A stretch of 53,506 bases of DNA from Candidatus Zixiibacteriota bacterium (GCA_900498245.1 LS998015.1:1430352-1483857); one strand, 5' to 3'. Numbered from the stretch's first letter, positions 1-53,506 are shown. A program made the numbers and translations. The notes: generated by a model not told the origin, from the sequence alone.

Positions 1-132
1 GAATATACTATAAGGATCGTCGAGCCTTATAAGAATCCGAGCGATCCGCCGCTGGAGGCAATCATAAATACAGGTACGAATCCATCGGGAGAGTATTGCG
101 TTTCCCGCTGCTGTTACCCCTGGGGGCAATGA
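1..132 (+). CDS. 3' end of an unidentified protein (cut by window edge)
   Basis: An open frame runs from the first base for 43 codons to a TGA at 130-132 and is followed at once by a good terminator, so this is probably the tail of a real gene. The visible residues include ...EPYKNPSDPPLEAIINTG... and end ...CVSRCCYPWGQ. No domain can be recognised from so short a piece. The three cysteines close to the C-terminus are the only notable feature. The start lies outside the window. Confidence 0.5.
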   Translation, partial: EYTIRIVEPYKNPSDPPLEAIINTGTNPSGEYCVSRCCYPWGQ

Positions 133-152
133 GAGAAATTTAATTTGATTGG

Positions 153-185
153 AGCCGGGAAGGTGATTTCCCGGCTATTTTTTTG
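153..185 (+). terminator. Rho-independent terminator
   Basis: A perfect 9-bp stem (agccgggaa at 153-161 pairing with ttcccggct at 168-176) with a 6-nt loop is followed by a run of T at 178-184. It closes the partial gene to its left and separates it from the transporter gene. Confidence 0.85.
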
Positions 186-276
186 GATGTTTGTCCCTTG
201 ATATTGGCGCTGACGAAGTCTATATTGGCGATTCGATTGCCCATGTTTTAATGCAAGGTTTTGGAAAGGAAAAATT

Positions 277-888
277 ATGAGCGATAATGTGAAGGCATCG
301 CAGGAAACTGTGACGGCGCGGGTTCAGGATCTGTCGGCCAATCCGGCGCCTTTGGGACTTCTGGGGTTCGGCATGACTACGGTGCTCTTGAATATTCATA
401 ACGCCGGTTTTTTTGAATTGAATACGATGATTTTGGGCATGGGAATTTTTTATGGGGGAATGGCCCAGATATTTGCAGGCATCATGGAATGGAAAAAGGG
501 AAATACTTTCGGAACCACGGCCTTCACGTCATACGGCCTCTTCTGGCTTTCGCTGGTCGGTTTAATTGTTATGAATAAATATGGATGGGCGGCGGTCGCC
601 GATAATGGGGCGATGGCGGCCTATCTGTTTATTTGGGGTCTTCTCACATTGCTCTTGTTCTTTGGAACCTTGAGACTGAATCGGGCGCTGCAATTCGTAT
701 TCGGCTCGCTGACCATGCTTTTCTTTCTGCTGGCAATCGGCAACGGCCTTCAAAATAAAGGAATAATCATTGTCGCCGGTTACGAAGGGATCATTTGCGG
801 ATTATCGGCGATTTATGCGGCAATTGCGCAGGTCTTGAACGAAATTTACGGCCGGACGATTTTGCCCATATACCCCGCGGCACGATAA
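277..888 (+). CDS. satP: GPR1/FUN34/YaaH family acetate/succinate transporter
   Basis: This 203-residue protein belongs to the acetate uptake transporter family, which carries acetate or succinate across the inner membrane. The family signature NPAPLGL is at residues 22-28. Six hydrophobic segments follow, at about 27-45, 53-70, 84-100, 112-130, 137-157 and 164-185, the usual number and length for the family. A ribosome binding site (GGAAAGGA, 263-270) precedes the ATG. The gene stands alone between two terminators, so it is probably monocistronic. Its link to the neighbouring polysaccharide genes is positional only. The exact substrate (acetate, succinate or another short acid) cannot be read from the sequence. 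Confidence 0.9.
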
Positions 889-911
889 AATTATAAAAAT
901 CTGGAATTATG

Positions 912-947
912 CCGGCCCGGAATCATTCTTGGGCCGGTTTTTATTTT
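912..947 (+). terminator. Rho-independent terminator
   Basis: A stem of ccggccc (912-918) with gggccgg (931-937) around a 12-nt loop is followed by TTTTTATTTT. It lies 24 nt after the transporter stop codon and ends that transcription unit. Confidence 0.85.
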
Positions 948-1077
948 CGTTATCTTTTCAGCATAAAATTTCATAAAATATCCCCGATTTCAGGAATTAC
1001 AAGGGTACATATGAATATGTGGGAAATAGAAAAGTAGATAAAGAGAGGTTTTTCTGGAAAAATGGCCGAAAATATCG

Positions 1078-2073
1078 GTGGTAATCCCGATAAAAAATGA
1101 GGCGAAATTTATCGGGTCGACCATAAATCAAATCCTGTCGCAGGATTATCCTCCAGATAAAATTGAGGTTTTGGTAGCCATCGGGGAATGTGAGGATAAT
1201 TCCCGAGAAATCGTGACGGCGCTAGCCGCTAAGGATGATCGGATCAGGGTTTTTAATAACACGGTAGGGCGGTCATCGGCGGGGAGAAATATCGGCGCCA
1301 GAAACGCCACAGGGGAAATAATCACCTTTATCGATGGTCATACTTATATTGATAATAACCAGTTGCTGAAAAACACCGCCATGCTTATGGAAAAGCAAAA
1401 TGTTCTGGTCTTAAGTCGGCCGCAGTTTCTGGAGCCGCCCGATAATGATTTTTTCCAAAGGGCGGTGGCGATGGCGCGCCGCTCGGTAATCGGTCACGGC
1501 CTTGATTCCACCATATATACTGATGAAGACGGCTATGTTATCCCCGATAGTTCCGGGGCCAGTTACAGGAAGGAAGTCTTCGATAAGGTAGGTTTTTATG
1601 ACGAGCGATTTGACGCCTGCGAAGATGTGGAATTCAACCATCGGGCAGGAAAAGCGGGCCTGGAATCATATACTTCAATGAAACTGGTGGTATATTACTA
1701 TCCGCGATCGTCCTGGAAAGCATTGTTTGCACAAATGAAAAGATATGGTAGAGGACGGTTTCGACTGGCACAGAAGCATCGTTCCACCATATCTGCGGGA
1801 ACCCTCATTCCGCCTCTCTTTGTCTTGTCACTGCCGCTCCTTTTAATATTGGCGGCGCTCTCCCCGATATTTCTAAACCTGTTTATTCTATTGGCGGGAA
1901 TTTATATTCTGGCAATACTGGCGGGATCAATTCTGGTTGCCATAAAGAACGGTATCAAATATTTGCCATATCTGGTCTTAATTTATCCGGCGATTCATTT
2001 AGGACTGGGGTGGGGCTTTCTGGAGGAGGGATGGCGGAAATTGATCGGCCGCGGTGTCGATTTCGAAAAATAA
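1078..2073 (+). CDS. Family 2 glycosyltransferase with C-terminal membrane helices
   Basis: This looks like a membrane-associated GT-A sugar transferase that adds a sugar to a lipid-linked polysaccharide precursor. In 331-residue numbering, VIPIKNEA is at the very N-terminus, ECEDNS at 37-42, IDGH at 85-88 in place of the usual DxD, CEDVEF at 181-186 supplying the catalytic acid, and QMKRYGRGR at 219-227. Two or three membrane segments follow between about 242 and 314, as in ExoA-type enzymes. The GTG at 1078 cuts into the first beta strand. The frame stays open to a TAA at 1039, and a CTG at 1054 has a good Shine-Dalgarno (gagagg, 1043-1048) and would give MEKWPKISVVIPIKNE, the usual start of this family. 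True initiation at 1054 is therefore likely. It sits just upstream of the rhamnose genes. Confidence 0.85.
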   Translation: MVIPIKNEAKFIGSTINQILSQDYPPDKIEVLVAIGECEDNSREIVTALAAKDDRIRVFNNTVGRSSAGRNIGARNATGEIITFIDGHTYIDNNQLLKNTAMLMEKQNVLVLSRPQFLEPPDNDFFQRAVAMARRSVIGHGLDSTIYTDEDGYVIPDSSGASYRKEVFDKVGFYDERFDACEDVEFNHRAGKAGLESYTSMKLVVYYYPRSSWKALFAQMKRYGRGRFRLAQKHRSTISAGTLIPPLFVLSLPLLLILAALSPIFLNLFILLAGIYILAILAGSILVAIKNGIKYLPYLVLIYPAIHLGLGWGFLEEGWRKLIGRGVDFEK

Positions 2074-2207
2074 ATATCTTCAAAGTAAAAGGTCGATGGA
2101 ATCGTAATACTCAAAAATTCAGAAAGAAGAGCAATAAATTTATATTTTGGGATTAAGGGCCGACTTTTATATTGGGTTAATTGCTAAATTTATCCGATGA
2201 TGAGTTT

Positions 2208-3275
2208 ATGACCGAACTGCAGAAATTTGAAAAACGAATATTGATTACCGGCGGGGCCGGATTTATTGGCTCAAATCTTCTCCATTACCTTGTCCCCAAA
2301 TATCCCAAGTATCTTTTTGTCAATGCCGACTGCCTCACTTATGCCGGAAATCTTTCCAATCTGGTAAGTCTGGAAAAAGTCCCGAATTATCTGTTCGAGA
2401 AGATAGATATCCGGAATTTCGACAAGGTTTTGGCCTGCTTTGATAAATATGACTTTGACGGTTTAATTCACTTGGCCGCGGAATCGCATGTGGATCGGTC
2501 CATAACCGGGCCGGCAGAATTTGTTCAAACCAATATAATGGGGACATTCAACCTGCTTGAAGCATCCCGACGAAAGATTGCGTCGGGCGCGGATTTCCGC
2601 TTCCATCATGTTTCGACCGATGAGGTATTCGGTTCGCTGGGGGAAAGCGGTTATTTCACCGAAACGACCCCGTATAATCCGAACTCCCCATATTCGGCCA
2701 CCAAGGCCGGCAGTGACCATCTGGTTCGGGCATATCACAAAACCTACGGGCTAAATGTCGTCACGATGAATTGCTCCAATAACTATGGACCGTATCAATT
2801 TCCGGAGAAATTGATTCCGCTGATGATTCGTAACGCCAAGGCCGGATTGGGGCTTCCGGTTTACGGCGATGGGCGCAATATTCGCGACTGGCTCTATGTC
2901 GAAGATCATTGCCGGGCGATCGATCTGGTTTTTCATAGGGGCAAGACTGGCGAGACCTATAATATTGGCGGGCACAATGAAATCGAGAATATCGAACTGG
3001 TGCGACTGATCTGCCGGATGATGGATGACTTGCTGGGCGGGGAAGCACGAGAAAGGTTGATCACTTATGTCAAGGATCGTCCGGGACATGACCGCCGCTA
3101 TGCCATTGATGCGTCATATATAGAGAAAGAACTGGGGTGGAAGCCGCTTTACAGTTTTGAGAAGGGGATACGAAAAACCGTTGAATGGTATCTTGAAAAC
3201 GAGATCTGGCTGGAAAATTGTATCAGCGGACAGTATCTGAAATATTATGAGAATATGTATTTGAATCGAGGATAG
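2208..3275 (+). CDS. rfbB: dTDP-glucose 4,6-dehydratase
   Basis: This is the second enzyme of dTDP-L-rhamnose synthesis, an NAD-dependent short-chain dehydrogenase-type dehydratase in the cytoplasm. The nucleotide-binding motif GGAGFIG is at residues 15-21, the catalytic T-D-E at about 137-139 and the YxxxK pair at about Y162/K166. The tail carries the family motif around [11 protein letters not shown]. The protein is 355 residues from the ATG at 2208, the normal length. A TTG at 2181 would add nine residues but has no better ribosome binding site and lies before the conserved core. It leads a tight cluster with rfbA 7 nt downstream, followed by rfbD and rfbC. Confidence 0.95.
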
Positions 3276-3282
3276 ATCCGAG

Positions 3283-4191
3283 ATGAAAAATGAGGTAAAA
3301 AAGGGAATAATATTGGCGGGCGGCAGCGGGAGCCGCCTTTACCCGGTAACTCAGGTGGCCTGCAAGCAACTTCTGCCGTTATACGATAAGCCGATGATTT
3401 ACTACCCGCTTTCGACTTTGATGCTTTTTGGTATCACCGATATATTGATTATTTCGACCCCCAAAGATATACCTCAGTTCGAGGGATTATTCGGCGATGG
3501 TCATCATCTGGGACTGAATATCTCATATAAAATTCAGGAGAATCCGGCCGGGATCGCCCAGGCCTTCATAATCGGGGCCGATTTCATAGGCGACGATAAC
3601 GTCATTTTGATCCTGGGGGATAATATATTTTACGGCGTGTATGATTTCCTTCGACATGCCCGCGATTTCCGCGAAGGAGCCACCGTCTTCGGATATTATG
3701 TCCGGGATCCGCAGCGGTATGGAGTGGTGGAATTTGACGAAAAAGGGGTGGCGGTATCAATAGAAGAGAAGCCGAAACATCCGAAGTCAAATTTCGCCGT
3801 GACCGGCCTTTATCTTTATGATAACCGGGTGGTAGAAATCGCCAGAAATTTGAAGCCATCGGGGCGAGGAGAACTGGAGATCACCGATGTCAATCGGGCC
3901 TATCTCAAAATGGGGCAATTAAGAGTAGAAAAACTGGGGCGGGGAATCGCCTGGCTCGATACGGGAACTCATGAAAGCATGCTGGATGCCCAGAATTTTA
4001 TCGCCACTATTGAAAAAAGGCAGGGACTTAAAATCGCCTGTATCGAAGAGATAGCCTACCGAATGAGATTTATTAACCGGAAGCAGATGCAGTTTCTCCT
4101 GGACAATATGGCCGACAACGATTATAAAAAATACCTTCTCGAGGTCGTTCGCGAGGTCGACGGTGAAGAGAAAAATACTCATCACCGGTAG
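3283..4191 (+). CDS. rfbA: Glucose-1-phosphate thymidylyltransferase
   Basis: This is the first committed enzyme of dTDP-rhamnose synthesis. It joins glucose-1-phosphate and dTTP to make dTDP-glucose. The pyrophosphorylase loop [13 protein letters not shown] is at residues 11-23, [16 protein letters not shown] at 28-43, the metal-binding LGDN at 111-114 and the sugar-binding EEKP at 161-164. At 302 residues it is slightly longer than the usual 290 or so. Its last 29 nt overlap the start of rfbD, so translation of the two is probably coupled. Confidence 0.95.
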
Positions 4192-5053
4192 CCAAGGTCA
4201 ATTGGGCCGGGATTTGGTTTCGGTCTTATCCCAGAAACACACCGTCACAGGAATAGATATTGAAGATCTGGATATCTGTGATCGGGACCGGACCAATGCC
4301 CTTATTGGAGAAGCAAAGCCAGACATAGTGATTCATACCGCCGCCTATACCGATGTCGATAGCTGTGAAAGCAATCGTGAATTGGCTATGAGAATAAACG
4401 TCGAAGGAACGGAGAATCTGGCCCTGGCCGTTCGAGAGATCGGGGCGCGAATGATATATTATTCCACTGATTATGTATTTGATGGGACCAAGGATTCGCC
4501 CTATATCGAAACTGATCGCCCCAATCCCATGACAATTTATGGCCGGAGCAAATGGGAAGGGGAGAAGAGGGTCATCAAAAATTTGGCGGATTTTCTTATT
4601 ATCAGGATTGCCTGGGTCTATGGCAAAAATGGCAAGAATTTTGTCAAGACGATGCTCAAACTGGGACGAGTTCAGATGGAAAACCGAATAAAGAAAGTAG
4701 AAATCGTTCCATTGAAAGTTGTCAACGATCAATTCGGCAGTCCAACCTGGACCATGGCTATTGTCCGGCAGACGGAATTGCTTCTGGAAAAGGATCTTAC
4801 GGGAATAGTACACGGCACATCGGAGGGGGTGGCGACCTGGTATGATTTCGCCCGGGCAATTTTTGAGGAAGCCGGTATGGAGGTCGATGTAAGGCCCTGT
4901 ACCACCAAGGAATTCCTTCGTCCCGCGCCGCGCCCCCACTTCTCGGTTCTCGAAAACAAGTGCTTGAAAGAAGCGGGATTTAATCTGATGCCCGACTGGC
5001 GAAATTCGCTCAAGGAATTTTTCGATATATATAGAGAAGGTATTGAAATATGA
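4163..5053 (+). CDS. rfbD: dTDP-4-dehydrorhamnose reductase
   Basis: This is the last enzyme of the pathway, reducing dTDP-4-dehydrorhamnose to dTDP-L-rhamnose with NAD(P)H. GSQGQLG at residues 9-15 binds the cofactor, STDYVFDG is at 101-108 and the catalytic YxxxK is Y126/K130. It is 296 residues long, typical for the family. The GTG start lies inside rfbA and gives [11 protein letters not shown], which is where family members begin. The stop overlaps the rfbC start as ATGA (5050-5053). Confidence 0.95.
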
Positions 5054-5520
5054 AATGCGATATTGAAGGCGTGATCCTTAGGGAATTAAAACGATTTAAC
5101 GATGATCGGGGCTGGCTGATAGAGTTATTCCGTCACGACGAAATTGAAGAGGAAAATCGTCCGGTGATGGCCTACGTATCACTAACCCGGCCGGGAGTGG
5201 CGCGGGGACCCCATGAACACGTATATCAATCCGACTATTTCGCTTTCATCGGGCCATCGACATTTCGACTCTATCTATGGGATAATCGTAAAAATTCCCC
5301 GACTTTCGGTAAATCATTCAAAATAGATGCAGGCGAAAGCAATAAGTTGACCGCGATTATTCCTCCCGGTGTCGTTCACGGTTACAGGAATATCGGTTCA
5401 GTCGACGGTATCGTCTATAATGCCCCCAACCGGCTCTATGCCGGCCAGGGCAAAAAAGAGGCGGTCGATGAAATCCGCCACGAAGACGACCCCCATTCAA
5501 AGTATCGACTCTACGATTAA
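5050..5520 (+). CDS. rfbC: dTDP-4-dehydrorhamnose 3,5-epimerase family cupin (short form)
   Basis: This is an RmlC-like cupin that would convert dTDP-4-keto-6-deoxyglucose to the L-lyxo sugar, completing the rhamnose pathway. Conserved features are RGPHEH (residues 52-57, replacing the usual RGLHxQ), PPGVVHGY (105-112) and a C-terminal tyrosine-containing segment (VYNAPNRLY, 122-130). It has 156 residues, against about 180 for the classical enzyme, because the C-terminal part is shorter. Position in the cluster and the 4-nt overlap with rfbD support the role. A related sugar-nucleotide isomerase cannot be excluded from the sequence alone. Confidence 0.8.
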   Translation: MKCDIEGVILRELKRFNDDRGWLIELFRHDEIEEENRPVMAYVSLTRPGVARGPHEHVYQSDYFAFIGPSTFRLYLWDNRKNSPTFGKSFKIDAGESNKLTAIIPPGVVHGYRNIGSVDGIVYNAPNRLYAGQGKKEAVDEIRHEDDPHSKYRLYD

Positions 5521-5891
5521 ATCTTTTCCAGACGCACCCCCGTAATTCCCGCAATCCTGATAGGAATGTTGTGCTTCGGATGCCGTTTTTTATTGGATTT
5601 ATGCGGCTTCGCGCCATTATTTTGTTGACAAGAATAAACGAGTGCAATATTTTAATTGTTGATGGTAATGGTCTTTGGGACCTGAGAATTGAAAGAATTT
5701 CGGCCGGTCCTCACAGTTCCCGGCCTTTAAGGAGATTTTTCGACCGCTAGTTGGTCACACCTTTTCTACTGCTAAAAGTCTAAAACGGATTTTAAACAGA
5801 GCCTAGGACATCACGGCGAATCTGACGGTTACCCGGCTTAACAAGCAAGGAATGCCTGCAACAGCGGTGGGTCCAGGGAAGGAGACGCGGA
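5521..5891 (+). other. 371-nt intergenic region
   Basis: No gene is seen here. A weak hairpin, GGCCGG (5702-5707) with CCGGCC (5720-5725), is followed by TTTAAGGAGATTTTT and could end the rhamnose transcript. The rest, about 5750-5880, is a plausible leader for the secreted protein at 5892, whose ribosome binding site is AAGGAG (5879-5884), 7 nt before the ATG. No riboswitch consensus was recognised. Confidence 0.4.
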
Positions 5892-7949
5892 ATGAAGACG
5901 GGAGCTGTCGTACTCGGCCTGCTTCTATGTGCGACAACAGTATTTTCCGGGCAGATCACTATTACTTCTTTACCCTATTCAATCAATCAGGGTCAGCATT
6001 CGCGTGACGCTATCGATACCATAACCATTGCCGGAACCCGTCTGACCTCACAGACTGACGGTATAAGGTTCAATCCTGAGTATCATAATCCGATAAGCGG
6101 ATGGCTTTTGAATCTGGTGAGCGATACCATCGAATTTGCGGCCGGCGGCGGCAGCAATAATGAAGGAATCGCGGTCATGAGCCAAGCCGATTATCCGGCG
6201 CACAATTTGACCATAAACGGAGGGTGGATTATCTGCAAATCTCCCCGAGATAATGACACCAACAGTTCCAATAATACGTGCATGATATTCGGCGGGGAAG
6301 ACATTTTACTCAAAAATGTAAATATGGTGGCGGGTGGATATGACGGGAAGTGTGTGGTGGGCTCAGGATACGATTTTGAGATTTCGGGCGGCCAATATTT
6401 GAGCCGGGTAAATTATTATCACAGCCGCTGTCAATTCGACGCTATTATTATGAATTTCAGCCAGGTAGTATACGACGAAGACTATGCCTTGGCCCAAAGC
6501 CATACCTGTAACATTAAGATTCATGACATCAAGATAACCAACGCGCCGCATGCCGGTATAAGAGTTGCCAGTACCACCGGTTCCCTGACCGATTACGCGG
6601 TGGTAAAGATTTATAACAACGATATAAATATCGACGCCCGCAATTTCCGGTACACAAGTTACAGCGGCACCTGCGCCTCATCGGCAAACCCGTTCGGGAT
6701 AGCCCTGCAGAGAGTTGGACCGGGTTCGGAAATATATAATAACAAGATTACTTCCGGAACCTCGTTTGGTGGGGGGCGGGGCATTTTACTTGAAACCGCC
6801 CGGGGCAGTTCGCGCTCGTTTGTGGAGGTTTTCAATAATTATGTGGATACGCACGAGGGGCCGAATTCCGAGTATGACGAGAATCATGCGGAATTTCATG
6901 CGGTGAGGATGAGAAACGACTGCAGTTATCTCCATTTTCATAATAATACCGTTATCGGAACGGGAGACAACAGCACCGCCACATCATCTTATGGAAAATC
7001 GATTTCGGCCGTTCGCTACACCTTTGACGGCACCTATGGTGGGACCAATTCCTATAATATTATCGAAAATAATGTCTTCCGCGTGAAATCACTGAATGCC
7101 GGGGTGACGGCCTATGCCGTCTGTTTCGATCAGGTCGATATTCCGGACACGACCATGACGTTCCGATATAATCGCCTTGAAAGCGATAATATCCTGGTAA
7201 AATTCGGGGAACTGAATGGCGGCGCACGGGGAATAACATTGCACGGCGATACACTGCGCTTCCTTTCGCCCAGCTATGAGCCGGAAACTTTTCATGTCGG
7301 ACAATTTTGCAATGACTTCAACAGTTCCAGGAATTTCGCCCGAGATGAGGTCTACCAAAACGGGGCCTCAGATACCAACATTGTCATTTCCTGCACCACG
7401 AGAGGTCAGAATGAATTGGGGATCCAGAGACTCCTGAGAGTAAAGGTTCTGGGGAACAATGGTTACCCGGTTACGGGGGCTGCTTTGACGGTGACAAATA
7501 ACTATAGGAAGTCGGTAGTATCCTCCTTGACCGCAGGGAATGGGATTGTAAGCGGCCCGGCCACTTATTGGTGGGAATCAGGGACCTCTTCTGATTCCAC
7601 CGCCTACAATAATTTCACGATTAAGGCCAAAAAAGGGACCGACAGTACCATCGTGTCAACCAGGCTTACGGCGACATCGGCAATTCAAACGATTACGCTT
7701 CTAAAAACGGCCGGGGACAGCAGCGCCAATTGCGATACTTGCGGGGTTATATGCGGAGATATAAACGACGACGGGTCTGTCAATGTCATTGATGTGGCTT
7801 ATCTGATAAAATATCTTTATCGAAACGGCGAGGCGCCTTATTCTATGGTGGCGGCAGATGTTGACAGGGACGGCGTCCTAAATATGCTCGATGCCGCATA
7901 CATAATAAATGCCCAATATCGGGGCGGCGGCGACCTGCGTTGCTGGTAG
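5892..7949 (+). CDS. Secreted parallel beta-helix-like protein with C-terminal dockerin doublet
   Basis: This is a 685-residue exported protein. A signal peptide covers about residues 1-19 (ending VFSG). The long middle part is rich in Asn/Gly and in short beta-strand repeats (for example EIYNNKI and VEVFNNYVDTHEG), as in right-handed beta-helix surface proteins. Residues from about 621 to the end form a dockerin-like pair of calcium loops: GDINDDGSVNVIDVAYLIKY and, after a linker, ADVDRDGVLNMLDAAYIINA. The first ~600 residues are closely similar to the N-terminal part of the protein at 32237, which carries a different C-terminus. Function is unknown. Surface display or polysaccharide binding or cleavage is possible, but no catalytic motif is visible. 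A strong terminator follows, so it is probably its own transcript. Confidence 0.8.
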   Translation: MKTGAVVLGLLLCATTVFSGQITITSLPYSINQGQHSRDAIDTITIAGTRLTSQTDGIRFNPEYHNPISGWLLNLVSDTIEFAAGGGSNNEGIAVMSQADYPAHNLTINGGWIICKSPRDNDTNSSNNTCMIFGGEDILLKNVNMVAGGYDGKCVVGSGYDFEISGGQYLSRVNYYHSRCQFDAIIMNFSQVVYDEDYALAQSHTCNIKIHDIKITNAPHAGIRVASTTGSLTDYAVVKIYNNDINIDARNFRYTSYSGTCASSANPFGIALQRVGPGSEIYNNKITSGTSFGGGRGILLETARGSSRSFVEVFNNYVDTHEGPNSEYDENHAEFHAVRMRNDCSYLHFHNNTVIGTGDNSTATSSYGKSISAVRYTFDGTYGGTNSYNIIENNVFRVKSLNAGVTAYAVCFDQVDIPDTTMTFRYNRLESDNILVKFGELNGGARGITLHGDTLRFLSPSYEPETFHVGQFCNDFNSSRNFARDEVYQNGASDTNIVISCTTRGQNELGIQRLLRVKVLGNNGYPVTGAALTVTNNYRKSVVSSLTAGNGIVSGPATYWWESGTSSDSTAYNNFTIKAKKGTDSTIVSTRLTATSAIQTITLLKTAGDSSANCDTCGVICGDINDDGSVNVIDVAYLIKYLYRNGEAPYSMVAADVDRDGVLNMLDAAYIINAQYRGGGDLRCW

Positions 7950-7972
7950 TATTCTAACGCGCGACATATTTT

Positions 7973-8008
7973 GGGCCGCGGCAGTTTAAAACTGCCCGGC
8001 CCTTTTTT
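7973..8008 (+). terminator. Strong Rho-independent terminator
   Basis: A long stem, GGGCCGCGGCAGTTT (7973-7987) with AACTGCCCGGCCC (7990-8002), with one small internal mismatch, is followed by TTTTTT. It separates the secreted protein from the polysaccharide operon that begins at 8151. Confidence 0.9.
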
Positions 8009-8150
8009 ATACGGCGGGCATTACCGGCGAGGGGGAACAACTTCAAAAAGAAAGATTGAAATTGCCGATAAACAATCTATATTGGGCGAGCCGGGCGACG
8101 TATAAATCCGGCGTTCCTTAAGATTTTTTAAAAAGGCAGGCAAACAAGAG

Positions 8151-9626
8151 ATGGCCCAGTCGGTGACAAAAGAAGCCAAAGTGATAGCCCGTCATTCGAT
8201 GGTCTACGGGCTGTCGAATGTCCTGGACCGGGCGGTCGGTTTTGTCATGCTACCGGTCTATACCCGTTTCCTGACCCCGGCCGATTACGGGATCATGGAA
8301 CTGATTTATATGACGACCAGCATAATTTCGCTGGTCATCGGATTCGGTCTGGAAGCCGCGGTTAGCCGATTCTATTTTGATTATGAGGATGACGCGAGCC
8401 GAAAAAAAGTGGTCAGCACGGCCATTGTCGGCTACGGCGCCGTCACAGTGACAATCACGGCCATACTGCTTCCGTTCTCCGGCATATTTTCCAAACTGGT
8501 TTTGGAGTCGGCGCAATATTCCAATCTTTTCATAGTCGCCCTTTTGACGCTCGCCACGGGGATGATTCTTCCCATCAATTATGCGTACCTGCGGGTTCAG
8601 CAGCGGTCGTTCGAGTACATGATCACCAAGGTGGGCATGACCGCGGTCAATCTGGGGATGAATATTTATTTTGTCGTCTTCGCCAAAATGGGTGTTTACG
8701 GGATTTTGCTTTCCAATCTTCTGGCTCAGCTCCTGTTTGTCGTCATATTGAATATTCGGACATTATTGGAGACGAAGTTGCGGATCGATTACGGCGTTCT
8801 GAAAGAAATGCTGAAATTCGGGTTGCCTTTAATACCGTCAAATATATCGGCCTATATAGTCCAGGCCTCGGATCGTTATTTCGTGAATCATTATGACAAC
8901 ACCACGATGACCGGCTTATATTCGCTGGGCTATAAGTTTGGAACCCTGATCAATCAATTCGTGACCTCGCCATTCATCCAGATCTGGGGGCCGCGGCGAA
9001 TGGAATATTTCGGCAAGGAGGGGTATGAGAAGATCTTCGCGAGAATTTTCACTTATTTCTGTACCGCCTCGCTTTTTGCCGGGCTCCTGATATCGCTACT
9101 CTCCCGGGAAGTGATAATGTTAATGGCGGACAAATCATTCTGGTCGGCGTATAAGGTGGTTCCGATTGTAACCCTGGCCTATATAGTATTTTCGTTTCAT
9201 TATCATTTCAGTGTCGGCATCCTGATGAAAAAGGCGACCAAGTACATGGCCTATGTGAATATCGCCAACGGCATTCTCAATCTGGCGCTGAACTTTCTCC
9301 TGATCCCGCCATTTAATGTTTGGGGAGCGGCCCTTGCCACATTGATTTGTTTCATCTTCAAGGCCACGATGATTTTCTACTTCTCGAACCGGTTCTATAA
9401 GATTGAAATGGAATGGCGGCGGCTGTTTATGCTTTTCGGGATAGCATTCGCGCTGTTTTTTGCCGGGTATCATATCGATTCCGGATCCATCTGGCTGAAT
9501 GTTTTGGCAAAGACCGGAATCGGTTTTTGCTTCCCCGTCCTCCTATATATTTTCCGTTTCTTCGATAATGAGGAAATTAAGAGACTGAAGTATATCATTA
9601 AGTACAGGAAATTTGAATATGAATGA
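8151..9626 (+). CDS. Polysaccharide flippase (Wzx-like, MOP/MVF superfamily)
   Basis: This is a 491-residue integral membrane protein with about 12 to 14 hydrophobic segments and the N-terminal pattern of oligosaccharide flippases (HSMVYGLSNVLDRAVGFVML, residues 15-34). The motif LPVYTRFLTPADYG near the first loop is typical of the polysaccharide biosynthesis export family. It would move lipid-linked repeat units across the inner membrane. It begins the long plus-strand series and is followed 11 nt later by an adenylating enzyme. A start at 8151 is supported by the absence of an alternative with a full first helix. Confidence 0.88.
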   Translation: MAQSVTKEAKVIARHSMVYGLSNVLDRAVGFVMLPVYTRFLTPADYGIMELIYMTTSIISLVIGFGLEAAVSRFYFDYEDDASRKKVVSTAIVGYGAVTVTITAILLPFSGIFSKLVLESAQYSNLFIVALLTLATGMILPINYAYLRVQQRSFEYMITKVGMTAVNLGMNIYFVVFAKMGVYGILLSNLLAQLLFVVILNIRTLLETKLRIDYGVLKEMLKFGLPLIPSNISAYIVQASDRYFVNHYDNTTMTGLYSLGYKFGTLINQFVTSPFIQIWGPRRMEYFGKEGYEKIFARIFTYFCTASLFAGLLISLLSREVIMLMADKSFWSAYKVVPIVTLAYIVFSFHYHFSVGILMKKATKYMAYVNIANGILNLALNFLLIPPFNVWGAALATLICFIFKATMIFYFSNRFYKIEMEWRRLFMLFGIAFALFFAGYHIDSGSIWLNVLAKTGIGFCFPVLLYIFRFFDNEEIKRLKYIIKYRKFEYE

Positions 9627-9637
9627 GATTTTGAATC

Positions 9638-11014
9638 ATGAGTGGCTTATATCAGAATTTCGTTAAGAATATAGTTTATCCTCTGGAGACCATTCGTATC
9701 GGCTCATCCGCCCGCCGCCATCTGGCGGAGCTGGAAAGATCGCAATTCTTTTCACCTGAGAAGATAAAGGAACTTCAGGTGGAGCGGCTGCGTCGTTTGT
9801 TAATACATGCCTACGAAAATTGCCCGTTTTATACGGACCGATTCAATCAATGCGGTTTCAATCCCCGAAAATTGCAGACAATTGAGGATATGCAGATAAT
9901 TCCCGTGACAACCAAAAAGGATATTCAAGACAATAACGAAAGGATGCGGGCGGTCAATTATTCCGATGACCAGTTGGAGCCGAATAAGACGGGGGGCTCG
10001 ACCGGTTCGCCGCTCTTTTTCTATCATGACATGGATCGAATATATTCACGGGAAGCATCCACCTTTCGCCACAACCGCTGGGCCGGGTGGGATATCGGAA
10101 TGAAGACGGCCTATCTCTGGGGGCATCGGGGCGATCTATCGGGTGTGCAGAATGTCAAGGCCCGCTTGCGCAATCTCCTTCTGGAACGGCGCCTCATCCT
10201 TGATACTTCCAGTATAAGCCGCGAGAAATTAACGGCGTTCAATCAGGCCCTTAATAAATACCGGCCCGAGATTTATATTGCCTATGCCAACTCGATTTTT
10301 CTCTTTGCCCGTTTTTTGAAAGAGACCGGGATTCGCGATTATCATCGGCCGCGGGCCGTTATTACCTCCGCCGAAGTCCTGGAACCGAGCCAGCGGCAGG
10401 TAATCGAGTCGGTATTCGAATGTCGAGTATTCGACCGCTATGGTTCGCGCGAAACCAGTTTGATCGCCTCGGAGTGCGATCGGCACAGTGGACTCCATCT
10501 ATGCGCCGAAACCCTCCTGCTGGAGTTCGTCAGAGAAGGTAAGCCGACTTCCCCGGGACAGCCGGGAAAGACACTTGTAACCGATTTGCTCAATTTCGGG
10601 ATGCCCTTTATCCGCTATCAAAATGAAGATACCGGATGCTGGACGGGGAATAATTGCGGTTGCGGGCGAGGATTACCTCTAATGTCAATTGCGGGAGGAA
10701 GAATCACCGACTTCCTCATAACTCCGGAGGGGCAAATTATTTCGGGAGCGGCCTTGACCATTTATCTGATAGCCAATGCCCCCGGGGTAGCGCAGGCCCA
10801 ATTGATTCAAGAAAATATCAACGAAGTGACTTTCCGTATCGTAAAAGGAGAGAAATTCGGGGATGCCACTCTGAGATTTTTTGAGAGGGAAATACCACGG
10901 TTCTTCGGCCCAAGGGTAAAGTACTCAATAGAATATGTCGAAAATATTCCTTTAGAGAGCTCAGGCAAATACCGTTTCAGTATTTCTAAAGTGGACCCGA
11001 GCGAGATGTTTTGA
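9638..11014 (+). CDS. PaaK/CapK-like adenylate-forming enzyme (first copy)
   Basis: This 458-residue member of the phenylacetate-CoA ligase-like ANL superfamily is of the type often called CapK in capsule loci. The ATP loop TGGSTGSP is at residues 118-125, YGSRE occurs in the middle of the chain, and a cysteine-containing segment (NCGCGRGLPLM) lies further on. A C-terminal lysine segment (SSGKYRFSIS) is where the catalytic Lys of the family sits. It should activate a carboxylic acid as an acyl-adenylate, perhaps for acylation of the polysaccharide. The acid cannot be inferred. It sits between the flippase and an amino-acid racemase. A second member is encoded at 21988. Confidence 0.85.
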   Translation: MSGLYQNFVKNIVYPLETIRIGSSARRHLAELERSQFFSPEKIKELQVERLRRLLIHAYENCPFYTDRFNQCGFNPRKLQTIEDMQIIPVTTKKDIQDNNERMRAVNYSDDQLEPNKTGGSTGSPLFFYHDMDRIYSREASTFRHNRWAGWDIGMKTAYLWGHRGDLSGVQNVKARLRNLLLERRLILDTSSISREKLTAFNQALNKYRPEIYIAYANSIFLFARFLKETGIRDYHRPRAVITSAEVLEPSQRQVIESVFECRVFDRYGSRETSLIASECDRHSGLHLCAETLLLEFVREGKPTSPGQPGKTLVTDLLNFGMPFIRYQNEDTGCWTGNNCGCGRGLPLMSIAGGRITDFLITPEGQIISGAALTIYLIANAPGVAQAQLIQENINEVTFRIVKGEKFGDATLRFFEREIPRFFGPRVKYSIEYVENIPLESSGKYRFSISKVDPSEMF

Positions 11015-11036
11015 CCCTTAAGGCTTTGAGGAACTT

Positions 11037-11786
11037 GTGAAAAACGGCAAGAGATTCTTGGGGATTATAGGAGGCATGGGAGCGGAAGCAGGGGCGGTTC
11101 TTTACGAGCGAATTATCAGATTGACTCCGGTAGAGGTCGATCAGGATCATATCGAAAGTCTGCTTTATTCCAACACCACGATTCCGGATAGGACCAAGGC
11201 CATTTTGAACGAGGGGCCCAGTTCTTATCCCCCCCTTCTGGATTCGGCGCGTCTTTTGGAAAGAAATGAAGTGGACCTGATTATCCTGGGTTGCGTAACA
11301 TCCCATCATTACATCGAGGCCCTGCGCAAAGAAATAAAGTGCGAAGTGTTGAGTGCCATTGAAGAGACACTCGAGCAGATTAAAAGCCGTGCTCCTCGGG
11401 CGAAAAAGGTAGGAATTCTAGGAACAACGGGGACCATTCGAACCGAATTATTTCAGAAGGCCCTGAAAGCCGCCAGCTTGGAGCCGCTGATTTTGCCCGA
11501 TGATATTCAAGAGAAGTTTGTGATGGGGGCACTGTACGCTCCCGACGGCATCAAGGCCGGTTATCAGCAGCCGGCGCGGGATAAAATGCTGGTGGCGATG
11601 AACTGGCTGCTCTTAAATGGAGCCGAGGCCATTATCTCCGGGTGTTCGGAGTTCCCGCTACTGTTCGATCAAGACGATTGTCTGGTGCCGCTGGTCGATG
11701 CTATGGATGCTTTGATCCGCAAAGCAATTTTCCGCTGCACGGGCCGAGAGGCGCTCGAACGGCCTAATCGACAAATAGACGATTAA
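11037..11786 (+). CDS. Aspartate/glutamate racemase family protein
   Basis: This is a 249-residue PLP-independent racemase of the Asp/Glu superfamily. N-terminal GIIGGMG (residues 9-15) is the phosphate or carboxylate loop. The two catalytic cysteines are C86 (LGCVTSHH) and C203 (SGCSEFPLL), both present, so the protein is probably active. It would supply D-aspartate or D-glutamate. Start is a GTG preceded by GAGG. Its 3' end overlaps, by 23 nt and tail to tail, the asparagine-synthase-like gene on the minus strand. The setting suggests a D-amino-acid substituent on the polysaccharide, though a general metabolic role is possible. Confidence 0.85.
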   Translation: MKNGKRFLGIIGGMGAEAGAVLYERIIRLTPVEVDQDHIESLLYSNTTIPDRTKAILNEGPSSYPPLLDSARLLERNEVDLIILGCVTSHHYIEALRKEIKCEVLSAIEETLEQIKSRAPRAKKVGILGTTGTIRTELFQKALKAASLEPLILPDDIQEKFVMGALYAPDGIKAGYQQPARDKMLVAMNWLLLNGAEAIISGCSEFPLLFDQDDCLVPLVDAMDALIRKAIFRCTGREALERPNRQIDD

Positions 11787-13623
11787 ACAGTTCGAACCCG
11801 AGAAGAGACGACAGATTTCCGGCACCGGGGGCGCCGCGGCGCTGTTTTTTCAGAAGCATCTCCAGATGGGGCATATTGTAATATCCGCGGCGGCGGGTGC
11901 GTTCATCAAGCAACACCGATTCATAAAAATCACGGACCTCGGGGCAGGCACGGTACCACTGGTTATAATGGTGATAATTTTTCTTATTGTATAGAATCAG
12001 TTTACCGGCCGACAGGCGTTCCAAATAATGGCGCATTTTTCCGCGCCAGGCTTCATATTTTTTGCTGAAATTCGAGCGTGTTTGATAGAGGTTGACGCCG
12101 GTGCCCTGATATGTGATCCGGGCCAGGTCCGGCAATTTGGCCAGAAAATAATCACGCATAAAGACTCGTCCGGGTTTTAAGTGGGCCGGCAGTTTGAGGT
12201 AAAAATCGACCAGCCTATCATCGGCCAGGGCAAAATGATCGTGCCAGAAGAATCGGTTGCAGTCGACTTGATTCATATAGCGGGCCAGGCGATTTTTAAT
12301 AAAGAAAATGTCCTTCTGATTACAGTACCAGGGGGAAACTTTTTCACAGGCCCGAAATTCATCGTCGATAGAAGGCAAATATCGGTCCTTTAAAAATTGC
12401 CGGAATTGATCGGTGAAACAGAAGAAGAAATCATCATCGAGAAAATCTCCGCCCAGAGTAAATTTTATGCGGTTAAGTTTTTCTTCATGACTGATATCTT
12501 TTACGATTTCGGACGGCTTAAAATAAGAGGAGCCGAAATTGGTCGGCCCGCCGAAGATACCGTTGAGGAATACCGACGATTCGGCGGGAAGGCCGTATTG
12601 CTTGCCGATGCCGATAAGAATGGCCGGGCTGTTGTCCATCATGCCGTCGGATAAAAATATCATCTGCTCGGAATATTGAGCGATCCAGCGGGGATCGATT
12701 TCTATAAAGCGGAAATGCTCCAGTTTGAGGAACCGAGCCACGTCTTTGGCCACTTTGTAATCAAGACAACCTTTGATGCCGTGCGTGAAGGTACGGGGAT
12801 TGTGTCCGGCCAGAAGCGTATGGTGTAATATAAAACGGGAGTCGAGGCCACCGGAAAGGGGCAGGATGATATTTCGGGCCTGACCGATTCTTTTCCTGAT
12901 AATCTGCCCGTAAAGGGCATCGACCTCCTCGATCATCTCCGGGATCGGCTGACGGGATTCCTCGCCGTAATGATAGTCCCAGTATTGTCTGACGGATATC
13001 TGTCCGTTTTGATAATTCAAAAGGCTGGCGCCGGGCAATTTTCTGGCGCCGCTGAACATGGTTTTGTCCCCCATCAGATATCCATAATTGAAATAATCAG
13101 CCACGGCGTTATTGTTGAGGGCCTTTTTGAAATTTTCGTAAGCGAGAAACGCTTTGACCTCAGTGGCGAACAGGAAATACCGGTCATCCTCAAAGATATA
13201 AAGATGGCGGTGGCCGAAACGATCGTTGCCAATTGTGACCCGCTTATGCTCCAAGTCAAAGATCACAGCATTGAAAGAACCGTCGATTTTCTCCGGCCAA
13301 TTATCCGGCGAAGCTCGATAAATATCAATAAGACGGGTCGCCTTTTTATCGGTCGGGGCTGAAATTTGTCCGGATTGAACATTCTTCCAATCATAAATAT
13401 AACCGGAAAAGGCGGAGGCCATTTGTCGCCTTTCATCGATTGCAAGTCTTTCCTCACCTTCAAGGGGAAGTTCCACAAGTCCGAAGGCGAACCAGGCGCC
13501 GGAATATGTCTGAGAAGTAAATTGCTCATTATATGAAAGGCGGTTCTTCATTTCTTGAATGAGTTTCTCATTCGCGTCCCTATCCTCATTCTGTTTTCTT
13601 ATGACGCCAAAGATTCCCGGCAT
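11764..13623 (-). CDS. Asparagine-synthase-like amidotransferase lacking the catalytic cysteine
   Basis: This 619-residue protein has the two-domain plan of asparagine synthetase B. The N-terminal Ntn glutaminase-like domain (1 to about 200) begins MPGIFGV: the nucleophile Cys2 is replaced by Pro, so it should not hydrolyse glutamine. The C-terminal ATP-pyrophosphatase domain has an intact P-loop, LSGGLDSR at 256-263. Such enzymes form amides or related bonds from an acyl-adenylate. Related proteins occur in exopolysaccharide loci and as ring-closing enzymes in lasso-peptide and beta-lactam pathways. It is the only minus-strand gene within the locus, with its own ribosome binding site (AGAGGA, 8 nt before ATG). 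The substrate and nitrogen donor are unknown; free ammonia or an amino group is inferred. Confidence 0.85.
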   Translation of the reverse strand: MPGIFGVIRKQNEDRDANEKLIQEMKNRLSYNEQFTSQTYSGAWFAFGLVELPLEGEERLAIDERRQMASAFSGYIYDWKNVQSGQISAPTDKKATRLIDIYRASPDNWPEKIDGSFNAVIFDLEHKRVTIGNDRFGHRHLYIFEDDRYFLFATEVKAFLAYENFKKALNNNAVADYFNYGYLMGDKTMFSGARKLPGASLLNYQNGQISVRQYWDYHYGEESRQPIPEMIEEVDALYGQIIRKRIGQARNIILPLSGGLDSRFILHHTLLAGHNPRTFTHGIKGCLDYKVAKDVARFLKLEHFRFIEIDPRWIAQYSEQMIFLSDGMMDNSPAILIGIGKQYGLPAESSVFLNGIFGGPTNFGSSYFKPSEIVKDISHEEKLNRIKFTLGGDFLDDDFFFCFTDQFRQFLKDRYLPSIDDEFRACEKVSPWYCNQKDIFFIKNRLARYMNQVDCNRFFWHDHFALADDRLVDFYLKLPAHLKPGRVFMRDYFLAKLPDLARITYQGTGVNLYQTRSNFSKKYEAWRGKMRHYLERLSAGKLILYNKKNYHHYNQWYRACPEVRDFYESVLLDERTRRRGYYNMPHLEMLLKKQRRGAPGAGNLSSLLGFELFNRLFVD

Positions 13624-14017
13624 ATTTTTCCTCTTGAATAGAACTATTATTAAGATAGGTAATAAATTGACAATTTTTTAGCAATCTTAATTAGAAATTG
13701 AATTTTGAGGATTTCCCTCCTTTGTCATTGGCGATATCCGATCAACTTCGTCATAAATAATTTTCGAAAGATTGAGACCGTCGAACGACGCCAGAAATGG
13801 CCAATTTTTCTTGACATTCGAGCATAAATCCTTATGTTGTTATTGATAAATGCGTTACTATAATACGCAAAGATTGAAAACTACTTTTGAGGACTTATTT
13901 TATATCGGGTTCTTTTGGCCCGAATTCCCCTACCCGCCTTTTGATAATGGTGTTGTTACATTGACGGTTAATGTGAAGTAAACGGCTTCAGGCTTGTTTA
14001 TTTCGGAAGACTGAGGT
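13624..14017. other. 394-nt AT-rich divergent intergenic region
   Basis: It separates the minus-strand asparagine-synthase-like gene from the plus-strand secreted protein at 14018, so it should carry promoters in both directions. A plus-strand candidate is listed separately. A second one is TTGACA at 13811-13816 with TATGTT at 13833-13838. No gene was seen. Confidence 0.5.
13837..13864 (+). promoter_or_regulatory. Candidate sigma-70-type promoter
   Basis: TTGTTA (13837-13842) and a perfect TATAAT (13859-13864) are separated by 16 nt, upstream of the secreted protein gene at 14018. The -35 box matches consensus at four of six positions. The leader would be about 145 nt. Confidence 0.45.
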
Positions 14018-14647
14018 ATGAGTAATTTGAACCAGGGACCTATATTTATATTTATGGCGATCGCAGCGATTTTTGCTGCTGTCGGAAGCGCAGACGCCGA
14101 GGGAGGACTGGCGGGAGAGACGACTTTTAATCCGGGGGAGATTTTGCTCCGCTGGACCGCACCCGGAGATAATGGATATACGGGTCGCGCCGCCGGCTAT
14201 GATATAAGATACCAGGCCTATTCTTTGGGACCGCTGGACACCGAGGCGGAATGGAGAAATGCGTCACGGGTGTTGGGAGAACCAAGTCCGTCGATAGCGG
14301 GAGTAAAGGACTCCATGATTGTCAAGAGCCTGGTATACGGTGCCAGTTTTTATTTCGCGATGAAAACCTATGATTTGGCCGGGAATTATTCGGTCCTTTC
14401 CAACTCGCCGCTGGTGACGGCCGGGGACACTTTGAACTGCAGTTATATTCCGGGCGATGCCAATGCGGACGGATATATTAATATCAAGGATGTCGCCTGT
14501 GTCGTTTCTTACCTTTATAAAGAGGGGTTCCTGCCGTACCCTCTTCAGTCGGCCGATGTCGATGCCTCAGGGATAATCAATATTCTTGACGTCAGTTATG
14601 TCATAAAGTCGATATACCACGAAGGTCCCGATCCGGTATGTTATTGA
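14018..14647 (+). CDS. Small secreted fibronectin-III-like protein with dockerin doublet
   Basis: This is a 209-residue exported protein. A signal peptide covers about 1-27 (ending GSADA). One fibronectin type III-like domain lies at about 35-130 (ILLRWTAPGDNGYTG). The C-terminal dockerin-like doublet at about 141-209 has the calcium loops GDANADGYINIKDVACVVSY and ADVDASGIINILDVSYVIKS. No enzyme domain is present, so it may be an adaptor or scaffold component. The FN3 domain resembles those in the proteins at 23582 and 32237. It is separated from the following SGNH-like pair by 160 nt with no obvious terminator. Confidence 0.8.
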   Translation: MSNLNQGPIFIFMAIAAIFAAVGSADAEGGLAGETTFNPGEILLRWTAPGDNGYTGRAAGYDIRYQAYSLGPLDTEAEWRNASRVLGEPSPSIAGVKDSMIVKSLVYGASFYFAMKTYDLAGNYSVLSNSPLVTAGDTLNCSYIPGDANADGYINIKDVACVVSYLYKEGFLPYPLQSADVDASGIINILDVSYVIKSIYHEGPDPVCY

Positions 14648-14807
14648 GGTTGTTGGCGTTCAAAGATTTATTATCTTGACAGAACCTGTCGATTTTACTT
14701 TTAATTAAATTTTGAATGCGTATATGAATTGGATTTCATATTGAAATCCATGTCCGGAGTCCCTGCAGAATGTAGACTGTCCGGAGAATATTGAAGTTCG
14801 GGTCCTT

Positions 14808-15560
14808 ATGGAAAAGAAATGGCGAAATATTCTGATTTTTTCTCTGATTGGTAATTTGTTCATAATTTATGTGGCCTATAAAGCGCTTGATTACCGCCGC
14901 CACGTGAACTATTTTCTGGATAAATATACCAATGTGGTCGATGATTTTTCGAGCCGCCGTACTTTCGAAGCCGAAAATAGAAAAGTGGAGGGTCAGCCCG
15001 CTTCGCCGAACCGCGTGGTGTTCATCGGTTCGCAGATTACTCACGGCTGGGAACTTGAAAAATATTTCCCTGAATACGAAACTATTAATAGAGGTATTGT
15101 TGGTCAAAGGCTGGCCGGTTTTGTTCTCAGATTTCAGTCGGACGTGGTCGATTTGAAACCGGCTGCAGTGGTGGTGGAATTCAGTTCCTACAATTTCCGC
15201 CCGGAAAACAGCCAGGCCGAGTTGAGGGACTATATCAAGTCACTGGCCGATATGGCCAAAGCCAACGGAATAATTCCTATTCTAACTTCTGTCGTTCCGG
15301 TCGGACCGGATTTTGCCTCCGAGATCGAGGTGCCGTACATCGTGCAGGACAGTTTAAATTTGTTCAACCGCTGGCTGTCATCTTATTGTACCGAGAAAAA
15401 TATCCCGCTGGCCGATTTTGCCGGGGCGGTGAGTGATTCTTCCGGTTATCTGGCGAAAGAATATTCAGCGGGCCAAATCTTGCTGAACCCGGCCGGGTAC
15501 GATCGGATAAGTCGGGCCACTCGGGAAGTCTTGAACAGAAACAAAATTGGCGCGAAATAA
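14808..15560 (+). CDS. Membrane-anchored SGNH-like protein, active site degenerate
   Basis: This is a 250-residue protein with one N-terminal membrane segment (about 8-26), a charged linker and an SGNH/GDSL hydrolase fold. Block I reads FIGSQIT (72-78) instead of FIGDSIT, so the nucleophile position holds Gln. Block II (INRGIVGQ) is kept. Block III is weak (FSSYNF). The last block reads ILLNPAGY, lacking the D-x-x-H catalytic pair. It is therefore probably not an active esterase. The next gene, 20 nt downstream, is a paralogue with an intact Ser and Asp/His. The pair likely acts at the outer face of the inner membrane, perhaps on O-acetyl groups of the polysaccharide, with this one as a non-catalytic partner. 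Confidence 0.78.
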   Translation: MEKKWRNILIFSLIGNLFIIYVAYKALDYRRHVNYFLDKYTNVVDDFSSRRTFEAENRKVEGQPASPNRVVFIGSQITHGWELEKYFPEYETINRGIVGQRLAGFVLRFQSDVVDLKPAAVVVEFSSYNFRPENSQAELRDYIKSLADMAKANGIIPILTSVVPVGPDFASEIEVPYIVQDSLNLFNRWLSSYCTEKNIPLADFAGAVSDSSGYLAKEYSAGQILLNPAGYDRISRATREVLNRNKIGAK

Positions 15561-15580
15561 TTCCTTTTAGGGAGAGATAT

Positions 15581-16336
15581 ATGAAAAACTTTATGGTGGT
15601 TATACTGATCTTGTCGCTGGCGGGGAATTTGATAGGTGCCTATTTTATCTATAAGGCCCTGAAGCTTCGTGGTGAAATTCGTCAGTATCAGAATTATCAT
15701 GCGGATTTAAAGGCCAAGTATGAGTCGCTCAAAGCCGATTTTGGAGGCATTGCAGTCTATAAAGCGGAGAACGAGCGGCTCCTGAAAGAAACCTCACCGG
15801 AACAGAGGAAAAAGATGACGATTCTTTTTGGGGCATCGATTACCAAGGGATTCGATGCTGAGAAATATTTACCCGGTAAGGGACTTATCAATCGCGGTAT
15901 CGGTTCGCAGTCGGACACCCAGTTATTGGCCCGCTTCTCGCCCGATGTCCTCAGGCTTGAACCGGGGAATGTTGTGTTAAAATTCTGCTCCGGGAATTTC
16001 ACGCCGAAAGCCGACATTCAGGCAATATGGGATGAGTATGAATTGATGGCGATGGAAGCGGCCGGCCATAATATAAAGCCGATTCTGGCAACTGTCCTTC
16101 CGGCTACGAAGAGCGCGGAGGAGTATCCCGATTATAGTATTGCGGCGCAGGTTAAAGACTTTAATTCGCGAGTCAGGGAATTGGGGGCGAAACACGGGTT
16201 TATAATAGCCGACTATTATGAGGCCCTGTCGGATAAGGACGGTTACCTTCCCGATTCGCTGGCCCGGGACTCCATCCATCCAAATGAGAAGGGATATGCG
16301 ATAATGGCGAATGTTCTGGGGCCGATTCTGGATTGA
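15581..16336 (+). CDS. Membrane-anchored SGNH/GDSL hydrolase or acetyltransferase
   Basis: This 251-residue protein has the same plan as its upstream neighbour: a membrane helix at about 5-25, a coiled-coil-prone linker (30-75), then an SGNH domain. Here the nucleophile serine is present (FGASIT, S86, with Ala replacing the usual Asp), INRGIG supplies block II, CSGNF block III, and DSIHPNEKGY (230-239) the catalytic Asp/His. A clear ribosome binding site (AGGGAGAG) precedes the ATG. Proteins of this type remove or transfer O-acetyl groups on polysaccharides. Which of the two cannot be decided from the sequence. Confidence 0.8.
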   Translation: MKNFMVVILILSLAGNLIGAYFIYKALKLRGEIRQYQNYHADLKAKYESLKADFGGIAVYKAENERLLKETSPEQRKKMTILFGASITKGFDAEKYLPGKGLINRGIGSQSDTQLLARFSPDVLRLEPGNVVLKFCSGNFTPKADIQAIWDEYELMAMEAAGHNIKPILATVLPATKSAEEYPDYSIAAQVKDFNSRVRELGAKHGFIIADYYEALSDKDGYLPDSLARDSIHPNEKGYAIMANVLGPILD

Positions 16337-16429
16337 TTTTGGGACCCACGCCTAACCTAATCCCTTGAAATGACGATAATTAAGGCGAAAGCCAAGTAGT
16401 CCAAATTAGAAAGGATTTTTATCGGACTT

Positions 16430-17308
16430 ATGATAGCTGTCGATTGGGAAAAAGTTAATTTTCCAAATCCGTCAATAATTGAAAAGCATGATTATTTTGA
16501 TCGCGGCGGCAAAAAGATTTTCCGAGCCGAATATCTTCCCGCGGGTGGATTTAATTCCGGGGTGGTTCTTTGTTCTCCTTTTGCGGAAGAGAAAGTCAGG
16601 ACATTGCGCATCTATGTTTCGCTGGCCCGTGCTCTGGCGGCTGTCGGCGTGGGCGTCGTTAGCTTTGACTATTTCGGCGACGGCGACAGTGAAGGGAATT
16701 TTGAAGAAGCATCGCTTGAGGACCGTCTGCTGGACATTGAATCAATATTCATCGACTTCAGGAGCCGCCACCGCCTTGAAAAATCGGTGCTTTTGGGTCT
16801 TCGCTGGGGAGCCACTCTGGCGGCGCTGTCGGCGGAGAAATTGAGTCCTGATCTCCTGGTGCTCTGGGAACCGATAATAGATACCGGCAAATTTTTCTAT
16901 GACTATTTACGAATCAACCTCGCTTCGCAAATGCTGATTGAGGGCAAGGTCTCCCGCAACCGCGATGACCTGGTGCGGGTTATGCGGGAGGGAGCGGCGG
17001 TCACGGTTGAGGGATATAATATCACCGGCAGATTTTATGACGGGGCGACGGCAGCGACATTAAAGGGAAAAGCCCAAAATTATCCCGGGGCGGCCCTGAT
17101 CATGCAAATTGCGGCGGCGCCCGACAGGATTCGCCCCGAACTGGAAACGCTCCGGGGAGCGTTTGACCGGGCTGAAATTCGGGCCGTGCCACGTGAATTT
17201 GAATGGGAAAAGACAGAAACCTGGCGGCCGGCGCCGCCCTTATTGTTTGGTGAAACGTTCAGCTTTTTGGAAAGAAATGGGTTTTTCGGAAGAAATATTC
17301 AGTCTTAA
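16430..17308 (+). CDS. Alpha/beta hydrolase-like protein, exosortase-system hydrolase 2 type, Arg at nucleophile elbow
   Basis: This is a 292-residue alpha/beta hydrolase-fold protein. The conserved FDYFGDGDSEG stretch (79-89) matches the usual D-xx-G-x-G-x-S segment. The nucleophile elbow is GLRWG (123-127), with Arg where GxSxG has Ser. From family knowledge, the exosortase-A-associated hydrolase 2 group shows a similar GLR elbow, so this is probably a conserved feature and not decay. No obvious C-terminal His motif was seen. It overlaps the next hydrolase gene by 32 nt, so the pair is co-translated. The role is unknown; acyl handling in polysaccharide synthesis is inferred from context. 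Confidence 0.75.
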   Translation: MIAVDWEKVNFPNPSIIEKHDYFDRGGKKIFRAEYLPAGGFNSGVVLCSPFAEEKVRTLRIYVSLARALAAVGVGVVSFDYFGDGDSEGNFEEASLEDRLLDIESIFIDFRSRHRLEKSVLLGLRWGATLAALSAEKLSPDLLVLWEPIIDTGKFFYDYLRINLASQMLIEGKVSRNRDDLVRVMREGAAVTVEGYNITGRFYDGATAATLKGKAQNYPGAALIMQIAAAPDRIRPELETLRGAFDRAEIRAVPREFEWEKTETWRPAPPLLFGETFSFLERNGFFGRNIQS

Positions 17309-18230
17309 AAATAACAAGGGCGAAATGATGTACGGGGTGGTTCATCATCCCGCCCGGCCTAACGGGGCGCTGGTGATGATGTTCAATATCGGACTTCATT
17401 ATCGGGTCTGCCATTCCCGCCTTTTTGTTCGTCAGGCGCGCGACTTGCAGAACAGAGGATTTTTGGTGGTGCGGATGGATACTTCCAAGGTCGGGTACAG
17501 CCACGGGGAGATTCCAGTCGGCCGGGCAATCGATTCATATGACGCCGTCCAGACGGGGTTATTCAAAGATGATGCTCTGATATTTTTAACGTACTTGCGA
17601 GACCGATTCCGGCCGAAGAAAATATTTTTCACCGGTCTGTGCGGGGGGGCTCTGACAGCGATTATAGCGGGAGCCGCGGCCGGTGAAGTTGACGGAGTGG
17701 TTTTTATTGCCGGTCCCGTGACAGTAACCTCGCCCGAATACGAACTCTCGACCATGCATCCCTTTCAAGCCGATATCCTGGTCGCGGGGTATCTGAAACG
17801 GTTGATGAGTCCTTCGGCTTGGGCCAGATTTTTTTCCGGACGAACCTCATATCGAAGCTTGTTCACTTCGCTTAAAGTCAAGCTGGCAACCAAATTCAAG
17901 AGGGATAACGCTGGCATCGGCGAGGCGACAAACATGGGCGGTGATGAAGAAGAAAATAAGGGAGACCTGTTTAACCGGGTCTTTTATGAATCATTCGAGG
18001 CCCTCATGAGAACCGAGCGGAAAATTCTTTTTCTTATGCCGGAGCTGGATCGCGCCACCTATGACTTTGACAGTATCTTCGCCAGGCAAGTGCTGGGTCA
18101 TTTCGCGCAGTCGTCACATCTGTTTAAAGTGGCCCGGATACCGAAAGCCAATCATACTTTTTCCACCCCGGAATCGACGCGATGTCTTTTTGAAGAAACC
18201 GCCAACTGGCTCAATTCCAATCTTTCCTGA
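17277..18230 (+). CDS. Alpha/beta hydrolase-like protein, exosortase-system hydrolase 1 type, Cys at nucleophile elbow
   Basis: This is a 317-residue alpha/beta hydrolase-fold protein. The start was placed at the ATG at 17277 (GGAAAG just upstream). A longer frame back to 17109 is only overlap with the previous gene. DTSKVGYSHG (68-77) corresponds to the D-xx-G-x-G-x-S strand. The nucleophile elbow is GLCGG (120-124), putting Cys122 where Ser is usual. A candidate catalytic His is H293 (NHTFSTPE). The GLC elbow recalls the exosortase-A-associated hydrolase 1 group. It ends 3 nt before the next gene, in one operon. Confidence 0.75.
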   Translation: MGFSEEIFSLKNNKGEMMYGVVHHPARPNGALVMMFNIGLHYRVCHSRLFVRQARDLQNRGFLVVRMDTSKVGYSHGEIPVGRAIDSYDAVQTGLFKDDALIFLTYLRDRFRPKKIFFTGLCGGALTAIIAGAAAGEVDGVVFIAGPVTVTSPEYELSTMHPFQADILVAGYLKRLMSPSAWARFFSGRTSYRSLFTSLKVKLATKFKRDNAGIGEATNMGGDEEENKGDLFNRVFYESFEALMRTERKILFLMPELDRATYDFDSIFARQVLGHFAQSSHLFKVARIPKANHTFSTPESTRCLFEETANWLNSNLS

Positions 18231-18233
18231 AAT

Positions 18234-19175
18234 ATGACGAAACTGGTTGTAGTCATAGTCAGCTGGAACACGGTCGACCTGACGCGGGATTGCCTGCGGA
18301 CCCTTTTCACCGAAATCGCCCCGATAGATCATGAAGTCTGGATGGTGGATAATGATTCCAGGGACGATTCCGCGGCAATGGTGCGGAGGGAATTTCCGTC
18401 AGTGAAATTGATTCAGAACCGGACAAATGTCGGCTTTGCCAAAGCGAACAACCAGATCCTGAGTCAAGCCGAAGGCGAATATTATCTTCTGCTGAATACC
18501 GATACGATTATTCCACAGGATTCAATCCGCAAGTTGATTCAATTCATGGACGAGAACCCGGACGCCGGGGCGGCCGGCCCAAAATTGAAAAATGCTCTGG
18601 GTGCCGCGGAAAGGGGTCTGAAACCGCTCCCGACTCTGGGCGGAGAGATCCGCTATTGTCTCGCTTCGCATTTCTACCCGCTCAATTCGATTTTCCAAAG
18701 GATGCTCGCGGGCTCCCGAAACCGCGAAGAAAGTACCCTCGGGTCAATCGAGGCCGAGGTTCTTTCGGCGGCTTGTTTGATAATCCGTCGCGAGGTAATT
18801 AAAAAGGTCGGATTATTGGCTGAAGATTATTTTCTTTTTTCCGAGGAAAATGATTATTTCTACCGGATGAAGCAGGCCGGATTCAGAGGATATTATCTTC
18901 CCCAAATTGAAGTAATACACCTTATCGGGATGAGCCGCAAGAAGCGTCAGAACTTCGATTCGGATTTGAATTTCTTCAAGAGCCGGATGCTTTTCTTCAG
19001 GAAATTCCATCCCGGGATAATGCCGCTGTTCAAATTGAATTATTATTTCTTTTTTGTCTGGTCCTATACGATGGCCGGATTGAAGGGATTTTTGAAAAGA
19101 CCGCCGTCCGAGGAGAATTATGCCGAGCTCTATTGCCGTTTGCTCGGGATTCTCCGGAGAGGAGGGAGGGAGTGA
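18234..19175 (+). CDS. Family 2 glycosyltransferase (rhamnosyltransferase-like)
   Basis: This is a 313-residue GT-A enzyme of the type that adds rhamnose or a related sugar to polysaccharides. VVIVSWN (6-12) begins the fold, VDNDSRDDS (38-46) binds nucleotide, NVGFAKANN (65-73) is the family signature, and LNTDT (87-91) is the DxD-like motif. SEENDYFYRMKQAG further on supplies the catalytic acid region. The presence of a full dTDP-rhamnose pathway upstream fits a rhamnosyl donor. The stop codon overlaps the GTG start of the next gene. Confidence 0.85.
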   Translation: MTKLVVVIVSWNTVDLTRDCLRTLFTEIAPIDHEVWMVDNDSRDDSAAMVRREFPSVKLIQNRTNVGFAKANNQILSQAEGEYYLLLNTDTIIPQDSIRKLIQFMDENPDAGAAGPKLKNALGAAERGLKPLPTLGGEIRYCLASHFYPLNSIFQRMLAGSRNREESTLGSIEAEVLSAACLIIRREVIKKVGLLAEDYFLFSEENDYFYRMKQAGFRGYYLPQIEVIHLIGMSRKKRQNFDSDLNFFKSRMLFFRKFHPGIMPLFKLNYYFFFVWSYTMAGLKGFLKRPPSEENYAELYCRLLGILRRGGRE

Positions 19176-20533
19176 AGAAGGTCCTGATCGTGTCATACGT
19201 GTTCCCGCCGATGGCGGCGGTCGGCGTGCACAGAATTGTGAACTTCTGCAAATTCCTTCCGCAATTCGGGTGGCGCCCGGTAGTGCTGACTGTCAAGGGA
19301 GGGGTCAATGCTTCCTGGGATGCCACCCCTCTGGAGTCTATTCCCGAGACAATTATCTACCGCTCATTGACTTTTGAACCGTTGCTTAAGCGAGAAATGA
19401 ATCGTCAGGCCAAGGAATCATACAGCCCTTCAGAGAGCGCTGAGAAAAAAACGGGCGGCGATAGGAGAAAATCGCTTTTGGGTCGTCTGAAGCGGTTCAT
19501 CCGTCTCTCCCTATCGGTGCCGGACTATGCTATTTTCTGGGTTCCCTTCGGGGTGATAAAAGGTATAAAAATCGTGCGCAAGGAAAATATTTCGGTCATT
19601 ATGTCTTCGTCACCCCCGGTATCGGCCCACATAGTCGCTTCGCTCGTGGCCCGATTAACAGGTCGGCCCCATCTGGTTGATTTTCGTGACCTCTGGACTT
19701 TGAATCATAATTATAGCCAGAGAGGTTATCCGGGGTATTTCATGAAATATGACAGATTCTGGGAACGTATGGTTTTAAAAAGGGCAAGACTGGTTACCAC
19801 GGCGTCGCCCGGTTTCAGCCGTCAGATGGAAAGTCATCTCGGCGGATTTCTGGCAGGAAAAATTCGGACTATTACCAATGGTTTCGACTACGGGGAAGTT
19901 GATCTCGGAGAAGAGTTGAGCAGAAATGAAAAAAAACGATTGCAGTTCCTTTATACGGGGGCGCTCTACAGTCATTTCAATCCGATCTTTTTTCTCGAAT
20001 CGGTAGCGGAATGGTTTAAGGAGGATAAATTCGATCCGGAAACAGTGGCGATTGATTTTTACGGAAATTGCGACTATGATTACAGTGACTGGGTGAAGAG
20101 AGTGGGATTGGAGCAGATTGTAAAATTCCACGGATTTGTACCGAGAGCGAAGCTCTTACCGATTATAAAGGAGGCCGATTGCCTCCTGCTCCTGCTCGGT
20201 TTCAGGCCCGAGGCGGCCAATGTAATACCGGCCAAATTGTTTGAGTACCTGGCATCCGGAGCAAAGATATTAGCCCTGGCGCCGGAGGGGGTGGCCTCGG
20301 AATTAATTAAAAAGTACGGGACCGGGGTCTGTATAAATCGGGAAGATAGGAATGTTTTGAAAGAGGTATTAAGGCGGATTTATCTGGAATGGCGCAATTC
20401 GCCTTTGCAACGACGCAAATATCGATATATTGAAGATATAGACCGGAAAAAATTGACGGGACGAATGGCCGCTTTGCTGGAGCATCTTACTGCCGCCAAG
20501 AATCGTGGGGCGGCCGGATCCCTGCCGGAATAA
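19172..20533 (+). CDS. Family 4 glycosyltransferase
   Basis: This is a 453-residue GT-B glycosyltransferase. The N-terminus, VKKVLIVSYVFPPMAAVGVH, is the typical acceptor-binding start. DFRDLWTLN is in the middle, and the C-terminal half contains FHGFVPRAKLLPIIKEADCL and PAKLFEYLASG, the donor-binding helix region. The GTG at 19172 was chosen because a strong GGAGGGAGG lies just upstream and the frame further back is overlap. GTGA joins it to the preceding stop. It is part of the same operon. Confidence 0.85.
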   Translation: MKKVLIVSYVFPPMAAVGVHRIVNFCKFLPQFGWRPVVLTVKGGVNASWDATPLESIPETIIYRSLTFEPLLKREMNRQAKESYSPSESAEKKTGGDRRKSLLGRLKRFIRLSLSVPDYAIFWVPFGVIKGIKIVRKENISVIMSSSPPVSAHIVASLVARLTGRPHLVDFRDLWTLNHNYSQRGYPGYFMKYDRFWERMVLKRARLVTTASPGFSRQMESHLGGFLAGKIRTITNGFDYGEVDLGEELSRNEKKRLQFLYTGALYSHFNPIFFLESVAEWFKEDKFDPETVAIDFYGNCDYDYSDWVKRVGLEQIVKFHGFVPRAKLLPIIKEADCLLLLLGFRPEAANVIPAKLFEYLASGAKILALAPEGVASELIKKYGTGVCINREDRNVLKEVLRRIYLEWRNSPLQRRKYRYIEDIDRKKLTGRMAALLEHLTAAKNRGAAGSLPE

Positions 20534-20539
20534 GGATAA

Positions 20540-21982
20540 ATGGCGGAACCATATCAGACATATCAACCGAAGCCAATTGTCACGGCTAAAGGACTGATCT
20601 TCCTGGCTCTCATAGTCGGCAGTTTGATTTTGGGGGGGCTGGCGGCGTTGGTAAATCCCCTTTATTTGATTTTGGGCGTGGTCGGTTTGGTGGTCATTTT
20701 TCTCATGGTCAAATATGACTATTTCGGGCTTTTGGTTTATCTCCTCGTGTTTCTTATGCGGCCGGGTGAGACATACACTTTTCTGGCGAAAGTCCGCATC
20801 GAATTGATACTCGGAGCCTGCCTGGCGTTTCTGGCCCTGATAAAGAATAAATACCGCTACGGTCACTTTACAATCCCGGATAATAAACTTAATCTTGATA
20901 TGCTTTTAATCCTGGGGGCGATGTGTCTATCCTTTTCGCTATCTTCGTGCAAGGATTGCACCATAAATGCGATTCAGGAATTGCTGAAACTGGCCATATT
21001 CTTCCTTCTGATAATACTTACCATAGACACACGCAAGAAATTGGAGATATTCATCTGGGCGTTTCTATTGATAAACGCCAAACTGACATTCGATATTAAC
21101 TGGGGTTTTTATCATGGTCAGGCCGTCTACAATCAGGGGCTGGAAAGAGCCACCGGGGGAAATTCCGCAATGGACAATTTTAACGGTATCGCCATCACGA
21201 TGAACACCATGATACCGTTCGCCTACTACCTGTTTTTCTATTACCGGGAGTACTGGCAGAAGATTTTGATGCTGGGGTGCCTGATTTTATTTTCCTGGAC
21301 CCTTATTATCACCGGCTCGCGGGGCGGGTTATTGGGTTTCCTGGGGATACTGGGAATTATATGGCTGCAATCCAAAAGAAAACTGGCGTTAGGGTTATTT
21401 TTTATTGTTTTCATGGCGGCAGGATGGACCATGCTCGGCGCTTCCAGTAAGGCCAGATATGAGACTATCTTCGATAAAAATCTCGATGAATCATCGGAGA
21501 ATCGGGTTCTGGCATGGGAAGACGGGCTGGAGATGGCCATTATTCGTCCTGTAACCGGCGTGGGAGCCGGGGCCTTTGCCTGGGCCCGAGTGGAAAGATT
21601 CGGGCGCTATCTCAATCCGCATAATATGTATATTCAGGTGCTCGCGGAATTGGGTTTTATCGGAGCCTTCATATATTTCATGTTTGTAATAGATATTTTT
21701 CGATTCAATTTCAGATTATTGAAAAGTGTGCCGTCCCGGGGATCGCCTTTAGCGCTTTTGAGACCGCTGTCGCGAGCGATCATTGCATCATGCGGATCTC
21801 TATTGATAACCGGCATTTTTGCCCATTCGGCATATCGCTATACCTGGTATTTCGTGGCGGCCCTGACCGTGATTGCCATGCAATTTGTGAGAGAAATGAA
21901 AGCCGTCGAAGAATCGTCTTCTGCCGGAAATTTGGCCGTGTCGGCATCCGGCATCGACAGCGGTTCCAAGGTCAACGGGTAA
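20540..21982 (+). CDS. O-antigen ligase/polymerase family membrane protein
   Basis: This is a 480-residue multi-spanning membrane protein with about 11 or 12 hydrophobic segments. The motif TGSRGGLLGF in the large central part, followed by a long extracytoplasmic loop (about 270-350) with NRVLAWEDGLEMA and GVGAGAF, is the Wzy/WaaL pattern. It would polymerise or ligate exported repeat units. Exosortase-type exopolysaccharide loci carry a related protein. It starts 6 nt after the preceding gene and ends 5 nt before the next. Confidence 0.85.
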   Translation: MAEPYQTYQPKPIVTAKGLIFLALIVGSLILGGLAALVNPLYLILGVVGLVVIFLMVKYDYFGLLVYLLVFLMRPGETYTFLAKVRIELILGACLAFLALIKNKYRYGHFTIPDNKLNLDMLLILGAMCLSFSLSSCKDCTINAIQELLKLAIFFLLIILTIDTRKKLEIFIWAFLLINAKLTFDINWGFYHGQAVYNQGLERATGGNSAMDNFNGIAITMNTMIPFAYYLFFYYREYWQKILMLGCLILFSWTLIITGSRGGLLGFLGILGIIWLQSKRKLALGLFFIVFMAAGWTMLGASSKARYETIFDKNLDESSENRVLAWEDGLEMAIIRPVTGVGAGAFAWARVERFGRYLNPHNMYIQVLAELGFIGAFIYFMFVIDIFRFNFRLLKSVPSRGSPLALLRPLSRAIIASCGSLLITGIFAHSAYRYTWYFVAALTVIAMQFVREMKAVEESSSAGNLAVSASGIDSGSKVNG

Positions 21983-21987
21983 ACAGG

Positions 21988-23379
21988 ATGAGTTTATTTT
22001 CAGCATCAGTACGTCGTATCCTGCTGCCATATTTATTGGCGCGTGAAAAAAAAGGCTCGGCTCTTAAACATTGGCGATTTTTCGAAAAGAGCCAGTATTG
22101 GACACTTGATCGGCTTCGCGCTTATCAATGGGAAAATCTAAAAAAATTATTGCGGCACGCATATGATACATCGCCTTTTTATACGGCGGTTTTCAAGGAA
22201 CGCGGCCTGACTCCGGATTCAATCCGGAGTTTCGACGATTTGTCACTTTTGCCGATTCTTACGCGCAATGATCTCTTTGAAAAAAGCCGGGATATATTAT
22301 CTAAAAGTTACAATCCGGAAAAACTGCAGCGAGTTTTAACGGGCGGAACGACAGGGCAGCAGGCGCCACTCTACCGGGATCAGGAGAGTTTTAATCTGAA
22401 GTTGGCTATCGAATGGCGTCACGAGAGTTATATGGGGCGAAACCCTTGCGACCGGATGGCCCTGATTTGGCCGGCGCATATAGATGTTGTCCATGACGAA
22501 CCACTGAGGTCGAAATTGAAAGCCCGCTATCTATTGGGGCAGTATCTGTTCAGTGCCGGCACCAGCGATCCCAAAATAATGGAAAAATTCTATCGTGACA
22601 TACGGGATTACCGGCCCGAATTCTTCAAAGTCTTCCCGGCGGCCTTTTATGGCTTAACCAGGTACATTTCAGAAAAAGGGTACCGGCCGCCGCGAGTAAA
22701 GGGGATCTTATCGACCGGGGAACCGCTGTATGAAAAGCAGAGGAAATTATTCGAAGAATATTATGGATGTCCCGCTTACGACATGTACGGTTCCCGTGAA
22801 GTCGGCAATACCGCTTCGGAATGCCCGGCGCATGAGGGATTGCATGTGGCGATGGAGACGTCGTATGTGGAATTTATCGATAAGGGAAAACCGGTCGATT
22901 ACGGCAAAGAGGGGGAGATATTAATTACGGATCTTACCAATTTTGCCTTCCCTCTGATTCGTTACCAAATTAATGACTATGGAGCGCCGATCGAAAAAGC
23001 CTGTTCCTGCGGCCGAGGACTCCAATTAATGAGTCCGGGGGTCGGTCGCCTGATCGATGATTTTTGGGGACCGGACGGTGTTCGGCATACAGGAAATGTC
23101 CTGGGAATTCATCTGACCGCCGAACCGGCTCATGAAATCGGGCAAATGCAGGTGATTCAGAAGACCCTTACCGACTTTATTGTAAAAATCACCCACAAGC
23201 CGGAACCTTCGCAAGAGGTTCTGGATTTTATTCCGATGCAGATGAAGAAAATTATCGGTCAAGGGATAAATGTAAGGATTGAAATTGTGGATGAAATACC
23301 TCGAGAGAAATCAGGTAAGACGCGATTCCTGAAATGTGAGATAGACCCGCCAGCCGGCATACTTCACGGCGATAGTTAG
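21988..23379 (+). CDS. PaaK/CapK-like adenylate-forming enzyme (second copy)
   Basis: This 463-residue ANL-superfamily protein is related to the one at 9638. The start at 21988 follows the ligase stop by 5 nt; the frame extending back to 21790 is overlap. The ATP loop is TGGTTGQQAP (118-127). YGSREVGNTASEC and CSCGRGLQLM match the first copy, and the C-terminal EKSGKTRFLK carries the likely catalytic Lys. It should activate an acid for polysaccharide decoration. Having two copies suggests two different acids, or activation and transfer shared between them. Confidence 0.85.
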   Translation: MSLFSASVRRILLPYLLAREKKGSALKHWRFFEKSQYWTLDRLRAYQWENLKKLLRHAYDTSPFYTAVFKERGLTPDSIRSFDDLSLLPILTRNDLFEKSRDILSKSYNPEKLQRVLTGGTTGQQAPLYRDQESFNLKLAIEWRHESYMGRNPCDRMALIWPAHIDVVHDEPLRSKLKARYLLGQYLFSAGTSDPKIMEKFYRDIRDYRPEFFKVFPAAFYGLTRYISEKGYRPPRVKGILSTGEPLYEKQRKLFEEYYGCPAYDMYGSREVGNTASECPAHEGLHVAMETSYVEFIDKGKPVDYGKEGEILITDLTNFAFPLIRYQINDYGAPIEKACSCGRGLQLMSPGVGRLIDDFWGPDGVRHTGNVLGIHLTAEPAHEIGQMQVIQKTLTDFIVKITHKPEPSQEVLDFIPMQMKKIIGQGINVRIEIVDEIPREKSGKTRFLKCEIDPPAGILHGDS

Positions 23380-23581
23380 CGTTACCGTAACTCTTTGTGC
23401 CGCAATTATATCGATTTAATCCGAAAATTGTGGTCAAAGATTGTATAACCTTTAAACACCTTGGGAGCGGGGGGAAATAAACTTTGACCCGGTTTGGGCC
23501 GAATATTTTAAAATAGGGCCATTTTTGAATATATTTTATTGGCCGAATTGATTAAAATGCGACAATGGCCAGGAGGTTTAT

Positions 23582-25459
23582 ATGCACGTGCTTGCGAGAA
23601 AAATAGAAAGGCGAAACTTGAAAATCCCACGTGTCACATCCTACTTAAAAATTCAAGGATTCTTTTTGATCATATTTGTAGTATTTATAATGCCCGGGAC
23701 GGCCGATCAATTGACGGCTCCGGTCAAGGTGGCATCAAGCGGGGCCGACGGTTCCACTCTGGGAATCCCGCGGTGGAAGGGATATATGTCGGAACTTGAT
23801 CCCAATCAGTTCTGGCTCAGTTACGCCAGCGCCGCCAGCAGTGCCGGGAGTATGAATTACACAACTGACGGCGGCAATACCTGGAGTACAGATATTATCC
23901 AGATTGATTTCAACGGGTGGTTGGATATGCACCTGTCGTTATTTGGCCGGAACGGAAATCTGTATTTTACCTGGCCGGGTGTTCATTTCAGAAAATTCAG
24001 CGCTCCCGCTCACAGCAACGATGACCGGGGCGCCCTGGTGACATTATCCGGAACTACAGATGCGCATCGATCCAACATTATGGTGCAGAATACGGGGCGA
24101 ATTTGGGTGTTCACACGAGACGCCGGAACGGCCTCGGAAAATGTCAAATATCAATATTCTGATAATGAGGGTTCGACCTGGACGACCGGCATGGCCTATT
24201 CGACCAACGCCGCCAATGTCAGAATCGGCTCCATGCCTTATGTTGGCGGTAATCCGGCGCTGGTTGTGGAGTATCTCGACGACAGCCGCGGTTTTGAGTA
24301 CTATCTCTGGAACGGTTCCTCGTTTCAGGCGCGCAGTGATCATTCCATATACCCCGTCAATATGGGGCAGACCAGAGTCTTCACCCACAATGTCATCAAC
24401 GATACGACCATGCACTTGGTCTTCGGAGATGCCAACGAACTGCACCATTGCTGGAAAAATTTCAACAACGGAAGCGGCAGTTGGAACCATGAAATTATCG
24501 ACAATTCTCCCTATACGGCGGACAATGAATGGTTTGTGACTTCGACCGTCAAAGGGAGCGATTTGTATATTTTCTATTCCAAAAAAACGTCCTCGGATGC
24601 GGCTTCCTCGATGATTTACTATAAAAAGTGGTCACAGACAAATCAAACCTGGACGGCCCCGGTGCTGGTATCGACGGCGGCCGGAAACATATCGAATCGG
24701 GATCCGAACACCTGTTTTCATGTCCCGAATAATGCCAATTACATTCCGGTGTTCTGGAACAGCGGTGACGGCGGCATCTATTTCGCCAAAATCATTCTCA
24801 ATTCCTCGGGCGATACGGTGCCCCCGGGAAAAATAAATGACCTGGGCGCGATTCCGGGGAGCGGATTAGGGGAAGCGACTTTAAGCTGGACGGCACCAGG
24901 GGATGACGGGTATTCGGGAACTGCTCAGAGTTATATTATCAAATTTGACACGCTGCCTATAGCCGATGCCAGCTGGCCGGCCCTGGCGGCTTATGCCAAT
25001 CCGCCGGCGCCTCTGCCCGCCGGTCAGCACCAGACCTGCAGCGTCAGCGGGCTGACCCCGGGAAATATCTATTTTTTCGCAGTGCGAGCTTCAGATGAGG
25101 CGGGCAATCTTGGAGCTCTGTCAAACGTGAAATCGCTTGATATAAGTCTCGACGTCAGCGAAAACAATCGGGCCCTGCCCAGTCAATCGCGCCTTATTGA
25201 AAACTATCCTAATCCGTTCAACGCCGGGACGACCATTCAGTACAGCCTCGCGAGCCGCGCCCGGGTGAGGCTATCCATCTATGATATTCTGGGCCGGAAA
25301 ATCAATACCCTGGTGGACGCATTTGAATCTGCCGGGTTCTATTCGGTTCCCTGGAACGGCACCGATTTTGGCGGACGGCCCGTGGGATCAGGAGTTTATT
25401 TCTGCCGGATGACAGCCGACAGTCTGGCCGATTCCAGAAAGCTCCTGCTTCTGAAATGA
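23582..25459 (+). CDS. Secreted BNR/sialidase-like repeat protein with FN3 and FlgD-like sorting domain
   Basis: This 625-residue protein starts at an ATG with a perfect AGGAGG (23571-23576). A long basic n-region is followed by a hydrophobic stretch (about 25-40) that is probably a signal. Two Asp-box motifs, TTDGGNTW (94-101) and SDNEGSTW (193-200), indicate a beta-propeller of the sialidase/BNR kind at about 45-405. One fibronectin III domain lies at about 415-515. The C-terminus (534-625), with ENYPNPFN and GRPVGSGVYF, is the FlgD/type IX-like module that anchors or sorts many FCB-group exported proteins. Sialidase activity is not shown; no arginine triad was identified. It interrupts the glycosyltransferase series. 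Confidence 0.82.
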   Translation: MHVLARKIERRNLKIPRVTSYLKIQGFFLIIFVVFIMPGTADQLTAPVKVASSGADGSTLGIPRWKGYMSELDPNQFWLSYASAASSAGSMNYTTDGGNTWSTDIIQIDFNGWLDMHLSLFGRNGNLYFTWPGVHFRKFSAPAHSNDDRGALVTLSGTTDAHRSNIMVQNTGRIWVFTRDAGTASENVKYQYSDNEGSTWTTGMAYSTNAANVRIGSMPYVGGNPALVVEYLDDSRGFEYYLWNGSSFQARSDHSIYPVNMGQTRVFTHNVINDTTMHLVFGDANELHHCWKNFNNGSGSWNHEIIDNSPYTADNEWFVTSTVKGSDLYIFYSKKTSSDAASSMIYYKKWSQTNQTWTAPVLVSTAAGNISNRDPNTCFHVPNNANYIPVFWNSGDGGIYFAKIILNSSGDTVPPGKINDLGAIPGSGLGEATLSWTAPGDDGYSGTAQSYIIKFDTLPIADASWPALAAYANPPAPLPAGQHQTCSVSGLTPGNIYFFAVRASDEAGNLGALSNVKSLDISLDVSENNRALPSQSRLIENYPNPFNAGTTIQYSLASRARVRLSIYDILGRKINTLVDAFESAGFYSVPWNGTDFGGRPVGSGVYFCRMTADSLADSRKLLLLK

Positions 25460-25524
25460 ACCGAAATTGCTCAGAAAAAAGTTTTTGACCAGTCCGCCTC
25501 TTTTCCCGATAATTAAACAGCCGT

Positions 25525-26721
25525 ATGAAAATATTGATAATTGACGAAGAATTCCCATATCCTCTGAATACCGGAAAACGAATCCGCAGTTTCAATCTTC
25601 TATCCCGTATCGCAAGGAACAATGCCGTCACTTATCTGGCCTACGGAACAGAAAGTACGGAAAGTTTTGAGGCGCTGAAAAAAGCCGGCCTGAATCCGGT
25701 AGCGGTCCCTCCTCATGTACCGACGAAATCAGGACCTCTGTTTTATTTTCGACTTTTGGGCAATCTTCTGTCGCGGCATCCTTATATTGTCACGAGCCAT
25801 TATTCAAAAGTTTTTGCCGAGAGACTTCATGAAATGATCGCTCGTGAGCGACCGGATATTATTATTTGTGAGTGGACCCCGTACGCGATTTTTGTCCGGG
25901 ACATTTTCGGACCAAAGAAAGTTATTGTCGCACACAATATTGAGCATCGGATATGGCGGCGCTATTACGAGAACGAAGCCAATTTTCTGAAGAAATGGTA
26001 TATCGCCCGGCAGATGGGCAAAGTGGAACGATTTGAGAAGGAATCGTTCAGCGCGGTTGACGGCGCGACGGCGGTATCGGAAATTGAAGCGGAACAAATC
26101 AGAGGCATCAATCCCGCCTGTATCGTGGCGGTGGTAGATAACGGAGTCGATCCGGAATATTATAATTTGCCCGATGTTCCAGAAAATAAAAATCTTGTGT
26201 TTGTCGGTTCCATGAACTGGCGGCCGAATCAGGATGCGATAAATTATTTTGTGCATGATATATTCCCGCTTATCAGAGAAAAGGACAAGAAGATAACAGT
26301 TACATTTGTGGGTCAGGATCCGCCGGAGGTAATTCGCAAATTGGGCCGGCTGCCGGGGATAAGTGTCGCCGATAATGTAACGGATGTTCGGCCCTATGTC
26401 CAAAATGCGGCTGTCAGCATTGTCCCTCTGCGCATCGGGGGAGGATCCCGTCTTAAGATTCTCGAGGCCTTTGCCATGAGAAAAGCCGTGGTATCGACCA
26501 CAGTTGGTGCCGAAGGACTGGAAGTTGCGAATGAAAAACATCTCCTTCTGGCGGATACGGCAAAGAGTTTCGCCGAAGCCATTTTGCGCCTGATGAATGA
26601 TTCCGAATTGAGGAGAAATCTGGGTGAATCGGGAAGACAATTGGCGGTTGAGAAGTACAGCTGGGATATTCTGGCGGAGAAACTGCAGCGGTTTCTTGAC
26701 AAGTTGATGGAGCGGCAATGA
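25525..26721 (+). CDS. Family 4 glycosyltransferase (exosortase-locus sugar transferase type)
   Basis: This is a 398-residue GT-B enzyme. The N-terminus, EEFPYPLNTGKRIRSFNLL, is the pattern of sugar transferases found in PEP-CTERM/EpsH exopolysaccharide loci. VAHNIEHRIW and VDNGVDPEYYN lie in the linker, and GSMNWRPNQDA plus GGGSRLKILEAFAMRKAVVS form the donor site near the C-terminus. The stop overlaps the next start as ATGA (26718-26721), so translation is coupled. Confidence 0.87.
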   Translation: MKILIIDEEFPYPLNTGKRIRSFNLLSRIARNNAVTYLAYGTESTESFEALKKAGLNPVAVPPHVPTKSGPLFYFRLLGNLLSRHPYIVTSHYSKVFAERLHEMIARERPDIIICEWTPYAIFVRDIFGPKKVIVAHNIEHRIWRRYYENEANFLKKWYIARQMGKVERFEKESFSAVDGATAVSEIEAEQIRGINPACIVAVVDNGVDPEYYNLPDVPENKNLVFVGSMNWRPNQDAINYFVHDIFPLIREKDKKITVTFVGQDPPEVIRKLGRLPGISVADNVTDVRPYVQNAAVSIVPLRIGGGSRLKILEAFAMRKAVVSTTVGAEGLEVANEKHLLLADTAKSFAEAILRLMNDSELRRNLGESGRQLAVEKYSWDILAEKLQRFLDKLMERQ

Positions 26722-27848
26722 AAATTCTTCATCTGCGCGCCTCCAATTTCTACGGCGGGCCGGAACGGCAACTGCATTATCATGCTCGTCTGGCGCGAGG
26801 GACGGAATTTGAAATTGTCCTCGGTTCTTTTTCGGAAAAGGGGTCAGCGCCGGAATTGCTGAATATAGCAGAAAAAGAAGGGCTGGCGGTTAAACTGTTT
26901 GAAGTGAAAAACGCCTATGATAGACGGGCTCCCGGCATGATCCGGGATTATTTGACAATAGAAAAAATTGATTTGCTCTGTACACATGACTATCGTTCCC
27001 ATATCCTGGGATACCGCGGCGTGAAGAAAACGGGGGCGCGATGGGTGGCTTTTTCCCGCGGCTGGACCAAAGATACTCTTAAGGTGCGGATATTTACATT
27101 AGTCGAGAAAATAGTTATTCGGTTTGCGGACCATATCGTGGCGGTCTCAAATGCTCAAAAGGATAAACTGACAGCCCTTTCAATCCCGACCGAGGAAATT
27201 ACCGTGGCCCATAACGCCATTGATATTGAAAGCCTTAAAAATGTCGTTACAGTGGATTTGAAAAAACGGTTCAATTTTCCCGAAGAGGCCGTCGTAATAG
27301 TCGCAGGGGGAAGATTCAGCCGGGAGAAGGGGCAAGTATATTTGATTAAAGCCGCTGAGCAGACCCTGAAAAAAAATGATAGACTACGATTTCTATTGTT
27401 CGGCGATGGCCCCGATTGGACAAAAGTGAAAAATATTATAGTGCAAGAGCATTTGGAGGATAAAATTATCTGCCCGGGATTTGAAAAGAATCTCCTGGGC
27501 TGTATCAAGGCGGCGGATATACTGGTTAATCCGTCATTGTCCGAAGGACTGCCCAATATTGTGCTGGAAAGCATGGCCCTGGAAGTCCCGGTGATCGCCA
27601 CGGCCGTGGGAGGGGTCCCGGAATTAATTAAAGACGGATTCAACGGCCTTCTGGTGCCTAAGGCCGATGCGAGATCCCTGAGTGAAGCCATAATCAAGTT
27701 GGCCAGAGACCGGGAATTAAGACGGAAATATGCCGGTGCGGCTTCGGGAACTCTGGCCGGCACGTTCTCATTTGAGAGGCAATTGGTAATTCTCGGAGAG
27801 ATGTACCGTCAAATGGCAGGTGACGGCCCTAGGGGATCGGGAAAATGA
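26718..27848 (+). CDS. Family 4 glycosyltransferase
   Basis: This is a 376-residue GT-B enzyme. LRASNFYGGPERQL is the acceptor-side motif near the N-terminus, VAGGRFSREKGQ begins the second domain, and NPSLSEGLPNIVLESMA carries the E-x7-E donor-binding motif. It follows the family plan of enzymes building exopolysaccharide backbones and overlaps both neighbours by ATGA. Confidence 0.88.
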   Translation: MKILHLRASNFYGGPERQLHYHARLARGTEFEIVLGSFSEKGSAPELLNIAEKEGLAVKLFEVKNAYDRRAPGMIRDYLTIEKIDLLCTHDYRSHILGYRGVKKTGARWVAFSRGWTKDTLKVRIFTLVEKIVIRFADHIVAVSNAQKDKLTALSIPTEEITVAHNAIDIESLKNVVTVDLKKRFNFPEEAVVIVAGGRFSREKGQVYLIKAAEQTLKKNDRLRFLLFGDGPDWTKVKNIIVQEHLEDKIICPGFEKNLLGCIKAADILVNPSLSEGLPNIVLESMALEVPVIATAVGGVPELIKDGFNGLLVPKADARSLSEAIIKLARDRELRRKYAGAASGTLAGTFSFERQLVILGEMYRQMAGDGPRGSGK

Positions 27849-28876
27849 AGAATCTTGCCAGAAAAATTCTCAATTCAATATTCTATTTCAGCGGCATTTG
27901 GCTGATAATCAGATATTGGAATCGTCACAAGTTGATCATATTGATGTATCACGGCGTGGTCGAGCAAGATACAGGTGTCTGGACGCAAATCCCCGGGGGT
28001 TATTTTGTCCCCCATATGCGATACCTCAGCAAATCGTATAGGGCCATTAAAGGATCAGATCTCGTAAAGGCCCTGTCACAAGGTGATAACTATCGGGTTC
28101 TGGTGACTTTCGATGACGGTTTTAAAAATAACAGAATAATCGCCTATCCCATTTTGGAAGATTATAAAATCCCCGCCGTTATTTTTGTGACAACATCATT
28201 TATTGAAGGGCATGAAAAGTGGGGACGGTATATCTGGACCGACTATGTCGGCCTGGTGCTGAAACATGCCCGGGCCCCAGAAATCGATTTGGGCCATTTT
28301 GGATTGGGGACTTTGGAACTTGACAGCAGGGGGAAAAAATTGGAGGCCCGATCCGGAATTAATGCCTACCTCAAAAGAACCGATACCGCCATAAGAGATA
28401 GCGTAATAGAAGAATTGGTCCGCCTAGCCGATCCGAAGATGCCATTTCCGGACGGAGAGATATTTGAGAGTTTGGGTTGGGAAGATATTATTTACATGTC
28501 GAAGAACGGAAATATCGAATTCGGAGCCCATACGGTAAATCATGAAATTCTGACCTCGATATCTGCAGAGGACGCCCGAAAGGAGATTCGCCGATCAAAG
28601 GAACTTTTGGAATCGAGGACCGGTTTGAAAATTGCGGCATTTGCGTATCCCAACGGAACCGCCGAGGATTTCAACGAAAATATTAAGGGCATGACAGCGG
28701 AATATTATGAGTGGGCAGTCAGCACTATCGAGGGGTTGAATGATGCCGGGTCGGATATTTATGAATTGAAGCGTATCAATGTCGGCAATGATATGTCACT
28801 TCGGGGATTGAAGCTGGCCATGTCCGGGACGTCGGAAGTGGTCAATCGTATTTTTCGTTTTGGGCGACACAAATAA
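27845..28876 (+). CDS. Polysaccharide deacetylase (CE4/NodB family)
   Basis: This 343-residue enzyme would remove N- or O-acetyl groups from the polysaccharide. MYHGV (34-38) is the N-terminal motif, TFDDGF (88-93) holds the metal-binding aspartates and AHTVNH (228-233) gives the two metal-binding histidines H229 and H233. AYPNG corresponds to the conserved RxPY region. A hydrophobic stretch at 10-25 could anchor it. Polysaccharide deacetylases are a regular member of exosortase-type loci. ATGA overlap with the preceding gene shows the operon. Confidence 0.88.
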   Translation: MKNLARKILNSIFYFSGIWLIIRYWNRHKLIILMYHGVVEQDTGVWTQIPGGYFVPHMRYLSKSYRAIKGSDLVKALSQGDNYRVLVTFDDGFKNNRIIAYPILEDYKIPAVIFVTTSFIEGHEKWGRYIWTDYVGLVLKHARAPEIDLGHFGLGTLELDSRGKKLEARSGINAYLKRTDTAIRDSVIEELVRLADPKMPFPDGEIFESLGWEDIIYMSKNGNIEFGAHTVNHEILTSISAEDARKEIRRSKELLESRTGLKIAAFAYPNGTAEDFNENIKGMTAEYYEWAVSTIEGLNDAGSDIYELKRINVGNDMSLRGLKLAMSGTSEVVNRIFRFGRHK

Positions 28877-28882
28877 TGAGGC

Positions 28883-30001
28883 ATGATGAAGATCAGAGTA
28901 ATCGATAATCTTGATGAATTTAAATCACTGGAGGTGGAATGGGAAGAGCTTTTGACTCATTATCCGGGCAGGAATCCCTTCCTGACTTTCGAATGGATGC
29001 TGGCCTGGCTGGAGATATTTGGAAAAGAAGTCAGACTGTTCGTGATTGCGGTCCATCAGGATGAGAAATTGTGCGGGATCGCTCCACTATGCATGAGGAC
29101 GAACGGCACCCTAACTTTCGTCGGATATCCTCAGAATGATTATGCCGATATTATAGTCGATCCGGAATCACCGGGAACTCTCGAAGCCATTGTCACGGTC
29201 ATCTCAAATTCGAAAAACAAATGGAAAAAGGCGATTCTTGACCAACTACCCGAAAATAACTCTCAAGCGGATGGCTTACGTCATATTTTGGAAAAGGAAG
29301 GATACCCCTTCCGGGTGGAACGATCCGATGCCTGCCCGGCCATGATTCTTGACGACATTGCCGCCGCCAAAAAAATGTACTATAAAAGGAATATCACTAC
29401 GTACATAAACTGGTTCAAGCAACAGGGGAATTTTAATTATACCGTATGGAGCGAAACCACGGCCGCCCTGCAGCATCTTGAAGAACTATTTTTACAGCAT
29501 ATCAAGCGCTGGGAAGGAAGCGCCACGCCGAGCGCTTTCAAGAACGAGACCATGAAAGAATTCTACCGGGCTTTTGTCCGGCGAATGCATCCCCGGGGGT
29601 GGGTGCAAGTCTCCGGTTTGACGCTCGATGATAAATTCCCGGCGCTTTATCTTTCGTTCGAGTTCAATGGCATATTGTATCTATATAAGACCTGTTTCAA
29701 TCCCGAGTACTACAAGAAGTCTCCCGGACAGGTTATATTGCGCTACCTTTTCGATTATGCCGCGGAGCACAATTTGAAGGAGCTCGATTTCGCCCGGGGC
29801 GACGAAGGTTACAAGGATCGTTTTGCCAATGCCGTTCGCCAGAATCGCCGCCTGGTGATATATAAAAGTGACGGGGCCATGAAAGCGGCCGAGCTCTATA
29901 ATTCCTTTCGTCAGTCAAAATTGGTCGATATCTTATATCGGAACAAAGCGGTCAAAAAAATTAAATATCGAATATTGCAGATTTATCGGGGTAAAAATTA
30001 G
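28883..30001 (+). CDS. FemAB/CelD-like GNAT acyltransferase
   Basis: This is a 372-residue protein of the FemAB/CelD (BioF2-type GNAT) group. NPFLTFEWMLAWLE (residues 31-44) is the typical N-terminal segment, and the second half contains the acetyltransferase fold with ALYLSFEFNGILYLYKTCFN and ELDFARGDEGYKDRF. Members transfer acyl or aminoacyl groups; a FemAB-related protein is common in exosortase-associated polysaccharide loci. Two adjacent ATGs (28883 and 28886) are possible starts. The donor is unknown; an aminoacyl or acyl group from the carrier or ligase system of this locus is an inference. Confidence 0.8.
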   Translation: MMKIRVIDNLDEFKSLEVEWEELLTHYPGRNPFLTFEWMLAWLEIFGKEVRLFVIAVHQDEKLCGIAPLCMRTNGTLTFVGYPQNDYADIIVDPESPGTLEAIVTVISNSKNKWKKAILDQLPENNSQADGLRHILEKEGYPFRVERSDACPAMILDDIAAAKKMYYKRNITTYINWFKQQGNFNYTVWSETTAALQHLEELFLQHIKRWEGSATPSAFKNETMKEFYRAFVRRMHPRGWVQVSGLTLDDKFPALYLSFEFNGILYLYKTCFNPEYYKKSPGQVILRYLFDYAAEHNLKELDFARGDEGYKDRFANAVRQNRRLVIYKSDGAMKAAELYNSFRQSKLVDILYRNKAVKKIKYRILQIYRGKN

Positions 30002-30017
30002 CGCCGGGAACCAGAGT

Positions 30018-31163
30018 GTGATAAAAGTCGCATTTGTCATTGATGGAATCGAATCACCTACGGGCGGGACCGAGAAGCAGCTTTTGATGTTGCTTAATGG
30101 CCTCAATCGAGAGAAATATTCTCCATACTTACTAGTTCTAAAGAAATCAGAGTGGATGAAGAGCCAGAATTTTGATTTTCCCGTGATTGATTTTGAAGTT
30201 GACCGTATTTTCGGATGGAAGACCGTAGATAAAGTGAAGCAAATGGCGGCCTTTTGCCGGACCGAGAAAATTGATATCGTCCAGACTTTTTTTGTCGACG
30301 CCAATATATTCGGAACCGTCGGGGCGCACCGGGGTGGCTGTCCCGTGATAATTTCCAGCCGCCGTAATATCGGGCATTGGCAAAAAAGTATTGATGTGGC
30401 GATATTGCGATTTTTGCGGCGTTTTACCAATTATTATATTGCCAATTCTAGAGCCGCGGCGGTTGTGACAATCAGAAATGAACATATTCAGGAGAAGCGA
30501 GTTCGAGTGATTTATAATGGGATAAATCTGGACCATATTGCATCGATTACACCGGAAATGAGATTCAAGCAGCGGAATCTCTGGAAAATAAAAGAAGAGA
30601 GATATGTTATCGGCTCGATTGCCAATTTGCGCCAGGTAAAAAATATTGACCTGCTTATCGCTGCCGCGGCAAATATCGTCCGAGAATTCCCCGAAGTTCA
30701 TTTTGTGGTGGTGGGGGAGGGGCCGGAACGGGACACTTTGGGAGAATTGATAGAAGAAAAGAAAATATCGGGAAATTTCACGCTGGCGGGATCATATCAA
30801 GATGTCATTCCTTGCCTGGCGGCTTTTGATGCCGCCGTTCTGACATCATCCCATGAAAGTTTTTCCAATTCCCTGATAGAATATATGGCGGCGGGGCTGC
30901 CGATTGCCGCGACCAGTGTCGGTGGAAATATCGAAGCGATCTGTAACGGCCGGGAAGGGATATTGTTTCCGGCGGGGAATGTCGATAAACTTACCGAAGC
31001 CCTGAGAGATATTATAACCAACCATGAGTTGGCGCGGCATTTGGGCGAAAATGCAAAAAACAAGGCCTATCATGAATACAGTCGAGAAGGTTTTCTGAAG
31101 AATCACGAGCAGTTTTACATGCAGGCATTGAGAGAGGTTGGGACCAACGAGAAAAATACTTAA
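30018..31163 (+). CDS. Family 4 glycosyltransferase
   Basis: This is a 381-residue GT-B enzyme. GGTEKQLLMLL is the N-terminal acceptor motif, GSIANLRQVKNIDLLI begins the second domain and TSSHESFSNSLIEYMAAGLP carries the donor-binding ExxxxxxxE. The GTG start has only a weak ribosome binding site. Its last 26 nt overlap a second frame that leads toward the acyltransferase at 31276. Confidence 0.87.
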   Translation: MIKVAFVIDGIESPTGGTEKQLLMLLNGLNREKYSPYLLVLKKSEWMKSQNFDFPVIDFEVDRIFGWKTVDKVKQMAAFCRTEKIDIVQTFFVDANIFGTVGAHRGGCPVIISSRRNIGHWQKSIDVAILRFLRRFTNYYIANSRAAAVVTIRNEHIQEKRVRVIYNGINLDHIASITPEMRFKQRNLWKIKEERYVIGSIANLRQVKNIDLLIAAAANIVREFPEVHFVVVGEGPERDTLGELIEEKKISGNFTLAGSYQDVIPCLAAFDAAVLTSSHESFSNSLIEYMAAGLPIAATSVGGNIEAICNGREGILFPAGNVDKLTEALRDIITNHELARHLGENAKNKAYHEYSREGFLKNHEQFYMQALREVGTNEKNT

Positions 31164-31254
31164 GGGACTTTTTAAGGCGGTTTTTTATATCCTCGTTCTG
31201 CCGGTCGGTTTGCTATCCCGCGGCACCTATAATTTCTTTCATTCCACCAAATGA
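31138..31254 (+). other. Upstream in-frame segment of the acyltransferase, ended by an internal TGA
   Basis: A frame opening at a TTG (31138) reads MGPTRKILKGLFKAVFYILV and continues PVGLLSRGTYNFFHSTK to a TGA at 31252-31254. It is in the same frame as the acyltransferase ATG at 31276, with no other stop between. From family knowledge, hexapeptide acyltransferases of this type carry a hydrophobic N-terminal region of this kind before the LIPRFLGTYCR segment. The TGA therefore probably splits a once longer gene; a separate 38-residue membrane peptide is the alternative. Confidence 0.5.
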
Positions 31255-31275
31255 TTTGACCTCTTTGCGCAGTTT

Positions 31276-31731
31276 ATGGCTCTTATTCCAAGATTTTTGG
31301 GAACTTATTGCCGGGCCTGTTTCTATAAACAAACTCTCAATAAATCATCGCCTGACCTCGATATTGGCTTCGGCAGTATTTTTTCCAATATTGAAACAAG
31401 CGTGGGCCGTGGAGTTCTTATAACCGGATATACCACCATCGGTCTGGCGGAGATTGGGGATTACGCCGTTATAGCCAACCATGTGTCGGTGCTATCTGGC
31501 CGCTATCATCATAATTTCAAGGATATGGAAAAAAGAATTCTCGATGGTCAAGATACCTTTATAAGAATTGCCATCGGGGATAATTCATTTATTGGTGATA
31601 ACTCTACAGTAATGGCCGATATCGGCAAAAATTCCATTGTGGGGGCGGGAAGTGTGGTGGTGAAGCCGGTCCCGGACAATGTTGTAGTAGTCGGAAATCC
31701 GGCCCGTGTCGTCAAAAAACGGGGCGACTAA
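31276..31731 (+). CDS. Left-handed beta-helix (hexapeptide repeat) acyltransferase, likely 5'-truncated
   Basis: This is a 151-residue O-acyl/acetyltransferase of the LbH fold used in O-antigen and capsule decoration. Hexapeptide-type repeats run from about 30 to 145 (IGFGSIFSN, VGRGVLITG, IGDYAVIAN, IGDNSFIGD, IGKNSIVGA). HH at residues 75-76 (GRYHHNF) is the likely catalytic histidine site, and VVGNPARVVKKRG is the standard C-terminal end. The ATG at 31276 has no ribosome binding site and begins in the middle of a conserved segment. See the in-frame TGA feature just upstream. Confidence 0.8.
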   Translation: MALIPRFLGTYCRACFYKQTLNKSSPDLDIGFGSIFSNIETSVGRGVLITGYTTIGLAEIGDYAVIANHVSVLSGRYHHNFKDMEKRILDGQDTFIRIAIGDNSFIGDNSTVMADIGKNSIVGAGSVVVKPVPDNVVVVGNPARVVKKRGD

Positions 31732-32236
31732 TAGGGATAGGAATCGGTTCTAATCTCAAATCTGATGTGCATTCGTGTGAAGTTGTTCAAAATATAATCA
31801 AATCCTCATTTGCAGAATAAGATATTAATTACCAATAAGTTATGAGTGTTATATAAAGGGCGATATTAACCAGGCAATGATTTTTTGATATCTTGCTGTT
31901 AAGGATCGTTTGTGGGGGATTATAACTGATTATCTGATTGCGTATTAGGTAGGATGAGATAATTACGCGGCGGGCAATCTATTTGATTATTTGAATCACT
32001 GGAAGTTAGGGGAAATATGATTGGCAATTGTTTTTATGGTGTTTGGAAATATTTGTATATGTAAATTCAAAAAACTGCATATAAGGGAAAAGAGAGTCAA
32101 ATCCCGTGGAATTGCCTGATTTTCCTATAATTTGGGCCTCTTAAGGCCGATTAAGATATAGATAAGACGGTATTAACAATAGGCGGGATAAAAGGTGCGA
32201 TATGGCGTGTGTTCCCGCTGATGATGAGGAGGCAAA
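31732..32236 (+). other. 505-nt AT-rich intergenic region
   Basis: No gene, terminator or clear promoter was found. It lies between the acyltransferase and the large secreted protein and must contain that gene's promoter. The only firm element is a GAGGAGG ribosome binding site (32226-32232) before the ATG at 32237. Confidence 0.4.
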
Positions 32237-35020
32237 ATGAATAGAGCTATCAAGGATAGATTTCGCGGATTGGGCCCGGTAGTGGCCGCAATATTTATAA
32301 TTATTGCTTTGTCAGGGGGCCGGGATGCTCTGGCGGGTCATATTGTAATCAGCAGTCTACCTGATACTCTGCGTCAGGAGAATCACTCCGCGGATGCCAT
32401 TGACACGATTACCTTCTCCGGAACCAAGATTTCATCGGCCGCCAACGGTTTGATGATGTTGTTCACCTATCAGGATCCCCTTGACGGCTGGTTTATTGAT
32501 CTCGGGACCGATACTCTGGAATTCGGAACAGGCGGAGGATCCAACCTGTACGGGATAACGCTGCGCAATCAATCCGGTTATCCGGCCAATAATATTGTCA
32601 TAAACGGCGGGTATATAATTCATAATCCGCCCCGGAACGATGACAGTACCATAAAAAATAACACCTGTTTTACTTTCAGCGGCAATAATATAAAATTGCG
32701 AAATGTCAATATGATTGCCAATGGCTGGAACGGCAAATGCATTCTTGGCGGGCAGGGGTACGGAATCGAGATTGACGGCGGATCATATAACAGCCGGGTC
32801 GATTATTATGACAGCCGCTGCCTCTTTGACGCCATCATTATGAATTATACCGGCGTCGTTTTCGATTCCGCTTATGCCGCGGCCAACGGATTTACTTATA
32901 ACATCAGCATTCATGGAATTCGGATAAATGCCGCGCCTCACGCCGGAATAAGGATAGCCAGCACGGCCGGTTCCCCAACGGATAATGCTGTCGCCAAAAT
33001 TTATGACAACCAGATTAATGTAGATGCCCACAATTTCAAGTATACCAGTTACAGCGGTACCTGTTATTCGTCGTCAAATCCTTACGGTATTGCACTTCAG
33101 AGAGTGGGGCCGGGCACGGAAATTTATAACAACACCATTACGGCCGGAACGACCTATGGAGGATCGCGGGGAATTTTGATTGAGACAGCCAGGGGGAACA
33201 GCTCCCGCTATGTCGAGGTATTCAATAACAATATTGATATTCATGAAGGGCCGAATGCCGAATATGATGAGAATCATATTGAAACCCATGCCGTCCGTTT
33301 ACGGAATGATTGCCAGTATCTGCATTTTCACCATAATACCGTGGTCGGAAGCGGCGACGCCAATACCGAGACTCCCAGTTACGGACGTTCAATAGCGGCC
33401 CTCCGCTATACTTTCGAAGGCGCCTATGGCGGTGTTAATTCCCATAACCTGATTGAAAACAACCACTTTCTGGCCAGGTCGTTGACCTCGGGGGTGACGG
33501 CATATTCTGTCTGCTTTGACGCGGTCACTCTTCCCGATACTACTCTGGTCTTTCGATATAACCGGATTGAGAGTGATAATATTTTGATGAAATATGGCGA
33601 AGTCAACGCCGGCGCCAAAGGGATCACGATATTCGGAGATACCCTTTCATTCATAAGCCCGACGTATTCCCCGAAAACATTCGTAATCGGACATTTCTGC
33701 AACAATTGGGATTGCCGGGACAATTTTGTCTGTGACGCCGTCTATCAGAATGGGGCCTCCGACCAGGATATCACGTTCACATGTACATCCAACGGTTCCC
33801 TTGAACTCGGTCTTGAAAGGATGTTCAAAATCAACGTTGTCGGCAGTAACGGCCTGCCGGTGGCCGGGGCCACCATTGCGGTTACAAATAATTATGGCTT
33901 CATCGTCATCAATTCCACTACCGACAGACTGGGCCAATTAGTCAGGCCGGCCCTGTATCACTGGGAATCGAACGGCACTGATTCTACGGCCTTCAATACT
34001 TTCAGTATAAAGGCGAGAAAAAACAGCGACAGTACCGTCATTAATTACACCGCCGCGGCGACAACAACTCCGCCGACAATCACGCTATCTCATACGACAG
34101 GCGAAGAAGCGACAGATTCCATCCCGCCGTCGTCGATACATGACCTGGGCGCCGCGACCGGAGTAAATCCGGGAGACATTTTTCTAACGTGGACGGCTAC
34201 GGGTGACGACAGCACCAGCGGCCAAGCCAGCGCCTATGAAATCAGGTATTCATTGAATAATATCAATTTCGTCAACTGGAATTCAGCGACACTGTATAAC
34301 AGTGTTCCGGCGCCGCTGGCTTCCGGCACATCGCAATCCCTGACAATATCAGGACTGCAGCCGGGGACAGTTTATTATCTGGGTATCAAGGCCGCCGACG
34401 CCGTGGGGAACATATCGAACCTGTCCAACATTGTTTCGTGCCAGTCACAGGTGGATTTGTCTTTGGGGAACGATGAGACCGAAGTCGCCCTCTTTTACCC
34501 GTCGACCGGCGATATTCTGAACACGTCGCATCCGACATTGACGGTCACCAATGTCAACAATATAGACACCAACCGATATTACTTTCAGGTGGCCGCCGAT
34601 TCCAGTTTCGTTTCGCCCGTCGCGGCCTCGCCGCCGATCCCTCAGCAGACAGGGTCAAGGACATCATGGAAAGTTGACGGCAGACTGACGTCGGGGGTAA
34701 ATTACTATTGGCGCGCCAAAGTTAATCAGAATAATTTCAGCCCGGCGGCGGTCTTTTCAATCCATCCGGAAACGCACGCTTTTCCCAATCCCTTTAAGCC
34801 CGTGAGAGGGCAGGTTGCAACCTTTACGGATATTCCGGACAACTCCGACTTGCTGATAATGACGGTCACCGGAGGGACAGTTCGGCACTGGACCAAAATT
34901 ACTTCGGGAGAAGTCATCTGGGACGGCACCAACGAAGCCGGATTGCCGGTCGGTTCGGGGACTTATCTTTGGTATATCGAAGGATCTGGAAATTCGGGGA
35001 AACTGCTTCTAATCAGGTAA
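32237..35020 (+). CDS. Secreted parallel beta-helix-like protein with FN3, Ig-like and FlgD-like C-terminal domains
   Basis: This 927-residue exported protein has a signal peptide at about 1-34. Residues up to about 625 form the same Asn/Gly-rich beta-helix-like region as the protein at 5892, with shared stretches such as GIALQRVGPG, GRGILLETARG-like segments, VEVFNN and DENH. A fibronectin III domain follows (about 628-725), then an Ig-like domain (about 735-840) and a FlgD/type IX-like end (about 845-927: HAFPNPFKP ... GSGTYLWYIEG). The paralogue at 5892 has a dockerin doublet in place of these three domains. Function is unknown and no catalytic motif is evident. Confidence 0.82.
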   Translation: MNRAIKDRFRGLGPVVAAIFIIIALSGGRDALAGHIVISSLPDTLRQENHSADAIDTITFSGTKISSAANGLMMLFTYQDPLDGWFIDLGTDTLEFGTGGGSNLYGITLRNQSGYPANNIVINGGYIIHNPPRNDDSTIKNNTCFTFSGNNIKLRNVNMIANGWNGKCILGGQGYGIEIDGGSYNSRVDYYDSRCLFDAIIMNYTGVVFDSAYAAANGFTYNISIHGIRINAAPHAGIRIASTAGSPTDNAVAKIYDNQINVDAHNFKYTSYSGTCYSSSNPYGIALQRVGPGTEIYNNTITAGTTYGGSRGILIETARGNSSRYVEVFNNNIDIHEGPNAEYDENHIETHAVRLRNDCQYLHFHHNTVVGSGDANTETPSYGRSIAALRYTFEGAYGGVNSHNLIENNHFLARSLTSGVTAYSVCFDAVTLPDTTLVFRYNRIESDNILMKYGEVNAGAKGITIFGDTLSFISPTYSPKTFVIGHFCNNWDCRDNFVCDAVYQNGASDQDITFTCTSNGSLELGLERMFKINVVGSNGLPVAGATIAVTNNYGFIVINSTTDRLGQLVRPALYHWESNGTDSTAFNTFSIKARKNSDSTVINYTAAATTTPPTITLSHTTGEEATDSIPPSSIHDLGAATGVNPGDIFLTWTATGDDSTSGQASAYEIRYSLNNINFVNWNSATLYNSVPAPLASGTSQSLTISGLQPGTVYYLGIKAADAVGNISNLSNIVSCQSQVDLSLGNDETEVALFYPSTGDILNTSHPTLTVTNVNNIDTNRYYFQVAADSSFVSPVAASPPIPQQTGSRTSWKVDGRLTSGVNYYWRAKVNQNNFSPAAVFSIHPETHAFPNPFKPVRGQVATFTDIPDNSDLLIMTVTGGTVRHWTKITSGEVIWDGTNEAGLPVGSGTYLWYIEGSGNSGKLLLIR

Positions 35021-35277
35021 GCGTCATTCTGGGGCAATTTCAGGATCGCTCAGATGCGAATTTTTCTTTGATATCCGTTTGAAGCCTTTTAGCCAAATTC
35101 AAGATAAACAATTGAACGCCGATAAATTAGAGTGGAATAATGAATTTTATTTTAATAATTTTCCAGGGGAACAGAAGGAAACCGAAGGAATATTTGGCAC
35201 CACAAAAAAAAGGCTTAATTTTCCCGGTATTTCTGCGTAATGTAACTGTAAATATGCAATTTTAGAGGTAATCCACT

Positions 35278-36255
35278 TTGAAATTCAGTAAAGATTCTTT
35301 AAAAATTGACGCCGCCCGCGTAACCGACGAATTGTGCCAGGAGATTCTCCATCAAGTGCGGGTTGAACTCAAAAAAAGCGGCGCGGTGATCGGCATTTCC
35401 GGAGGAATTGACTCTTCGGTGACAGCCGCTCTTTGTGCTCGGGCTCTTGGGCCGGAACGGGTCCTGGGAATTATGTTGCCCGAAAAGGAATCGGCTGGGG
35501 AAAGCAAAACCCTTGCGGAGAGTCTGTCGCAAAAATTCGGATTTGAGGCGATTCTGGAAAATATTTCAGGAGGATTGGAGGGAATGGGTTGTTACCGCCG
35601 CCGCGATGAAGCGATCAGGACGGTCTTCCCCGAATACAGTCCGGATGAGTATAAATGCAAAATCGTCATCCCGCAAAATATTCTGGAGAAAGATACCTTC
35701 AATTTCTTCAATTTGACGATTGAAAACGATAAGGGTGTAGTAAAATCAAAACGGATGCCGCTTCAGGCTTATTTGCAGATCGTGGCGTCCTCCAATCTTA
35801 AGCAGCGACTTCGCATGACAACCCTATATTATCATGCGGAAAAGCGGAACTGGGCCGTGGCGGGAACCGGGAACAAAGACGAACATGAGCAGGGTTTTTT
35901 TGTCAAATACGGCGATGGCGGTGCGGATCTGAAACCGATAGCGCATTTGTTCAAAATACAGGTCTATCAACTGGCGGAGTACCTGGGTGTGCCGCAGGAA
36001 ATTATTCAGAGGACGCCGACAACGGACACATACAGCGCCGACGTGACTCAGGAGGAATTTTTCTTCGGACTTGATTTCTATCGGATGGATATGCTCTGGC
36101 ACGCCATGGAGAAGAATGTTCCCCCGGAAGAAGCCGCGGCGGTCCTGGAATTGACCACGGATCAAGTAAAAAAAGCCTATTTTAATATTGATCGAAAAAT
36201 CAAGGCAACCGAATATTTGCGACTGGCCCCGCTGGAGATTCGGTCAAAGCTTTAG
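35278..36255 (+). CDS. NAD-synthase-like ATP-pyrophosphatase (copy 1)
   Basis: This 325-residue protein is related to ammonia-dependent NAD synthetase. The PP-loop SGGIDSS is at 41-47, and the downstream core GTGNKDEHEQGFFVKYGDGG and LFKIQVYQLAEYLGVP keep the NadE pattern. It is longer than NadE (about 270) owing to an insert at about 100-175. The TTG start is supported by alignment of MKFSKDSLKI with MKFGKELLKI of the second copy at 38249. Enzymes of this fold make an amide from an acyl-adenylate. Two copies flank a carrier protein and an AMP ligase, which argues for a role in a carrier-bound pathway and not in NAD synthesis. Ordinary NadE activity cannot be excluded. Confidence 0.82.
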   Translation: MKFSKDSLKIDAARVTDELCQEILHQVRVELKKSGAVIGISGGIDSSVTAALCARALGPERVLGIMLPEKESAGESKTLAESLSQKFGFEAILENISGGLEGMGCYRRRDEAIRTVFPEYSPDEYKCKIVIPQNILEKDTFNFFNLTIENDKGVVKSKRMPLQAYLQIVASSNLKQRLRMTTLYYHAEKRNWAVAGTGNKDEHEQGFFVKYGDGGADLKPIAHLFKIQVYQLAEYLGVPQEIIQRTPTTDTYSADVTQEEFFFGLDFYRMDMLWHAMEKNVPPEEAAAVLELTTDQVKKAYFNIDRKIKATEYLRLAPLEIRSKL

Positions 36256-36312
36256 ATATTGATCCGGCGGGTTTATAAGAAGAAATTCAATATTAATTTT
36301 TAAGGAAATATT

Positions 36313-36576
36313 ATGGCAGCGATTGAACAAGGTTCCATTAAAACGAAAGTAAGGGGATTCATAACAGATACTTTTTTGATCGGCAATGACAAAGCTAAAC
36401 TCGGCGACGCCGATTCTTTTATGCAATTGGGCATTATCGATTCCACGGGTGTTCTGGAATTGGCTTCATATATTGAATCGGAATTCGGCCTGACCATTCT
36501 GGATAATGAAATGGTCCCCGAGAATCTCGATTCAATCGAAAATATTGCCAAGTATGTTCACCGAAAGATAAGTTGA
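36313..36576 (+). CDS. Acyl/peptidyl carrier protein
   Basis: This is an 87-residue carrier protein. GIIDSTGVLEL contains the D-S motif, with Ser44 as the site for the 4'-phosphopantetheine arm, followed by a helix-rich C-terminus (FGLTILDNEM). It is acidic and of normal length. The ribosome binding site is AAGGAAA. It lies immediately before an AMP ligase, so it is probably charged by that enzyme. Carrier proteins of this sort are found in exosortase-type loci. Confidence 0.88.
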   Translation: MAAIEQGSIKTKVRGFITDTFLIGNDKAKLGDADSFMQLGIIDSTGVLELASYIESEFGLTILDNEMVPENLDSIENIAKYVHRKIS

Positions 36577-36641
36577 AAATCTATCGATTCGGCCCGGTTA
36601 ATTATCAAATACCGGAGCTTCTTGCGGGATAAGTAATTGCA

Positions 36642-38222
36642 ATGAGAATTTTTGATATACTTGCCAATAGCGCCGCTGTCTATCCGGGAAATATCGCGGT
36701 TCGCCATGATGGTCGCAGTATGAATTACCGGGAGTTATATGAAAGTGCAGTCGGCCTGGGTAAATATCTCGAAACTTTGCGGCTTCCGCCGGATACCAGG
36801 GCGGCAATTCTTTTTGAAAATTGCGCTGAATATCTGATTGCATTCTTTGCAGTTTTCAGAGCGGGTCTGGTTGCGGTACCGCTGGATACTTCCCTTCCTC
36901 CGGAGAAGATTAACGCAATATTGATCGATTCGCAGGCCGAAATATTGCTATGTCAGGCGAAATTTGAACGTCATCTTGACAGAATGATGGGTGATACGCC
37001 GCCGATAAAATTTATAATCACCGAAAGGAAACTACAGCGGCCGCCCGAGACCGTAGTCGGCGCAACATTAGAAGAGATTCTAAGCGATCCCAATTTAAAG
37101 GACAAAATATTCCCCGAAAAAAAATCGGCAGATTCACTGGCCTATGATTTAAAACAGGAATCGGTAGCCGCGCCTCACGAACTGGCGGCCATTTTTTACA
37201 CCTCGGGAAGTACCGGAAGTTCCAAAGGGGTGATGCTCTCCCACCGGAATCTGATTTCCAATACTATCGCTACGGTTATCTATCTCAAACTGGAGGCCCG
37301 AGACAAGGTCATGGTCATTTTGCCGTTTTATTATATTTACGGCAATTCCCTTCTTTTGACCCATATCCTGGCGGGCGGAACGCTTGTCATCGACAACCGC
37401 TTTTTATATCCGGAAGTGGTTCTGGATACCATGCAGAAAGAACAAGTCACCGGCTTCTCCGGGGTCCCTTCCAATTTCATGATCATGCTGAATAATTCCA
37501 GTCTGGCAACACGCTCCTGGCCGCACTTGCGCTACTTCACGCAGGCGGGAGGGGCGATGGCCCCGGAGGTGGTTCGTCGTCTGATGACGGCCTTTCCCGA
37601 CAAAGAAATTTATATTATGTACGGCCAGACGGAGGCGGCGCCGCGTGTGTCGTATTGCCCGCCCGAAAAATTAAATGAAAAAATCGGGTCGATCGGAATA
37701 CCGGTCCCCGGCGTCACCATAAAGGTGATGGATGACGACGGACATGAGGTGCCAATAGGGACCGACGGTGAACTGGCGGTCCTCGGCGACAATGTTATGC
37801 TTGGCTACTGGAATCAGCCCGAAGAGCAGAAGCAGGTTCTTCGGGACGGCTGGCTGTTTACCGGTGATTTGGCGCGGCAGGATAGGGACGGCTATTTTTA
37901 TATTGTGGGCCGAAAAAAGGAAATTATCAAGGCGGGAGGAAAGCGGGTCAGTGCCAAGGAGGTGGAGGAGTGTATCCTGGAACACCCCCAGGTGGCCGAG
38001 GCGACCGTATTTGGTATCAAGGATGATATTCTTGGTGAAGCAATAAAAACCGTAATAGTATTGAGACAGGGGACGGATCTGAGTGTTAAAGAGATACAGA
38101 ATTATTGCCGGTCAAAACTGGCCGAGTTCAAAGTGCCCAAATATATAGTATTTGCGGATTCATTGCCCAAGTACAAGTCGGGTAAAGTCAACAAGATGCT
38201 ACTTATGAATAAAAGTGTTTGA
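36642..38222 (+). CDS. AMP-dependent acyl/aminoacyl ligase (exosortase-locus ligase type)
   Basis: This is a 526-residue ANL-superfamily ligase. The ATP loop YTSGSTGSSKG is at 186-196, YGQTEAAPR further on, then GELAVLGDNVMLGYWN, the hinge GDLARQDRDGYFYIVGRKKE and the C-terminal catalytic lysine in SGKVNK (K515). It would adenylate a carboxylic acid and load it on the carrier protein encoded 65 nt upstream. The acid is unknown. It resembles the acyl-CoA ligase that accompanies exosortase-A loci. The stop overlaps a TTG of the next frame, but the real next start is 38249. Confidence 0.87.
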   Translation: MRIFDILANSAAVYPGNIAVRHDGRSMNYRELYESAVGLGKYLETLRLPPDTRAAILFENCAEYLIAFFAVFRAGLVAVPLDTSLPPEKINAILIDSQAEILLCQAKFERHLDRMMGDTPPIKFIITERKLQRPPETVVGATLEEILSDPNLKDKIFPEKKSADSLAYDLKQESVAAPHELAAIFYTSGSTGSSKGVMLSHRNLISNTIATVIYLKLEARDKVMVILPFYYIYGNSLLLTHILAGGTLVIDNRFLYPEVVLDTMQKEQVTGFSGVPSNFMIMLNNSSLATRSWPHLRYFTQAGGAMAPEVVRRLMTAFPDKEIYIMYGQTEAAPRVSYCPPEKLNEKIGSIGIPVPGVTIKVMDDDGHEVPIGTDGELAVLGDNVMLGYWNQPEEQKQVLRDGWLFTGDLARQDRDGYFYIVGRKKEIIKAGGKRVSAKEVEECILEHPQVAEATVFGIKDDILGEAIKTVIVLRQGTDLSVKEIQNYCRSKLAEFKVPKYIVFADSLPKYKSGKVNKMLLMNKSV

Positions 38223-38248
38223 ATACAGGTATCCCGAAAGGAAGAAAT

Positions 38249-39238
38249 ATGAAATTCGGCAAGGAGTTACTCAAGATTGATCCGGCCCGGGAGGCGGCTC
38301 TGGCACAAGAGTTTCTTCAGGCGGCCATCAAAAGTGTCCCCAAACGCGATGGTATAATTGTCGGTGTCAGCGGGGGGGTTGATTCGGCGGTTGTGGTATC
38401 ATTGGCGGTGCGGGCGGTCGGAAAGGATAACGTCCTTGCATTGATTCTCCCGGAAAAGGAGTCAAATCCCATTTCCGCCCAGTATGCCGAAAAAATAATC
38501 AGTCAATTGGGGGTGGCTTACAAGACGGTGGAACTGACCAACACGGTGGCCAGTTTGGGGACATATAATAATCGTGACGCCCTCATTCAGGACATATTTC
38601 CCGAGTATGGGCCCGGATTCAAACATAATATTTTTCTTCCCCAGAATATTCTGGAAGTGGATCGCTATAATTTCTATACCCTGCGAATCGATGACGGAAA
38701 AGGGAACCGGAAAGAGAAGCGTCTGTCCAAGAAGCAGTTTCTAGCCATAACGGCCGCGGCCAATGTCAAAATTCGATCCCGAATGCTGGCACTCTATTAC
38801 TGGGGGGATCAATATAATTATCTGGTGGCCGGCACCACCAACAAGACGGAATTTCTACTGGGAGATTACTGCAAATATGGGGATGGCGGAACCGATGTCG
38901 AAGGGATTTCTCATTTATATAAACTTCAAATATATCAACTGGCCGAATATTTGAACGTCCCGAAGGAAATAATAGAAAGAACTCCCAGCCCGGATACATT
39001 CAGTCTGCCGGTTTCGGATCAGGATTTCTACTTCGTGCTTCCTTTTGACCTGCTCGATCCGCTGCTCTATGCCTGGGAGTATAAAACGAATATCAAGGAT
39101 GTGGCGGCCGGATTGAATTTAACGGAAGAGCAAATTCTCCGCTGTTACAAAGATTTCAGTTCGAAATTCGCCTCCACCGAGCATATTCGTCAGCTCCCGA
39201 AGGCGATCGAACGGGACTGGACCCGGTATAAAGGATAG
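38249..39238 (+). CDS. NAD-synthase-like ATP-pyrophosphatase (copy 2)
   Basis: This 329-residue protein is a paralogue of the one at 35278. SGGVDSA at 41-47 is the PP-loop, and GTTNKTEFLLGDYCKYGDGG and LYKLQIYQLAEYLNVPKE follow. The ATG at 38249 was chosen over a TTG at 38219 because AAAGGAAG lies in front of it and the N-terminus then matches copy 1. The two copies differ in residues of the region that binds the acceptor in NadE, so they may use different substrates or form a heteromer. The setting is the carrier/ligase cassette. Confidence 0.82.
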   Translation: MKFGKELLKIDPAREAALAQEFLQAAIKSVPKRDGIIVGVSGGVDSAVVVSLAVRAVGKDNVLALILPEKESNPISAQYAEKIISQLGVAYKTVELTNTVASLGTYNNRDALIQDIFPEYGPGFKHNIFLPQNILEVDRYNFYTLRIDDGKGNRKEKRLSKKQFLAITAAANVKIRSRMLALYYWGDQYNYLVAGTTNKTEFLLGDYCKYGDGGTDVEGISHLYKLQIYQLAEYLNVPKEIIERTPSPDTFSLPVSDQDFYFVLPFDLLDPLLYAWEYKTNIKDVAAGLNLTEEQILRCYKDFSSKFASTEHIRQLPKAIERDWTRYKG

Positions 39239-39347
39239 AAATCGGAATTTGACCGGTGGAATGAATTTGCTTTACTGACGATTTGCGATATCTTATAATA
39301 ATAGAGATGTGAAGGCGGTTTCCCTAAGCCCGGCCTATCGGAAAAGA

Positions 39348-40856
39348 ATGGAAACGGAAAAGAATAAAAGGACGATTGAAGTCAGCGATATTTTTCGCGT
39401 CGCCTGGCGGCGCAAATGGCTGATTGTAATTCCCTTGATACTGGTAGCGGCGGCGGCTTATTTTGGTTCTTATCTGATCACGCCCGAATATGAATCATCC
39501 ATCATAATATATCTCGGAAATCCGGTGAGACTTTCCGACCAATTGCGGCGAATGGTCGGTGATGTCGGCAATGTATTGGGCGATAACAGATATCGGGAGT
39601 CGGAACTGCAGAGTCTCCAGAACGAGGTGACATCGACCCCGTATATTCAGCGGTTGGTGGACAAACTTCATCTCGATCAGGATCCCTCCCTTGACAAAAG
39701 GGCAGAGAAGTTACGTAAGGCCCGCCCCGATTTGTCGATGTCCCAGGTTCGCTTCAGCCTGATACTGAATGACCTTCGAGATCGTGTCGGCATCAGTTCG
39801 GCCGGTTTGGAACAGGTCAGGATATCGGTTCTGTCGCCCGATCCTTTCAAGGCCCGCGATATCGCCCAGAACCTGGGTGAAATACTGATGGATGAAAAGA
39901 CCAAGCAGGCGCTGGGGTCGGTTCGTCTTTCGCAGGATTTTACCTATGATCAACTGGCCAAATATGAGAAGGATTTGCAGGATAAAATCGATGAAAAGAC
40001 GAGATTCGAAAAACAGAATATGGGCGTTCAGCTGAATGAACTGGTGGTATCCGATTCCAACCGCAAGGCGATCAGCGGAGAAATCGACGCCATAAACGCC
40101 GATATTCAGGAAAAGAAGAGCGAGGAAACGGGGCTATTGAGCAAACTGAACAATGTTCCCTCGAGCAAGTTGGTTCTGCCCGATTCACCCGATTTGCAGC
40201 GGATGACGAACGATATTCAAAATCTTCTGAAATCCGTTTCAAGTTTAATGCCGCGCTATCGTTGGAGCGATCCCGAAATACTTAATTATAAGACAAAGCT
40301 TTATAATTATATAAATAATGTCGAGGATGAAATCAGGAGGCTGGTTGATGTCCAATTTGCTCAGTATGATGCCCCGACCCGGGACCTAATTGTACAGCTA
40401 TTCAGTTTGAGGACAGAGCTGGACATTTTGTACTCCAAATCAAATATCCTGAAGCTGGCTCTCGATGATATCAATCAGAAAATAAATGCCTTTCCCGATT
40501 ATCAGGCCCGATTGGAACAATTAAACCGTGAAATAAATGCGGCCCGCGATCTGCGGGATCGTTTCAAGGAACAGCAGGAAGGTTCGCAGATTTCCCAGGC
40601 TCTTTTGAGCGAGGCCCGTTTTCAGGTGATAGAGCCGGCCAAGGTTCCGATGGAACCGGTCCGCCCCAATCGCATCAAGATCCTGGTAATGGGATTGATC
40701 CTTGGACTGATGATTGGCGCCGGCGTGGCTCTTCTGGCAGAACTGATGGATAATTCTTTCAAAAAGGTCGAAGAAGTCGAAGATTACCTCGGTTATCCGG
40801 TGCTGGGCGTTATTCCTGATATTGCCACCCTGAAGAAAGCGTCCAAATCCTTTTAG
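39348..40856 (+). CDS. Polysaccharide chain-length determinant (Wzz/co-polymerase family)
   Basis: This is a roughly 502-residue inner-membrane protein that sets polymer length. A first membrane helix is at about 24-44 after a short cytoplasmic part; a long periplasmic region rich in heptads lies at about 45-460 (for example LQDKIDEKTRFEKQN and LEQLNREINAARDLRDRFKE); a second helix lies at about 463-486 preceded by the Pro-rich VPMEPVRPNR. No Walker A/tyrosine kinase domain is present at the C-terminus. A GTG at 39309 gives 13 more residues; the ATG at 39348 has GGAAAAG just before it. It is the last gene of the locus. Confidence 0.87.
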   Translation: METEKNKRTIEVSDIFRVAWRRKWLIVIPLILVAAAAYFGSYLITPEYESSIIIYLGNPVRLSDQLRRMVGDVGNVLGDNRYRESELQSLQNEVTSTPYIQRLVDKLHLDQDPSLDKRAEKLRKARPDLSMSQVRFSLILNDLRDRVGISSAGLEQVRISVLSPDPFKARDIAQNLGEILMDEKTKQALGSVRLSQDFTYDQLAKYEKDLQDKIDEKTRFEKQNMGVQLNELVVSDSNRKAISGEIDAINADIQEKKSEETGLLSKLNNVPSSKLVLPDSPDLQRMTNDIQNLLKSVSSLMPRYRWSDPEILNYKTKLYNYINNVEDEIRRLVDVQFAQYDAPTRDLIVQLFSLRTELDILYSKSNILKLALDDINQKINAFPDYQARLEQLNREINAARDLRDRFKEQQEGSQISQALLSEARFQVIEPAKVPMEPVRPNRIKILVMGLILGLMIGAGVALLAELMDNSFKKVEEVEDYLGYPVLGVIPDIATLKKASKSF

Positions 40857-41127
40857 GGACCCTCTTTAAATCCCCTTACAATCGGCCAAAACCTCCCTAT
40901 TAAATTAAATCCTGTTTTGTTATTTTTGGCGGCATTGTTTCACCTTGGAACATCCGCCGCATATTATTGATTATTGTTGTCTCAATTATATCTGTCGCCG
41001 GGGTAAATCATAATCGGCATCAAATTGATATATCCTAACACCTTTGGCGGCTTTAACCTGTGTCGATTTTGCCGATAAATAGATATGAAAATATATTTCG
41101 GCAAGCAAGTAGGCGCCGGGCCGTGTG

Positions 41128-44100
41128 ATGGAAAACCGTTTTATCGGTCTAAATGTAATTGACGAGCATATCAGCAAGGATTCAGCTCTGATGAACCCAC
41201 CCAAAATTAAATCTTTGATAAGCAAAGCCGGGCTACTAAGAAGATTGGAAACTAAAATTATTCTAATGATATTCGGAATAATTTTTATATTCATAGCGAA
41301 TCTTATTTTTTCCCATCATCAAGATGAATCGCGGATGAATCTGCTTCGGGAGCAAAGGACCCAGGAAAGGGCGAAAATTTTTGAAAATATTATAGAGCTT
41401 CAGGGGCAAGGATTGAAAGATCTGGCCCATGATTATTCCTTTTGGGACGACATGGTAAAATTCGTGAAAGAGCCTGCCATCGACTGGGCGGAAAATAATA
41501 TAGGGACGGCTTTAACCACATTTGATATTGATGCGGTCTGGGTATATCGGCCCGATATGAAGTTGGTTTATAGCACGGCCGATAGCCTGGCCGTACGGCT
41601 GCAAGAACTTCCCGGAAAAGATGAGACTATTCGGGGGCTAATCTCGCGGGGATATTTCGCCCATTACTTTTGTCGAACAGCCGCCGGTTTAATGGAAATC
41701 TACAGCGCTCCTATCCAGCCGAGTTTCGATTCTTTGAGGCAAGCATTACCCAGCGGTTACTTTTTTGTCGGTCGCTTTTGGGGCACCAATTTCTTGGAGA
41801 AATTGAGTCATTTGGCCAGAGGCAAGGTACAGATTATCATGTCCGAAGATAATAATTTGCTGGCCGAAAACTCAGCCGACAGCGGCAACCTGATAATTTC
41901 AGTGACGGATCTGAATAGTCTTGCCGGCACGACCGTCGCACATGCCATATTCCGAAGCCCCTCGGTAGAAATGGACGCTACGGAATCAATGTCGCGGAAT
42001 CGCCTCTTGATGGCTCTTATTAGTTCCATGGCGGTAATAGTTTTAATCCTGATCTTATTATTCAGATGGATAATTTCCCCGTTGAAGCAATTGGCGCGAT
42101 CTCTTTCCGATAATAATCCGTCACTCCTGAACTCATTGAAAATCAAAAATACCGAATTCGGATTGCTTGCCAGACTGGTTACCAAGTTCTATGAACAGCA
42201 TGATGAATTGACACGAGAAGTGGCTGAACGCACTCATTCGGAAAAGGCTCTCCGCGAAAATGAGGGGTATTTGCAGCAACTGCTGGATTCGATCTGCGCC
42301 GGCATTCTGGTTGTGGACGCCGAAAACCACAAAATAGTCGACGCCAATGAGCAGGCCCTAAAAATGATCGGAGCCACGCATGATGAAATTCGAGGGCGTG
42401 AATGCCACGGCTATCTTTGCCCGGCCGAAAAGGGGAAATGTCCGATAACGGACCTGAAGCAAACGGTCGATAATTCCGAGCGAAGGCTGATCAGAACCGA
42501 TGGTTCCTTTGTTCCGATTCTTAAGAGTGTCATCAAAGTGCGCCGTAAGGATAAGGAATATCTTATAGAAAGTTTTCTTGATATTGCCCGGATGAAGGAA
42601 GCGGAAATGGCCCTGCATGATACGGCCACGAAAATGGCCGCCCTGGCCGATGAGCAGAAGATTCTTCTGGAAAATGCCCGCGACTTTTTATATCGTCACG
42701 ACGCCAACGGAGTATTTTTCTATGTTTCCCCTTCGGTTCAATCTATCACCGGATATACGCCGGAGGAATGGTGCAAGCATTATACAAGGTATCTTACCGA
42801 CAGTCCGGACAATATCCAGACCATCGAATATACGGAAGATACGCTCAAGACAGGCAATATCCACCCGCCCTACCTGGTGGAAATCTATCATAAGAACGGG
42901 AACCGCATTAATCTCGAGGTCAATGAACAGCCGGTGACAGAAAACGGCAAGGTTATCGGGATCGTGGGTGTTGCGCGGGATGTTACGGACCGCATCTTGA
43001 TGCAGGAACGACTGCGCAAATCGGAGGAAAAGTACCGCAACCTGGTGGATAACATTTCCGACGGGCTTATTGTCTGTGATTTTGAGGAGAAAATTATCTA
43101 TACCAATCCCGCGGCCTGTAAGATTCTGGGGTACGGGCCGGAGGAATTTATTGGCCTGAATTTTGTCAATCTGGTTGTACCTTCCGATCGGTCTCAACTG
43201 CTGGCGGAAAACCAGAAAAGAAAGTTGGGGCTAGAGAGCACCTATGTGATTTCTGTCCAACACAAGAGCGGGGAAACCAGAACGCTTTTCATGTCCGGCC
43301 GCCCATATGCCGAAGAGCGGGGTGGACTTATCGGTACAGTAGGCGTATTTACCGATATCACCGAAATGCGCCGGGCTGACGAAGAACGTCTCCGTTTGAA
43401 GGAAGAACTGGCCCGGGCTCAGCGGATGGAATCAATGGGGGTGCTGGCCGGCGGTGTCGCCCATGATTTGAATAATATACTCGGCCCCCTGGTAGCCTAT
43501 CCAGAGATGATACTTCATAAACTTCCTGATGAAAGCCCGGCCCGCAAGCAGGTGGCCATGATGGGGCGGGCGGCACGGGAGGCTGCAGATGTCATACAGG
43601 ATTTATTATCGCTGGCGCGCCGGGGACGGTATGAAATGAAGCCGACCAATATCAACGATGTTATCGAAGAATATCTCAATTCCCCCAGTTTCGTGGAATT
43701 GTGCCGCCACAATCCCGGGGTGGAGATCGCGAAAGATCTTAACCGTGAAATTTATCCCATTTCCGGTTCCGCACCGCATCTTTTAAAAGTAATCATGAAC
43801 CTGATCGTCAACGCTTTCGACGCCATGCCGGACGGCGGTCGCCTTAGCATCAGCACGATACAATCATACCAAGAGGAATTGCAGAGTGGTTTTAAAGAGA
43901 TCGTCAAGGGCAAGTATGTTGCGGTTCATGTCAAAGATACCGGTATGGGAATAGATGAGAAGGATCTGAAAAAAATATTTGAACCCTATTACTCCAAGAA
44001 AAAGATGGGCGCCAGCGGCAGCGGCCTGGGGCTCTCGGTGGTATATGGAATCGTGAAGGATCATAAGGGATATTATGATGTTATTTCCGAGGTGGGAAGA

Positions 44101-44568
44101 GGGACGGAGTTCATTTTATATTTCCCGGCGATAGAGGCGGCCGTGATACATGATTCCCAGAATTTGGCCGATCTCACCGGCACGGAGACAATTCTTATAA
44201 TCGATGATATGCCGGAGCAGTGCGAAACCGCCTCGCAGATTATCGGCAGTCTGGGATATCATACCGTCGCAGTCGAAGGCGGCAGGGAAGCCGTCGCATT
44301 TCTCAAGAGTGCGTCCGCGGACCTGGTTATAATCGATATGCTGATGGAAAAGGATTTTGACGGACTGGAAACATATCGGAAGATTCGGGAAATCAATCCC
44401 ACTCAACGCGCCATTATCGCCAGTGGTTATTCGGTGACCGACCGGGTACTTCAGATGCAGGCCATGGGGGCCGGGGCGTTTATCAAAAAGCCGTACACTC
44501 GGGATCAAATCGGCCGGGCCATACGGGAAGAACTGAACCGGACACCGAAATTTGCGCCGGTGCCATAA
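41128..44568 (+). CDS. Membrane hybrid sensor histidine kinase (CHASE4-PAS-PAS-PAS-HisKA-HATPase-REC)
   Basis: This 1146-residue signalling protein has a first membrane helix at about 46-64, a CHASE4 sensor domain outside (about 75-260), a second helix at about 295-316, three PAS domains at about 378-500, 515-630 and 635-755 (the first with a Cys-rich insert, CPAEKGKCPI), and the kinase core with phospho-acceptor H779 in GVAHDLNNILGP. The HATPase has DTGMGIDEKDL and GSGLGLSVVYG. The C-terminal receiver has D1070 (VIIDML). The phosphate may be passed on to an unlinked regulator. It is not in an operon; a role in controlling the neighbouring loci is only suggested by position. The ATG at 41128 is preceded directly by a GTG. 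Confidence 0.9.
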   Translation: MENRFIGLNVIDEHISKDSALMNPPKIKSLISKAGLLRRLETKIILMIFGIIFIFIANLIFSHHQDESRMNLLREQRTQERAKIFENIIELQGQGLKDLAHDYSFWDDMVKFVKEPAIDWAENNIGTALTTFDIDAVWVYRPDMKLVYSTADSLAVRLQELPGKDETIRGLISRGYFAHYFCRTAAGLMEIYSAPIQPSFDSLRQALPSGYFFVGRFWGTNFLEKLSHLARGKVQIIMSEDNNLLAENSADSGNLIISVTDLNSLAGTTVAHAIFRSPSVEMDATESMSRNRLLMALISSMAVIVLILILLFRWIISPLKQLARSLSDNNPSLLNSLKIKNTEFGLLARLVTKFYEQHDELTREVAERTHSEKALRENEGYLQQLLDSICAGILVVDAENHKIVDANEQALKMIGATHDEIRGRECHGYLCPAEKGKCPITDLKQTVDNSERRLIRTDGSFVPILKSVIKVRRKDKEYLIESFLDIARMKEAEMALHDTATKMAALADEQKILLENARDFLYRHDANGVFFYVSPSVQSITGYTPEEWCKHYTRYLTDSPDNIQTIEYTEDTLKTGNIHPPYLVEIYHKNGNRINLEVNEQPVTENGKVIGIVGVARDVTDRILMQERLRKSEEKYRNLVDNISDGLIVCDFEEKIIYTNPAACKILGYGPEEFIGLNFVNLVVPSDRSQLLAENQKRKLGLESTYVISVQHKSGETRTLFMSGRPYAEERGGLIGTVGVFTDITEMRRADEERLRLKEELARAQRMESMGVLAGGVAHDLNNILGPLVAYPEMILHKLPDESPARKQVAMMGRAAREAADVIQDLLSLARRGRYEMKPTNINDVIEEYLNSPSFVELCRHNPGVEIAKDLNREIYPISGSAPHLLKVIMNLIVNAFDAMPDGGRLSISTIQSYQEELQSGFKEIVKGKYVAVHVKDTGMGIDEKDLKKIFEPYYSKKKMGASGSGLGLSVVYGIVKDHKGYYDVISEVGRGTEFILYFPAIEAAVIHDSQNLADLTGTETILIIDDMPEQCETASQIIGSLGYHTVAVEGGREAVAFLKSASADLVIIDMLMEKDFDGLETYRKIREINPTQRAIIASGYSVTDRVLQMQAMGAGAFIKKPYTRDQIGRAIREELNRTPKFAPVP

Positions 44569-44569
44569 T

Positions 44570-44596
44570 AAAAAAGGATGGCCATTATGCCATCCC
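44570..44596 (-). terminator. Bidirectional terminator between convergent genes
   Basis: A 7-bp stem, GGATGGC (44576-44582) with GCCATCC (44589-44595), has a run of A at 44570-44575, so on the minus strand the stem is followed by TTTTTT. It ends the FG-GAP gene transcript and may also act on the kinase transcript. Confidence 0.8.
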
Positions 44597-44621
44597 TCTC
44601 TATTTAAGATATTGAATCAGC

Positions 44622-46982
44622 TTACGGGCAATTTAACGCCGTACCATTCTTATACAGGTAATTTATCATATATGATATGTCCAGTATATTAACCGTGCCG
44701 GAATTATTTATGTCGGCGGCCTGAACAGGAATGGGCGCCGAGCCGAACCGATACAAAAAATCTATGACATAAGTTATGTCGGAAATGCCCGCAGTTCCAC
44801 TTCTATCGGCATCCCCACAGACAAAAACGAAGGCTGCAATGTTAAATAAAAATTGAACATCACTCCTCCCTCCAGTTGTCACTGCCAAATCCGGTTTTCC
44901 GTCATTGTTGAAATCAGCGGCAGAAATCGAACCGAATCCATCATCCCTCACCCCGTAATTGAGTGTTGATACGAAGGTGCCATCTCCAAGGCAAATTAAA
45001 ATCAAAACATCACAGTTATTTTTCACAGCCAGGTCCGCTATGCCGTCACCGCTGAAATCAGCCACCATTAACGCAGATGGTCTGACACCCTCCGCGTAAT
45101 TGACCGCTGCCGCAAAAGTGCCGTCGCCGTTATTGATAAGGATCGATATATTGCCGGGGTAATCACTACCGGAGCCTCTATTCGCAACAGCCAAATCTGC
45201 ATCACCGTCACTATCACAATCAACTGCGACAATTGAGGAAGGACTGATTCCGGTGTTACAATTCACCGCCGCCGCAAAAGTGCCGTCGCCATTATTTATT
45301 AGAATTGAGACGCCGCCGGCATTGCTCAGGGCTAAATCCGCCTTTCCGTTTCCGTCAAAATCCGCGGAGCAAATAGAGGTCCCGCCCCCGGCGCCATAAC
45401 TAACCGCCGGGGCAAAGGTGCCATCGCCGTTATTTTTTAGAATTGAAAAACCGCCGGGATAATTCGCATCGTTGCCCCTATTGGCTACAGCCAAATCTGC
45501 ACTTCCATCTCCATCAAAGTCAGCCGCACAGATATTATAAGGCAAGGCACCAGCTCCATAATTGACTGCTGCCGCAAAGGTTCCATCGCCATTATTCTTA
45601 AAAAGCGAGACAGTGCCCGGGTCGTCGTCGTTAGCAGCAACCAAATCTGCTTTGCCGTCTCCGTCAAAATCAGCGGCATAGACTGACTTTGCAAAGTGCT
45701 CCATGGAGTAACTATCCGCTGATGAGAAAGTGGTATTGCCGTTATTTTTGAGAATAGAGACTCTTTCTGTATAAGGATACTCTCCTGCATTCAACACCGC
45801 CAAATCTATTTTTCCGTCTCCATCAAAGTCGGCGGGGTAAGCGGAGCTTGGAAGGTCACCTACCCAGAAATAGGGTGCGACGGGAAAGACCGCATTGCCG
45901 CCATTTCTGAGAATCGAAATGCTGTTCCATAAACCATTTGCTACCGCCAGATCCGGTCTATTGTCCCCATTAAAATCGGCGGCGCAGACAGAATAAGATT
46001 TTTCCTTAGCATCGAAACTAACTGCAGCAGCGAATGTCCCGTCGCCATTATTTTTCAGAATTGAAATCCTACCCCAAAATCTGATATGGGAGATTGCCAA
46101 ATCCGAAAACCCGTCGCCATCAAGATCGGCGGCAATCACTGACCAGGGATCGGAACCTGTTTCATAATAGTCCAACGCTCCGAAGGTGCCATCACCTTTG
46201 TTTTTCAGAACAGTTACCCCATTATGATTAACCACCGCCAAGTCAATTATGCCAGTCGCGTTCACATCAACGGCACATATAAAAATAGAGGTGAACCCAA
46301 CCTCATAGATGTTAGGCGCGGAAAAAGTGCCATCACCATTATTTCGCAGAACTGAAACCCCTTTATCAATCGCCAGCGCCAGGTCAGTTGTCCCGTCCGC
46401 ATCTAAATCCGCGGCGCAAATGGACCAAGCATCTCCTCCGACCACGTAACTAATCGGCGATGAAAAAGTGCCATCACCGTTATTTATTAGAATTGAAACA
46501 CTGTTTGAAACATAATTTGCAGTCGCCAGATCCGTATCCCCATCCCCATCAATATCAGCGGCGTAAATGGAATATGGAACACCCCCTGCGTAATAGGTTG
46601 TTTTCATGAATGAAGATCCACCTCCATTATTTATCAGGATGACAACACTGTCCATCGCATGCGTCACTGCCAAATCGGCCGTTCCATTGCCGTCAAAATC
46701 GGCGGTACAAATGCTAGCAGGGTACAGTCCCGCCGCATAATTAATCGCGGAAGTGAAGGTGCCATCACCCTGATTTATAAGAATCGAAATATTATGCGAC
46801 TCGAGATTTGCCACAGCCAGGTCCGCCTTTCCATCGCCATTAAGATCTGCAGTACAGATCGCTTGGGGATTTGATCCTACCTCATAATCTATACGGGCAT
46901 TAAAAATGGGCTCAAAGGAATAGACTTTTAACGGTCCGAAAAGTGACAAAATCGCCGTCAATAAAAACGCCGTCTTGAACAT
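44622..46982 (-). CDS. Secreted FG-GAP/VCBS beta-propeller protein with dockerin doublet
   Basis: This is a 786-residue exported protein. A signal peptide covers about 1-22. Fourteen repeats of about 45 to 52 residues follow, each with an Asp-rich calcium loop (such as ADFDGDGKADLAVAN) and the end motif NNGDGTF. The C-terminal ~65 residues form a dockerin-like doublet: GDADRSGTAGISDITYVIDF and ADINNSGTVNILDISYMINY. The ATG at 46982 was used because AGGAG lies 6 nt before it; a GTG two codons upstream is inside that spacing. The protein probably folds as two seven-bladed propellers for adhesion or ligand binding. No enzyme motif is seen. Confidence 0.87.
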   Translation of the reverse strand: MFKTAFLLTAILSLFGPLKVYSFEPIFNARIDYEVGSNPQAICTADLNGDGKADLAVANLESHNISILINQGDGTFTSAINYAAGLYPASICTADFDGNGTADLAVTHAMDSVVILINNGGGSSFMKTTYYAGGVPYSIYAADIDGDGDTDLATANYVSNSVSILINNGDGTFSSPISYVVGGDAWSICAADLDADGTTDLALAIDKGVSVLRNNGDGTFSAPNIYEVGFTSIFICAVDVNATGIIDLAVVNHNGVTVLKNKGDGTFGALDYYETGSDPWSVIAADLDGDGFSDLAISHIRFWGRISILKNNGDGTFAAAVSFDAKEKSYSVCAADFNGDNRPDLAVANGLWNSISILRNGGNAVFPVAPYFWVGDLPSSAYPADFDGDGKIDLAVLNAGEYPYTERVSILKNNGNTTFSSADSYSMEHFAKSVYAADFDGDGKADLVAANDDDPGTVSLFKNNGDGTFAAAVNYGAGALPYNICAADFDGDGSADLAVANRGNDANYPGGFSILKNNGDGTFAPAVSYGAGGGTSICSADFDGNGKADLALSNAGGVSILINNGDGTFAAAVNCNTGISPSSIVAVDCDSDGDADLAVANRGSGSDYPGNISILINNGDGTFAAAVNYAEGVRPSALMVADFSGDGIADLAVKNNCDVLILICLGDGTFVSTLNYGVRDDGFGSISAADFNNDGKPDLAVTTGGRSDVQFLFNIAAFVFVCGDADRSGTAGISDITYVIDFLYRFGSAPIPVQAADINNSGTVNILDISYMINYLYKNGTALNCP
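44880..46925 (-). repeat. Tandem FG-GAP coding repeats (14 units)
   Basis: Within the FG-GAP gene about 14 units of roughly 140-150 nt repeat head to tail, with near-identical stretches around the NNGDGTF codons (for example near 45110, 45280, 45420, 45570). Later units (about 45080-45670) are closer to one another than to the earlier ones, which suggests recent expansion by duplication. Confidence 0.75.
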
Positions 46983-47078
46983 AATCACTCCTTTTAATAA
47001 ATCTATTTATCACGTAAGAAATTAAAAGTAGACTGTTGCCTCTTGGACATTTTACAGCTGCCCACGATAAGAAAATTA

Positions 47079-47101
47079 ATCAGGTCGGCTCAGAACCTGA
47101 T
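47079..47101 (-). terminator. Weak hairpin downstream of the ABC exporter
   Basis: A 7-bp perfect stem, ATCAGGT (47079-47085) with ACCTGAT (47095-47101), followed on the minus strand by TAATTTTC, lies about 85 nt after the exporter stop. The T-run is poor, so its function as a terminator is uncertain. Confidence 0.35.
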
Positions 47102-47185
47102 CTAATATAGTATGTTGTTAATGTGTGTCAAGTACAATATTCATGCGACCGTGCCACTCATTTATTGAACGTTTTGAAATATATC

Positions 47186-48931
47186 TCAAGCCCGCAATTG
47201 CTTCTGGGCCAATTCACGGTACAGGGGAGAACGGACGATGAGGTCATCATGACGGCCCTCATCTATAATTCTGCCATCTTCAATTAATATTATGCGATCG
47301 GCATGTTGAACGGTCGCCAGGCGATGAGCGATGATGATTGCGGTCTTGTCAATCAAGATTTGGTTTAATGCTTCCTGTATCAGGTGCTCCGAGCGGGAAT
47401 CGAGAGCCGAGGTGGCTTCATCAAGAATCAGTATGGCAGGATTTGTTAAAACCGCTCGCGCCAGACAGACCCGCTGTTTTTCGCCGCCGGATAGAGTAAC
47501 GCCCCGCTCGCCGACTTCGCTTTGATACCCGCCGTTCAGTCCCGAAATGAAATCATGAATATTGGCGACCCGGGCCGCTTCTTCCACTTCCTTCTGAGTG
47601 GCATCCTGCCTGGCATAGGTGATATTGTCGAAAATAGTGGCCCGAAAAAGGAGGGGCTCCTGATCAACAAGACTCACATGCCGGTGAAGCGACCGGAGGG
47701 AAAGCTGTTTCAGATCAATGCCATCGATCTTCACTGAACCTGAATTCGGGTCATAGAAACGCATCAGGAGATTCACAATGGTAGTCTTGCCCGAACCGGA
47801 GGGACCGACAATGGCCAGTTTCTCTTTGGAGCGGATCGAGAGATTGAAATGCTCCATCTTGAAACTATTCTCCTCATAAGCAAAGAAGACATCTTTAAAG
47901 TCCACCGCGCCCCTGGGGTGTTCAAGTATGACGGGCGCAGATATTTCTTCAATATTGGGGGGCAGGTCGAGATATTCAAAGACACGGTCGACCGAGGCCA
48001 TGGCCGTCTGAAACTGGATGTTTACCGAAGCCAGATCCTGAATGGGGGAATAAAGATAAGTCAGAAGAATATAGAATGCCATGAGGGCGCCGAGTTTCAT
48101 TGATCCGCCGGCGATGAGGTAAGTTCCCCAGGAAAGAACAATAATGGGTCCGAGCATATTGATGAAATGAACCATGTTGGTTGCGAGGGAATTAACGACA
48201 CTGTTCTTTATATACAGCCCGGTCATACCGTTAAGAATATTATCGGTTTTATTTTTTTCGTGGCTCTCCTGGCCGAAAGATTTGACGGTTTTTATCGAGA
48301 GAAAGCTTTCCTGAAAACGGGCCGAAAGCGACGCCGTGGTTTCCTGCAATTTCCTCATCAAAGTATTGAGTTTCTTGCCGAAGAAGTGGGTCAAAAGGAT
48401 GGTCAAGGGAACCGGGATAATGGCAATCAGAGTCATGACGGGATTTATGGTGAGAAGATAAATCAGGACGGCCATAAGCAAAAGGATATTGGTAAGGAAA
48501 ACCAGCAGGGTGAAGGAAAAGAGTCCCTGAATCTGACCGACATCGGAAAGCAGCCGGGACATCATTTCACCCACCTGGTGCTTCTGAAAGAACGTGAGGG
48601 AGAGGCGCTGCAGGTGATCGAAAAGTTGCGAGCGCAGGTCGGCAATCAAGTGGGCACCGACATATGCCGAAGTGTAGTCTCTCAGCCACCCCAGGAATAT
48701 CTGGACCAGATAGACACCGATCAAGAAGAGAGCGAATAGAACCACCTTATGGATTTTGGCGGCGGCATCTTCGCCGGCGGCGAGTGACGGAATGAGATTA
48801 TCGATTAAATATTGAATGGCCGCCGGCAGGGCCAGAGAAAGGACAGAAATGACGGCCATTACCAGAAAAGCCCCGAGTTCCACTTTCCAGTACGGCTTGA
48901 GGTAGCGCAACAGTCTTTTAATTTTGGCCAT
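47186..48931 (-). CDS. ABC exporter, fused membrane and ATPase domains (MsbA/lipid or peptide type)
   Basis: This is a 581-residue half transporter of the ABCB type. Six membrane helices occupy about 1-320. The nucleotide-binding domain has Walker A GPSGSGKT (about 376-383), signature LSGGEKQ (481-487), Walker B ILILDE (500-505) and the switch His at about 536. No N-terminal peptidase (C39) domain is present. It is the gene downstream of the two radical SAM enzymes and the cysteine-containing precursor, so it is a good candidate for peptide export, although a lipid-exporting role is equally possible by sequence. It has its own promoter; the second of two adjacent ATGs falls at the predicted transcription start. 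Confidence 0.85.
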   Translation of the reverse strand: MAKIKRLLRYLKPYWKVELGAFLVMAVISVLSLALPAAIQYLIDNLIPSLAAGEDAAAKIHKVVLFALFLIGVYLVQIFLGWLRDYTSAYVGAHLIADLRSQLFDHLQRLSLTFFQKHQVGEMMSRLLSDVGQIQGLFSFTLLVFLTNILLLMAVLIYLLTINPVMTLIAIIPVPLTILLTHFFGKKLNTLMRKLQETTASLSARFQESFLSIKTVKSFGQESHEKNKTDNILNGMTGLYIKNSVVNSLATNMVHFINMLGPIIVLSWGTYLIAGGSMKLGALMAFYILLTYLYSPIQDLASVNIQFQTAMASVDRVFEYLDLPPNIEEISAPVILEHPRGAVDFKDVFFAYEENSFKMEHFNLSIRSKEKLAIVGPSGSGKTTIVNLLMRFYDPNSGSVKIDGIDLKQLSLRSLHRHVSLVDQEPLLFRATIFDNITYARQDATQKEVEEAARVANIHDFISGLNGGYQSEVGERGVTLSGGEKQRVCLARAVLTNPAILILDEATSALDSRSEHLIQEALNQILIDKTAIIIAHRLATVQHADRIILIEDGRIIDEGRHDDLIVRSPLYRELAQKQLRA

Positions 48932-48937
48932 CATCCT

Positions 48938-48967
48938 ATTATATCATATTTGAGATGACTTTGGCAA
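48938..48967 (-). promoter_or_regulatory. Extended -10 promoter of the ABC exporter gene
   Basis: On the minus strand, TTGCCA (48967-48962), an 18-nt spacer and TATAAT (48943-48938), with the extended -10 TGA just before it, form a strong sigma-70-type promoter. Seven nt past the -10 box falls on the A of the second ATG (48931), predicting a leaderless mRNA. Confidence 0.75.
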
Positions 48968-48995
48968 TATTCCCGGACGCAATATTAGCCGACCA

Positions 48996-49031
48996 AATTA
49001 AAAGGGGAAAGCCCGCAAATGGCGGCCTTTC
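48996..49031 (-). terminator. Terminator between radical SAM gene and ABC exporter
   Basis: A 10-bp stem with one mismatch, made of GAAAGCCCGC (49007-49016) and GCGGCCTTTC (49022-49031), is followed on the minus strand by CCCTTTTAATTT. It ends the precursor/maturase transcript before the exporter promoter. Confidence 0.6.
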
Positions 49032-49047
49032 GGGAGCGTCGCGAAAT

Positions 49048-50157
49048 CTATTCGGCCCGATTCTCCGCTTCGATCAAATCTTTTATGAGCGCCAGGTCAG
49101 CCTTGACAAACTCAGGATCATCGCAGTCTAGGCCGTTCTGCCGTTCGATTCGGGAGATACAATAGGGGTTGTCGGCCCTCTTGCCGGTCGCCGAAATCGA
49201 TGTATTGGCGCAGCCGCCGCGGCAAAGCATCAGATAGCGGCATTCCCGGCATTCGCCTTCGGCAGTTTCTTGAGTAAATTTGCGGTTATAGGCAAAGGCA
49301 TCGGGACGATTCCAGATTTCGGTGAATGACGTATCCCGTATGTTTCCCTCGACAAATTCCTCCGGCATCGACAGACACCCTTTTATATTGCCGTTGGATT
49401 CAATGCCGACCGCAAACGCCCCGGCATAGCATCCCAGATATATTTTTCCGTCCAGAAGTTCCGCGCCCTTACAGCCGTAATAGCCGATATTTTCGCCGAC
49501 ATCGATTTCAATTCCGCCCATTTTCCGCATATCCAGGATGGTGTCAATGAATTTAGGATAATTTTCCAAAGTCAAAATGGCATCCTTGTGGTCCTTCATT
49601 CGGCCGGTGGAAGTGGTCATCTGAATCCTCCAGATCGGACAACCGGCATCGATCAGGAGTTTTCTGATTTCATAGAGCTCACCCAGATTTATATTGGAAA
49701 CCTGGGTTACGGCACAGGCGCGGATTCGGCCTTTCATCAACTTGAGGGCGCCATAGGCGGTCCCAAAACTGTCATTTCGCTGCCTGATATAATTGTGGGT
49801 CTTTTCGACTCCGTCAAAACTTACACCGATGCTGTCGAAACCGATCCTTTCGAATTTCTGCACAATTTCTTCATTCACCAGCAGGCCATTTGTTATCAAA
49901 GCCGGCCTCGCACCGTCTTTGGCAATTCTCTCCGCCAATAGGGGCCAGTCTTCTCGCATCAGCGGCTCGCCGCCAGAAAGAGTTATATGCCTCGTACCCA
50001 GCCCGGTTAATTCGTCAATCAGGTTCAGCGCCTCATCCGTCGTCAATTCATCGGCCCGTTTCTTTCCGGCGGAGGTCCCGCAATGGATACACCTCATATT
50101 GCAGGCGAAAGTTATTTCCCAGACGACTTCTTCGGGGCGGAAATTTATCTTTTCCAT
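49048..50157 (-). CDS. Radical SAM/SPASM enzyme, second peptide maturase
   Basis: This is a 369-residue radical SAM protein. The [4Fe-4S]-SAM site is CNMRCIHC (C19, C23, C26), LSGGEPLM is the glycine-rich SAM-binding motif, and the C-terminal part has SPASM-type cysteines (GCLSM, GECRECRYLMLCRGGC and NPYC), usually two further iron-sulfur clusters. Such enzymes install thioether or carbon-carbon crosslinks in short peptides. It starts one nt after the stop of the first maturase, with AGGAG in the end of that gene, so the two are co-translated. The likely substrate is the precursor at 51652-51756. Confidence 0.88.
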   Translation of the reverse strand: MEKINFRPEEVVWEITFACNMRCIHCGTSAGKKRADELTTDEALNLIDELTGLGTRHITLSGGEPLMREDWPLLAERIAKDGARPALITNGLLVNEEIVQKFERIGFDSIGVSFDGVEKTHNYIRQRNDSFGTAYGALKLMKGRIRACAVTQVSNINLGELYEIRKLLIDAGCPIWRIQMTTSTGRMKDHKDAILTLENYPKFIDTILDMRKMGGIEIDVGENIGYYGCKGAELLDGKIYLGCYAGAFAVGIESNGNIKGCLSMPEEFVEGNIRDTSFTEIWNRPDAFAYNRKFTQETAEGECRECRYLMLCRGGCANTSISATGKRADNPYCISRIERQNGLDCDDPEFVKADLALIKDLIEAENRAE

Positions 50158-50158
50158 A

Positions 50159-51496
50159 TCAACTCCTTTGAGGTAATAAGGCTTGCTGTTGCTTGGAGTG
50201 GGCTATCAGTTCCAGCATCGGCTGCAGGTTATGTTTCCAGGAGGCGCAGCACTCCTCGTCGGTGAAAACATCATTTATTCGCTTGGCCGGGCATCCGCCA
50301 AGACATACCGGCAGCAGATGGCAGGCGCGACAGGTTTCATTGTTAAAAGGATCAAAACGAAAGAGATCGGTAAAATTCCTATGTCCAAAATCGAATTCAT
50401 TATCTACAAAACCGATTGCTTTGGCCGGATTACCTATGTTATCAAGGCATTTGAAGACTCGTCCTTCCGGATCAATCAGGAACGAATTGATCTGCTGAGC
50501 GATACAGGTAATATTGGTCGGCATCGGCAGTTTACCGATCATAAAACCGTTTTTAAGCAACAGGTTGTAATATCCGACTTCGGCCTTTGAGAATTCAGCT
50601 ATGTTAAGGCACGATTCGGCGATATTGGAGCAGGCCGGGGTAGTGGCTACGATATGGCCAAAATTGATCGCCAGGCGTTCTCTCAATCCGGCCCGGTCAA
50701 GTTCCTGGAGCAATTCTTCTATTATTTCATCGGTGGTGTTTTTGTCGACATTGACACGGATACTGATAAGCATCTTCTCGGTCGCATATTTTAAATTTTC
50801 GATAATAGTATCGAAAGATCCCCGGCCATTTTTCAAGGGTCGAGTTCGATTGTGATGCCGCGCCGGGCCGTCGAGGGTGACCTGGGCCGTTCCTACTCCC
50901 ATTTTGGCGAGACGATCAACATTTTCCCTGTTCAGAAGGTAACCGTTGGTTATGACCATCGAAACATATTCAAATTTATGTTCGCTTTGAATCTTGAAGA
51001 AAGATTTAGTGAGATCTTCGATAATGTCCATGGCCAAAAGCGGTTCGCCACCAAACCAGCCGATTTCCAGACGGGCGAGGCTGACGGCCTGGCTCTCAAC
51101 CAACTTGACAATCTTCTGAATGACCTCCGGAGACATTCGTCCCTTCTTATTATCTTCATAGCAATAACTGCACGCCATATTGCAGGCCATGGTCGGGGCG
51201 AACGATAAGCCGAGGACAGTTTTCTCATAGCGGGCCATATTGTGGCGGAGGCGGATATCCTCAAGCTCATCATAATCTCCTTGATAGACAAAAGCTCCGA
51301 TTTCCAATTGTCTCAAAAGCTCGGTCTCTTCGGGAGTGAAGCCGGCGACATCACCGTTAATAATTTTTTTTGCCAGATTTTGATAGAGGGAGAAATTTTC
51401 GGCGGTCATCAGAGCGACTCCGCCGGTCCGGGAATTATACGCAAGATAATGGCCCTCATCCCAGGGTTGAAAATGGTTATATTGCGATACGCGCAT
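50159..51496 (-). CDS. Radical SAM/SPASM peptide maturase with N-terminal recognition-like region
   Basis: This is a 445-residue radical SAM protein. Residues 1 to about 85 (beginning MRVSQYNHF and containing LAYNSRTGGVALM) form an extra domain typical of peptide-maturing radical SAM enzymes and may bind the leader of the substrate. The SAM-cluster site is CNMACSYC (C105, C109, C112) and GWFGGEPLL follows. The C-terminal SPASM region has KCLDN and CRACHLLPVCLGGCP, plus a later CC pair. The N-terminal pattern recalls geopeptide-type maturases. A good ribosome binding site (GGAAAGG) lies before the ATG. It follows the precursor gene and an intervening hairpin. Confidence 0.9.
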   Translation of the reverse strand: MRVSQYNHFQPWDEGHYLAYNSRTGGVALMTAENFSLYQNLAKKIINGDVAGFTPEETELLRQLEIGAFVYQGDYDELEDIRLRHNMARYEKTVLGLSFAPTMACNMACSYCYEDNKKGRMSPEVIQKIVKLVESQAVSLARLEIGWFGGEPLLAMDIIEDLTKSFFKIQSEHKFEYVSMVITNGYLLNRENVDRLAKMGVGTAQVTLDGPARHHNRTRPLKNGRGSFDTIIENLKYATEKMLISIRVNVDKNTTDEIIEELLQELDRAGLRERLAINFGHIVATTPACSNIAESCLNIAEFSKAEVGYYNLLLKNGFMIGKLPMPTNITCIAQQINSFLIDPEGRVFKCLDNIGNPAKAIGFVDNEFDFGHRNFTDLFRFDPFNNETCRACHLLPVCLGGCPAKRINDVFTDEECCASWKHNLQPMLELIAHSKQQQALLPQRS

Positions 51497-51519
51497 CGAA
51501 GGCCTTTCCAGTTTAAAGA

Positions 51520-51550
51520 GGGGTCAACATGAGTCTGTCCATCTGACCCC
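51520..51550 (-). repeat. Inverted repeat before the first maturase gene
   Basis: GGGGTCA (51520-51526) and TGACCCC (51544-51550) are perfect inverted copies around an 18-nt loop, 24 nt upstream of the maturase start. It lies in the transcript between the terminator-like hairpin and the gene and could be a folding or operator element. Confidence 0.45.
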
Positions 51551-51601
51551 AAAATTTAGTGCCTTTGCCCGAAAATTGTGTCCCAGAAATGGACGAGATT
51601 C

Positions 51602-51640
51602 AATAAAACCGGGGACGGAGAGAAAATCCCTCCGCCCCGG
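51602..51640 (-). terminator. Terminator-like hairpin between precursor and maturase genes
   Basis: On the minus strand, CCGGGGCGGAG (51640-51630) pairs with CTCCGTCCCCGG (51620-51609) with one bulged base, followed by TTTTATT. Placed 12 nt after the precursor stop, it should stop most transcripts there and give far more precursor mRNA than maturase mRNA. Confidence 0.85.
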
Positions 51641-51651
51641 AAAGATAACCT

Positions 51652-51756
51652 TTAGATAGTGAGATCACCACACCTTATGCCATACAGCGGATAAACGACG
51701 CCGCATTTCACTATGCAGAAATTTCTCACTGTTTTGGGATCGACGAGATAAACCAT
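51652..51756 (-). CDS. 34-residue cysteine-containing RiPP precursor peptide
   Basis: A 34-codon gene too short for usual gene calling. ATG at 51756-51754, TAA at 51654-51652, with a perfect AGGAGG (51769-51764) 7 nt before the start. The peptide begins MVYLVDPKTVRNFC and ends YGIRCGDLTI. Cysteines are at residues 14, 18 and 29, with the C-x3-C pair and a Pro-Leu-Tyr-Gly turn between. The first ~12 residues could be the leader. It stands directly upstream of two radical SAM/SPASM genes and an ABC exporter, downstream of a perfect-consensus promoter, and is followed by its own hairpin. This is the classic layout of a ribosomally made, enzymatically modified peptide. Modification, cleavage site and activity are unknown. 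Confidence 0.88.
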   Translation of the reverse strand: MVYLVDPKTVRNFCIVKCGVVYPLYGIRCGDLTI

Positions 51757-51797
51757 TCTTTCACCTCCTAAGGGGTTAGTATGGGGTTAAGAAGAAG

Positions 51798-51833
51798 CCC
51801 GCATCAGGGGGAGTTGCCTCCGTAAGTTGCGGG
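51798..51833 (-). promoter_or_regulatory. Two-tier hairpin in the leader of the peptide gene
   Basis: On the minus strand an outer stem CCCGCA (51833-51828) with TGCGGG (51803-51798) encloses an inner stem GGAG/CTCC (51821-51818 and 51813-51810) with loop GCAA, followed by a pyrimidine-rich CTTCTTCTTAA. It sits about 30 nt before the ribosome binding site and may be a regulatory or attenuation structure. No known riboswitch class was recognised. Confidence 0.5.
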
Positions 51834-52005
51834 GATTGTATGTTATCTCAAAAATATTCTGTAAGAATAAGTCGTGCTCCAAAATATAAATTATGGGTAT
51901 TTATAAAAGATATATCAGGCAGTGAAAAAATAGCTTTTTAAACTAAATTAAAATACCTGACAATAATTCCTGCGTATCCTCCGGTAGCAAGAGATGCGAT
52001 GTTCT

Positions 52006-52034
52006 ATTATAATTTGGCATTTGAAAATTGTCAA
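52006..52034 (-). promoter_or_regulatory. Perfect-consensus sigma-70-type promoter of the RiPP operon
   Basis: On the minus strand TTGACA (52034-52029), exactly 17 nt, and TATAAT (52011-52006) match the consensus at all positions and spacing. It lies between hypE and the precursor gene and would give a leader of about 240 nt (to 51757) that holds no gene and shows the hairpin at 51798-51833. Confidence 0.88.
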
Positions 52035-52148
52035 GTGTCTAATTTATCGTCACCCCAATAAATTGCACCCATTAAGTCCGATATCCCATACAAAACTGTA
52101 AATATTTGCCAATAAATTAATTGAGTGGGATCCTACGGCTTCAATATA

Positions 52149-53198
52149 TCAGCAGATTCGAGGAAGTTGTTCACCGCTCATCATGGTGACAATCCGGCCG
52201 ACGCCCAAAAGGGTTTTCAGTACTACCAGATCAGAGCCGGCATTGCCGACTGCTCCGATGACAGCCGCCTCACGGCCATTTTCGAACCCCTGAAGAATAT
52301 CGACCGCCCGTTGAGCATCCTGATCTTTCACGAAAGCAATGAATCGGCCTTCATTGGCTACATAAAAGGGATCGAGTCCCAGAACTTCACAGGCGGAGCG
52401 AACTGATTCAGAAACCCTAATCGTCGTTTCATCTATTTGTAGCCGGCAGTGGCAGGAATCGGCAATTTCGACCAGTCCGCTGGCCAGACCGCCGCGGGTC
52501 AGATCGCGAAGGCAATGTATCTCAATCTTTTCGTTGATCAGTTTCAAGACCATTTCGTGCAAGGGGGCGCAGTCGCTTTCAATGTTGCTTTCGAAACCGA
52601 TATTCTCCCGCGCCGACATTATTGCCATACCATGACGACCAATATCTCCGCTCAAGATTATGGCATCGCCGGGTTGAACGGAAGCCGGGGATATATTAAG
52701 ATTATGACCAATTTGCCCTATTCCGGCGGTATTTATGAAGATTTGATCCCCCTTGCCTCGGTCCACGACCTTGGTGTCGCCCGTGACAAGAGACACTCCC
52801 GCTATCAGGGCCGCTTCCTTCATGGACTGAATCACTTGCCACAGCGTTTCCATCGGCAGCCCTTCTTCCAGAATAAATCCGGCGCTCAAATAAAGCGGCC
52901 TCGCCCCGCACATGGCAAGGTCATTGACGGTGCCATAGATTGCTAGTGAACCAATATCCCCGCCGGGAAAGAAAAGGGGCCGGACCACATAGGAGTCGGT
53001 CGTAAAGGCCAGTCGTGTCCCGCCGAGGTTCAGAACAGCCCCGTCGTGACGGCTGTTGAGGGCCGGATTATCGAACGAGGGCAGAATCATTTTTTCCAGC
53101 AACTGATGCATCAAGGTCCCCCCGCCGCCATGGGCCACGAGAATCTGCGGGTAATCGGAGATCGGAATGGGGCAAGATGGCCTGAATTTTTCTTCCAT
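52149..53198 (-). CDS. hypE: Hydrogenase maturation protein HypE (carbamoyl dehydratase)
   Basis: This is a 349-residue AIR-synthase-related protein. It dehydrates a thiocarbamoyl group on its C-terminal cysteine to a cyanide ligand for the nickel-iron hydrogenase active site. [15 protein letters not shown] near the N-terminus, [32 protein letters not shown] and [12 protein letters not shown] are the family motifs. The C-terminus ends in PRIC, with the required terminal Cys. It follows hypD by 3 nt. No hydrogenase structural gene is inside the window. Confidence 0.96.
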
Positions 53199-53201
53199 TT
53201 T

Positions 53202-53506
53202 CTATCCTTTTCCCGCTCCGCTATCGGGGATTTCAAATTTGCGGTAGCGATAATAAGCCGCACAGGCACCCTCTGATGAAACCATGGTTGCTCCCAATGG
53301 ATGCTCGGGGGTGCATCCAGTTCCGAAAGAAGCACAGTCAGGGGGTTTTTTTGTTCCCCTGAGTATAAGCCCGCTTATACAATCGCTCGACTCATCGACC
53401 TTTTTCCCCGCCAAGCCGAAACGCAGTTCCGCGTCAAAGTCCTGAAATTCCCTTTTTAGCCCGAGACCGCTTAGAGGTATCTCTCCGATCCCCCGCCATT
53501 TGCGGT
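53202..53506 (-). CDS. hypD: Hydrogenase maturation protein HypD, C-terminal part (cut by window edge)
   Basis: The frame stays open through the right edge and ends at 53202. The visible ~100 residues carry [61 protein letters not shown] and AYYRYR, which match the C-terminal cluster-binding part of HypD, the iron-centre assembly scaffold working with HypC and HypE. The N-terminal ~260 residues lie beyond the window. Confidence 0.93.

What the first reader, a model, noticed from the sequence alone, without database searches (positions are those of the whole stretch)
35278..39238. Cassette of NAD-synthase-like enzyme, carrier protein, AMP ligase, second NAD-synthase-like enzyme
Two paralogous NadE-like ATP-pyrophosphatases (SGGIDSS and SGGVDSA loops) flank a carrier protein and its probable loading ligase. 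NAD synthesis would not need a carrier protein nor two tandem copies in a polysaccharide locus. A plausible inference is carrier-tethered amide formation, in which the ligase loads an acid and the NadE-like enzymes amidate or condense it. I know no named system with this order.
Basis: partly seen in the sequence, partly recalled or inferred. Interest (0 to 1): 0.72.

Follow-up and report, generated by a model that had tools for sequence, protein, structure and literature searches.

The report
Carrier-linked amide-making gene cassette
Four neighbouring genes, two of them look-alikes of the enzyme that finishes NAD, travel together across bacteria and probably attach ammonia to an acid handled by a carrier protein; they are a variant of a Sinorhizobium operon whose product is still unknown.

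Summary
The cassette is real: NadE-like A (35278-36255), carrier protein (36313-36576), AMP ligase (36642-38222), NadE-like B (ATG 38249-39238), one strand, gaps of 57, 65 and 26 bp. A and B are not the cell's NAD synthases: the complete genome has a canonical nadE elsewhere, as do 42 of 45 relatives at least 90% complete. A and B share an insertion of about 53 residues and have replaced both P2-loop contacts to nicotinate (Ala/Leu, 31/31 in canonical copies, become Thr/Thr in A and Pro/Thr in B). The order A-carrier-ligase-B recurs in 10 loci. In other relatives slot four is a full-length AsnB amidotransferase; AsnB and B never co-occur (15 and 12 of 38 loci) and swapped at least four times. 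AsnB-carrier-ligase-NadE is also a stand-alone operon in Sinorhizobium, Mesorhizobium, Shinella, Azospirillum and Roseateles, almost certainly the SMb20651/SMb20650 operon, whose carrier is acylated when the ligase is co-expressed; its function is unknown. So the kind is known but unsolved; NadE replacing AsnB is the new variant. Best mechanism: the ligase loads an acid on the carrier and the NadE-like enzymes make amides with ammonia. Acid and product are unknown.

The parts
35278..36255 (+). NadE-like protein A, 325 aa (TTG start), N-type ATP pyrophosphatase
   Evidence: NF002048 453.6 bits, PF02540 177 bits; P2-loop nicotinate contacts replaced
36313..36576 (+). carrier protein, 87 aa, DSTG phosphopantetheine site (Ser44)
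   Evidence: PF00550 23.2 bits; best NCBIfam NF052616 52 bits, below its cut-off of 130; DSTG conserved in 47 relatives
36642..38222 (+). AMP-forming acyl ligase, 526 aa
   Evidence: PF00501 284 bits, PF13193 74 bits; TIGR03098 361 bits, below its cut-off of 592
38249..39238 (+). NadE-like protein B (329 aa from ATG; open frame starts at 38219), fills the slot that AsnB has in other relatives
   Evidence: NF002048 354.9 bits; model pLDDT 84.7, Z 27.5 to 2e18; exchange with AsnB
27845..28876 (+). polysaccharide deacetylase gene, possible partner; directly upstream of GNAT gene and cassette in L073 and L086
   Evidence: PF01522 72.6 bits; linkage in 4 of 38 loci
28883..30001 (+). GNAT-type acyltransferase gene, possible user of the acyl-carrier
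   Evidence: PF13480 86.5 bits; linkage in 4 of 38 loci
39309..40856 (+). polysaccharide chain-length (PCP/Wzz-type) protein next to the cassette
   Evidence: TIGR03007 145 bits, below cut-off; near the cassette in 10 of 38 loci

Best explanation
The four genes form one biosynthetic module. The AMP ligase activates a carboxylic acid and loads it as a thioester on the carrier protein. The NadE-like enzymes keep the NadE fold and ATP site but not the nicotinate contacts: they adenylate a free carboxylate of the carrier-bound acid, or of a closely coupled acceptor, and let ammonia displace AMP to give an amide. B does with free ammonia the step that a glutamine-using AsnB does in sister versions. 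In this genome the product is probably handed to surface-polysaccharide assembly. Shown here: gene content, recurrence, separate canonical nadE, loss of nicotinate contacts, B/AsnB exchange. Shown by others for what is almost certainly the same operon in Sinorhizobium: the carrier becomes acylated when co-expressed with the ligase. Inferred: that the amide is made on the carrier, the identity of the acid, and the destination.
For: Canonical nadE elsewhere in the same complete genome and in 42 of 45 relatives at least 90% complete. Human NadE contacts Ala573/Leu575 (PMC6946656) are Ala and Leu in 31/31 canonical copies but Thr and Thr in 39/39 A, Pro and Thr in 15/15 B; stacking Tyr525 is Phe in A and Asp in 12/15 B; P-loop, Arg, Thr, Glu ATP-site residues and the ammonia-site Asp are kept. 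Canonical and NadE-like clades split with 100/100 support on stems above 2. Carrier in 30 and ligase in 35 of 38 loci with room on both sides; AsnB in 15, B in 12, both in 0 (hypergeometric 5e-4, not corrected for kinship); at least 4 B/AsnB changes on the A tree. In one family, A-carrier-ligase-AsnB-PCP (L085) and A-carrier-ligase-B-PCP (L086) differ only in that slot. No orthologue of that AsnB in this genome. Stand-alone AsnB-carrier-ligase-NadE operons in rhizobia. Precedent for carrier-tethered amidation: AsnB homologues proposed to turn malonyl-ACP into malonamyl-ACP (PMC7756379). Carrier acylation when ligase is co-expressed in the Sinorhizobium case (PMC7232532).
Against: No direct evidence that A or B touches the carrier or its acyl group. 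Two amide-forming enzymes imply two amide steps or two substrates, and nothing found says which. From memory of a 2009 abstract that could not be read here, the Sinorhizobium carrier took fatty acids, which have no second carboxylate to amidate. Eleven of 38 loci have neither AsnB nor B, and L023 has A without carrier or ligase.
Confidence: 0.42

Rival explanations
1. Sugar-uronamide route: the NadE-like enzymes amidate a nucleotide-linked or lipid-linked uronic acid, as AsnB-type WbpS does, while ligase and carrier separately supply an acyl group that the GNAT protein places on the amine freed by the deacetylase, as proposed for VimE/VimA.
For: Deacetylase and GNAT genes sit upstream in the window and abut the cassette in L073 and L086; a UDP-sugar dehydrogenase lies near it in 5 of 38 loci. 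AsnB-type WbpS amidates a uronic acid in Porphyromonas, with VimE/VimA acting on the same sugar (PMC7468200). The genome has an exosortase and a SprA homologue.
Against: No UDP-sugar dehydrogenase in the window; the only strong one is at C1:3429635. Deacetylase/GNAT linkage in only 4 of 38 loci. Rhizobial copies stand apart from sugar genes.
Confidence: 0.25
2. Lipid route: the ligase loads a long-chain fatty acid on the carrier, which donates it to an amino compound, and AsnB or the NadE-like enzymes amidate the head group, giving an N-acyl amino-acid amide or similar lipid.
For: SMb20650 is FadD-like and acylates SMb20651 in vivo, yet cannot replace FadD for CoA (PMC7232532). A dedicated acyl-ACP synthetase with its own carrier is proven for sphingolipids (PMC9386255). 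N-acyl amino-acid synthases have been linked to exosortase systems (Craig et al. 2011, reference seen in PMC11631085).
Against: No N-acyltransferase is a constant member of the module; the conserved 358-370 aa protein beside some rhizobial copies has no Pfam match and no profile match to the window's GNAT protein.
Confidence: 0.2
3. A and B are spare NAD or NMN synthases placed here by chance.
For: Fold and annotation (NF002048 is named NAD(+) synthase); the NMN synthetase 3fiu shows that the fold can take a smaller nucleotide.
Against: Separate canonical nadE, replaced nicotinate contacts, steady linkage to carrier and ligase, exchange with AsnB.
Confidence: 0.03

Closest known systems
Sinorhizobium meliloti pSymB operon of carrier SMb20651 and ligase SMb20650 (Ramos-Vega et al. 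2009; PMC7232532, PMC5686131)
   Same: Same module: carrier, ligase and an A-type NadE (47% identical to A), with the AsnB (49% identical to the L074 AsnB) that also fills the slot in many Zixibacteria. A carrier of this kind occurs once per pSymB record listed.
   Different: The window has a second NadE-like gene instead of AsnB, another gene order, and lies in a polysaccharide locus. The tie to the SMb numbers rests on gene content, pSymB location and my memory of the 2009 abstract; no record with those locus tags could be read.
Malonamyl-ACP starter sets of glutarimide polyketides (ChxBCD, LtmHCD, GdsBCD; PMC7756379)
   Same: Carrier plus loading enzyme plus ATP-dependent amidotransferase, proposed to amidate the carrier-bound acyl group.
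   Different: Loaded by an acyltransferase, not an AMP ligase; amidated by AsnB, not NadE; tied to a polyketide synthase.
Canonical NAD+ synthetase NadE
   Same: Fold (Z 27.5, 2.3 A over 243 residues to 2e18 for the model of B), P-loop and ATP-site residues.
   Different: Insertion of about 53 residues, nicotinate contacts replaced, operon linkage to carrier and ligase.
Wbp/Vim linking-sugar pathway of Porphyromonas and Tannerella (PMC7468200)
   Same: Deacetylase, GNAT-type acyltransferase and an amidotransferase in one surface-glycan pathway.
   Different: No carrier or ligase described there; amidation by AsnB-type WbpS; uronic-acid genes are absent from this window.
Exosortase A (XrtA) polysaccharide loci
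   Same: TIGR03098-like ligase, hydr1/hydr2, O-ligase and chain-length homologues in the same window.
   Different: All score below the curated cut-offs, and no exosortase lies in the window (one search places it at C1:3441851).

Membership tests
NAD+ synthase (NadE) | NadE fold with SGGxDS P-loop | tested here: met
   model of B matches 2e18 at Z 27.5, 2.3 A, 243 residues
NAD+ synthase (NadE) | conserved nicotinate contacts in the P2 loop | tested here: not met
   Ala573/Leu575 replaced by Thr/Thr in 39/39 A and Pro/Thr in 15/15 B; stacking aromatic kept as Phe in A, Asp in 12/15 B
NAD+ synthase (NadE) | is the genome's only NAD synthase candidate | tested here: not met
   canonical nadE at C1:1755175-1755909
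NAD+ synthase (NadE) | amidates deamido-NAD | not testable with these tools
   needs purified protein
AsnB-carrier-ligase-NadE operon (S. meliloti type) | A-type NadE, DSTG carrier and AMP ligase adjacent | tested here: met
AsnB-carrier-ligase-NadE operon (S. meliloti type) | AsnB-type amidotransferase in the operon | tested here: not met
   slot holds NadE-like B; no orthologue of that AsnB in the genome
AsnB-carrier-ligase-NadE operon (S. meliloti type) | carrier acylated by the ligase | not testable with these tools
   reported for SMb20651/SMb20650 (PMC7232532), not for this organism
XrtA-associated ligase TIGR03098 | score over the curated cut-off of 592 bits | tested here: not met
   361 bits
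Wbp/Vim pathway | VimE-like deacetylase and VimA-like acyltransferase | tested here: inconclusive
   PF01522 and PF13480 genes side by side; TIGR03019 not matched
Wbp/Vim pathway | uronic-acid synthesis genes in the locus | tested here: not met
   no UDP-sugar dehydrogenase in the window; the sole strong one is at C1:3429635
Malonamyl-ACP starter set | AsnB homologue with a carrier beside a polyketide synthase | tested here: not met
   no AsnB in the cassette and no polyketide synthase among the genes identified in the window

The most novel reading that the evidence does not exclude
The NadE-like family NF002048, annotated as NAD(+) synthase in Zixibacteria and Pseudomonadota, is really a family of ammonia-using amide synthetases that work on carrier-bound acids, and it has replaced glutamine-using AsnB several times within one conserved operon: a carrier-tethered amidation pathway outside polyketide synthesis.
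Probability: 0.35. Interest if true: 0.75.

Novelty: new variant of a known kind. Interest (0 to 1): 0.55.

Why it matters
Proteins annotated as NAD(+) synthase in about half of 132 genomes of this phylum, and on rhizobial plasmids, are very probably something else, so NAD metabolism is over-annotated there. The module links an orphan Sinorhizobium carrier protein, known since 2009 and still without a function, to a recurring amidation cassette in a little-studied phylum. The NadE/AsnB exchange points to amide formation as the missing chemistry, which can be tested with four purified proteins.

Tried and rejected
NAD or NMN synthesis: rejected on the separate nadE, changed contacts, linkage and exchange with AsnB. 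Asn synthase-like gene at 11764-13623 (-) as the missing AsnB of the cassette: rejected, 21% over 259 residues, 25 kb away, other strand, 92 bits against a cut-off of 267. Conserved 358-370 aa protein beside the rhizobial copies as a GNAT acyltransferase like the window's: no Pfam match, no PDB sequence match, hhalign probability 0.1%. Ligase as an amino-acid-activating enzyme: its closest solved chains include gramicidin synthase by summed domains, but the stretch LPFYYIYGNS has no Asp at the place of the amino-acid-binding Asp; suggestive only. Named outgroup hits Ignavibacterium L009 and Calditrichota L018 are not evidence of spread to other phyla: their contigs are the same as G077:C17 and G017:C296 of this phylum. 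Literature searches for a named system with NadE, carrier and ligase returned nothing beyond the Sinorhizobium papers.

Full report
Observation. The four genes are at the stated coordinates on the + strand: NadE-like A 35278-36255 (NF002048 453.6 bits), carrier 36313-36576 (PF00550 23.2 bits, DSTG site), AMP ligase 36642-38222 (PF00501 284 bits), NadE-like B in open frame 38219-39238, likely from ATG 38249 (NF002048 354.9 bits). Gaps are 57, 65 and 26 bp, so one operon is likely. The window is G000:C1:1430352-1483857 of a complete 3.5 Mb genome whose named relatives are Zixibacteria.

Not NAD synthases. The genome has a canonical nadE at C1:1755175-1755909, read as a full 280-residue frame. 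In the order, 42 of 45 genomes at least 90% complete have a strong canonical copy; G078 shows only a fragment and G011 and G016 none, all in broken assemblies. The NadE-like and canonical groups are separated with full support on stems of 2.14 and 2.86 changes per column. Both A and B carry about 53 residues that canonical NadE lacks, predicted as a helix and three strands. From the human and mycobacterial structures (PMC6946656), Ala573 and Leu575 of the P2 loop touch nicotinate and Tyr525 stacks on it. These columns are Ala, Leu and Tyr in 31/31 canonical copies; Thr, Thr and Phe in 39/39 A; Pro, Thr and mostly Asp (12/15) in B. ATP-site residues and the ammonia-site Asp are kept. The placing of the human numbers on the alignment rests on motif matching, which fits every residue the paper names. 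Rhizobial copies show the same PTTDT loop. The model of B is a NadE fold (Z 27.5 to 2e18).

Recurrence. Over the family cut-off, NF002048 proteins occur in 71 of 132 genomes of the phylum. A-carrier-ligase-B in this order was read in 10 loci: the window, L010, L011, L021, L024, L064, L069, L071, L086 and L094. Of 38 loci with at least 2.5 kb on both sides, 35 have the ligase and 30 the carrier within 7 kb.

The exchange. In many relatives the gene after the ligase is a full-length AsnB with its glutaminase domain (MCGIAGY start, SGGLDSS loop; TIGR01536 513-542 bits). AsnB lies in 15 of the 38 loci, B in 12, both in none, neither in 11. Chance of no overlap is 5e-4 without correction for kinship. 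On a FastTree tree of A the B/AsnB state changes at least 4 times. In this genome's own family, L085 and L086 differ only in that slot. This genome has no orthologue of that AsnB. The simplest reading is that B and AsnB do the same step, one with ammonia, one with glutamine.

Known relatives. A search of plasmids found A-type NadE at 44-49% identity in Sinorhizobium, Ensifer, Mesorhizobium, Shinella, Azospirillum and Roseateles. Each annotated case is a tight AsnB, carrier, ligase and NadE operon, in varying order. On pSymB of S. meliloti this matches the published carrier SMb20651, co-transcribed with ligase SMb20650, which acylates it in vivo but cannot replace FadD (PMC7232532); its function was still listed as open (PMC5686131). 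My memory of the 2009 abstract adds AsnB and NadE as operon members and fatty acids as the acyl groups; that paper is not held.

Mechanism. Because the four genes stay together even where no sugar genes are near, carrier, ligase and amide-forming enzymes probably work on one substrate path. AsnB homologues are proposed to amidate carrier-bound malonyl groups in glutarimide polyketide synthesis (PMC7756379), so carrier-tethered amidation has a precedent. I give the tethered or closely coupled form 0.42. The broader statement, that A and B are ammonia-using amide synthetases of this module and not NAD synthases, I hold at about 0.8. The rivals are a sugar-uronamide route with separate acyl supply (0.25) and an acyl-lipid route (0.2). 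For this window, a chain-length protein next door (10 of 38 loci) and the deacetylase and GNAT genes upstream (4 of 38) point to a surface polysaccharide as the destination, but uronic-acid genes are missing from the window.

Limits. Sampling outside the phylum is by plasmids only, so the spread in other phyla is under-counted. Loci are not independent of kinship. No experiment on this organism exists.

Noticed in passing
window 11764-13623 (-): Divergent asparagine-synthase-like protein of about 618 aa, TIGR01536 only 92 bits against a cut-off of 267; matches cover only residues 70-329.
   Followed up: partly
window 21790-23379: Second AMP ligase of the PaaK/DVU_1553 kind (141 bits); its open frame overlaps the end of the O-antigen ligase gene, so its true start is later.
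   Followed up: no
window 16430-18230: Pair of hydrolases resembling the exosortase-A hydr2 and hydr1 families, below their cut-offs.
   Followed up: no
window 11037-11786: Asp/Glu/hydantoin racemase family gene (PF01177, 126 bits) inside the polysaccharide locus.
   Followed up: no
window 5892-7949: Secreted-looking protein with a dockerin type I domain (46.7 bits) in a non-cellulosome setting.
   Followed up: no
G000:C1:3441851-3442612 (-) and 3429635-3430171 (+), outside the window: Exosortase (243 bits) about 12 kb from the genome's only strong UDP-sugar dehydrogenase.
   Followed up: partly
L128, G000:C1:2339499-2340704 (-), outside the window: SprA-type type IX secretion homologue (104 bits); several locus proteins end in FlgD-like or Por-type C-terminal domains.
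   Followed up: partly
L131:4140-5216, L132:4116-5225, L134:10024-11139: Conserved 358-370 aa protein without a Pfam match beside the rhizobial module; 42-72% identical to each other.
   Followed up: partly
L079 and L088: Exosortase gene next to the ligase, AsnB, carrier and NadE module (with a DUF3485 gene beside it in L079), tying the module to exosortase loci in one family.
   Followed up: partly
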